Source: a virus
Virus record (IMG/VR): IMGVR_UViG_3300033145_000125
Location: 1 to 33,277 of that record
Length of the DNA stretch: 33,277 bases
Reading direction: 5' to 3' (one strand)
Part shown: piece after piece, positions 1-33,277 of the stretch
How positions within the stretch are numbered: position 1 is the first letter of the stretch
Layout of the letters: every line of letters begins with the position of its first letter
Translations under genes and position numbers: made by a program
Notes under the pieces: model-generated
What the model was told of the DNA's origin: nothing
Databases searched by the model: none
The model's input: only the letters and a program-made list of their open reading frames with translations

Positions 1-1
1 G

Positions 2-175
2 AGTGACTTCGGGAGGATGATGGAGGACATCGACCACTGTGGCGACTGCCCCCTACTTGATGAATGTATAGTGACGCCACTTGACGAGGTGCATTTCCGA
101 AATACCCAGCTCGACTACTTCTATGAGAAGCACTTCAGGCCGCTGCACAAGTGTATTGGGAGGGCACTGGCATGA
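2..175 (+). CDS. Small Cys-containing protein, probably 5'-truncated by the window edge
   Basis: The reading frame is open from base 2 to the TGA at 173-175. If translation starts at ATG 17 or 20, just after GGGAGG at 11-16, the product is about 51-52 residues. Its N-terminal part holds C8, C11 and C17, and another Cys lies near the C-terminus, so a small metal site is possible. The first bases read in frame as S-D-F-G-R before the Met. S-D is how the leader shared by the next small genes (MMDERMSD) ends, so the true start may lie left of the window. The stop overlaps the next start as ATGA. I do not recognise a family. Confidence 0.5.
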   Translation, partial: SDFGRMMEDIDHCGDCPLLDECIVTPLDEVHFRNTQLDYFYEKHFRPLHKCIGRALA

Positions 176-402
176 AGGAGGGAACACTTCCTTGTATACC
201 GGATAGATGCCGGGTCTACATGAAATACATCGACGGAAGACAAGTAAATGTATTGGTTCAGCACATGGATGATGGGCCAGATTTGATCATTGACTGGTGC
301 GAAGGAATGCCTGGATGTACTAGCCGGAGTTCTAACCATGATGGAAACGTAGTTAGGCTTAGTAAAGGCAGAGAACGAGATACCACAAAAACGGGACGAT
401 AG
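172..402 (+). CDS. Hypothetical small protein, 76 aa
   Basis: A GTG at 151 is in frame, but ATG 172 is the better start. It has GGGAGG eight bases upstream and overlaps the preceding stop as ATGA, which suggests translational coupling. The product has a basic C-terminus (KGRERDTTKTGR) and cysteines at about residues 8, 13, 43 and 49. I recognise no domain. It is the second gene of a tightly packed array of small plus-strand genes, so an early accessory role is likely, but that rests on position alone. Confidence 0.55.
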   Translation: MKEGTLPCIPDRCRVYMKYIDGRQVNVLVQHMDDGPDLIIDWCEGMPGCTSRSSNHDGNVVRLSKGRERDTTKTGR

Positions 403-419
403 TACCGGAAAAGGAGGGG

Positions 420-761
420 ATGATGGGTGAATACGTGTTTTCTGACTACACAATCGAACTCATGCAGGAAGATGACGGTTCCTGGTTTGCAGAGGTCATC
501 GAGTGTCTCGGCTGTATGGCAGCAGGTGATTCTCCGACTGATACCGTAGATCGTCTACGCAGGTCATTTGACGTATGGTGTGAGGATGTAATCGCTAATG
601 GTGGCTCGATTCCCAAGCCCATACCGAGATGCGCTTCAGCAAGTCGAGTATGTGCCGTATGCGGTGGGAGCGTGGAGGAGCCGAAAACCAAGCGACACGG
701 TATTGGTGACGGCTGGGTCACGTTTGAATGTGATTCCAAGTACCACGACAGGAGGGGATGA
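420..761 (+). CDS. HicB-like antitoxin-fold protein with C-terminal zinc ribbon
   Basis: Residues 8-69 match the HicB partial RNase H fold: Y-T-I-E-L, then DDGSWFAEVIECLGC, then GDSPTDTVDRLRRSFDVW, ending G-x-x-IPKP. In HicAB systems HicB neutralises the HicA ribonuclease and usually represses its operon through a C-terminal HTH or ribbon-helix-helix domain. Here that region is a short zinc-ribbon-like tail with C78, C81, C104 and H109. I see no HicA (double-stranded-RNA-binding-like, about 60 residues, conserved His) on either side, so this is an orphan. It could protect against a host HicA or act as a regulator; both are inferences. ATG 420 lies only two bases after GGAGG, so ATG 423 may be the real start. 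The stop overlaps the next ATG. Confidence 0.75.
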   Translation: MMGEYVFSDYTIELMQEDDGSWFAEVIECLGCMAAGDSPTDTVDRLRRSFDVWCEDVIANGGSIPKPIPRCASASRVCAVCGGSVEEPKTKRHGIGDGWVTFECDSKYHDRRG

Positions 762-782
762 TGGACGAGCGAATGAGTGACG
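757..782 (+). repeat. Start-site leader repeat, copy 1
   Basis: The 26 bases cover ATGATG plus the codons for DERMSD and one further base. They are identical to 1347-1372 and 1616-1641. Identity at DNA level, including synonymous positions, points to recent duplication or gene conversion rather than protein selection alone. Confidence 0.85.
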
Positions 783-1132
783 CGCGACTTACAGAGCTAT
801 TCCCATTTGGTCTGTGGTGGGGCGACTCTATGGTTACTCGTCCAGCACACGTTGGCGTAAAACGAGGGCCACGCCTTACTTGTGACGATATGACCGATGA
901 ACAGGCCGAAGCGATAGCGCATCTACCAGATGCGCTCAAGGCCGAACGCGCTTACGTCAAGAAGCTAGAGCGCGTGGTGGAGGAGGTTACACACCGTTCG
1001 AGAAATGGATGTACTCGTTTGGGCGGCAGAAGGTGCTCTCACTGGTACTCCTTTCCATTCAACATGTGTCTGTCATGCTCCTTGTATGATCACTATGAGC
1101 CACTAACCGAACAGCAAGCCGAGGTGAAATGA
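758..1132 (+). CDS. Leader-sharing small protein A, 124 aa
   Basis: Starts with MMDERMSD, encoded by a 26-base stretch that is identical at two later start sites (1347-1372 and 1616-1641). A middle segment, DALKAERAYVKKLERVVEEV, predicts a charged helix or coiled coil and is repeated in the gene at 1348. Next comes a Cys-rich stretch (NGCTRLGGRRCSHW, then NMCLSCSLYDH), possibly a zinc site, and then the shared end EQQAEVK. ATG 758 overlaps the preceding TGA; ATG 774 (MSD) is a third in-frame start option. No known family. The shared ends with different middles suggest modular evolution. Confidence 0.65.
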   Translation: MMDERMSDARLTELFPFGLWWGDSMVTRPAHVGVKRGPRLTCDDMTDEQAEAIAHLPDALKAERAYVKKLERVVEEVTHRSRNGCTRLGGRRCSHWYSFPFNMCLSCSLYDHYEPLTEQQAEVK

Positions 1133-1341
1133 TGGATAAGCTTGCGGCAACGCGTAGCGGGAAGGTGTGGGCGGTGACGCACCATGCTGGGTCGGTGAGT
1201 CTATACCGCGCAAGAACCGAGGCAAGTGCATACCGAAAGGCACTACTTGATTATGGTAGGAATGGCTGTCCGTACAGGGCAACGACTGACCTGGATGAGG
1301 TCGAGTTTGCGTATAGCGTGGGTGCCATTATCAACGAATAG
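1129..1341 (+). CDS. Hypothetical small protein, 70 aa
   Basis: Begins MMDKLAATRSGKVWAV and overlaps the stop of the previous gene as ATGA. The upstream bases (gccgaggtgaa) are a weaker form of the gccgaggagg element that precedes the later genes. The product lacks the AERAYVKKLER helix, so it is not a full member of the leader family. A Tyr/Arg-rich centre (SLYRARTEASAYRKALLDYG) suggests one small alpha/beta domain. No family recognised. Confidence 0.55.
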   Translation: MMDKLAATRSGKVWAVTHHAGSVSLYRARTEASAYRKALLDYGRNGCPYRATTDLDEVEFAYSVGAIINE

Positions 1342-1346
1342 GAGGC

Positions 1347-1372
1347 GATGATGGACGAGCGAATGAGTGACG
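1347..1372 (+). repeat. Start-site leader repeat, copy 2
   Basis: Identical over 26 bases to copies at 757 and 1616. It is preceded by GGAGGC, so the ribosome site is almost adjacent to the first ATG. Confidence 0.85.
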
Positions 1373-1620
1373 ATAAGGTGGAGTATTTCCGACGCCAACT
1401 AGCTCTGGAACGGTTTAAGAACGAGCGGCCCTATCTGTTTCACAACCAACGAACGCTATGGTTGTTGGACGCTCTTGATGCCGAACGCGCATACGTCAAG
1501 AAGCTAGAGCGCATGGTGGATGCGTTGTGTGGGGCGTGTGAACGTGAGCAATCATGGCCCACGACTAACACAAAAGTATATTGGCGTGAGTGGGCCGAAC
1601 AGCAAGCCGAGGAGGGATGA
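1348..1620 (+). CDS. Leader-sharing small protein C, 90 aa
   Basis: Carries all three shared elements of the local family: MMDERMSD at the N-terminus, DALDAERAYVKKLERMVDAL in the middle and EWAEQQAEEG at the end. The regions between are unrelated to the gene at 758, apart from a Cys pair after the helix (LCGACERE). GGAGGC precedes ATG 1348 directly. The stop TGA (1618-1620) lies inside the ATGATG start of the next gene. Function unknown; it looks helical and mostly charged. Confidence 0.65.
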   Translation: MMDERMSDDKVEYFRRQLALERFKNERPYLFHNQRTLWLLDALDAERAYVKKLERMVDALCGACEREQSWPTTNTKVYWREWAEQQAEEG

Positions 1621-1641
1621 TGGACGAGCGAATGAGTGACG
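1616..1641 (+). repeat. Start-site leader repeat, copy 3
   Basis: Identical to copies 1 and 2. It is preceded by gaacagcaagccgaggagg, an element that recurs in variant form at about 1117-1129, 1790-1810 and 2003-2017. Confidence 0.85.
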
Positions 1642-1814
1642 ATGGGGCTAGGACGGCACTAGACGCGATGGAACTCGTGGGAGACAAACCGTGCGCTACC
1701 GCTAATCGTAAGGTGGTGCTGGCATACATCGAGAAGCTAGTGGTCTGTTATACACACGAAGAGCGAGTAGCCTTTGCCCGCAAGTGGCTCGAACAGAAAG
1801 CCGAGGAGGAATGA
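1617..1814 (+). CDS. Leader-sharing small protein D, 65 aa
   Basis: Starts with MMDERMSD from the third identical copy of the 26-base leader. The next stretch, GARTALDAMELVG, is partly duplicated in the 19-codon ORF at 2019. The middle helix is a diverged version (VVLAYIEKLVVCY) of AYVKKLER, and the end is LEQKAEEE. It is the shortest member of the family with all three elements, so it may approximate the minimal unit. Translation is probably coupled to the upstream gene through ATGATG. Confidence 0.62.
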   Translation: MMDERMSDDGARTALDAMELVGDKPCATANRKVVLAYIEKLVVCYTHEERVAFARKWLEQKAEEE

Positions 1815-2002
1815 TGAAAGTCTACGACCTTACATTTCTTATCGAGAAGGCCAAGGGAACCGACCCCGGATTCATCGTCCATGCGTACGACAACCACACC
1901 GAAGACCACTTCGATTTCTTCTCGTTCAGTGCTATGAAGCCACTCGGCGAACAGCTTATCGCTCTTGCTGAATGGGCGATAGGGTTGGACGACCTAATAT
2001 GA
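1811..2002 (+). CDS. Hypothetical small protein, 63 aa
   Basis: Begins MMKVYDLTFLIEKAKG after GAGGAGGA, overlapping the previous stop. The leader is absent, but the preceding gccgaggagga element is the same as at the other boundaries. The sequence alternates beta-like and helical stretches (GFIVHAYDNHTEDHFDFFSFSAMKPLGEQLIALAEWAIG). I recognise no domain. In-frame starts further upstream are unlikely because they run through the preceding gene without a ribosome site. Confidence 0.6.
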   Translation: MMKVYDLTFLIEKAKGTDPGFIVHAYDNHTEDHFDFFSFSAMKPLGEQLIALAEWAIGLDDLI

Positions 2003-2017
2003 CACAAGCCGAGGAGG

Positions 2018-2043
2018 GATGATGGACGAGCAAGTGAGTAACG
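2018..2043 (+). repeat. Start-site leader repeat, diverged copy 4
   Basis: Differs from the other copies at three positions and encodes MMDEQVSN. Homology to the 1617 gene continues for about 20 bases past the leader, then ends. Confidence 0.7.
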
Positions 2044-2078
2044 AGGCTAGGGCGGCACTAGACGTGCATACGCTATGA
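2019..2078 (+). pseudogene. 19-codon remnant of a leader-sharing small gene
   Basis: The ORF reads MMDEQVSNEARAALDVHTL and stops with TGA inside the next gene's ATG (ATGA at 2075-2078). Its DNA is a diverged copy of the start of the gene at 1617: leader with three changes, then gaggctagggcggcactagac compared with ggggctaggacggcactagac. Upstream, cacaagccgaggagg copies the 3' boundary element although it lies beyond the preceding stop. It looks like a duplicated cassette cut off by the arrival of the 2075 gene. It could still be translated and couple that gene. Confidence 0.5.
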
Positions 2079-2425
2079 CATCGGATAAGGAGATACGTGA
2101 CGCACTCGAAGCTGGATCGGTTATCAGTCCAGAACTGATCTGTTCTAAGTGTTTCAAACCGAAACTCGCAGCATCGCAGTATTGCTCTGACTGTACTGAG
2201 AGTGATCCGCCTAGAATGGGTCGTCCTGTACAATACACCGACGAGGAGATCTTGACTGTGATAGAAGCAGGCTGCGAGACTACTGATAACATCCTAGAAG
2301 CTCTTGGGATGCGGAGTAAGCGCAATCTATTGATCCGATTACGTCGAATGCGCGATAACGGTCTCGTGAACATCATCGAGAGACCTAGACGTTATGGGTT
2401 CACTATTCTATCCAATCGACAGTGA
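2075..2425 (+). CDS. Zinc-ribbon plus winged-helix-like DNA-binding protein
   Basis: 116 residues. The N-terminal half has CSKC and YCSDC, a four-Cys zinc ribbon (about residues 23-40). The second half, from YTDEEILTVIEAGCETTDNILEALGM onward, reads as a helix-turn-helix followed by RLRRMRDNGLVNIIERPRRYGFTIL. That is a recognition helix and beta wing as in winged-helix regulators. It is the best candidate for a transcription regulator in this half of the window. The ATG overlaps the stop of the preceding remnant ORF. The family is not identified by name, and the DNA-binding role is inferred from fold-like features. Confidence 0.6.
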   Translation: MTSDKEIRDALEAGSVISPELICSKCFKPKLAASQYCSDCTESDPPRMGRPVQYTDEEILTVIEAGCETTDNILEALGMRSKRNLLIRLRRMRDNGLVNIIERPRRYGFTILSNRQ

Positions 2426-2436
2426 AGGAGACTAAC

Positions 2437-2769
2437 GTGGAGACCCAGTTAGGCAAAATAACCAGTGTCAGGTTTGGTTTTGGTGGTTATCAAGACGCCC
2501 AGTTTGGACTTAGTGTTGGTTTGGGTGCTGAAGGTTGGGGTGTAGGAGATTTTATGGGAGCCTGGTCTATCCGAACTAAGGTATCCAAATACACCGAATG
2601 GACTGAGGCTGACCGAGATGCTCAGTTAGCCAAGACTATGCGGTACCTTAACCAGTTGCTTATTGACGCGAAGAAACAGCATGTGAACGAACTGGTCGGT
2701 GTCCCGGTGGAGATCGTTTTCAACGACGGTATGCTGAGTAGCTGGCGAATCTTAACCGAAGTGGTCTAG
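2437..2769 (+). CDS. Conserved phage protein of unknown function (GGYQDAQFG type)
   Basis: 110 residues from GTG 2437, which has AAGGAG six bases upstream; the longer frame from GTG 2422 would place that ribosome site inside the gene. The N-terminal signature KITSVRFGFGGYQDAQFGLS followed by GWGVGDFMGAW resembles a small protein seen in many phage early regions. Its function is not known to me. The centre is helical (EADRDAQLAKTMRYLNQLLIDA), and the end (VPVEIVFNDGMLSSWRIL) is beta-rich. Confidence 0.6.
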   Translation: METQLGKITSVRFGFGGYQDAQFGLSVGLGAEGWGVGDFMGAWSIRTKVSKYTEWTEADRDAQLAKTMRYLNQLLIDAKKQHVNELVGVPVEIVFNDGMLSSWRILTEVV

Positions 2770-2770
2770 T

Positions 2771-3073
2771 GTGTCCGTCGAAGCTGACAGAGAAAGACTC
2801 CTAGCCAAAGATCCTATCGCCATACTCATCCAGGCATTCCTACAGGACGACGGGCGCGGATCGTTGGAGGTGGTCTGTCCCGAGCCGGGTACCACCCTGG
2901 ACGACGGCACTCACTTTCTGGACGTCAAGGGTGTGAATCCAGACAAGATGTACTCGCGGATCTACACCATCGCTCTGAGGATGCACTACCTCAAAACCGA
3001 GCTATGGGTACAGAAGAAAGGCCGTTCAGTGTGGCTTCATAAATTCGACTACAAGGCGGTGAAACATGAGTAA
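2771..3073 (+). CDS. Hypothetical protein, 100 aa
   Basis: Starts at GTG 2771, one base after the previous stop. No strong ribosome site is visible, so coupling is likely. The sequence is mixed alpha/beta (DPIAILIQAFLQDDGRGSLE, then YTIALRMHYLKTELWVQKKG). No family recognised. It overlaps the next gene by 8 bases, so the group at 2437-4917 is probably one transcription unit. Confidence 0.5.
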   Translation: MSVEADRERLLAKDPIAILIQAFLQDDGRGSLEVVCPEPGTTLDDGTHFLDVKGVNPDKMYSRIYTIALRMHYLKTELWVQKKGRSVWLHKFDYKAVKHE

Positions 3074-3254
3074 CCGACAATGTGAGTGCTGTGGGTATCC
3101 CGCCAAACGGGGCATACTACCCATTATCTGGCCTGATCCCGATTCTGGACGGGACGTGTACTGTTCGGTATTTTGTTTCGAAAGTCGTATGAAGATGCGA
3201 CTGCCTGAACCTTACCGCACCCTCCACCTTGCCGCAGAGAAAGCAGCAGAATGA
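3066..3254 (+). CDS. Small zinc-finger protein, 62 aa
   Basis: Four cysteines in two pairs, CECCGYPAKRG near residue 6 and YCSVFCFESR near residue 32, form a treble-clef or zinc-ribbon-like site similar to the HNH-associated or FYVE-like knuckles common in phage small proteins. It lies directly before the SNF2 helicase and its stop overlaps the helicase ATG as ATGA, so a co-translated accessory role is plausible but unproven. Confidence 0.55.
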   Translation: MSNRQCECCGYPAKRGILPIIWPDPDSGRDVYCSVFCFESRMKMRLPEPYRTLHLAAEKAAE

Positions 3255-4648
3255 GCTATAAGCTGTTCGATCACCAAAAGAAGATGTTAGAGATCCTCAC
3301 AGAGAACGACCGATTCCTCTTACTCCCACAGACGGGAACTGGGAAGACGCTCCCGGCTGTTATCCACATGAGCAATCTCTACCTCGCGGGTGAGATCCAG
3401 AACGCACTCATCGTGGCACCATTATCAGGTCTTGGTGCGTGGTCGAGGGACATCAAGAAACTCACCCCCGAGAGACAAGAACTCATCTGGAAACATACTC
3501 GGTGTATCAACTACGCCAAACTCTCGCGCAACAAAGGTCGGTACCAGAAAGAGTGTTGGCAGCAGTGGGATCTCATCATGCTGGACGAGGGCCACGCCAT
3601 AGCCAAACCAACATCGAACCGTACCAAGTATTTTGTCGGTCGAGGTAAGACCCTAGGGCTTGCATCGAAAGCCCAGTATCGTTATATCATCACAGGGACG
3701 CTCATCAACAACAGCCGACTGGAGGACATCTGGTCTCCACTACGATTCCTGTACGACGAGGACTGGATGACCTGGGCTGATTTCAAGCGTAAGTATCTTG
3801 TGATGCGTAACCTCCCAGGGTCATACGCGCAGATAGTGGTCGGGTATCGGCACCGAGCGGAGTTGCTCGACCTCGTTGGGTCTTGCTCCTATCGGGTGCT
3901 CAAAAAGGACTGTCTCGACTTGCCCGAGGTGATGTCCGATGAGATCATCAAAGTACCGTTCGCTGCTGGTAAGAATACCGAGCCGTTCGTTAAGACGACA
4001 AAAGCTCTCTACGAGGACGCGCTTGACTCCTATGTCGAGGCGTTAGACATGGTGATGGACAATCCCCTGACCCGATTGCTCCGTATGCGTCAGATCGCCA
4101 CAGGACACATCAAAGAGTCTGACACTGGGGATGAGACAGGCAGACGGATGCGGGGTAAGACCTATCCGTTGAAATCGCACAAAGCCAAATATGTGATGGA
4201 GTTGATAGAGAACAACCAGCCGTACAAAACAGTGGTATTCTACAACTTCCGGGCTACCTGTTTGGCTCTTGAGAAGGCATTGAAGTCTAAGGGTGTCAAG
4301 TACGTGACGCTCAACGGAGACCAGAAGAACAAAAACATCTGGCAGGATTTCCAAGCAGATGACAGTATCAAGGTCATAGTGGTACAGTATCAGTCAGGGT
4401 CTCGTGCCATCGACTTGTTCGCGTCGAGTTACACCATCTACGTGGAGCCGACCGATAGCAGCGAGATGATGGAGCAGAGTCGAGCCAGGACTGACAGGTT
4501 CGGACAGACCGAGGCGTGTAACTATGTATTCCTGCTCACAGAAGGATCGGTGGAGGAGGACATGTACAAGAAGCTGGCTGGTCATCAGGACTTTGCAGAA
4601 CGCAGTTATCGTGAGATCACCCGGAGCCGAGTGAAAGGAGCCAAGTGA
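3251..4648 (+). CDS. SNF2-type superfamily II DNA helicase/translocase
   Basis: 465 residues, a compact SNF2-like ATPase. Visible motifs: Walker A as PQTGTGKT (K32), an unusual TGTGKT in place of DxGxGKT; Walker B DEGH at 112-115; motif III ITGT at 147-150; and motif VI QSRARTDRFGQ at 409-419, typical of SNF2 proteins. In phages such proteins work in replication fork remodelling or recombination, moving on double-stranded DNA without true unwinding. The C-terminal RecA lobe begins near KTVVFYNFRATCLALEKAL. There is no extra DNA-binding domain. It sits in a run of overlapping genes; the next ATG shares one base with its stop (TGATG). Confidence 0.9.
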   Translation: MSYKLFDHQKKMLEILTENDRFLLLPQTGTGKTLPAVIHMSNLYLAGEIQNALIVAPLSGLGAWSRDIKKLTPERQELIWKHTRCINYAKLSRNKGRYQKECWQQWDLIMLDEGHAIAKPTSNRTKYFVGRGKTLGLASKAQYRYIITGTLINNSRLEDIWSPLRFLYDEDWMTWADFKRKYLVMRNLPGSYAQIVVGYRHRAELLDLVGSCSYRVLKKDCLDLPEVMSDEIIKVPFAAGKNTEPFVKTTKALYEDALDSYVEALDMVMDNPLTRLLRMRQIATGHIKESDTGDETGRRMRGKTYPLKSHKAKYVMELIENNQPYKTVVFYNFRATCLALEKALKSKGVKYVTLNGDQKNKNIWQDFQADDSIKVIVVQYQSGSRAIDLFASSYTIYVEPTDSSEMMEQSRARTDRFGQTEACNYVFLLTEGSVEEDMYKKLAGHQDFAERSYREITRSRVKGAK

Positions 4649-4917
4649 TGTATGTCTACGCTGTGATGGATGGCGAGAGAGATCACGGTCTGTATGAGGA
4701 CATACCCGAGTTGGATCAGATATTCACCACGCGGGCGTTGGCTGTCGAGTATCAGGAGTTTTATCGCGCCAGACAGACGTATCCGCAGGAGAGCTTCATC
4801 GAAAAAGTCAAAGTGTACGCAGAATTAGAGCCTGAGATCATGGGGCGGTTGACCCCGCCCAAGCGCACACCAGAAGATCAACTCATCCCTACACCCATCG
4901 AGGAGGCTGATCTGTGA
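4648..4917 (+). CDS. Hypothetical protein, 89 aa
   Basis: ATG 4648 is preceded by AAGGAG with 8 bases of spacing and overlaps the helicase stop by one base. Begins MYVYAVMDGERDHGLYEDIP; the rest is acidic and helical with a Pro-rich tail (LTPPKRTPEDQLIPTPIEE). No family recognised. The next gene starts on its stop (GTGA). Confidence 0.55.
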   Translation: MYVYAVMDGERDHGLYEDIPELDQIFTTRALAVEYQEFYRARQTYPQESFIEKVKVYAELEPEIMGRLTPPKRTPEDQLIPTPIEEADL

Positions 4918-5090
4918 ACCCGAAAGGGAAGCGCCGTATGTGTCTTAACAAGAAAGCATATCACAGCGAAGGTGCTGCAATCCACGCTGCCCTGTGTTCT
5001 AGTAAATCATTCGGGAAAGGGATGCGATGGTACAGGTGTCCCGTGTGCCGTCAATGGCACACCACTAGCAGGACGAAAAACGGAGGTTAA
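4914..5090 (+). CDS. Small basic zinc-finger protein, 58 aa
   Basis: Starts at GTG 4914, overlapping the previous TGA (GTGA), with GGAGG ahead of it at 4901-4905. The product begins MNPKGKRRMCLNKKAYHS and contains MRWYRCPVCRQWHTTS, a CxxC...H pattern found in many short phage zinc-finger proteins, with a second Cys pair at about residues 10 and 28. The basic composition suggests nucleic acid binding. Its TAA stop (5088-5090) overlaps the TAA stop of the minus-strand gene at 5087, so TTAA serves both strands. Confidence 0.6.
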   Translation: MNPKGKRRMCLNKKAYHSEGAAIHAALCSSKSFGKGMRWYRCPVCRQWHTTSRTKNGG

Positions 5091-5317
5091 AGCTGTTGAA
5101 GCAGGAAGTAGACTGTGGTGAGTGTCGCTCCGAGACAGGCTGTGGTGGCCGAGAAAAGGAACACCATCCAGTTCGGGAGACGATCTACTCGTTTGTAGAG
5201 AACACTGATGTCCTCTTTGATATTCACGACTTCAGATTGGACTACTTGGAGCAAGCCACACGGTTCGTAGTGGTCGGCCTGTCTACGGCCATAGGGTTCA
5301 TTGACAGCTTCGGGCAT
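5087..5317 (-). CDS. XhlA-like coiled-coil/membrane protein (holin-associated type)
   Basis: 76 residues from the ATG at 5317, which has AGGCGG five bases upstream; an in-frame ATG at 5350 would add 11 residues. The order is a short coiled coil (VVNIKEDISVLYKRVDRLPNW) followed by one hydrophobic segment at about residues 50-73 (MVFLFSATTACLGATLTTVYFLL). This DRLPNW-then-membrane layout is typical of the XhlA/hemolysin-type phage membrane proteins linked to lysis. It is the only minus-strand gene in the left half and has its own near-consensus promoter. Lysis is the family's usual role, but separate early expression here could mean a membrane or exclusion function. No endolysin is nearby. Confidence 0.7.
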   Translation of the reverse strand: MPEAVNEPYGRRQADHYEPCGLLQVVQSEVVNIKEDISVLYKRVDRLPNWMVFLFSATTACLGATLTTVYFLLQQL

Positions 5318-5343
5318 CGCAACCGCCTTGGGTGTTCGACAGA

Positions 5344-5401
5344 ATTGCATAGTATATCCCCCATTATACCCCAGATTGCATAGAAAGACAAGTGGTTGCA
5401 T
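5344..5401 (+). repeat. Three direct TTGCAT repeats in the divergent promoter region
   Basis: TTGCAT occurs at 5345, 5376 and 5396. The first two are extended to ATTGCATAG (5344-5352 and 5375-5383). The start-to-start spacings of 31 and 20 bases are close to three and two helical turns. Copy 2 lies in the minus promoter spacer, copy 1 just after its predicted start, and copy 3 is the plus -35. This layout suits a shared operator. Confidence 0.55.
5363..5391 (-). promoter_or_regulatory. Sigma70-type promoter for the minus-strand XhlA-like gene
   Basis: On the minus strand, TTGTCT (5391-5386) and a perfect TATAAT (5368-5363) are separated by exactly 17 bases. The predicted transcript start near 5356 gives a leader of about 40 bases if ATG 5317 is used, or about 6 bases if ATG 5350 is used. 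Confidence 0.75.
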
Positions 5402-5424
5402 TTCGATGAGTAATATGCTAAGGT
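5396..5424 (+). promoter_or_regulatory. Possible plus-strand promoter for the 5449 gene and replication operon
   Basis: TTGCAT (5396-5401), a 17-base spacer and TAAGGT (5419-5424), preceded by TGC, which gives an extended -10. The -10 matches the consensus poorly, so activation or another -10 (TATGCT at 5414) is possible. It lies back to back with the minus-strand promoter. Confidence 0.45.
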
Positions 5425-5448
5425 CAGAGTCCATGGAAGGAGAAAAAA

Positions 5449-5670
5449 ATGGGTGAGTTAACCGATATTGAGAAGGCTGCGATTGCGTTGGTGAAGGACG
5501 ACGAAGATAGCGGATCGCCGTGGTATGCTGTCAGATACTATGGCGAAACATGTAACCAATGCGGTGCGGATATTGGACGCGGCGGCTCTCACCGAGATGA
5601 TTGTTCAGCAATACGCCTAGAGACCGCCGTGAAAGCACGCCAAGAAGATGATCTGACATGCGAGCACTAG
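5449..5670 (+). CDS. Small acidic zinc-ribbon-like protein, 73 aa
   Basis: First gene after the divergent promoter region, with GGAAGGAG and a run of seven A (the last belonging to the ATG) before the start. After a helical acidic N-terminus (LTDIEKAAIALVKDDEDSGS) comes TCNQCGADIGRGGSHRDDCS, a probable zinc site built from CxxC and a later H/C pair. No family recognised. The next small gene begins inside its end (overlap of 13 bases). Confidence 0.6.
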   Translation: MGELTDIEKAAIALVKDDEDSGSPWYAVRYYGETCNQCGADIGRGGSHRDDCSAIRLETAVKARQEDDLTCEH

Positions 5671-5762
5671 CGTTCATAGTCGGACTCATAGCAGGATTCC
5701 TGGGGATGACCCGCGAGAAAAAGTATGTGTCGGCGGTGGAGCGATGCAAACCGCACTGCTGA
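5658..5762 (+). CDS. Tiny single-span membrane protein, 34 aa
   Basis: Sequence begins MRALAFIVGLIAGFLGMTRE: one hydrophobic segment at residues 3-17, followed by a short basic tail with two Cys (ERCKPHC). Too short for ordinary gene callers. It overlaps the upstream gene by 13 bases and the following gene by 19 in another frame. No strong ribosome site is visible, so confidence rests on the clean membrane segment and overlapping-gene layout. Confidence 0.4.
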   Translation: MRALAFIVGLIAGFLGMTREKKYVSAVERCKPHC

Positions 5763-5839
5763 CATTCGTATGGATGGGCGTTGTACAAGTCGCGCTGATA
5801 GTCGCTGTGTTGGTATGGGATGCGAACCATCGTGGATGA
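5744..5839 (+). CDS. Tiny single-span membrane protein, 31 aa
   Basis: Begins MQTALLTFVWMGVVQVALIV and is nearly all hydrophobic up to residue 25, ending in DANHRG. GGTGGAG lies just upstream of the ATG. Together with the 34-residue protein it forms a pair of overlapping membrane miniproteins in different frames. This recalls nested lysis or spanin genes, but the features of those families (lipobox, long periplasmic coil) are missing. Confidence 0.4.
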   Translation: MQTALLTFVWMGVVQVALIVAVLVWDANHRG

Positions 5840-5894
5840 TGAGGCACGGTTAGAAACTATAGTCACACGGAAGGGGATCGACGACCAAGCATGA
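5820..5894 (+). CDS. Possible 24-codon coupling ORF before the primase
   Basis: Reads MRTIVDDEARLETIVTRKGI followed by DDQA, and stops on the ATGA of the primase start. It fills the gap between the membrane miniprotein and the primase, whose own ribosome site (GGAAGGGG) is about 15 bases from the ATG and so suboptimal. Translation through this ORF could feed the primase start. The evidence is weak. Confidence 0.3.
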   Translation: MRTIVDDEARLETIVTRKGIDDQA

Positions 5895-8299
5895 CAGACT
5901 ATCACAACATACCCGAGACGCTGGCACAGACATCCAACTGGTTGTGTTTTAAGCTGACTGACACAGGCAAAGCCCGATTGGGCAAGCCGCCTGTGTCGCC
6001 AAAGACGGGTATCGTCTGCGCTAAGAACGATCCGACCACTTTCACCACCCTGGAGGAAGCCCTGGTCGGGATGGAACGGTATGATCTGGATGGTGTCGGG
6101 TTCGTTTTCACCGACGGGTTCGTCGCCATCGACCTGGATAATTGTTTCGATGATGACGGTATACTCTCTACCGTGGCGCAGGACATCTTCGACCATTTCA
6201 ATTGCTACTGGGAGTATTCCCCATCAGGTGAGGGTCTTCATGGCTTCATGTACGGAGAGAAGCCCAATGACCGAACGAAAGATTCCGCGCTAGGTATCGA
6301 GGTCTATGACGGCTTCAATTTTGTCACTGTCACTGGGGATCATGTCGAAGGTACCGAACCCGATGCGATACCGATGCAGGACGCACTGGATTGGCTCTAC
6401 GCTAAGTACCTACCACCCATCGTCGCACCGAACGCCGAGATACCTCCTGTGGAGCATGGAGAACGTACAGCGAAAGAATGGTGTGCGTTCGGGCTATCCA
6501 AAGACAAGAAACTGAAAGCGCTCTATCACGCCACCGACCACGACGGCGACGAGTCTTCTACTGATTTCGCGCTCCTCTCAAAACTGGCCTACTGGCTCAA
6601 TCGTGATACCGAGGCGATGGAAAAGGCGTTCAGAGCCTCACCTTGGGCGCGTACAAAAGACAAGATGCACACCAAGAAACTGGCGCGAGCCGACTACCTG
6701 CCTGATTCCGTGACGAAAGCGGCGGTACTCTGTTCAGTCACAGCGTATGAGACCTCCGCGCAGTATGAGACCAAGGCCATCCGATTCTTCAACCGCACCC
6801 CACAGGAGGACGGTACAGAGAAGCTGGCGTTGGACGAGTATACTGATCTGGGTAACGCGTCTGCCCTAGCCTCAGTGTTCGGAGAGGGGCTGTGCTACAC
6901 CGCCGAGTGGGGGTGGTGTTTCTTCACCGGACGTCGGTGGGAAATAGACGTACCCTATCGGGCGATGGAGGCTTCGCGGGACATCGCGCTAGGCCTGATG
7001 GTGAGTGCGAAAGAATGGCTGGAGACTATCCACGAGGAACTGGATGCAAATGGACTGGACGCTAACTCTGATGAGGGTAAGAAGCGGCTCAAACCTGCGA
7101 TGGAACTGTACAAACACGCGCTCAAAGCGCAAGGGGAACACGGTCTCACGGCGATGGTCGGGTTGAACAAGTCCTATATGATAGACTCAGCATCGACTTT
7201 CGACTGCGACCCCTGGCTGTTGAATGTCCCGACCGGAGTGGTGGATCTCAAGACGGGTGAACTGATGCCCCACGATGCACGGTATCGCTTGACTGCGATG
7301 ACCGCGTTAGCCCCAAAGAAGATGGAGACCCCGCTGTTCGATGCGTTTCTAGACACCGTGTTCTGTGGCGACGCAGACCTCATCGATTTCGTACAGAAAG
7401 CCATGGGTTCCGCACTCGTTGGTAAGGTTTATACGGAAAACCTAATCATAGCCAACGGTACGGGAGCCAACGGTAAGTCCACATTCTTCAGTACGCTGCA
7501 CCACATCCTGGGTGACTACGCCACGGGTATCGACCCAAATCTGTTCATGTCGTCCAAGACGAACGAGCAGCAGGTCGGTATGGCGATGCTCCAGGGTAAG
7601 CGTTTCGCTGTGGCGCAGGAGACCGAGGAGGGGCATCGTCTGAACTCCTCCATGCTCAAACGGCTGGTATCGACAGACCCGATGGTGGCGAAAAAGCTAT
7701 ACAAAGACCCCCACGAGTTCTTACCTATCCACATGCTCGTACTGTCTACGAACCATCTACCCAAAATATCATCGACCGACACGGGTACCTGGCGGCGTAT
7801 CGTGGTGCTTCCATTCGAGGCGACGATACCGCCCGAGGAGATCATCACTGACTTCCATTCTATCCTCATCGAGCGCGAGGGTGCGGGCATCCTCCAATGG
7901 GCTATCGAGGGCGCGGTCGCGTTCCACGCGGCTGGCTGCGACATCCCAGAGAAGCCCGCTGCGGTCGTGAGGGCATCGTCTGAGTATCGCTTGACCGAGG
8001 ACTGGTTGGCGAACTTCATGGGTGAATGCTGTTCGGTCGGAGACCCAAACGATAAGACTGTCTTTGTGAGGCACAATGACCTGTATCGTGTCTACCACCA
8101 ATGGGCTAAGAACAACGGGGAGTTCATCCGTTCGTCCAGTCTGTTCGGGAAAGGTATGCTCACTGGCGGGTGGCAGTATAAGCAGAAGTGGTATGACCCG
8201 GAGCGGAAAAGCACGACGAAGATCTGGTACGGCGTAGACCTTCTGGACGGCGGTAGGCGGTTCACACTCATCCAAGGCTCTGAAGGGACGGCGAAATGA
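5891..8299 (+). CDS. Primase-polymerase fused to D5/P4-type SF3 helicase
   Basis: 802 residues. The N-terminal part is an archaeo-eukaryotic primase-polymerase: metal-binding AIDLDNC (D81, D83), then SPSGEGLHGF (S112, H117), then GIEVYDGFNFVTVTG. This is the spacing of the NrS-1-like phage enzymes that make primers and extend them. Residues about 400-500 match the D5_N region before a helicase core. That core has Walker A GTGANGKST (523-531), Walker B FAVAQETEEG near 573-582, sensor 1 STNHLP near 617-622 and an arginine-finger-like TWRR near 632. It probably opens and primes the origin as a hexamer. The gene overlaps its downstream neighbour by 4 bases. Confidence 0.9.
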   Translation: MTDYHNIPETLAQTSNWLCFKLTDTGKARLGKPPVSPKTGIVCAKNDPTTFTTLEEALVGMERYDLDGVGFVFTDGFVAIDLDNCFDDDGILSTVAQDIFDHFNCYWEYSPSGEGLHGFMYGEKPNDRTKDSALGIEVYDGFNFVTVTGDHVEGTEPDAIPMQDALDWLYAKYLPPIVAPNAEIPPVEHGERTAKEWCAFGLSKDKKLKALYHATDHDGDESSTDFALLSKLAYWLNRDTEAMEKAFRASPWARTKDKMHTKKLARADYLPDSVTKAAVLCSVTAYETSAQYETKAIRFFNRTPQEDGTEKLALDEYTDLGNASALASVFGEGLCYTAEWGWCFFTGRRWEIDVPYRAMEASRDIALGLMVSAKEWLETIHEELDANGLDANSDEGKKRLKPAMELYKHALKAQGEHGLTAMVGLNKSYMIDSASTFDCDPWLLNVPTGVVDLKTGELMPHDARYRLTAMTALAPKKMETPLFDAFLDTVFCGDADLIDFVQKAMGSALVGKVYTENLIIANGTGANGKSTFFSTLHHILGDYATGIDPNLFMSSKTNEQQVGMAMLQGKRFAVAQETEEGHRLNSSMLKRLVSTDPMVAKKLYKDPHEFLPIHMLVLSTNHLPKISSTDTGTWRRIVVLPFEATIPPEEIITDFHSILIEREGAGILQWAIEGAVAFHAAGCDIPEKPAAVVRASSEYRLTEDWLANFMGECCSVGDPNDKTVFVRHNDLYRVYHQWAKNNGEFIRSSSLFGKGMLTGGWQYKQKWYDPERKSTTKIWYGVDLLDGGRRFTLIQGSEGTAK

Positions 8300-8538
8300 C
8301 CAAACGACACACTCCATTCGACGAACTCGACCCATTCGACAGTCCCTTAGATATAGTCGATGGATTCGATGGGTTCACATTGACCGATGTGGACAATGTG
8401 GAGGATGCGTGGTATAACAGTCTAGCATGTGATACCACGTTCTGCGAGTTCGGCTTTGGCGACGAGGATGGGCTGTGTGTCAGAGACCGATACGGGTGTC
8501 GAATAGAAGGATGTCCTTATGCGATACCAAACGAGTGA
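8296..8538 (+). CDS. Acidic Cys-rich small protein, 80 aa
   Basis: The N-terminal 45 residues are very acidic (DELDPFDSPLDIVDGFDGF). The C-terminal part has five Cys in about 30 residues, ending CRIEGCPYAIPNE. It overlaps the primase end (ATGA) and the following HNH gene by 20 bases. An acidic, DNA-mimic-like composition is notable, but no function can be assigned. No family recognised. Confidence 0.55.
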   Translation: MTKRHTPFDELDPFDSPLDIVDGFDGFTLTDVDNVEDAWYNSLACDTTFCEFGFGDEDGLCVRDRYGCRIEGCPYAIPNE

Positions 8539-9025
8539 GGTGTGGGTTGCGATTCCTTATTTTCCGACTTACCAGATTTCTACTCTGGGTCGATTTTGTG
8601 GGCCGAGAGGAATAAAGAAACTGGAAACTACACATCGGGGGTATTTGCGATCTTGTATATACCAGGGAAAACGAGGTAAACCAAAACATGTTGTGATTCA
8701 TCGGTTGGTTGCCGAGGCCTTTATTCCAAATTCAAAACACAAACCAGAAGTAAATCACATCAATTGCGACAAAACAGATAACCGAGTTGAGAATCTTGAG
8801 TGGGTCACAAGGAAAGAAAACGCAGCCCACGCACGTAAGTTTGGGTGCTATTCTCATGGGGAACAACGATACAACCATAAATTGACCGAACAGACTGTGC
8901 GTGAGATTCGGAACGCCAAGAACAAAACGCATCAACAATTGGCCGATGACTACGGTGTGGCGAAACCTACAATCACACAGGTTCTTACCGGCAGAAAATG
9001 GAAACATGTGACCGCAAATGGGTGA
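8519..9025 (+). CDS. HNH homing endonuclease with NUMOD4 module
   Basis: 168 residues. NUMOD4 signature at the start (EVWVAIPYFPTYQISTLGRF), HNH core HRLVAEAFIPN (H61) and VNHINCDKTDNRVENLEWVT (H80, N88, N92), and a C-terminal helix-turn-helix (LTEQTVREIR, then QLADDYGVAKPTITQVLTG) for site recognition. These are free-standing homing nucleases that spread into intron-less alleles of neighbouring phage genes. The DNA is visibly more A+T-rich than the flanking replication genes, consistent with recent arrival. AAGGA lies seven bases before the ATG, inside the preceding gene. Confidence 0.9.
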   Translation: MRYQTSEVWVAIPYFPTYQISTLGRFCGPRGIKKLETTHRGYLRSCIYQGKRGKPKHVVIHRLVAEAFIPNSKHKPEVNHINCDKTDNRVENLEWVTRKENAAHARKFGCYSHGEQRYNHKLTEQTVREIRNAKNKTHQQLADDYGVAKPTITQVLTGRKWKHVTANG

Positions 9026-9060
9026 TGTCCGTTCGCAGATCACAACTAAGGAGGAGACCG

Positions 9061-9351
9061 ATGAATCGACTTGATAATGGTTTGCCAGCAAACCAACTGA
9101 ATATAATCAACAAGATGAAGAAGGAGGGTACGCCGATACCGCTTTCTCAAATCATCGCAGCAGCGTTTATTTATGATACCATATATGACGGCATCTATCA
9201 CAATATTTTTACAGCCGAGCATGTTCTACTCATGGAAACGGTTTGTGAGACCGCAGCACATGAATGGAACTGTCAGGATCAGTCCGAAAATCTAGGTATC
9301 GCTCTCAAAGCACTCAATGCCTACCGCAAAGATAATGATATAGTCAACTGA
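9061..9351 (+). CDS. Hypothetical helical protein, 96 aa
   Basis: ATG 9061 follows AAGGAGGAGACCG, a strong ribosome site, so an in-frame start at 8998 inside the HNH gene is rejected. The product begins MNRLDNGLPANQLNIINKMK and is mostly helical with an aromatic middle (FIYDTIYDGIYHNIF). A+T-rich codons resemble the HNH gene before it rather than the polymerase after it, so the two may have moved together. No family recognised. Confidence 0.55.
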   Translation: MNRLDNGLPANQLNIINKMKKEGTPIPLSQIIAAAFIYDTIYDGIYHNIFTAEHVLLMETVCETAAHEWNCQDQSENLGIALKALNAYRKDNDIVN

Positions 9352-9367
9352 TTCGAGGTGTTTACAA

Positions 9368-12094
9368 ATGACACAGCAGAACTTATGGTTCTTCGATACT
9401 GAGACTTTCGCTCATGATTGGCTGTTCGTAGCAAAACGACAAAGCGATGGCGAGACCATCACCGTATGGAACGACAACGAGAGCGTTCAGGATTTCGTCG
9501 AGTTACTGAATCCAATCCTCTGCGGTTACAACACTAGTCACTACGACCAGTACATCTTGAAGGCTATCCTGTTGGACTGGGAACCGAAAGATGTGAAACG
9601 GGTCAATGACACCATCATCCACGAGGACGACCGTTCGTTGGTGTGGGCGTTATTCCAAGGCCATCCGTGGGTGGTTTTACCCCCAACGATAGATCTATGG
9701 CCCGATATCGTACCCCGCAAATCTCTCAAAGAGATCGAAGCCAATATCGGTATGGACATCGTAGAGTCCTCTGTATCGTTCGATATCGACAGACCACTCA
9801 CGGTTACCGAGCGCGACGAGGTGACACGCTACTGTAAGCATGATGTGGCGGCGACAGAGGCTCTCTACGCTTTGCGGTTCGACTATCTGAAAGCTAAATC
9901 AGACCTGTGTGAATTGCGCGACGTAGACCCGAATACGATGCTTCAGCATACCAACGCTCGTATCGTCTCGGAAGTGCTTGGCGCGACCAGACTTCCGAGT
10001 ATCCCGTATGAGGAATACGAGATACCAGACAATGTAAACCAGACGGCAATACCCCAAGAGGTCTTGGACTTCGTTCTGTCTGTGAATACTGACAATTGTA
10101 TGGACAATGCCGAGAAGATAGAATTCATGTTCCACGATTGCCCCACCGTCGTCGGTCTGGGCGGCATACACGCCGCCGTACCGTCCTACAAGGAGACTGC
10201 TGACGAGGATAGAGTCATCCTTCACCAAGATATCGGGTCATTCTACCCATCACTTATCATCAATAATGGTTACATGAGCCGCTCAGTGCCCGATGGCGGG
10301 CATTACAAGCAATTCTATGACCTCCGTATGCAAGCGAAGGCTGACGGCGATAAGGCGACCGCTGACGCCGCCAAACTGGTACTCAACACCACATACGGCA
10401 CGATGAAAGATACATACAACAAGATGTACGACCCGATGCAGGGTACAAGAGTCTGTCTGAGTGGACAGCTTTATATCTTGGATCTCATCGAGTTGTTATT
10501 TTTTGCGAGTTCCTATGCACCAAAGACTCAGCCGATGGGACTACAACTCATTCAACTTAACACTGACGGGTGGATCATATCTTGCGCCCGTAAACATGTG
10601 TGGCGAATATACGACGCTGTTGCTGTATGGAAAAGACGTACGGGGTTCACGGTGGACACCCACGAGATAGAGGTTATCGTTCAGGCAAACGTTAACAACT
10701 ACGTGATGCGTACCACCGAGGGTGTCGTCACGACTAAGGGTGGTGTCGTCACACATCACGCTGGCGGGGATTTCAAGTCCAACAGTAGGACTATCATAGA
10801 CAAGGCCGTGGTGGACTATCTGCTAGACGATGTTCCGTTGGAGAATACTATTCTTCAATGTGACGATATCGAGCGGTTCCAGATAGTAGCCAAAGCTGGA
10901 CGGATGTTTCAGAAGGTAGTGCATGGGTATCGTGTGGGTGTTAGTGAAAAAGAAGACCCGGCTAATATATTAGGGTTTGATGCCGAAGCTGAGACCCAAC
11001 GGTGTAACCGAGTCTATGCTACTACTGCCAAGAAGTACGGCGGCATATTCAAACTCAAGATAAAGGACGGAGAGGAGGTCGGACGGTCCAAGATCCCGCT
11101 TACCCCAGAGCATTGTTTTGTGGACAACGAGAACAAGTGGAAAGACATCGGGATCGACTTGACAACGCTCGACAAATCGTGGTATGTTGCTCTAGCTAAA
11201 AAGAAGGCCAAAGCATTTATCACCCGAGACAAAAAGGAGAAGGATCAAATGACAGAAACAGATGAGAAGACTAACGAACTAAAAGACGGCAAAGCAGCAC
11301 CGAAGGCGAAGCCAAAAGCAAAGGCAAAGAGCAAAGCCGCACCCAAGAAACTCACCTTCAAAGAGAAGTTGCCTCAACTTCAGATCGCTATGGCGAACGC
11401 AGCAAAGGGTGTCACATTCGATGGTGTTGTGTCGAATATCTCTTATGAGTATGCCGACACACAACAGTACAAAACTTGGCTTGCTTCCATATGCTCAGAG
11501 CTTGGTTTGATTTTCAAGTTGAACACCACAAGTGAATTTTTAGGTATCATCACCCCAGAAAGCAAAAACACACCGAGTTACGCAGTCCACGCAACAGGTT
11601 GGGTGACTATTACCGATGTTGAGTCAGACGAACACGAACACTATGATATCAGCGGTCTAGGCGTGAATGTCCAGGCTGGATACTGCGAAGGTGTAGCACA
11701 GACCAACGCGCTCCGCAATTTCATTCTTAACAACTACCTACTCGACAACAAGGGTCGTGACGGCGATGATGTCGGCATGAACGCCGATGACATCGGTAAG
11801 TCAGGTTACGTCTCTGGGGCTGAGAAGGCTCAGATCAAACAGGAGATATCTGACAAGAAGGCTGACGAGAAGAAGTACGCGACAGATATCTATGCCAAAG
11901 CACTCTACAAGAAGATAGTCGAAGCGCAGAAGACCAAACCGAAGTTCGGTGCGAAGATACTCAAGGAGCACTTCGAAACTGACGGCACACCGAAAATGGG
12001 CAAGAACGGCAAATCTACAATCCCCAAATCAACCGCCACGTTGGGATATGGCAAAGCCGAAGAGATCATTGCGGAAGGTGAAGCCGATGTCTGA
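9368..12094 (+). CDS. Family B DNA polymerase fused in frame to an ERF-like annealing protein
   Basis: 908 residues. Residues 1-627 are a compact family B polymerase. Exonuclease motifs: FDTETF (D10, E12), GYNTSHYD (N55, D60) and YCKHD (Y155, D159). Polymerase motifs: A is QDIGSFYPS (D288), B is KLVLNTTYG (K336, N340, Y343, G344) and C is LNTDG (D400). A GGIHAA motif at 265-270 lies between the two domains. After WYVALAKKKAKAFI, where polymerases of this type normally end, the frame continues through a Lys/Ala/Pro linker into an ERF-like domain (about 650-800) with the C-terminal signature SGLGVNVQAGYCEGVAQTNA. Met 628 has its own ribosome site, so a separate ERF product is likely as well. 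I know of no standard polymerase-ERF fusion. Confidence 0.88.
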   Translation: MTQQNLWFFDTETFAHDWLFVAKRQSDGETITVWNDNESVQDFVELLNPILCGYNTSHYDQYILKAILLDWEPKDVKRVNDTIIHEDDRSLVWALFQGHPWVVLPPTIDLWPDIVPRKSLKEIEANIGMDIVESSVSFDIDRPLTVTERDEVTRYCKHDVAATEALYALRFDYLKAKSDLCELRDVDPNTMLQHTNARIVSEVLGATRLPSIPYEEYEIPDNVNQTAIPQEVLDFVLSVNTDNCMDNAEKIEFMFHDCPTVVGLGGIHAAVPSYKETADEDRVILHQDIGSFYPSLIINNGYMSRSVPDGGHYKQFYDLRMQAKADGDKATADAAKLVLNTTYGTMKDTYNKMYDPMQGTRVCLSGQLYILDLIELLFFASSYAPKTQPMGLQLIQLNTDGWIISCARKHVWRIYDAVAVWKRRTGFTVDTHEIEVIVQANVNNYVMRTTEGVVTTKGGVVTHHAGGDFKSNSRTIIDKAVVDYLLDDVPLENTILQCDDIERFQIVAKAGRMFQKVVHGYRVGVSEKEDPANILGFDAEAETQRCNRVYATTAKKYGGIFKLKIKDGEEVGRSKIPLTPEHCFVDNENKWKDIGIDLTTLDKSWYVALAKKKAKAFITRDKKEKDQMTETDEKTNELKDGKAAPKAKPKAKAKSKAAPKKLTFKEKLPQLQIAMANAAKGVTFDGVVSNISYEYADTQQYKTWLASICSELGLIFKLNTTSEFLGIITPESKNTPSYAVHATGWVTITDVESDEHEHYDISGLGVNVQAGYCEGVAQTNALRNFILNNYLLDNKGRDGDDVGMNADDIGKSGYVSGAEKAQIKQEISDKKADEKKYATDIYAKALYKKIVEAQKTKPKFGAKILKEHFETDGTPKMGKNGKSTIPKSTATLGYGKAEEIIAEGEADV
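11236..11251 (+). promoter_or_regulatory. Internal ribosome site and start codon inside the polymerase-ERF frame
   Basis: AAAAAGGAGAAGG followed by ATG, with nine bases between GGAG and ATG. It lies exactly at the junction between the polymerase and ERF parts, where a stop codon would be expected. Confidence 0.6.
11249..12094 (+). CDS. ERF-like single-strand annealing protein from an internal start
   Basis: Same frame as the polymerase gene. GGAG at 11236-11239 lies nine bases before ATG 11249, and the product would begin MTETDEKTNELKDGKAAPKA, like an ordinary protein start. ERF-family proteins anneal complementary single strands during phage recombination. The domain runs from LTFKEKLPQLQIAMANA to about NNYLLDNKG, followed by a charged helical tail and GYGKAEEIIAEGEADV. 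The partner exonuclease is encoded at 12504. Whether the free form, the fusion or both are made cannot be told from sequence. Confidence 0.6.
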   Translation: MTETDEKTNELKDGKAAPKAKPKAKAKSKAAPKKLTFKEKLPQLQIAMANAAKGVTFDGVVSNISYEYADTQQYKTWLASICSELGLIFKLNTTSEFLGIITPESKNTPSYAVHATGWVTITDVESDEHEHYDISGLGVNVQAGYCEGVAQTNALRNFILNNYLLDNKGRDGDDVGMNADDIGKSGYVSGAEKAQIKQEISDKKADEKKYATDIYAKALYKKIVEAQKTKPKFGAKILKEHFETDGTPKMGKNGKSTIPKSTATLGYGKAEEIIAEGEADV

Positions 12095-12257
12095 TGAGAC
12101 TTGCGAGCGTTGCGAGGAACTGCACGTAGCGCTCGACGCAGCATGCAACGTATTGGCTGAGATACGGAATGTATTAGACCAAATCGAGACTGTGAGAATA
12201 TCCGACGCTATCTGGGATTTGGACAAGGCTTGCGATGCTGCTATGAAGGCACTATGA
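12087..12257 (+). CDS. Small helical protein, 56 aa
   Basis: Begins MSDETCERCEELHVALDAAC, overlaps the polymerase-ERF stop by 8 bases, and has GGAAGGTGA upstream. The sequence is an uninterrupted amphipathic helix (VLAEIRNVLDQIETVRISDAI) with a CxxC near the start, so a short coiled-coil dimer is likely. No family recognised. The stop overlaps the next ATG. Confidence 0.5.
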   Translation: MSDETCERCEELHVALDAACNVLAEIRNVLDQIETVRISDAIWDLDKACDAAMKAL

Positions 12258-12511
12258 TGGCTGAACTAACTCTGGTTCAAACCTGCTCGGCTATGCCAGA
12301 ACAATACGATGCGTTCGACGCTAATGGCGATAAGGTGGGTTATCTTCGATTTCGCTTCGGTGGTTTTACCGTGGTTTGCCCCGATGTCGGCGGAGAACTG
12401 GTATACTCGTGGGAAAGTGGAGACAGATGGCAAGGAGAACTTTTGCCAAAAGAACACATAATCAACGCTCTTGACGCAATTTCAGATTGGATGGAGGCCG
12501 ACAATGGCTAA
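12254..12511 (+). CDS. Hypothetical protein, 85 aa
   Basis: Starts MMAELTLVQTCSAMPEQYDAF on an ATGA overlap with the upstream stop. The centre is beta-rich with an aromatic/glycine motif (YLRFRFGGFTVVCPDVGGEL), then a C-terminal helix (IINALDAISDWMEAD). It looks like a small all-beta fold with one helix. No family recognised. It overlaps the exonuclease start by 8 bases. Confidence 0.5.
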   Translation: MMAELTLVQTCSAMPEQYDAFDANGDKVGYLRFRFGGFTVVCPDVGGELVYSWESGDRWQGELLPKEHIINALDAISDWMEADNG

Positions 12512-13547
12512 GTTCAAGCCCTGGGAGTACGCAGGCAAGAACACGATATGTGTTCAAGGTGAGCCTACGTCGAATCCCAAGAAGATCACCGGGACGCGCC
12601 TGGGTGCTGTCCTGGGTCTCAACAAATGGAAGTCTGAGTTCGGCGCGTGGTGTGAGATATGTCGCGTGGCCGAGGAGCCGTTCGAGGGTAACAAGTATAC
12701 CGAGGCTGGTATAGCCATCGAGCCTAAACTGATTGAGTGGTGCAAAGAGAACGTCAGTCCGTACATTTATACCCCCGAGGAGTGGTTCAAAAGCAAAACG
12801 AAACTTTATGACCACTTCCCTTCGGAACCCATCTTCGGTGGTATGTGGGATGGCATCATACTGGACGATGTTCTGGGCAAAGGTGAACCTATCGGTGTCA
12901 TCGAGGGCAAGACCTCATCCCGCCCGCAGGACTGGGTAGACGGAGTGCCGCCGACCTACGCCGCACAGGGTCTCGAATATGCCCAGTTACTCGGAGTCGA
13001 TAGGGTGTTCTTCCCTGTCAGGTTCATGGAGCCAGACGAGTACGACCACCCCGAGAAGTGCGAATGTACTAGCGACAACACACACCTTTACGACATCCAC
13101 GTATCAGACACAGACATCGAAGCCGATCTACGCCGAGCGGAATTGTGGCACAAGAAGCATGTCGCTGGTAACGTCTCACCAAAGTTCAACGAGAAGCGCG
13201 ACAAGGTGTTCCTAGATATCCTCCGCAAAAGCGAGGTCAAGGACACTGACCTTGAGGAATTGGCAAAAGAAGTCGCTACCATCGAGACCAAGATAGAGAA
13301 GATACTATCGAAATCAGAATTGACGGATCTCGAAAAGCAACTCAAGAAACTCAAGGGTAAGATGAAGCCCGCGATGGTCAAGTTGTTCGGCAAAAATGAC
13401 ACGGCTATCACTGCCTATGGTTGGCAGATGAAGAAAAGCAGCAGGTCAGAGGTTGACAAGGAGGCGTTGCGAAAGGACAACTTGTTGGACAAGTACAGCA
13501 AAGTTTCTGACACGTACAGACTATCTAAGGAGAAGACAAATGACTAG
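12504..13547 (+). CDS. YqaJ-type viral recombinase (5'-3' exonuclease, PD-(D/E)XK)
   Basis: 347 residues from ATG 12504, chosen because GGAGG sits seven bases upstream and because the longer frame runs through the preceding gene. Nuclease signature: ITGTRLGAVLGLNKW near 28-42, E73 (AIEP), D116 (GGMWDG), E134-x-K136 (VIEGK) and Q155...Y159. This order fits the lambda-exonuclease-like YqaJ family, which resects double-strand ends to give 3' overhangs. The C-terminal third adds a charged coiled coil (ATIETKIEKILSKSELTDLE) longer than the core family. It acts with the ERF-like annealing protein encoded just upstream. Confidence 0.9.
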   Translation: MAKFKPWEYAGKNTICVQGEPTSNPKKITGTRLGAVLGLNKWKSEFGAWCEICRVAEEPFEGNKYTEAGIAIEPKLIEWCKENVSPYIYTPEEWFKSKTKLYDHFPSEPIFGGMWDGIILDDVLGKGEPIGVIEGKTSSRPQDWVDGVPPTYAAQGLEYAQLLGVDRVFFPVRFMEPDEYDHPEKCECTSDNTHLYDIHVSDTDIEADLRRAELWHKKHVAGNVSPKFNEKRDKVFLDILRKSEVKDTDLEELAKEVATIETKIEKILSKSELTDLEKQLKKLKGKMKPAMVKLFGKNDTAITAYGWQMKKSSRSEVDKEALRKDNLLDKYSKVSDTYRLSKEKTND

Positions 13548-13950
13548 CACAGTCACAGGTAGAGGCAAGCCGAAGAACAACTATGATATGGATGAAGGCG
13601 AGCAGAGTTTCCTCATCACGAAGGTCACAGGGCTTCCCCGAGCGGAAGTTACCAACGTCAAGGTCGAGTTCGTCAACGAGGACGGCGCACAACTCGAAAA
13701 TAACTACGACCTGGATGTCAAGGGTGGCTATGCTGCGTTCTACTGGCTCGTGAAGAACGGTCTGGGCGTGGACCTGGATGTGGGCGAGCAGTTCGATCTA
13801 GCTAATTTAGAAGGCCGGTTCGTCCTGCTCGACATCATCCACAAGCCTCGTGAGGCAGGCGGTGTGTTCAACAATATCAAGAGCACCGTAGGCCCAGGCA
13901 CACCGTTCGGTGATGCCGCATCGGGCGACGATTGGGACGACGAGGACTAG
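13540..13950 (+). CDS. SSB-like protein with acidic tail (DUF669-like)
   Basis: 136 residues, starting at ATG 13540 after AAGGAGAAGACA and overlapping the exonuclease stop. The body reads as a beta-barrel-like domain (FLITKVTGLPRAEVTNVKVE, then GGYAAFYWLVKNGLGVDLD, then LANLEGRFVLLDIIHKP). The protein ends in ASGDDWDDED, an acidic tip like those SSB proteins use to recruit partners. Phages with ERF and YqaJ proteins commonly carry a DUF669-type single-strand-binding gene here. The assignment rests on that pattern and position, not on catalytic residues. Confidence 0.6.
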   Translation: MTSTVTGRGKPKNNYDMDEGEQSFLITKVTGLPRAEVTNVKVEFVNEDGAQLENNYDLDVKGGYAAFYWLVKNGLGVDLDVGEQFDLANLEGRFVLLDIIHKPREAGGVFNNIKSTVGPGTPFGDAASGDDWDDED

Positions 13951-13951
13951 C

Positions 13952-14242
13952 ATGGGTAAAGTCGAGTCCGCGATACAGAAGGACATCATAGCCTATCTGC
14001 GCGGACTCGACGACACCTATGTTCTGAACATCGGCGGTAGTGCGTCTACAGCCAAAGGCACTCCAGACCTCATCGTCTGTCACAAGAGCCGGTTTTATGC
14101 TTTCGAGATCAAACGCCCAGACAGTTCTTACGGTCTTACAAAACCCCAGCAGATACGGATGGGCCAGATAGCTAATGCGGGTGGGAAATCGGCTATGGTG
14201 AAATCAGTAGGTGATGTCATCGCCGCGTTGTATCCCAAATAA
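13952..14242 (+). CDS. VRR-NUC domain nuclease
   Basis: 96 residues, a complete minimal VRR-NUC fold: E6 in the first helix, KGTPDL (D39), FYAFEIKRP (E52, K54) and LTKPQQ (Q66). These stand-alone phage enzymes are related to FAN1 nuclease domains and are thought to cut branched DNA, including Holliday-type junctions. That fits its place at the end of the recombination operon. An in-frame start at 13910 lies in the previous gene and is rejected in favour of ATG 13952. A terminator follows. Confidence 0.88.
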   Translation: MGKVESAIQKDIIAYLRGLDDTYVLNIGGSASTAKGTPDLIVCHKSRFYAFEIKRPDSSYGLTKPQQIRMGQIANAGGKSAMVKSVGDVIAALYPK

Positions 14243-14260
14243 TGCCCCATTGGTAGAGCG

Positions 14261-14296
14261 AAGCCCCGCAGTGGAAGGAGAGACGCTGCGGGGCTT
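14261..14296. terminator. Hairpin between the convergent halves
   Basis: An 11-base perfect stem (14261-14271 with 14286-14296, core GCCCCGCAG/CTGCGGGGC) and a 14-base loop. The plus-strand tail is TTTCTCTATCTC and the minus-strand tail TTCGCTC, both only moderately U-rich. The location between two facing operons suggests a bidirectional terminator. Confidence 0.75.
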
Positions 14297-14334
14297 TCTC
14301 TATCTCAACATCAGGTATCAGCCGATGGAAAGAC

Positions 14335-14880
14335 CTACCTTAGTCTGTCTATCGAGAGGCGGTTGTACGAGCCGCTAGAGTTCAATGTCCTAGCACCGCC
14401 AGAATCCTGATATGCCTTTATCTGAATGGTCTGGGTCGCTTCCAGATAGACCGTGTGGTTGAGGGAGCATGAGGGTTTGTGTGTCGTGTTCACTTGGGAC
14501 TCCCAGCTCGTACCCGAGCATCGGTGCTGACTGTTGGCATACAACCGCAATTCGGCTATCTTCCCCACATCCCAGGTGCCAGAACTGAAGCCCACATGGG
14601 CCGAGACGTGGTAGTATCCCGTGACAGTCGCCGTAAACGTACCGGCGCTGTGTTCGGTCTCCGAGTCGTAGTATTCGCTGGCCCACGGGATCACCGTCTC
14701 CGTAGAATCGGGTATAGAAGTGGCCACATCGTGATACACCGACACATGTGACAGAGCATCTAAGGCGGTCTCTAACGCCGCCAGATCGTCCGTCACATCG
14801 TCGATACCAGTCTCGATACGGTTGAGTTCGGTATCGCTGATATTGTCATCTGTGGCCCAGGTCTTGGGTGTGAACGCCAT
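14335..14880 (-). CDS. C1q/TNF-like tail fibre or receptor-binding protein
   Basis: 181 residues. The N-terminal WATDDNISDTELNRIETGID followed by a heptad-like helix (LAALETALDAL) is a common phage fibre attachment stem. The C-terminal part reads as a C1q/TNF-like jelly roll: GYYHVSAHVGF, ELRLYANSQHR, VYLEATQTIQIKAYQ and a final NRLSIDRL. Such trimeric tips bind host surface sugars or proteins. It is the last gene of the structural operon, the usual place for a host-range protein. Confidence 0.7.
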   Translation of the reverse strand: MAFTPKTWATDDNISDTELNRIETGIDDVTDDLAALETALDALSHVSVYHDVATSIPDSTETVIPWASEYYDSETEHSAGTFTATVTGYYHVSAHVGFSSGTWDVGKIAELRLYANSQHRCSGTSWESQVNTTHKPSCSLNHTVYLEATQTIQIKAYQDSGGARTLNSSGSYNRLSIDRLR

Positions 14881-14892
14881 CGCTGTCTCCTC

Positions 14893-16854
14893 CTAGTATG
14901 GATCTTCGACGACGGTGTATTCGCCGTCGGTAGCACCGTTGAATTTACGTCTGATTGCAGTAACGATGACGGGAATGCCATCAGGCACAGCCAGTGTGTC
15001 TAGCTTCACCCTATCGCCTACTTCTATAGCGGGGTCGTCCCGCATACTGAACTTGTAACTCATAGCTGTCTTGAAAGTGTGGTATCGGTCGTACATCGCC
15101 AGAGCCATCGTTCGGTCAGACGCTATCGGATTGTCGAAATCCTTAGTCTCACCTCTGACCGTATCGTAGGTCTTGGACAGTTGACTCTCACCGAAAGTCA
15201 CCGCGTTGCCCGAAAGGACTAGTGTGAACGTGCCGACAAAATCGGGCGTAGCATCGAATGTCGTGCTGTAGGTGTTGTATGTCGGAGATCCGTTCAGAGT
15301 GGCATCCGTAAGTTCTAACGAGCCGCCAGAGCAGGGGTCATGCGTGATTGTGAATGTAGTCTGGTCGGTGGTGACAGCTTCAATAGCTGCTTCCATTATC
15401 GTAGTGCTGCCTACTGCTGTGTTATAGGTACGTAGTTTTCCTTGTATGGTGGTGACGTTCTCACCTTTGATAGTTTCTGGACGGTCGTAGATACGGTCGA
15501 TGTCCAGATGGTAGTCCAGCGCCGAACCGAGGTCTGGTACGATATCCAACGAGCCGTCAGAGCGATGGAGCAGATGTGCCCCACAGTATGCTGCGAGCAT
15601 CGTCAAGGCTTTCCTATGCGTTACCGGGGGAATTGGTATGTCTACCATCACGGTGTCGAAAGCCGAGTCGATGTGATAGTAGTCGTAGCCAGTGCGCTCC
15701 CAGATCAAAGTAGTGTCTGAGGCTACGCACCCAGCGTCGCCTATGACGTAGCCCCAATCCCCCTCTGCGGGAAAATCCACATCGTCTAGCACTTCTGCGA
15801 ACAGTGTAGACGCGGCTATACCACCCCCGTCATACCGTCCACCGTAGAAAATGTTAGTGTCCAGCCAAGTAGTGAAAGATTCCCCCTGAACTGTCAGGTA
15901 CTTGTCGTCTTTGGATATCTTACTTTCCGTGAATTTCTGACGAGTGATGGGGATGTTATCGAAATCCCCCGCGCTGTAGAAGTATCCTAAGCCCGCGTCG
16001 ATGAAGCCTGATTTCTGTAGTTCCAGCTTCATATACGGATTGGTAAAATCGTAAGGGTTTGGGGTGGCGGTATAGAGCCTGCCCCCGCCGATTCCGGCGA
16101 TGAGATGCGACCCGTCAGAGTCAGAGGCTACGACGCTCCAACCCTCAGTCCCTTCTTCGGCTGGCTGACGGTCAGTCCAAGTAACTCCGCCGTTGGCAGA
16201 AGTGTGGAGTATGCCTACGTTGTTTGCCACGATGAGATTAGACCCGTCAGAGTCAGAGGCTACGGAAGCCCAGCCCGCCGTCCCATCAACGCCTGTGGGC
16301 CGACGCTCAGTCCAGGTGACTCCGCTATCGTCGGAGGTGTAGAGTCTGCCAGCCCATTTTCCCGCGATGAGATGCGACCCATCAGAGTCAGAGGCTACGG
16401 TATTCCAGTTCCCGGCTACAGCTTCAACGGGATGACGGTTAGTCCAAGTGGCCCCACTATCGTCGGAGATATAAAGTTTGTCAACCGAAGCTGCCGCGAT
16501 AAGATTAGACCCGTCAGAATCAGAGGCTACAGCATACCAGTCCTCGTCTGCATCCCCGGCTGGCTGGCGCTCAGTCCAGTTGGCTCCGCTATCGTCGGAG
16601 GTGTAGAGCCTGCCCCCGCCGATTCCGGCGATGAGATGCGACCCATCAGAATCAGAGGCTACGACGCTCCAGCCCTTGTCCGCATCCCCGGCTGGCTGGC
16701 GCTCAGTCCAGTTGGCTCCGCTATCGTCGGAGGTGTAGAGTCTGCCACCATAAACCCCGGCGATGAGGTTGCGACCATTTGCCTCAGAGGAAGACGCTAA
16801 GGCCCACCAGTCCTTGTCTACATCCCCTGCGGGCCGACGCTCAGTCCAGATCAT
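14893..16854 (-). CDS. Tail-tip protein with N-terminal six-bladed Asp-box propeller
   Basis: 653 residues. Residues 1 to about 265 hold six blades of 44-46 residues with repeating VASDSDGSHLIAG and Asp-box SDDSGANW (T41, T85, I129, T173, T219; the sixth lacks it). The opening MIWTERRP has the sequence of a blade end, so it probably closes the ring with the last GGRLYTA. Asp-box propellers occur in sialidases and sortilin-like proteins; here there is no sialidase active site. Residues about 270-653 (KLELQKSGFIDAGLGYFYSA, then VGDRVKLDTLAVPDG near the end) resemble siphovirus Gp37-like tail-associated proteins. The propeller may bind glycans at the tail tip. The start is preceded by AAGGAG. 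Confidence 0.78.
   Translation of the reverse strand: MIWTERRPAGDVDKDWWALASSSEANGRNLIAGVYGGRLYTSDDSGANWTERQPAGDADKGWSVVASDSDGSHLIAGIGGGRLYTSDDSGANWTERQPAGDADEDWYAVASDSDGSNLIAAASVDKLYISDDSGATWTNRHPVEAVAGNWNTVASDSDGSHLIAGKWAGRLYTSDDSGVTWTERRPTGVDGTAGWASVASDSDGSNLIVANNVGILHTSANGGVTWTDRQPAEEGTEGWSVVASDSDGSHLIAGIGGGRLYTATPNPYDFTNPYMKLELQKSGFIDAGLGYFYSAGDFDNIPITRQKFTESKISKDDKYLTVQGESFTTWLDTNIFYGGRYDGGGIAASTLFAEVLDDVDFPAEGDWGYVIGDAGCVASDTTLIWERTGYDYYHIDSAFDTVMVDIPIPPVTHRKALTMLAAYCGAHLLHRSDGSLDIVPDLGSALDYHLDIDRIYDRPETIKGENVTTIQGKLRTYNTAVGSTTIMEAAIEAVTTDQTTFTITHDPCSGGSLELTDATLNGSPTYNTYSTTFDATPDFVGTFTLVLSGNAVTFGESQLSKTYDTVRGETKDFDNPIASDRTMALAMYDRYHTFKTAMSYKFSMRDDPAIEVGDRVKLDTLAVPDGIPVIVTAIRRKFNGATDGEYTVVEDPY
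16076..16800 (-). repeat. DNA repeats encoding propeller blades
   Basis: Units of about 132-138 bases. Stretches around 16076-16112 and 16608-16644 are base-identical, and their flanks are nearly so, four units apart. Adjacent blades at about 16560-16740 are also almost identical. Such identity points to recent duplication or conversion within the gene. Confidence 0.8.
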
Positions 16855-16868
16855 TCTGGATGCTCCTT

Positions 16869-17105
16869 CTACTCGGTCTCGCTCTCCACTGTCAGACTAC
16901 ACGACTCCAACGGGATAGTCGTACCCGTCGGGTCGAATATGCTATTAACAGTAGCCTCAACAGCATTGTTGAACATCGCATCATTCAGTACGTGCCAGCG
17001 AGTGAATCCGTCATCATCCCGTGTCTCGAAGAACCCATCCAACCTACTGGGGTCAGATGCCGTCTCCTCCTGATTCGACTCCCACGCTGCGCTCACAGTC
17101 CTCAT
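16869..17105 (-). CDS. Hypothetical tail-region protein, 78 aa
   Basis: Begins MRTVSAAWESNQEETASDPS and is acidic throughout (FFETRDDDGFTRWHVLNDAM). It lies between the tail protein at 17108 and the propeller protein, with 2 bases to the first and 14 to the second, so it belongs to the same transcript. No family recognised; its position suggests a minor virion part. Confidence 0.55.
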   Translation of the reverse strand: MRTVSAAWESNQEETASDPSRLDGFFETRDDDGFTRWHVLNDAMFNNAVEATVNSIFDPTGTTIPLESCSLTVESETE

Positions 17106-17107
17106 AG

Positions 17108-17497
17108 CTATATCTCTATCAGGTTAGCTTGGATATCCTGCCAATACTTAGGATGACCCGTGCCGGGATTCGTTATCATAATGGGCTTACCCATGCGGTC
17201 TCCGACGTACATGTCGATACTGCGGTAGGTCTTCGTTCGAGGGTCATACACGGTGAACGCATTGACGAATGAACCACCCTGGGATCTGTCCCAAATCTTG
17301 AGTAGAGCCTGGAACTGTGTCGGGGTGAGGATTTTCCAGTTCAATTCTATTTTCAGCTTGTCGTTACCGATGACCTGTCCGATGAACTGACCGTTGGCAT
17401 TACGTCCAGCGTTGACCAACGTGGAGATAGTAACGTTCCCACTATCGAACGCAGGTTCAGGTATCTCGATACCCGCTGTGGTCTTTACCCAGGCCAT
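17108..17497 (-). CDS. Minor tail protein (DUF6711-like)
   Basis: 129 residues. The pattern GIEIPEP, GRNANGQFIGQVIGNDKLKI, LTPTQFQALLKIW, VYDPRTKTYRSIDMYVGDR and a final QANLIEI follows the DUF6711 family. That family lies directly downstream of tape-measure genes in siphoviruses and probably forms part of the distal tail. It touches the tape-measure stop (one shared base at 17497). Confidence 0.7.
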   Translation of the reverse strand: MAWVKTTAGIEIPEPAFDSGNVTISTLVNAGRNANGQFIGQVIGNDKLKIELNWKILTPTQFQALLKIWDRSQGGSFVNAFTVYDPRTKTYRSIDMYVGDRMGKPIMITNPGTGHPKYWQDIQANLIEI

Positions 17498-20400
17498 TAT
17501 GTACTCCCTACTAGCCCTACAGTCGCGCCTGTGCGCCTTTCACCTTTACGGAGCACCACGCCTACACGTTCACCGTCTAGATAGATGTCACCCGAATCCT
17601 TGTCGCCGTCGCCCATACTTATCCCGGCCATGACACCTTTGAACACAGCAGATCCGACAGCTTCGACGAATCCGCTGTTCTCAAGAGGCATGACGGTGTT
17701 CGGGTTCCCACCGAATGAGCCTGTGAGTTCCGGCCCAGATTCGCCTGCGATGAATAAACTGCCTGTAGGCGGCAGACCGCCTGACGCAAAGCGCGGTACT
17801 TGTCCATGTCGTTCGTAGTTCGCGGTCATATCTAAAACTACTTTGAGGGGGTTAGAGGCTAAGTTGTATACGTCTTGCATTTCGTCGTGAAGCCTATTCC
17901 AACCACCTTCGATTCGACCTATGTTTCGTACTGCGTCTTCTGCGGTTTGGGCTATATCATAATCTACAGTCGTATCGTTGACCCGTATTTGTGCTCGCTC
18001 AACTCGGATATTAGCCTGCTCTATATCATCTAAAGTTGATTCGGAATCAGCCATAACTCTATCGCGTTCTTCTTCTGCTGCTGTGAGATCTAGTATTGCC
18101 TGTCGTTTAGCCAGATCCGCTTCAAGCGTTGTTCGTTGTGCCGCAGCGAGAGAATCTGTAGCAACCATAACTCCTTCGATACTTCTGGCGGTGATGTCAG
18201 CAACACCTCCGAGTGTTTCTAGTACATCGCCATAGTCCTCAGAGGCGAAACCTGCATCTTTTTGCGAACCTTTGACATCTTCCAATTTCTCGTTGTATGC
18301 CTGGAACGCGCCCTGTGTTCTTTCAACACCTTCTTTAGTGCCAGCTAAGAATCCAGTTACAGAACTACCAGCACCGATCAGTGTATCCTTGACGCCCTGA
18401 CTCATAGCTTCGAATGAGCTGCGTACTAAATCAGCATCTCCGGTGAGTATGCCTCGCTGTATGTTGAATGCGCTGACCAAAACGGTGATGGCACCCGCGA
18501 TTGCTTGGATACTTCCTGAGATAGCATATGCCGCACCATTGAATATGCCGACCCAACCGCTTATAGCTAGTCTGACTGGCCCACCGAATTGCATGATGAA
18601 ATCGTAAAGACCTTCAAGGATAGGCATGATAGGCTCAAGTGCGATTTTTATTTGATCCCATGCGGTTGACATCGCTTCGATGGCTGGCCCTGCACCCTCT
18701 TTTATGTGCTCCCAGGTCTCCGCGAACAAATCGCCGATTTTCCCACCGACAAATTTGATTTCACCCCAGTTTTTCCAAAGGATGTATGCGATACCGGCGA
18801 TAATCCCAACGATAAGTGCGAACTTACCTGCCGCGATTGCCGCCGCGCCAGCGAATCCGCCGAGTGTGGTACTCCCAGTGGCTAATTTTGAGAAGAATAA
18901 TCCGACTCGGGTAGTGATGTTGCCCTTACCGCCGATAAATAGAAGACCGAAATCCTTGATTATTCCAGTAGCCGCAGATAATCCGGTCACTTTCCAAAGG
19001 AAGCCCCCGAGATACCCCGTGATTTTCAGCAAGAAACCCAAACCCTTGAGACCCATCAAAACTCCAAGAACTTCACCGATCTTCCTAGCTGCGGCTGGAT
19101 TTTCATTGAACCAGTCTAGCACCAGTGTGAATCGGTCAAGCAAATATACACCGTACGTGTTCAATGCCCACGTAGCTAACGGAGATAATACCTTGTTGTA
19201 GAAATCCGTGAAACCCTGCCAGATGTTCGCTAAGAACGGCTTGAGGGCAGTCCAGGTATTTTCAAGAGCTGTGATGAACGGTTCCAAACGCTGAGTAGCT
19301 ATCTTGATCTTATCGCCTATCTTCTCCATTAGATCGGCGAAGGGGTTTTCCAGCAACTTGTCCATCTCTAATCGAATAGCTTCGATAAGGTCTGTGAGAT
19401 CCCCAGCGCCACCACCGATCACCGCAACATCTATCGTTGCTGGGGTTAAGATATTCAACTCATCTATGCCAAGCGTGTAGTCCCGCATCTTTTTGACCGC
19501 ATCAGCCGCGCCTTCGGCGGCATCTTCGGTCGCTTGCATGTTCTCTGCAAGTACATCTGAGAAAGACATATCAGGCATCGACGCCTCAAACGCTTCAGGA
19601 TCAATACCCAAACGTAGACCGAGACCTTTAGCCATCTGCCCCAAGGCACGAACGAAGTAAATAAGATATGGCAACACGGCTTGAAGCGCTGGAACAAGAA
19701 GCGCACCGATACTTCGCGCTGTGATTTTGATTTGATCACCGAATACCCGCATCAGGTTGGCTGGTTGTAACAATGTACGAGCCATGTCACCCTGCACCAC
19801 GGCACTCTGACGGTAAATGGTAATGAGCCGCAACAGGACTTTCTCGTGCTGTGTCATATCAGAGATGTTCTTCTGAATGCCCAGCGAGAAGGCCGTTTCT
19901 TGTAGTGTGGCCTGTTGGATATCTCCACCCAATGAACGAATGGCTCGGGCTTGCCCTGTAAGAACGGCCTGCATCTTGGTGAACACATCGTCTAGTTGCA
20001 TATTACGCAACGAAGCGAAGTCAAATGTAAGTCTAGTCAGGATCTCACTGAGTGCGTAGGCGTTATCGTTTGTCACACCGATGGCTTCTGCTACCTGGAA
20101 GAAGGTAGCTTGGTACTCCATGATGCGCTTTGGGTCGAGACCGAACGCGGTACTCATCCCAGAAACGAATCTCTCAGCTTCGACTCGATTATTTCGCATA
20201 GCGACCTGGAACAAGTTCATGGTCTCGATATAATCCACTGCACCGCCGACTAGGAACTTGAACGTGCCAACAAGTGCGGTAAGGATAAAAAATGCGAAGA
20301 AAATGTAACTTCTCAATTGAATAAAACTAGTTTTGAGAAGTCGAAGGACGCGACCGCCGTGTTTACCCATGCCTAGAAGTTTGGCGGTGACACCTCGGAT

Positions 20401-20856
20401 TTGTGTTCCGACCGATGCGATAACCGGGCGTAATTGAGAAAAACTAACCCTGAGTTTGGTACTAATAACGCCCATTTGAGTTTTGATGGTGGTGAGAGTT
20501 GTGCGTAATTTGGTAAATGCGATATTGGTTTTGCTGACCGCAGCGGTCGCGGTTGCCGCAACCTGCTGGGCTTCGATCCCCGGTGTCACAGAAAACGCAT
20601 CACCCATCCGTGTCACACTAGTAGGCATTACTCCAGTCGTTGTGACGCTTTGTACTCGCCCAATGCTTTTCATCACAGCGGGGCTGATTCGCGCTGTAGT
20701 CCGCGCAAGTGCACCCATTTTGGTGACTACAGGGCCGAGTATGGTGTGTAGTCCGCGTAATGCCTCAGTGAGTGCTGTGACGCTAGCCACAGCGGTCTCG
20801 GTCTGTGTTGCTATTTGAATGGCTAGTGCATCAACGGTGATTTCTTTATCTGCCAT
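17497..20856 (-). CDS. Tape measure protein
   Basis: 1,119 residues, the longest gene of the window, following the two chaperone ORFs as expected. Features: an Ala/Thr-rich helical start (IQIATQTETAVASVTALTEA), a hydrophobic segment near residues 185-210 (IFFAFFILTALVGTFKFLVG), then further hydrophobic stretches in the middle (FALIVGIIAGIAYILW; AAYAISGSIQAIAGAITVLV), then a coiled coil (AEEERDRVMADSESTLDDIE). The protein sets tail length and may enter the host membrane during DNA injection. At about 0.15 nm per residue the tail would be roughly 165 nm long. No peptidase or lysozyme motif is seen. Confidence 0.92.
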   Translation of the reverse strand: MADKEITVDALAIQIATQTETAVASVTALTEALRGLHTILGPVVTKMGALARTTARISPAVMKSIGRVQSVTTTGVMPTSVTRMGDAFSVTPGIEAQQVAATATAAVSKTNIAFTKLRTTLTTIKTQMGVISTKLRVSFSQLRPVIASVGTQIRGVTAKLLGMGKHGGRVLRLLKTSFIQLRSYIFFAFFILTALVGTFKFLVGGAVDYIETMNLFQVAMRNNRVEAERFVSGMSTAFGLDPKRIMEYQATFFQVAEAIGVTNDNAYALSEILTRLTFDFASLRNMQLDDVFTKMQAVLTGQARAIRSLGGDIQQATLQETAFSLGIQKNISDMTQHEKVLLRLITIYRQSAVVQGDMARTLLQPANLMRVFGDQIKITARSIGALLVPALQAVLPYLIYFVRALGQMAKGLGLRLGIDPEAFEASMPDMSFSDVLAENMQATEDAAEGAADAVKKMRDYTLGIDELNILTPATIDVAVIGGGAGDLTDLIEAIRLEMDKLLENPFADLMEKIGDKIKIATQRLEPFITALENTWTALKPFLANIWQGFTDFYNKVLSPLATWALNTYGVYLLDRFTLVLDWFNENPAAARKIGEVLGVLMGLKGLGFLLKITGYLGGFLWKVTGLSAATGIIKDFGLLFIGGKGNITTRVGLFFSKLATGSTTLGGFAGAAAIAAGKFALIVGIIAGIAYILWKNWGEIKFVGGKIGDLFAETWEHIKEGAGPAIEAMSTAWDQIKIALEPIMPILEGLYDFIMQFGGPVRLAISGWVGIFNGAAYAISGSIQAIAGAITVLVSAFNIQRGILTGDADLVRSSFEAMSQGVKDTLIGAGSSVTGFLAGTKEGVERTQGAFQAYNEKLEDVKGSQKDAGFASEDYGDVLETLGGVADITARSIEGVMVATDSLAAAQRTTLEADLAKRQAILDLTAAEEERDRVMADSESTLDDIEQANIRVERAQIRVNDTTVDYDIAQTAEDAVRNIGRIEGGWNRLHDEMQDVYNLASNPLKVVLDMTANYERHGQVPRFASGGLPPTGSLFIAGESGPELTGSFGGNPNTVMPLENSGFVEAVGSAVFKGVMAGISMGDGDKDSGDIYLDGERVGVVLRKGERRTGATVGLVGST

Positions 20857-20891
20857 CAGGCATCCTTCTTATGAGAACGGGACGAACACCG

Positions 20892-21269
20892 CTACGCAGC
20901 ATCCGTCCCGTCTGGCACATTCGGCACCGCATACTCCTGGTTCGGAGTTGTACGCGATAAGGCCGCAGCTACAGCTAGGAAATCGTTCTGTGCTTTCACC
21001 AATTCCCGTTCGCGTTTTTGTTCTGCCAACTGCTCATCCAGTTCTGCCGCGATAAGCGGCTCCGCTGGATACTTAGCCTTACTGGTCTTCGAGAACGCCT
21101 GAGAGAGCACCACGCCTACGCCTGCCATGACATAGCGGCCTGTGTTCCACGCGAGGAAGTCGTTCCGCACGATTCCGTTGCGCTGTTGTATCTCATCGAC
21201 CTCAATAGCGAAACTGACGATCTCAGGATCACCATGCCAGAAATCTTCGTAACTGACACCTATCGCCAT
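20892..21269 (-). CDS. Tail assembly chaperone, C-terminal part (frameshift product)
   Basis: 125 residues counted from ATG 21269, but that ATG has no ribosome site. The frame is open upstream to 21383, without a stop, into the end of the preceding ORF. The extra in-frame stretch reads like real coding sequence (VYTSNTEYFEDLCPQV before MAIGVSYEDFWHGDP). The layout is that of gpG/gpGT-type chaperones, where a -1 slip near the end of the first ORF makes a longer fusion that binds the tape measure. AWNTGRYV followed by KYPAEP is typical of the second part. Confidence 0.75.
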   Translation of the reverse strand: MAIGVSYEDFWHGDPEIVSFAIEVDEIQQRNGIVRNDFLAWNTGRYVMAGVGVVLSQAFSKTSKAKYPAEPLIAAELDEQLAEQKRERELVKAQNDFLAVAAALSRTTPNQEYAVPNVPDGTDAA

Positions 21270-21355
21270 GACCTGTGGACACAGATCCTCGAAATACTCT
21301 GTGTTCGAGGTATAGACTTTAGCTTTTGTGTCAGTTTGGTGCGAATCGGAGTCGT

Positions 21356-21383
21356 CTACTCCGACCCGCCCAAGCCGAAAAGG
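21356..21383 (-). other. Region of the predicted -1 ribosomal frameshift
   Basis: The -1 frame is open from 21383 downward, and the zero frame stops at 21358-21356, so the slip must occur here. Candidates are G-GGC-GGG (21371-21365) and C-CTT-TTC (21383-21377). Neither is a perfect X-XXY-YYZ heptamer. Confidence 0.6.
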
Positions 21384-21661
21384 TTAGCGTATGCCTCAGA
21401 CAATTCCTCGAACAGTTTCGTGAATTCGAACGTCGCGGGTATCTCACCATCAGATTCGAGCAACGCATCGAGCATCGTCGCGGCTTTGGCCGGATTGATC
21501 TTGTATCGGCTATACAGCGACGCGAAGAACAGCCAGTTGATAGCCGAGAATGGTTTCTCGGCTATCTCTGACGCGCAAAGTCCCTGTTCCTCTGCGACAC
21601 GAACACCTGCCCGTGTCATCTTCAGTTCGTAAGACTTTCCCTCATATTCAAAATCAGTCAT
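21356..21661 (-). CDS. Tail assembly chaperone, N-terminal part
   Basis: 101 residues: MTDFEYEGKSYELKMTRAGV, then NWLFFASLYSRYKINPAKA, ending LFGLGGSE. It lies between the tail tube gene and the tape measure, the canonical place of the gpG-like chaperone. Ribosome site GGAGAG lies seven bases upstream. The last 28 bases overlap the open -1 frame of the next ORF, so a fraction of ribosomes should produce the fusion. Confidence 0.8.
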   Translation of the reverse strand: MTDFEYEGKSYELKMTRAGVRVAEEQGLCASEIAEKPFSAINWLFFASLYSRYKINPAKAATMLDALLESDGEIPATFEFTKLFEELSEAYANLFGLGGSE

Positions 21662-21686
21662 AACGCTCTCCTTCGGGTAGGGCTAC

Positions 21687-22148
21687 TTACGATACTTCGT
21701 TTTCATCGACAGCTGTGAGCGCAGTCGCCTGCGAGATATAGAGCGTGGTCGTGGCCACAGCATCTACGGAACTCTCACCGGGGGCTACATTGTCGATGGT
21801 ACCAGTCCACCAATACCCCTTGGAAAGAGGCGCGGGGAACGATACTTTGAACGCACGAGCGGTGCCGTCCTCAGCATCAGCAGCGGCCAGAGCGACAGCC
21901 GTGACGAGAGCTGAAGTCATGTTCGCGCCGAACTCGAATGAGCCACCGAGGTCTTGCAGACCGTTGATATAGGTCTTCTGAACAGTCTCGGCCAACGTGG
22001 TCGAGTCTAGCTTCGCCGGACTAGAACTCAGAGCTGGTGTTGATGTGATATCCGTGAGCGCAGTCCAAGATACGGGTTCGGCTGGAACCTCGTCGGTTAC
22101 AACAGAGGTACCATAGTACAGTGTGATACCAGCGGTACTTTGTGCCAT
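21687..22148 (-). CDS. Major tail tube protein
   Basis: 153 residues, beta-rich (GITLYYGTSVV, SWTALTDITSTPALSSSPAK, GSFEFGANM, AFKVSFPAPLSKGYWW). It has the pattern of siphovirus tail tube proteins and lies directly before the chaperone pair. It should form the stacked hexameric rings around the tape measure. No C-terminal Ig-like decoration domain is present. The start is preceded by AAGGAGTAACAA. Confidence 0.82.
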   Translation of the reverse strand: MAQSTAGITLYYGTSVVTDEVPAEPVSWTALTDITSTPALSSSPAKLDSTTLAETVQKTYINGLQDLGGSFEFGANMTSALVTAVALAAADAEDGTARAFKVSFPAPLSKGYWWTGTIDNVAPGESSVDAVATTTLYISQATALTAVDENEVS

Positions 22149-22158
22149 TTGTTACTCC

Positions 22159-22572
22159 TTACGGTCGATATGAATAGCCTGACGCATCTAGTACACAATC
22201 GCCACGCCAGAAGTGTACTAGCACATCTGCGGCGACAGCTTCCTTTCTAACGGTACGACGAGTGATTTTGAATGTGGTGTCCAGCAAGTCACTCACTTCG
22301 CCTACCAACAGATGCCCCGCCGCCCAGCGTGTGAGCGCCGTGTCATCCTCGTCGAGACAGTTCTGTGTGTGAATGTCGATCTGATACGAAAGAAGTGTCT
22401 CGATCTCCCCAGTCTCAGTACCGTGGGTTATCGGTTTGTTGACGATCTCATGCACCACCATAAGCGGATAGGTTTTTGCTGACTCATCGAATGGCTCTCT
22501 AACACTCACCCCCGGAATGGTGAACGTGTGGTCACTAAGCGCTGAGAAAACGTCATCGTAGGCGCTTTGCAC
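22159..22572 (-). CDS. Tail terminator-like protein
   Basis: 137 residues beginning MQSAYDDVFSALSDHTFTIP; the middle YPLMVVHEIVNKPITHGTE and YQIDIHTQNCLD and the later LVGEVSDLL match the general layout of tail terminator/completion proteins that cap the tube at the head side. Position between the HK97 gp10-like protein and the tail tube supports this. It overlaps the upstream gene by 20 bases. Confidence 0.7.
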   Translation of the reverse strand: MQSAYDDVFSALSDHTFTIPGVSVREPFDESAKTYPLMVVHEIVNKPITHGTETGEIETLLSYQIDIHTQNCLDEDDTALTRWAAGHLLVGEVSDLLDTTFKITRRTVRKEAVAADVLVHFWRGDCVLDASGYSYRP

Positions 22573-23086
22573 GATCCACCGCTCCGTTCAATAGTTTGAT
22601 GGCTGGTTCTTTCATCACAGGCGAGTGCAGTATCCTTGACGCATCGTACATCGGTGCGTATGGTGGTATGCCGTGAGATATCTGTCCGCCCAACTTAGTG
22701 TCTTCGTATCCCCATGACTTTTTGGTCGGGTCGGGATGATACCCGGCTTTCGCCATCGCGGTACCGCCATAATTCCCCATCGCGCCTGTAGCGCCAGTAC
22801 CGAACTCAAGGTAGGCAATCTGTTCACCGCGCCAGACGAGTTCATGGCCTTCTAGGGCGGGTTCTACCTTTAGTGAAGCGTTAGGGTTCTCTCCACCCAG
22901 ATAGTTACCATCCAGGTCGGTCATGCCTGCGAAGTTGCTCTGAACCTCAGTAGCCATCTTCCGGCACATCGCTCGTTCGATATCGCCGCCGAGATTCCCT
23001 TTGAGTTCTTTCGCTAGAGCGTTCAGATTACGTCGTAGCTTTCTGATGCTAACAACACTCAGAGGTACAACAACGGCGCTACCCAT
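22553..23086 (-). CDS. HK97 gp10-like head-tail/tail component
   Basis: 177 residues. A helical N-terminus (IRKLRRNLNALAKELKGNLG) and the family hallmark IAYLEFGTGATG support an HK97 gp10-like protein, found in most siphovirus neck regions. It overlaps both neighbours (8 and 20 bases). The stretch after the hallmark (GYHPDPTKKSWGYEDTKLGG) is longer than in short members. Confidence 0.78.
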   Translation of the reverse strand: MGSAVVVPLSVVSIRKLRRNLNALAKELKGNLGGDIERAMCRKMATEVQSNFAGMTDLDGNYLGGENPNASLKVEPALEGHELVWRGEQIAYLEFGTGATGAMGNYGGTAMAKAGYHPDPTKKSWGYEDTKLGGQISHGIPPYAPMYDASRILHSPVMKEPAIKLLNGAVDRAKRLR

Positions 23087-23432
23087 CAGGACTCAGCCTC
23101 TTGAACATCACGCGACCCACGCCACCCGAACCGACTTCGACACTCAGGATGTAAAAATCTGCATCCTGGGCAAACACATCGGTCGGGTCACTGGGAGTGA
23201 CATCCATCCACACTTTGTCTAGCCGTTTGATGTTGTCAATGTCGTCATTACTCATAACAGCTCTGCGGTGATCCACATAGGACGGACCGAAAGCCATTAT
23301 ATCTACGCTAGAACTGAGTGTACGCCAGTTCCAGTTGTAAAGGACTGGAGTGTCAAACTGTAACACCCCATCAGTCATCGTACCTGACGCGATCCATACG
23401 GGTCGTTTCAGATTCTCGGCTAGGAATACCAT
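23079..23432 (-). CDS. Head closure (stopper)-like protein
   Basis: 117 residues, beta-rich (RPVWIASGTMTDGVLQFDTP, VDIMAFGPSYVDHRRAVMSN, KRLDKVWMD). The gene order (connector, this gene, gp10-like, terminator) matches the head-closure slot. No single motif is diagnostic. It ends by overlapping the gp10-like start. Confidence 0.6.
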   Translation of the reverse strand: MVFLAENLKRPVWIASGTMTDGVLQFDTPVLYNWNWRTLSSSVDIMAFGPSYVDHRRAVMSNDDIDNIKRLDKVWMDVTPSDPTDVFAQDADFYILSVEVGSGGVGRVMFKRLSPDG

Positions 23433-23435
23433 GGT

Positions 23436-23954
23436 CTAACCAGATTTAACTGGGAGAGCGATACGAGCAAGCATCGATGGAGGGAATGACCCCTTCTCGA
23501 ACGACCTAGCCACACCGCCCTCACTGAACGCTATCGTCCCATCGACACCCCGTTTGGTGTAGAGATATGTACCCATCTCAATAGCGAGAGAGGTGTACTT
23601 CGTCTCAAACCCTGGAGTATCTTCAGTCCAGACGACCGTACCGTCTGTCACGGTACCGCCAACGCTTGTGGGCCAAGTCGGTCTCGTGGTCTCGTCGGAT
23701 GTCCCTGCGGTGCTACAGACATAGAGATGTCCTGTAGCCTCTACGGGCCGCACTACGTCGTAAAGCACGTAGTCGGTATCCATCGCCCACTCATCAGCTC
23801 TATCTAACCCACGGTAGAACATTATGGCGGCTTGTGCCGAATCCGCAGCTATCTCTGCCAGATTGGTCTCGGCGGATGTGGGGTCTGAGACCCCACACCA
23901 CGCCAAGATACCATCTGCGATGTCGCTGGTTATCGGAGTGACATCAAAGGCCAT
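23436..23954 (-). CDS. Gp6-like head-tail connector with inserted decoration domain
   Basis: 172 residues. The ends fit an adaptor: a helical N-terminus (LAEIAADSAQAAIMFYRGLD) and a C-terminal SLAIEMGTYLYTKRGVDG with SEGGVARSFE. Between them, residues about 54-115 form an added beta domain with YVLYDVVRP, GHLYVCSTAGTSDE, RPTWPTSVGGTVTDGTVVW. This W/Y-rich pattern is common in carbohydrate-binding-like or Ig-like phage surface modules. The insertion makes the protein over half as long again as usual adaptors. Confidence 0.72.
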   Translation of the reverse strand: MAFDVTPITSDIADGILAWCGVSDPTSAETNLAEIAADSAQAAIMFYRGLDRADEWAMDTDYVLYDVVRPVEATGHLYVCSTAGTSDETTRPTWPTSVGGTVTDGTVVWTEDTPGFETKYTSLAIEMGTYLYTKRGVDGTIAFSEGGVARSFEKGSFPPSMLARIALPVKSG

Positions 23955-23965
23955 GTCAAGCTACC

Positions 23966-24985
23966 TTACGATACTTCGTCCGTGTAAACAGGATTGTCAG
24001 AATCGTTGTCGATGAATACCTTCGGTGCTGTGGTCGCAGCAGTCGAAGTGGCAAGTCCAGTGACCTTTGCGTGAATCCACTCATGCCCGTGGTCCAGACC
24101 CCACTGACCGAAGATCTGACCGCGCTCTGCGGCACCCGTCTTCGCCAATGCTTCGTAGAAGAAGTTACCCTTCTCGGGTACAGACTGGAAAACGTTGCGG
24201 CAACGGCTGATATTGACGAAAGTAGCCGTACCGTTGGTCTGATAGCGGTGTCCACCCTCAAGGAAATTCAAGCGACCGAACGGGGTCAGATAAGTGAGCA
24301 GGTTGGAACCGGCTTCACTCATGGTCACGCGCTGGCCTTCGTCCGTGACGATCTTATTGAGCTGAACGATCTGCTCTGCGTTGAGAACACCCAGGACGCC
24401 TGCGACGCCATACGGCGAGACAGAGGCGAGAGTCTGGGCGACTTCGATGAGAATGTCAGGAGTCAACTCGGCACTAGCCGCAGCGATCACGTTAGTCTCG
24501 ATAGCTTCGTTCAAACCACGAGTCTTATCTGCTGTGTCAGCAGTCGTCGCCAGGTTATAAGTACCCTGAAGAATCGTATACTCCATATCGTTACGAACCT
24601 CAGCCGTACGACCCGCGATCTGGAAAGCTAGCTCAGACGGGACGTTGTTGGTGAGACCCTGCAAATTCAAACCTGTGAGAGCCTGTGTGTTGGACTGCTT
24701 ACGATATGTCACGGAGACTGCTCGATGAAGCATCTGCGTGACGTTCTTCGCCTGCGTCCGTGTCGTGTAAGAGGGCGTAGGTGCCGTCACAGAATCGGTC
24801 TCTGTGACCTCCGGCTGCGAAGCTGAATCTAGTTCATACTCAGCGCCAGTCAGGAACTCTCGTGCGCCATGGGTGACGCCTCCAAGCATATTGAACAGCG
24901 GAGTACGAACGTCGGTCTTGGCAAGCAGTAGTCCCGCGATATTAACTGGTGCGAAAACTCCTGCTGTCCCGGTCGGAAGGGCCAT
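23966..24985 (-). CDS. Major capsid protein (SU10/DUF5309-like)
   Basis: 339 residues. The N-terminal TPLFNMLGGVTHGAREFLTG, then TRTQAKNVTQMLHRAVSVTY, ELAFQIAGRTAEVRNDMEYT and the later LTYLTPFGRLNFLEGG resemble the SU10-type HK97-fold capsid proteins. It is preceded by the scaffold gene and followed by connectors. There is no long N-terminal delta domain, in agreement with a separate scaffold. The ribosome site is AAGGAG about seven bases upstream. Confidence 0.83.
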   Translation of the reverse strand: MALPTGTAGVFAPVNIAGLLLAKTDVRTPLFNMLGGVTHGAREFLTGAEYELDSASQPEVTETDSVTAPTPSYTTRTQAKNVTQMLHRAVSVTYRKQSNTQALTGLNLQGLTNNVPSELAFQIAGRTAEVRNDMEYTILQGTYNLATTADTADKTRGLNEAIETNVIAAASAELTPDILIEVAQTLASVSPYGVAGVLGVLNAEQIVQLNKIVTDEGQRVTMSEAGSNLLTYLTPFGRLNFLEGGHRYQTNGTATFVNISRCRNVFQSVPEKGNFFYEALAKTGAAERGQIFGQWGLDHGHEWIHAKVTGLATSTAATTAPKVFIDNDSDNPVYTDEVS

Positions 24986-25001
24986 CTGTCACTCCTTAGC
25001 G

Positions 25002-25595
25002 TTATGTAGCACCTGGAGTTGCGTCGAGCATTGCCTGAACAGCCTGGGCATCGTCGCCCGTCTTCAAAAACTCAGCTGCTTGCTCGTTCACGCCTATCGG
25101 TGCCTCGGTTGAACCTGGTGCTGGTGTCGCATTTTCGAGAAGTTTTTGTTTCTCCGCATCGACCGTGGCTTTCACGGTATCCTGATACGTTTTGATGAAT
25201 CCGTCGAGTGTAGTATCCAGATCTTTCGTGTCCACGCCGACGAACATCGGCAGTAGTTCCTCGATGCGGTCTTCGGGCAATCCCGCTGTTGCGAGCTTCT
25301 TAGTGGCAGTTAGACTCTTACGGTCTGCCGCCAGTTCAGCTCTCTGCTCCTCAATAGCACGCATCGCCTTTTCGTGGTCAGCCTTGAGCCGCTCTGTCTC
25401 GTCCATCTCGATACGCTTACGCATATCTTCGACAGCCGCAGAAATAGCCGTCTCCTGGTTTTTAGCCGCCTCTTTTTCCGCCTTTTTGCGAGCCGTGTCA
25501 GATGCTTGCGTCCGTGCTCGGTCGAAGTCGGCTTCGAGTGCGCCCCACTGTTCGTCGGACAGATCTGAATAATCTTCTCTTTTCAATGCTGACAT
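25002..25595 (-). CDS. Scaffolding protein (DUF4355-like)
   Basis: 197 residues, almost all charged coiled coil (ARTQASDTARKKAEKEAAKN, then ERLKADHEKAMRAIEEQRAE), followed by LATAGLPEDRIEELLPMFVG and a Pro/Ala-rich end. This is the DUF4355 scaffold pattern: a coiled coil plus a short helix-turn region that contacts the capsid. It lies between the portal and capsid genes, as usual. The ribosome site is AGGAGG seven bases upstream. Confidence 0.85.
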   Translation of the reverse strand: MSALKREDYSDLSDEQWGALEADFDRARTQASDTARKKAEKEAAKNQETAISAAVEDMRKRIEMDETERLKADHEKAMRAIEEQRAELAADRKSLTATKKLATAGLPEDRIEELLPMFVGVDTKDLDTTLDGFIKTYQDTVKATVDAEKQKLLENATPAPGSTEAPIGVNEQAAEFLKTGDDAQAVQAMLDATPGAT

Positions 25596-25652
25596 GTTTC
25601 CTCCTGAGTGTCAGAATGGCGACCCCGCTTTATACGGTCTCGTCATCATCCC

Positions 25653-26384
25653 CTACTTCTTAGGCGGTTTGCCCCCGTTTGGGTTCACATCGCCATTGGA
25701 TAGTTCACCGTCTTCTATGCGTTTTTCTGCATTTTCGGCGGTAAATTGTTCCTGTCGTAGTATAACATCGTGCACATTATTTGTCAAGGCAGCGATATCG
25801 AGTGCATCAACTGGGGCCAAAGGTGCATCACCCGAGGTGAGTGTCTGGTAAACCTGGGCTTTACTTTGGAGATTCGCCGTCTTGTTACGGTTGAAGTGGA
25901 TCTCAACATCCGTAGCTTCGATATTCTTGACTTCTTTGTGAGTGCTGAGTATGTAGAGCATGACCTGGAGAGCTGCACGTTCAGACTGGATGAAATACGG
26001 TTCTTTCGCAGCAGCCACGAGGTCGATGTCCTGCCAGCCGTCACGCATGAACACCGCGTCGCCCGTATCGCCCCCGCCACCGCTTCGAGTCTTTCTATCA
26101 GGCACACCGACGATAACCCGCAGAGTAGCTTCGAGATAATCCCGCATAGCCACGCCGACCTGGGCATCCATAGCTTGACTGATGAACTCTACGACGGGAT
26201 TGACGCCTGGAGGGATATTCGAGACGTTAAGGAAACCGTTGGTAGAGAGTTTTACGAATTCCTCTTCCGTCAGTTCCATCCCCATAGCCACGAGGACACT
26301 GTTGACAGCCTGCTGGATGTCGTTCACACCATCAGAGGCCACAGCGTCTATCGCGTCCATAATACTGATAGCTGTCTCCCAGTC
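25653..26384 (-). CDS. Portal protein, C-terminal part (other reading frame)
   Basis: 243 residues continuing the portal after the frame break: WETAISIMDAIDAVASDGVN, then the wing/crown-like helices (VAMRDYLEATLRVIVGVPDR, SERAALQVMLYILSTHKE) and a C-terminal KRIEDGELSNGDVNPNGG. SDGVNDIQQAVNSVLVAMG corresponds to the conserved SxxxNDxE helix of SPP1 gp6-type portals. The frame has no ribosome site or sensible start near the break. It must be joined to the upstream ORF by a +1 shift, or the sequence has a one-base error. Confidence 0.75.
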   Translation of the reverse strand, partial: DWETAISIMDAIDAVASDGVNDIQQAVNSVLVAMGMELTEEEFVKLSTNGFLNVSNIPPGVNPVVEFISQAMDAQVGVAMRDYLEATLRVIVGVPDRKTRSGGGGDTGDAVFMRDGWQDIDLVAAAKEPYFIQSERAALQVMLYILSTHKEVKNIEATDVEIHFNRNKTANLQSKAQVYQTLTSGDAPLAPVDALDIAALTNNVHDVILRQEQFTAENAEKRIEDGELSNGDVNPNGGKPPKK

Positions 26385-27096
26385 ACCCACCGCCGAATGA
26401 TATCTGGGCGGGCGGTGCGCTACGAACGAGGTCTCCGCCTGTAAGGGGGTCTGTGCCGTTGAGGATAGTGTCTTTGAAGGAGTACATCGCGTTCGAAGTG
26501 TAAACTTTGTAGAATGTCGTCCGTCCAACAGTCTCGGTCGTCTCATAGGAGGTGACTGCATATGCCGCAGGCTGTGTCGGGTCAGAACTGTAGACCACGA
26601 ATGTATCTATCGGATCGAGTCGCAGCAATTTCAACTTAGTGCCGTTCGTCGGTTTAGGCTCAGTGAAAACACCGCGATACCCTACGCCGCATATCGAGCA
26701 GTCTTCGGCTATCTGATAATCGACGAGTTGCTTGTTCTCAGCACTGAGAACGTTGATAAGATTCTCCATCTGCTTGCGGAACTTACCTTCACGGTTCGTA
26801 TACTGGATGGGCTTCCCGAGGAAATACCCCACGATGTCCCGCGTGATGGACTGGGCATAGTTGACCGTGATGGTGTTATCAACATCTGTACGGGTCGTTT
26901 TCACCCGAGCCTGTATCGCTGGGTGCCAGCCTCGCTGGTACTCTTGGAGTTTGCGTATCTGGTCTCGGTTGTAGGCGTGTTGTGGTAAGAGACGCTTGAG
27001 ATCCTCCCTTACATTCACTTCAGTCAGAGTAGTGAGGTCTGTGCGTAACAGGCTTCTACCGCTCAGAGTCGTGGCCGGGATGTATGTCATAGCCAT
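26383..27096 (-). CDS. Portal protein, N-terminal part (SPP1 gp6-like)
   Basis: 237 residues up to TGA 26385-26383. Typical SPP1-type portal features: RDQIRKLQEYQRGWHPAIQA, NYAQSITRDIVGYFLGKPIQ, YQIAEDCSICGVGYRGVF and LLRLDPIDTFVVYSSD. The ORF stops at ...QISFGGG, in mid-fold, where the family continues with a Glu/Asn-containing strand and the long helix found in the next ORF. The combined length, about 480 residues, is normal for a portal. Portals form the dodecameric DNA channel at the capsid vertex and dock the terminase. Confidence 0.85.
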   Translation of the reverse strand: MAMTYIPATTLSGRSLLRTDLTTLTEVNVREDLKRLLPQHAYNRDQIRKLQEYQRGWHPAIQARVKTTRTDVDNTITVNYAQSITRDIVGYFLGKPIQYTNREGKFRKQMENLINVLSAENKQLVDYQIAEDCSICGVGYRGVFTEPKPTNGTKLKLLRLDPIDTFVVYSSDPTQPAAYAVTSYETTETVGRTTFYKVYTSNAMYSFKDTILNGTDPLTGGDLVRSAPPAQISFGGG

Positions 27097-27105
27097 GATG
27101 TGTCC

Positions 27106-28008
27106 TTACTCGTAGAACGTGCCGTCTGGCGCGGTGAATGAACCATCCACAGCGATTACTGGATAGAGTGAGAAGTTGCCGTTCGGCTGTACATAGAAAA
27201 CACCAAAACCGTTCACCCAAGCGTTTGGATGATTGCGGCGATAATGGGGGTTTATCTTACAGGCACAGGGGAGCTGGGTCGCTGTGTGAGATTCTACATC
27301 CAACGGCGCGGTAAGTGTATGTGCCTGATAGGTATGCCCATGCCCATAGGCTACGTTTCGAGCGTAGACCTGGGCTGTCTTGTACGCATTGTGGATATTG
27401 ATGTATGTTCCGTGAGTGAAATACAACTTACCGACTTTGGCGACTTCACCGTAATCGTAGACAGCCCAGTTATCGAGTGGTAGATTGTTTCGTATCTCGA
27501 AGAATCCTTCCACCTCTGGATGTTCATCTATGTATTGCTCAACCCAATCTTCGTGATTGCCTAATAGGTATATACGTTCGGTATCGTCGCCGAGGATGTC
27601 GTCGATAGGTGCGAGGACATCCTTCGTGAAGCGGGTATAGTCTCTCTTGAGTCTCTGGCCTTCTACTCTCCGTCGCTTGTTTCCGACCCAATGACTTATG
27701 ACCTCCAGATCTTGATTATCACCACCGAAAACGAATACGTCGGGTTCAAATGCGTCCGTAAATGCTAAGATATTATGCCATAACTTACTGTGATGGTGTG
27801 GGTGGTGAAGATCGAACACCGCAATACCTTTGCGGAGAGTGATAGGCTCTGGTCGTCCACCGAACCAATCAAGACCTATGAGTTCTGGGTCTTTCTTGGC
27901 TTTGCGTATCATCCTGCGGGCATTGGCCCCGTCGATGCCCAATCGTCTACCTAATTCTTCCCCACTGAGGGGAGCATACTTTTTCCATTGTGCTGCTGTG
28001 ATGTTCAA
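27106..28008 (-). CDS. Calcineurin-like metallophosphoesterase with N-terminal HTH
   Basis: 300 residues. The N-terminal 40 residues form a helix-turn-helix (LSGEELGRRLGIDGANARRM). The catalytic domain has all metal motifs: FDLHHP (D66, H68), GGDNQD (D97), GNHED (N151, H152), YFTHG (H199) and GHGH (H223, H225). Such enzymes act on phosphodiesters, including nucleic acids; a similar gene occurs between terminase and portal in several siphoviruses. The HTH suggests DNA binding, so packaging-linked nuclease activity is possible but unproven. AAGGAGG lies nine bases before the start. Confidence 0.85.
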   Translation of the reverse strand: MNITAAQWKKYAPLSGEELGRRLGIDGANARRMIRKAKKDPELIGLDWFGGRPEPITLRKGIAVFDLHHPHHHSKLWHNILAFTDAFEPDVFVFGGDNQDLEVISHWVGNKRRRVEGQRLKRDYTRFTKDVLAPIDDILGDDTERIYLLGNHEDWVEQYIDEHPEVEGFFEIRNNLPLDNWAVYDYGEVAKVGKLYFTHGTYINIHNAYKTAQVYARNVAYGHGHTYQAHTLTAPLDVESHTATQLPCACKINPHYRRNHPNAWVNGFGVFYVQPNGNFSLYPVIAVDGSFTAPDGTFYE

Positions 28009-28060
28009 ACTAACCTCCTTAGATGTGCTGGCGGTCGTAATGGGTGTCGTATTAGTGTAG

Positions 28061-28567
28061 TCATAGAACTTTCTTGGCTATGCGTGCGGGTTTGTGGTGT
28101 TTGGTATGACATGACCGGCAAAGAACAACACACTTAGTCACTTCGGCCAGAATCTCGTCGTCGGTGCGGGCAGAGATAGTAGACAACTGAAATGTCTTGG
28201 TATTTGGATTAACGTGATGCCAGCAAAGATCGACAGTCGCGCCACAGTTAACACAGGGCGTTTGGTAGTCGGCTAGCAGTATTCGCAACCGGCGGCAATA
28301 GGCCGCGTAATGTGCTGCGTTCTGGGCCTTAATCTTTTTGGGATTGGCGGCATTCCACGCGATGCTGGCTGCTTTGTACTTCTCGCGGTTGGCCGCGTAG
28401 TTGGCTGCGCTAGCAGCCAGGTGTTTCTCTCGGTTGGCCGCGTAGTAGGCAGCATCCCGAGCCTTGTCACATGCGCGACACTGATACCGCAACCCATCAA
28501 CGGCCCGCTTCTCCCGGTAGAACTCACCAAGCGGTTTGTCTTTGCCACACCTGCAGCAACGCTTCAT
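28061..28567 (-). CDS. HNH endonuclease with zinc finger and ANREK repeats
   Basis: 168 residues from ATG 28567, chosen because GGAGGG lies seven bases upstream; in-frame ATGs at 28582 and 28633 lack a site. N-terminal zinc knuckle RCCRCGKDK...YQCRACD; then three short repeats (YAANREKHLAASAAN, YAANREKYKAASIAW, NAANPKKIKAQNAAH), a basic helical linker; then the HNH core with CVNCGATVDLCWHHVNP and VVLCRSCHTKHH. These free-standing nucleases sit beside terminase genes in many phages, some aiding packaging and others homing. The original gene order terL-phosphoesterase-portal appears interrupted here. Confidence 0.88.
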   Translation of the reverse strand: MKRCCRCGKDKPLGEFYREKRAVDGLRYQCRACDKARDAAYYAANREKHLAASAANYAANREKYKAASIAWNAANPKKIKAQNAAHYAAYCRRLRILLADYQTPCVNCGATVDLCWHHVNPNTKTFQLSTISARTDDEILAEVTKCVVLCRSCHTKHHKPARIAKKVL

Positions 28568-28584
28568 GGCTTGGCCCTCCATCG

Positions 28585-30255
28585 CTAAATGTGAGTTCGG
28601 TCGAATAGGGTGATAGTGGCATTGAGGCTGCACCGCATCATAGCCGCGAGACCCGCGAGGGAATCAGGTGCGTCGTCGTTGAAATTCTTCCCGTTCACCG
28701 TGTACGTGGTCAGCCCTGTGATGAATGCGCGATACATCGGTGACCCGGCATCTGGATGAAGGAATGTGAAGCTCCTAATAGCCGGTGAGTGCTGTATGAT
28801 GCGAGTCTCTTTGCTCTTATTGGATTTCGCCAACATGTTGGTTATGAACATCTTATGGTCAGTCTCTTTAACCAACGCATCTACATCCCGCGAATAGAAA
28901 TCACCGCCGTTGTTCGCTTCGAACACCGCCCGGACGACCTTACGGTTCACGAGACTCCCGGCCACCATCGGTTCGGTGAGTTTGTATCCACCCTTGAGGA
29001 ATATCGCATCAGCGATGACAGGCGGATCGTCGCCCCACTGATAGGCTATCGGCATAGAGAGGAAGTCGTTACCACCGAACGCCACATCGCAGAAGGCGAA
29101 GATGTCGTCTGGAGGATGGGCTTCGATATCGGGAATGTCGTAACAGTAAATAAGTTCATCGGCGGGGAATAGGAGACCTGCTCGCTCGATAGGCTGTTGC
29201 TGGTAGACACACTGCCATGTTACCTCATCTTCTAGGCGACGTACTTCGCGGTAGTATTCGGTGCTGAATCCAATACCATAGCTGTACTGGAAATTCGATT
29301 CGTCAGTCTCAAGGTCTAGTGCAGGCATACGGATGACTTTGCAACGTGGGTTGTCCTCGTGCATCCGTTCTACCCACCCGATTGGATCGTGTATCGACCA
29401 ACGGGTACCGATATGGAGTTCCTTACAGCCCTCTTTCTTACGACTATAGACGTTAGTGACTAGCTTATCGCGCAATATCTGAAGTCGATTCGGGTTCAAA
29501 GCTTCTTCGATGTCGCGTACTAGGTCATCACAGTAAAGAAGCTGTCGGGCTTCGGTAGCGCCTGTGAGTGACCCGTCGATGGCTCGGCAGGTGATGGTCT
29601 TGTATTTCCTGACTGATTTCTTTCCATCATCACGGAAATCAAGTGTGAGATCTTTCGCGCTAGTGTTCACCAAGTCCAACTTAGGGAATATTTCGTGGTA
29701 GTTGTAGTTCGGGTCTTCGTATATTGCAGTCAACCCAGTGTGGAACATTTTGGTAATAGTCTCAGCATACCCCGTAGCCAGAATGGGGTCATCTGGGTTC
29801 CTACCTGCTACCCACGAGATGAAAAACAGCCCCAAAGCCGACTTACCGACCCTAACTGGCATCGAAAATAGGACGATATCATAAAGGTCTTTGACCATCA
29901 AATCTGTGAGCGCATCGACTACATGCCTGAGTACAGACATGCGAGGCTGATAGAATCGAGCATGGGCTGGGCGCTTCCATTCGAGAGCTATCATGTAGTC
30001 ATGGAAGTTATTGGGTGCGCGGGTGATGTATGCCCGCTCTAGCGCGTCGTAGACCTCCATCTGCTCAGTCTTGTTCCCATCGGTACCCAGGAACGCTCGA
30101 CCGAGGGTTATGACTTCTGAGGCTATCTGCTCGGCTTCTTCGATGGCTTCATCTTGAACCAGCGCGTACCGCAGAACATCACCCGCGATGATGCGTCGGT
30201 GGGATGATTGGGTGGGGTCAGATAAGATTCTAGTGAGATCTGTGATGTCACTCAT
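28585..30255 (-). CDS. terL: Terminase large subunit
   Basis: 556 residues. ATPase: Walker A SMPVRVGKS (K138, a PxRxGKS form), Walker B LLYCDD (239-244) and HIGTRW near 281 as coupling motif. Nuclease of RNase H type: FCDVAFGG (D390), FEANNGG (E446) and DDAPDSLAG (D531). Packages DNA into proheads together with the portal. The first 100 residues are a long helical extension, which might take over part of the small-subunit role since no small subunit is visible. ATG 30255 has no ribosome site and is six bases from the promoter -10, so the mRNA is probably leaderless. No alternative Met occurs until about residue 66. Confidence 0.93.
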   Translation of the reverse strand: MSDITDLTRILSDPTQSSHRRIIAGDVLRYALVQDEAIEEAEQIASEVITLGRAFLGTDGNKTEQMEVYDALERAYITRAPNNFHDYMIALEWKRPAHARFYQPRMSVLRHVVDALTDLMVKDLYDIVLFSMPVRVGKSALGLFFISWVAGRNPDDPILATGYAETITKMFHTGLTAIYEDPNYNYHEIFPKLDLVNTSAKDLTLDFRDDGKKSVRKYKTITCRAIDGSLTGATEARQLLYCDDLVRDIEEALNPNRLQILRDKLVTNVYSRKKEGCKELHIGTRWSIHDPIGWVERMHEDNPRCKVIRMPALDLETDESNFQYSYGIGFSTEYYREVRRLEDEVTWQCVYQQQPIERAGLLFPADELIYCYDIPDIEAHPPDDIFAFCDVAFGGNDFLSMPIAYQWGDDPPVIADAIFLKGGYKLTEPMVAGSLVNRKVVRAVFEANNGGDFYSRDVDALVKETDHKMFITNMLAKSNKSKETRIIQHSPAIRSFTFLHPDAGSPMYRAFITGLTTYTVNGKNFNDDAPDSLAGLAAMMRCSLNATITLFDRTHI

Positions 30256-30261
30256 GCAGTA

Positions 30262-30290
30262 AGTATACCATTTTGACTACTAAAATGCAA
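30262..30290 (-). promoter_or_regulatory. Sigma70-type promoter for the structural operon
   Basis: On the minus strand, TTGCAT (30290-30285), a 17-base spacer and TATACT (30267-30262). Transcription would start at or within a base or two of the terL ATG at 30255. The -35 hexamer is the same TTGCAT repeated in the left divergent region. Confidence 0.75.
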
Positions 30291-30307
30291 ACATTTCGAA
30301 TTTCCAA

Positions 30308-30335
30308 AAGAATCCCGCATTTCTGCGGGATTCTT
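30308..30335 (-). terminator. Rho-independent terminator after the fibre gene
   Basis: Perfect 11-base stem (30308-30318 with 30325-30335), 6-base loop, and on the minus strand a TTCTTTT end. It isolates the fibre transcript from the terL promoter that follows immediately. Confidence 0.82.
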
Positions 30336-30364
30336 GGGGCTATCTGGTATTGGGCAAATAGCCG

Positions 30365-33214
30365 TTATTCTTCGACTGTAGAGACTTCTGCGGTCGTATC
30401 TTCATAGCCGCTGACTCTGGCGATGAGTGTCCAGACACTACCTTCAGGTAGCTCGAATGAGTAATCTCCATCTGCGTCAGCCGTATGCTGATACTGTGGG
30501 TCGGTAGCATCACCGAGATAGACGCTGATAACACCGTAGGGCATGACCTGACCGAGTGCTTCGTCGTCTGTGCCTATGCTCGCTGGAGTGATAGTCACAC
30601 CATCGGTTATGATGGGTGAACCGCCCGTAGTCCAGGTGCCTTCACCATGGCTGGTCGAGAGTTCTGTGTCGATCTCCTCCACTGTAGGAGCAGTACCACC
30701 ACCCTCCCAGTTGCCTGTACCGTGAGTAACACCTAATGCGGTATTAATCTCATCAGTAGTGGGCGGTGTGATGGTATTAGCCCCATCAGTACCGCGCATG
30801 GCTGCGGTATCTACACCATCCGTGCCACGCATAGCCGCCGTGTCAACGCCATCGGTACCGCGCATGTTCTCTGCTGTGACCTCGCCCGAGGCGTCAGTCT
30901 TGAGCTTCTGGGCAGGAGTCACAAGGACTGCCGTAGCAGCCGCCGAGCCTGCGTCAGCCGCGCTGTGTGAGGAGCGACCAGAGATAGCTGTGTCGATGTA
31001 CCCAGATGGGTCTGGGTCTCCGTGAGACGATCTGGACGATACGGCCACATCTAGGTATCCAGACGGGTCTGGATCATCATGTGTTGATGCATTATCGGTA
31101 CCACGCATATCGGTATTAGTAGTCACTACGTCTACGAGTGCGAGTTTCTGATCCTCTGCGAACCTAGCGTCATCGTCCAGCGTACCAGCAAATCCACCAT
31201 CTACGTTGTCTATGATGTCGATATTGCCACTCACGCGGATAAGACCACCTGCGTTGCATGTCGAGTCGATGATGAGATAACCCATACCGTGCATTGTCAA
31301 TACTGAACCAACAGCCATGTTCGTTACTTTCAGGCCGCCGCTCCAACAGCGTAGACCGATATCAGCAGCTATATCAGCAAAGTCGATAATCGGTGGATTG
31401 TCTATATCATCCGCAATACAAGTATTCAAAACGTGAGGTTGGGCTTCTGAGACTGTGAATGTACCACTGAGCGCACACCGAGTAAGGTGCGACCAACCTG
31501 GGGTTGCATTCCCGAAGTGACAGTCGAAGAACTCTGTCTCCACGCCGTTACTAGTCGCTTCGCCCGTGACCGTTGCACCTTCGATATGAACGTGGTCTAG
31601 TTGCTGCCCACCGAGAGCCAAAGCATATGATTTACCGATAAACGAATGATTACTACATGTCGTATCTAGAATAATAGTTGAACCGTTACCCATATAAAAT
31701 GTGTCGATCCCAGGCAAGAGCGATGACAGAATCTTCGCAGCTGCAAGAGTGCTTACGGGATTGTCCGCTGTGCCATCGACATATGGCTCGGTGTTCGTAT
31801 TGCTTATGTTAGTGTTGATCCAGATGGCACCGAGAGCATATCCAACACTCTTAGTAACCACGGCGTACTGGCAAAGAATACGATCCGTTGCGAACTTCGT
31901 ACCGTCTGTAGAGTGGAAGCGGAAATGTACGAGTCCCCGATTCGCCCCAGTGCCTACGTGTGCGTTCGTGAGGTCGAACACCTCTGTAATCACAGTAGAA
32001 CCAGACAAACCAGCAATACTGCCTATCTGCTCCCATGCTGGAGTGCCTGTCCAGTTCCAAGCGTAGACACCATAGGAGTCGCCCTGTGCATTCACATAGC
32101 CGTCCCATTGTACTGAGACTGGTACGCCGTTGCCGCCTACGTCGAAGATATAGTAGGCGTCGGTCGTGCCGTTGTCATCCTCTAGGTCGTGGGTCACGCC
32201 GTCGAGTGCGTGGGTAACATCCTCTGTATTGGCTTCACTCAAGCCAGTCGTGATGACGAAACCACCAGGCGAATTTTCTGCCGTAGTGGATATTGCCGCC
32301 GAGCCGACTGCGAGACGACCGACCTGCTCTTGTGTGGCAGGTGCAGCGTCATCCGTGTAGCCTGTGGTGTTGTATGTGTTTGCGATATTGCCTGGCGCAG
32401 TAGCGTCGCCTGCGATTTTAGTCATATTGACTTCTTGATCCGCAGCGAGTGTGACTCCAGTACCATCAGAACGACTAGATACGGTTGCGTCGAGATAATC
32501 CTTGATGAGTTTACCCATGCTCGATTCGGTGACAACCGCTGCTACCAATTGGTGCCAGATAGCTAGAATACCCGCAGTTGAGAGTGAGAATCCAGCTTTA
32601 TCAGTGAGTGTACGTGAAGCATTTGCCCAGATATCGGCTATCAGTGTACCGAATGTACTAAGCGACCTAACCGTTGTGCCCCACACCTTATCCGCACCAG
32701 CCTGAGTGATACCTACGTCATTCGTTACGTCGGTGGCTGTATCCGTGAGCAGAACACCCTGAATCTTATGCTCCGTTGGGTCATAGCCCGTATCCGCAAG
32801 GTCTTTGAAGTCAGTCGCGCTCTGGGTATCTCCACCGATCTGTTGCACATCCACCTGTGGTGCTAGATGGATTCTCAGCGTTTCCTGTACGAGATCCGCA
32901 GCACCCTTGAATACGAAATCTACATACGTCGCAGCAGAAGCTATAGCGGCATTTGGTGGACAGAAGGTGTAATGTCCAGGTGTGTTGGTCGAGTCAAGCT
33001 CCTTGAAGCCAGACGATGTGAACGTGCCGAGCGTCATATCGGCAAGCGTCACTTCCACTGGAGCAGCCGCACCTGCGACATAGTAGTAGCAAGTCAGGCT
33101 AGCCGTGTTGTAAGTAAGCCCCGCAAGACGCGCACCCGTGGCAGAGGACGAATCCCACAGTTCGACTGAAAGCTCTACGCTCTCTTGTCCTGGTCTGAGA
33201 TATACGTGTTGCAT
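30365..33214 (-). CDS. Large tail fibre / appendage protein, 949 aa
   Basis: The N-terminal 120 residues (VYLRPGQESVELSVELWDSS, then TPGHYTFCPPN, VDFVFKGAADLVQETLRI) form a beta domain seen at the base of phage fibres. The centre has a lectin-like stretch (DAYYIFDVGGNGVPVSVQWD) and a probable right-handed beta helix (DTFYMGNGSTIILDTTCSNH, then LDHVHIEGATVTGE). Repeats follow: DPDPSGYLDVAVSSRSSHG twice and MRGTDGVDTAA twice plus a variant. The C-terminal 75 residues resemble a carboxypeptidase-regulatory beta sandwich (GVISVYLGD, then GDYSFELPEGSVWTLIARVSGYEDT). It is probably a virion appendage for host or surface binding. AAGGA lies before the ATG. Confidence 0.7.
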   Translation of the reverse strand: MQHVYLRPGQESVELSVELWDSSSATGARLAGLTYNTASLTCYYYVAGAAAPVEVTLADMTLGTFTSSGFKELDSTNTPGHYTFCPPNAAIASAATYVDFVFKGAADLVQETLRIHLAPQVDVQQIGGDTQSATDFKDLADTGYDPTEHKIQGVLLTDTATDVTNDVGITQAGADKVWGTTVRSLSTFGTLIADIWANASRTLTDKAGFSLSTAGILAIWHQLVAAVVTESSMGKLIKDYLDATVSSRSDGTGVTLAADQEVNMTKIAGDATAPGNIANTYNTTGYTDDAAPATQEQVGRLAVGSAAISTTAENSPGGFVITTGLSEANTEDVTHALDGVTHDLEDDNGTTDAYYIFDVGGNGVPVSVQWDGYVNAQGDSYGVYAWNWTGTPAWEQIGSIAGLSGSTVITEVFDLTNAHVGTGANRGLVHFRFHSTDGTKFATDRILCQYAVVTKSVGYALGAIWINTNISNTNTEPYVDGTADNPVSTLAAAKILSSLLPGIDTFYMGNGSTIILDTTCSNHSFIGKSYALALGGQQLDHVHIEGATVTGEATSNGVETEFFDCHFGNATPGWSHLTRCALSGTFTVSEAQPHVLNTCIADDIDNPPIIDFADIAADIGLRCWSGGLKVTNMAVGSVLTMHGMGYLIIDSTCNAGGLIRVSGNIDIIDNVDGGFAGTLDDDARFAEDQKLALVDVVTTNTDMRGTDNASTHDDPDPSGYLDVAVSSRSSHGDPDPSGYIDTAISGRSSHSAADAGSAAATAVLVTPAQKLKTDASGEVTAENMRGTDGVDTAAMRGTDGVDTAAMRGTDGANTITPPTTDEINTALGVTHGTGNWEGGGTAPTVEEIDTELSTSHGEGTWTTGGSPIITDGVTITPASIGTDDEALGQVMPYGVISVYLGDATDPQYQHTADADGDYSFELPEGSVWTLIARVSGYEDTTAEVSTVEE
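30770..30866 (-). repeat. 33-base tandem repeats in the fibre gene
   Basis: Three consecutive 11-codon units, two MRGTDGVDTAA and one MRGTDGANTIT. An isolated related unit (MRGTDNASTH) lies about 260 bases upstream in the gene. Upstream, a 19-codon unit beginning DPDPSGY is also duplicated (about 30966-31080). Repeats of this sort lengthen or shorten phage fibre shafts. Confidence 0.75.
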
Positions 33215-33217
33215 CGT

Positions 33218-33277
33218 CTATCCTTCCGTGTGCCATAGATACGGTACGGGATACCAGCCGCCAGCTACCGTATACTC
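33218..33277 (-). CDS. C-terminal end of a gene cut by the window edge
   Basis: A minus-strand frame is open from the right edge to TAG at 33220-33218, giving ...EYTVAGGWYPVPYLWHTEG. The ribosome site of the fibre gene (GGAAGGA) overlaps this end, the usual packing in this genome. Only 19 residues are visible, so nothing can be said about function. Confidence 0.4.
   Translation of the reverse strand, partial: EYTVAGGWYPVPYLWHTEG

Follow-up and report, generated by a model that had tools for sequence, protein, structure and literature searches.

A phage array of small genes probably assorted by homologous recombination at short shared segments

Gene content and setting of the array

The window, by which we mean the whole stretch of 33,277 nucleotides analysed here (IMGVR_UViG_3300033145_000125), is an entire contig (C107) from a metagenome-assembled genome and belongs to a tailed phage with an SNF2-type helicase at 3251, a D5-type primase at 5891, a polymerase-like protein at 9368, a YqaJ exonuclease at 12504, and structural genes on the minus strand. 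At the head of its early/replication region lies an array of small plus-strand genes packed stop-on-start. On the left the array continues past the contig start (position 1). Its right edge is a winged-helix-like gene (2075..2425, +), which has weak DNA-binding matches and homologues upstream of the helicase in six of six relatives. This is the first gene conserved in the lineage: homology to these relatives, whose helicases are 63-68% identical to that of the window phage, starts here, and the array is absent from all six. The GC content of the array (52%) does not differ from that of the rest of the phage, and no Rfam families or tRNAs were detected in the window. Its position beside early and replication genes fits an accessory early role. 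Other features of these genomes are 12-bp repeats arranged in tandem ahead of the helicase of one relative (L007, 3513-3822), and two window ORFs judged by eye to be HNH-endonuclease-like and possibly homing endonucleases (8519-9025, +; 28061-28633, -).

Scans of 2.9 million viral contigs revealed only two other carriers of the array, both IMG/VR phages, with shared blocks in new combinations: IMGVR_UViG_3300033144_002094 (G100, 34.4 kb) and IMGVR_UViG_3300033151_001174 (G162, a 27.7-kb contig). G100, with a 106-bp exact terminal repeat, is probably a complete circular genome of 34.3 kb; its array spans the ends. Outside the array, G100 has no detectable homology to the window phage (tblastx, 1e-5) except a 53-bp piece of a micro-ORF (MRALAFIVGLIAGFLGMTRE.. 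/ MKLLAFIVGLIAGFLWMSARA; window 5657-5763 and L024 7797-7866), 90.6% identical between these otherwise unrelated phages. This gene for a tiny membrane-like peptide would thus have been exchanged in a second event, separate from the array. The rest of G162 shares patches with G100, mostly at 83-97%. Neither 50,697 phage records (DNA or protein) nor 155 genomes of the same class (DNA and profile) contained a relative of the array. The sole match among genome contigs, L023, was rejected, as it lies inside a long glycosyltransferase-like ORF, and 28-bp E-like matches in two relatives of the window phage look like chance, the one checked being inside a polymerase-like ORF. Many isolate-phage matches had been expected for the MMDERNAIIES protein of G162 and were not found; its PHROG match holds. 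The analysis thus rests on three carriers including the window phage, all metagenome assemblies, so the exchange events available are few.

The leftmost gene of the window (1..175, +, SDFGRMMEDIDHC...) is 5'-truncated and is 98.2% identical in nucleotides to G100 34012-34181 and 95.9% to G162rc 27568-27736; the full copies in both carriers start MMAKLEGASISDCR, directly after an E segment. It is followed by a small gene, MKEGTLPC...KTGR (172..402, +). Positions 235-426 are 96.9% identical to G100 34183-34374, and 63 bp of this gene (171-234) are absent in G100. The next gene (420..761, +) encodes a weak HicB/UPF0150-like N-domain and a Cys-rich C-tail (648-758), with 648-782 being 98.5% identical to G100 33565-33699. 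This tail follows the HicB-like domain in the window and a zinc-ribbon-like N-domain in G100 (L001 13868-14128); the breakpoint is at the domain border, where there is no repeated segment. Three modular plus-strand genes come next, built from a start segment (S), a variable insert, a helix segment (H), and an end segment (E): gene 758 (758..1132; S, N1, H, C1, E), gene 1348 (1348..1620; S, N2, H, C2, E), and gene 1617 (1617..1814; S, a short insert, a degraded H, E). The N-half of gene 1348 is common to G100 (96.7% nucleotide identity, 1340-1522), but its C-half is not. Two leader-less small genes, MMDKLAATRSGK (1129..1341, +) and MMKVYDLTF (1811..2002, +), are interspersed, and a remnant modular ORF, MMDEQVSNEARAALDVHTL (2019..2078, +), closes the array, its stop overlapping the start of gene 2075.

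Shared segments and their start signals

The original prediction described a base-identical 26-base leader on the three modular genes, a middle helix diverged in the third, and a common end, and all three elements were borne out. Exact copies of the leader GATGATGGACGAGCGAATGAGTGACG lie at 757-782, 1347-1372, and 1616-1641, and a fourth copy with three mismatches (2021-2041) heads the 19-codon remnant ORF. Allowing up to three mismatches, the pattern matched four times in the window and never in 100 shuffles of it. Under protein conservation alone, the identity of the leader codons in three copies has P ~3e-5. Repeat search placed the S copies at 750..782 (AGGAGGGGATGATGGACGAGCGAATGAGTGACG), 1340..1372, 1610..1641, and, truncated, 2012-2043 (all +). 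Among the exact repeats of at least 20 bp listed for the 33-kb window, all fall in this array or in the internal repeats of a tail gene (~16.1-16.8 kb). That tail-region protein (14893-16854, -) has tandem repeats (TSDDSGANWTERQPAGDADKGW..VVASDSDGSHLIAG) resembling BNR/beta-propeller repeats, with exact 20-mer repeats inside.

Segment alignment located H (AERAYVKKLER) at 941..981 and 1480..1522 (both +), the 3' edge of the latter coinciding with a breakpoint between the window and G100. Identity between 941-981 and 1480-1520 is 95% over 41 bp, with 10 of 11 H codons identical in genes 758 and 1348 (P(>=10/11) = 1.7e-4 from phage codon usage), whereas in gene 1617 only 19 bp at 89% remain (1722-1740, +). 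E lies at 1107..1134, overlapping the start of gene 1129, at 1589..1623, overlapping the next ribosome-binding site and start, and at 1783..1817 (all +), and gives genes 758, 1348, and 1617 the endings EQQAEVK, EQQAEEG, and EQKAEEE, respectively. A non-coding E copy (2005-2024) together with the fourth S forms 2005..2064 (+), which repeats 1603-1665 (E, S, and the first codons of gene 1617) at 89%. This 63-bp direct repeat flanks genes 1617 and 1811; if its copies recombined, both genes would be lost and the remnant gene would stay behind. The 3' element gaacagcaagccgaggagg had been predicted to precede leader-less genes as well. As an exact string it occurs in the window only at 1597, the copies before 1129 and 1811 being variants, but exact copies precede leader-less genes in both carriers.

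A fourth segment, J (317..426, +), is a junction of ~100 bp ending ...GTACCGGAAAAGGAGGGGATGATGG and present in four copies in three phages. It is coding in the window and in G100 copy 2, and non-coding after a lysis gene in G100 copy 1 and in G162. Its start-proximal part varies at 2 of 55 sites, against 13 of 44 further upstream (Fisher p=4e-4). As an RNA stem-loop, J scored no better than shuffles (z -0.1 to 0.3). The block AGGAGG-N1-2-ATGATG closes S, E, and J alike, in a weaker variant in one E copy, and usually overlaps the preceding stop codon; all six AGGAGG-N-ATGATG starts of the window are within the array. Outside the arrays, a short S heads two genes of other families. One is G100 2279, and the other, in G162, belongs to phrog_30930, with residue 5 as the first position of its family match.

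Because J is conserved even where it is non-coding and S heads unrelated families, the segments appear to act at the nucleotide level in translation initiation, besides providing homology. These observations, with the start block that terminates S, E, and J, would also be expected if the segments were conserved for expression only, as translation-start elements of the start-associated sequence (SAS) type homogenised by selection, with recombination being incidental. We judge this improbable: H is intragenic and needs no start signal, and blocks of 130-230 bp that recur in new combinations in unrelated phages, with identities of 97-99%, require exchange. The expression role and the recombination role of the segments are compatible.

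Breakpoints and exchange between phages

Comparison of the three arrays showed that these segments of 20-110 bp are the sites where the arrays of different phages pass from near-identity to no similarity. Four window blocks recur in G100 (1-170, 98%; 235-426, 97%; 648-782, 98.5%; 1340-1522, 97%), where 648-782 is joined to 1340-1522, followed by 1-170 and then 235-426. Crossing over between S copies 1 and 2 is predicted to join window 648-782 to 1373-1530; the product differs from G100 33565-33849 at 7 positions over the first 285 bp, and the join in G100 has GGGG upstream, as in copy 1, and ATAAGG downstream, as in copy 2. In sequence the join thus matches what an exchange between the S copies of genes 758 and 1348 would yield; such an event would remove genes 758 and 1129 or, in reverse, mark their gain. 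Beyond the edge of H (1522), the window and G100 lose their identity within ~30 bp and regain it in E. In G162 the lysis-gene J copy is joined directly to a G100b-type gene, apparently the product of a J x J crossover. When G162 is compared with G100, the G100b N-half extends across H and is followed by an unrelated C-half, and the start of the SDFGR block lies in E. The gene G162a is of the G100b type left of H and changes within H to the W1348 type (TACGTCAAG...GGTGGATG), which places a crossover inside H. In two cases, then, a single N-half is linked at H with C-halves that are unrelated to each other.

Most breakpoints fall in S, H, E, or J. The switches at these segments indicate that genes were gained, lost, and reordered at S, E, and J, and that N- and C-halves were re-paired at H. 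Two window/G100 breakpoints, 171/234 and 647 inside gene 420, coincide with no repeated segment, so illegitimate recombination, or partners that were not seen, must account for some events. As the blocks are common to otherwise unrelated phages, the array, or parts of it, moved between phages without other detectable relationship. The suggestion of recent recombination between short homologies thus has strong support: in two independent phage sequences the blocks are re-assorted and the breakpoints can be resolved.

The inserts were said to differ from gene to gene, and no pairwise homology was found between inserts of different genes. In pairwise shuffled Smith-Waterman comparisons, only two N-half pairs matched (W1348/G100a, z 31.7; G100b/G162a, z 23.1), as their common descent would predict, while the other 13 N-half pairs gave z <=2 and all 15 C-half pairs z <=2.2; hhalign and BLASTP found no insert homology for the pairs tried. 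Distant homology among such short singleton inserts may exist. Homology at profile level would have meant simple tandem duplication, in which the modular genes are paralogues that diverged fast between a few constrained patches. The genes do stand in tandem with an identical order of patches, and 1603-1665/2005-2064 amounts to a partial duplication extending past the leader. However, the lack of insert homology argues against this explanation. Moreover, identity falls abruptly from ~95-100% to background within ~15-30 bp, patch codons are identical at synonymous sites, and N-halves 97% identical in DNA carry unrelated C-halves in different phages, leaving tandem duplication with little probability. 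Diversifying selection was also considered and rejected: all five differences between the 1348 N-half and G100 are nonsynonymous, but the pooled shared blocks, with 6 synonymous and 9 nonsynonymous differences, gave no support.

The mosaics could also be assembly chimeras between co-occurring phages, as the array holds the first bases of the window contig and the last of the G162 contig, which is expected where repeats fork an assembly graph. This, too, is hardly probable, given that the shared blocks are 96-99% rather than 100% identical, that G100 and G162 come from different metagenome accessions, that the G100 array is carried across the 106-bp exact terminal repeat, and that the same kinds of joins recur independently in G162. 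Finally, a dedicated cassette system, with a specific recombinase acting at S, H, or E sites as in integrons, would account for short repeated boundary segments around variable inserts, yet it is very improbable with no integrase-like gene seen beside the array, no obvious inverted-repeat core sites in the segments, breakpoints that resolve at differing positions within them, and a J that folds no better than its shuffles.

Taken together, our results point to an accessory early-gene array that was likely assorted by homologous recombination at short segments doubling as start junctions or as an amphipathic helix. S, E, and J serve as interchangeable joints at most gene boundaries, carrying the same ribosome-binding/start block, and H, inside the modular genes, is predicted to encode a long amphipathic helix. 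Crossovers at these places would preserve the start signal, the reading frame, and the helix, so that recombinants stay expressible. The exchange itself would be annealing-type homologous recombination by phage enzymes during co-infection. Candidate nucleases are the YqaJ-type exonuclease of the window phage and a DUF3799 PDDEXK nuclease of G100; no annealing protein was identified in either phage. Red-beta has a minimum homology of ~30 bp, and annealing recombinases act on short, diverged homologies (PMC3945230). The identical runs in the array (26-28 bp) are close to this minimum, some identities of 26 bp being slightly below it. In a stronger version, which we regard as unlikely, the array is an evolved combinatorial system. 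The phages of one community would then draw on a common stock of N-halves, C-halves, and whole genes; their standard start, hinge, and end segments would be kept identical for the sake of the recombination that they promote, and new early proteins would continually be built by co-infection.

Array products and known systems

The products gave nothing convincing in PADLOC, Pfam, or PHROGs and have no relatives in isolate phages; the best defence-protein profile match (PADLOC) had an E-value of 0.008 and 13 bits. The proposal of an anti-defence or host-takeover function accordingly found no supporting match in these searches or in structure. For gene 758 the AlphaFold2 single-sequence model was unusable (pLDDT 38.7). 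That of gene 1348 was moderate (72), with helices at 8-26, 34-66, and 79-89, H being in the long one, and no PDB fold matched it. From this model, tentatively, H may be an oligomerisation helix, which would let the products oligomerise while the variable halves contact different targets.

Whether the mosaic joints of phages arise at short boundary homologies or by illegitimate recombination has long been debated, and to our knowledge boundary homologies are rarely found at them. Here several joints, among them joints inside a gene, can be read at near base resolution, and the exchange bridges phages without other detectable relationship. The array is hence a compact system in which to ask whether start signals and helix hinges also act as points of exchange for orphan early genes.

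Several known systems share parts of this arrangement. SAS and ESAS elements, the start-associated sequences of Cluster K mycobacteriophages and Microbacterium Cluster EF phages (PMC3203893, PMC7302621), are likewise repeated, unusually conserved ribosome-binding-site segments on many small non-structural genes of different families, and sometimes overlap the upstream stop codon. In agreement with this type, AGGAGG-N1-2-ATGATG plus GGACGAGC occurs on unrelated gene families in three phages. However, SAS is 13 bp long, lies mostly 3-7 bp upstream of the start, and has the consensus GGGATAGGAGCCC, whereas the array segment differs in sequence, reaches 21-24 bp into the coding sequence, and is accompanied by helix and end segments and by resolved exchanges. 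E resembles the case of Island3 genes 67/68 and Brujita, in which adjacent genes share an 18-residue C-terminus in DNA (~50 bp) and a gene is gained or lost when recombination occurs within this stretch (PMC3029335). The array, too, has mosaic breakpoints in short sequences common to non-homologous neighbours. The Island3 case involves one gene pair in closely related phages, whereas the array has segments of several types and a hinge within genes, and at least three exchanges took place in it, between phages that are unrelated.

A further comparison is with PeSL elements, which consist of a promoter plus a stable stem-loop. As cited in PMC4503421, these mobile regulatory cassettes of T4-type phages are repeated regulatory elements that mediate the shuffling of small ORFan genes. 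The array differs in that 1-3300 has no match to a sigma-70-like promoter, the type searched, and in the folding of J. Ea22 proteins of lambdoid phages are small accessory proteins with a common coiled-coil, divergent ends, and a short common C-terminal tag (PMC7093339); the array proteins have no family sequence match to them (Pfam/PHROGs), and exchange at the coiled-coil is not shown in that report. Rad52-like relaxed recombination, our proposed engine, was measured in lambda and Phi80 (PMC3945230) and, for the array, is inferred. In summary, precedents exist, and the array combines features of SAS and of boundary sequences and adds an intragenic hinge; the helix-hinged swap of half-genes across unrelated phages is unusual.

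Follow-up and report, generated by a model that had tools for sequence, protein, structure and literature searches.

Phage annealing proteins are thought to hand annealed ends to a DNA polymerase, although the manner of this handover is unsettled, and their usual partner is a RecE-like exonuclease. Annealing proteins of the Rad52 type act as many-copy rings or filaments. A further arrangement relevant here is the in-frame nested start, as in phage lambda C/Nu3 and T7 4A/4B, which yields a shorter C-terminal protein. Helix length separates the annealing folds, with 15-20 residues in Rad52, Erf and Sak3 as opposed to 26-32 in RecT or Red-beta (PMC11783212), and two reports describe Red-beta and RecT as rings or filaments (PMC9512822, PMC9772228).

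The closest described counterpart of the locus reported here is in Eggerthella phage EL753P1 (OP172808), whose genes 36 and 35, annotated as hypothetical proteins only, contain both domains of our query (96% of its length, 39% identity). In EL753P1 these are separate genes, a polymerase at 8001-9998 and an annealing gene at 10002-10826, lying in the same frame as each other such that the polymerase ends in ...EGKD-TGA and a single codon precedes the annealing-gene ATG. More distant are the small family B polymerases of PHROG 1252 from Paenibacillus phage LincolnB, Weissella phage PWc and Enterococcus phages, which are 28-32% identical to the polymerase part of our query but have no annealing domain attached and are followed by a different type of gene.

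Results

A polymerase and a putative annealing protein share one open frame

The DNA analyzed here (the window) is the 33,277-nucleotide IMG/VR record IMGVR_UViG_3300033145_000125. Its gene content is that of a tailed phage, with terminase, portal, head and tape-measure genes on the minus strand and replication genes on the plus strand. The preliminary description had claimed that a polymerase runs into a second domain without a stop, and we indeed observed 908 codons from ATG to stop with no internal stop on the plus strand at 9368..12094, encoding a 908-residue protein in which polymerase residues 1-627 (9368..11248) are followed by 281 residues of a putative annealing protein (11249..12094). 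At the joint, this strand carries an internal ATG (11249..11251, residue 628), the candidate start codon of a stand-alone annealing protein, and a Shine-Dalgarno sequence, AGGAG (11235..11239), nine bases before it. Both elements are invariant in the 11 fused contigs described below; the GGAG (11236-11239) reported earlier is present, and conservation marks it as no chance occurrence. Directly after the ATG is a variable Lys/Ala/Pro-rich linker (11252..11353) of low predicted order (pLDDT about 24-34), for which alone we used a full-length fold of pLDDT 42.

The polymerase is complete ahead of the joint, given that PHROG 1252 matches residues 1-626 at E 3e-131 and spans them nearly end to end (profile positions 49-660 of 663). 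Exonuclease residues D10, E12, Y155 and D159 and polymerase residues D288, K336, N340, Y343, G344 and D400 are invariant across the 8 full-length fused genes, bearing out the earlier assignment of a complete family B polymerase from D10/E12, D288 and D400. Pfam returned no match for the window protein, while the EL753P1 polymerase reached DNA_pol_B at 4.6e-05 (22.8 bits vs a cut-off of 23); the polymerase profile found no match among PDB sequences.

Elsewhere in the window we noted a SNF2-type helicase of 465 residues in the early region (3251-4648), a metallo-phosphoesterase within the head and packaging block (27106-28008; PHROG 221, E 5e-22), and, adjoining the tail genes on the minus strand (14893-16854), a 653-residue protein with BNR/sortilin-like repeats that is possibly receptor-binding or glycan-binding.

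The fusion is kept by distant relatives and appears to have arisen once

Scans of IMG/VR identified 12 contigs that share the arrangement, 10 of them mutually distinct (L004 is identical to L006, and L005 to L008), and the frame is open across the joint in every fused contig. Most of these contigs are 64-67% identical to the window in DNA, with up to 69% in the best-aligned part, and synonymous sites of the fused genes are saturated. Values of dN are 0.24-0.28 for the polymerase, 0.29-0.44 for the annealing core and 0.45-0.86 for the linker. The preliminary description had weighed a tethered polymerase against the loss of a stop through mutation or sequencing error, the latter to be suspected if every close relative carried the two as separate genes. 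Instead, 10 further distinct contigs retain both the fusion and the joint start, which favors the tether, and the split arrangement was found solely in the more distant EL753P1.

Among 50,697 phage records, EL753P1 was the only match covering at least 80% of the query, and tblastn of phages with the annealing domain at E values up to 10 yielded nothing besides it. No relatives of EL753P1 were found in IMG/VR. In the tree, the fused genes form a single group (support 96/98) that requires one change in 97% of bootstrap trees; the nearest row outside this group is EL753P1, at a weak fork (81/78). The simplest history is that the fusion arose once, from two abutting in-frame genes that would have lost the lone stop between them a single time.

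No further copies of the fused gene were detected in 84,980 reference genomes, and the carriers are a phage group known from environmental DNA only. The window itself was binned, as contig 107, into a bacterial draft genome of 2.8 Mb, which is no proof that this bacterium is the host. A scan of 395 genomes of the same phylum revealed no copy, close relatives of the draft genome lack a comparable gene, and 100 relatives gave two polymerase matches, both weak and partial.

One contig is peculiar. In L009:843-1487 the polymerase frame closes with NNYVLRFV and a stop codon, right past which a Mom-like DNA-modification gene (PF25680, E 2e-45) starts and continues in frame into the remaining polymerase and the annealing domain. 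Either insertion of a Mom gene has split the polymerase or the contig was wrongly assembled; with its polymerase interrupted in this way, the L009 lineage may be without an intact fused protein.

The tether appears to be under selection

We considered whether the separate annealing protein is the only product that matters, with the fused form a tolerated, functionless by-product of the lost stop. The strong, invariant ribosome site at the joint is compatible with this reading, as is the fact that the split arrangement functions in EL753P1. To be set against it is the absence of new stops. Using a rate matrix from fourfold sites of the polymerase (tree length 5.26 substitutions per site), approximately 8.6 stop gains would be expected in codons 619-627 over the tree under neutrality, and none was observed (Poisson probability ~2e-4), a rough figure that disregards selection on the last polymerase residues and on the ribosome site. 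Stops at codons 620, 622, 623, 625 or 627 would spare the AGGAG, and these account for approximately 7.4 of the expected gains. The tether itself therefore looks selected, and we regard a functionless fusion as unlikely.

The C-terminal domain is predicted to adopt a Rad52/ERF-type fold

Sequence profiles do not recognize the C-terminal part, which had no match among Pfam, PHROG, NCBIfam and PDB-sequence profiles. A search for ERF (PF04404; 12 members searched, Pfam E up to 10) gave no match, and hhalign of the domain to five ERF proteins returned a probability of 0.2%, which is not significant. The preliminary description had called the domain ERF-like and had named a missing ERF profile match as evidence to the contrary. 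That outcome is what we obtained, hhalign included, and so the label holds only in part: it fails by sequence profile and is to be understood as the Rad52/ERF-superfamily type of the predicted fold.

A model built from 11 sequences (mean pLDDT 65, core residues mostly 70-90) shows three long strands and, after them, a helix of 18 residues. This helix length agrees with Rad52, Erf and Sak3 and not with RecT or Red-beta (PMC11783212). In Foldseek searches of viral models, annealing, ERF and Rad52 proteins lead (E 2e-7 to 1e-3), while a plain Foldseek search of the PDB returned nothing below an E of 0.001. Upon structural re-ranking of PDB entries, Rad52 occupied the best ten rows (Z 7.0-7.9, ~114 residues aligned), followed by Mgm101, with phage Sak lower. 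The best alignment, of the helix-across-sheet core (11345..11737, model residues 33-163) to human Rad52, has a Z of 7.9, which falls inside the range reachable by unrelated matches. The domain is thus predicted to share the three-stranded sheet and crossing helix of 15-20 residues that mark the Rad52/ERF/Sak3 superfamily (PMC11783212, PMC8093625) and, unlike that superfamily, is unrecognized by family profiles and fused to a polymerase. Given that the predicted fold matches where sequence profiles fail, the model places the domain in the Rad52/ERF superfamily by fold rather than in the ERF family.

The neighboring genes form the same replication module in EL753P1, where the order is likewise primase-helicase, polymerase, annealing protein and RecE-like exonuclease. 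On the plus strand of the window, a primase/D5-type helicase (5891..8299; Pfam D5_N E 4e-23, PHROG 1829) lies upstream of the fused frame, and a YqaJ/RecE-like exonuclease (12504..13547; Pfam YqaJ 1.4e-05, PHROG 434 2e-26) lies downstream at a position alike to that in EL753P1. The annealing gene is therefore encoded beside a recombination exonuclease, as expected of the Rad52/ERF superfamily. The next gene on this strand (13540..13950), with no PHROG or Pfam match, is a guess at a single-strand-binding protein from its acidic tail, DDWDDED. Two side observations concern this module. The exonuclease also resembles two mycoplasma families, MAGa7180 (E 1e-35) and MPN551 (E 1e-30), with both matches short of the family cut-offs, which hints at an ancient connection between mycoplasma nucleases and phage RecE-like enzymes; and between the primase-helicase and the polymerase, at 8519-9025, is an HNH endonuclease that combines a NUMOD4-like part with a helix-turn-helix and looks like a free-standing homing endonuclease.

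The C-terminal domain could instead be some other accessory, serving for instance in processivity or in single-strand binding. Profiles of known families leave room for this by giving no match, as does a fold model that is only moderately confident, but the ten leading Rad52 rows, the annealing and ERF proteins at the head of the viral library and the RecE-like exonuclease gene directly downstream all weigh against it, and we give it little credence. A Rad52/ERF-superfamily annealing protein is the best reading of the model.

The joint carries a conserved putative internal start

Pairing of the joint site with the 16S rRNA tail is uniformly strong, at -8.9 to -9.3 kcal/mol (mean -9.2) in all 11 fused contigs, whereas other conserved in-frame ATGs (common to at least 6 of 8 genes) have mean pairing of -3.7 or weaker. 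Wherever a polymerase start was readable in a contig, the joint site is also stronger than the polymerase's own (-1.9 to -7.2), the polymerase start codons in this comparison being our own assignment. The joint ATG aligns with the start of the separate annealing gene in EL753P1. A synonymous scan with wider windows revealed mild constraint at the joint (ratio 0.63-0.78), where the windows do not rank with the lowest of the gene, and for this reason the case for a ribosome site is built on the invariance of AGGAG and its pairing energy.

It is also conceivable that the fused protein alone is made and that the internal site is an unused relic or an effect of Lys/Glu codons, given that the fused genes favor AAG and GAG. 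This we consider very unlikely: pairing of -9 kcal/mol persists in 11 of 11 contigs, including the group in which residue 623 has changed from Lys to Glu with AGGAG unchanged, no other conserved in-frame ATG has comparable pairing, and 100 kDa subunits alone would make for a crowded ring. The joint thus bears the conserved start codon and ribosome site of a putative in-frame internal translation start, from which, we infer, the annealing part can also be made alone. As in lambda C/Nu3 and T7 4A/4B, one frame with two starts would give two products; the fused gene differs in that its two parts are whole proteins, formerly separate genes.

Finally, loss of the stop through an error of sequencing or assembly, or through a private mutation of recent date, has virtually no chance of being the explanation, since, despite the stop at the corresponding place in EL753P1, it is excluded by 10 further distinct contigs from separate metagenomes that hold the frame open at saturated synonymous divergence.

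Discussion

Our analysis indicates that the fusion is genuine and conserved, and it is apparently undescribed in the literature and databases searched; the literature search found no polymerase-annealing protein fusion of this type. The parts are already known; what is new is that they are covalently joined and keep a nested start. Overall, we think it probable that loss of a stop fused a family B polymerase to a Rad52/ERF-type annealing protein, that the nested start was kept, and that tethered subunits deliver the polymerase.

Because the annealing gene's ribosome site was retained in frame, two products are expected: the annealing protein alone, of about 31 kDa, and a polymerase-linker-annealing protein of about 100 kDa, which would be the minor form. 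With the joint site the stronger, the 31 kDa annealing protein is likely more abundant. The strong internal start would provide free subunits in large number, and the full frame a small number that bear the polymerase; most likely, these few tethered subunits would enter rings built mostly from free subunits. Such a mixed ring could anneal an end resected by the neighboring exonuclease, whereby the polymerase would already be present at the annealed 3' end and could extend it in recombination-dependent replication. Dual expression, mixed rings and polymerase delivery are all inferred. The more specific proposal of a natural tether between polymerase and annealing ring, in which the second start fixes the balance between free and polymerase-bearing subunits and annealing delivers the polymerase to the primer end, is one that we advance tentatively, at a little under even chances.

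That a covalent link has been retained over such long divergence argues that both proteins act at one place. The fusion could physically couple strand annealing with DNA synthesis, and it affords a direct test of the handover from annealing protein to polymerase. It also offers a lead toward genome-editing annealing proteins that carry an attached polymerase.
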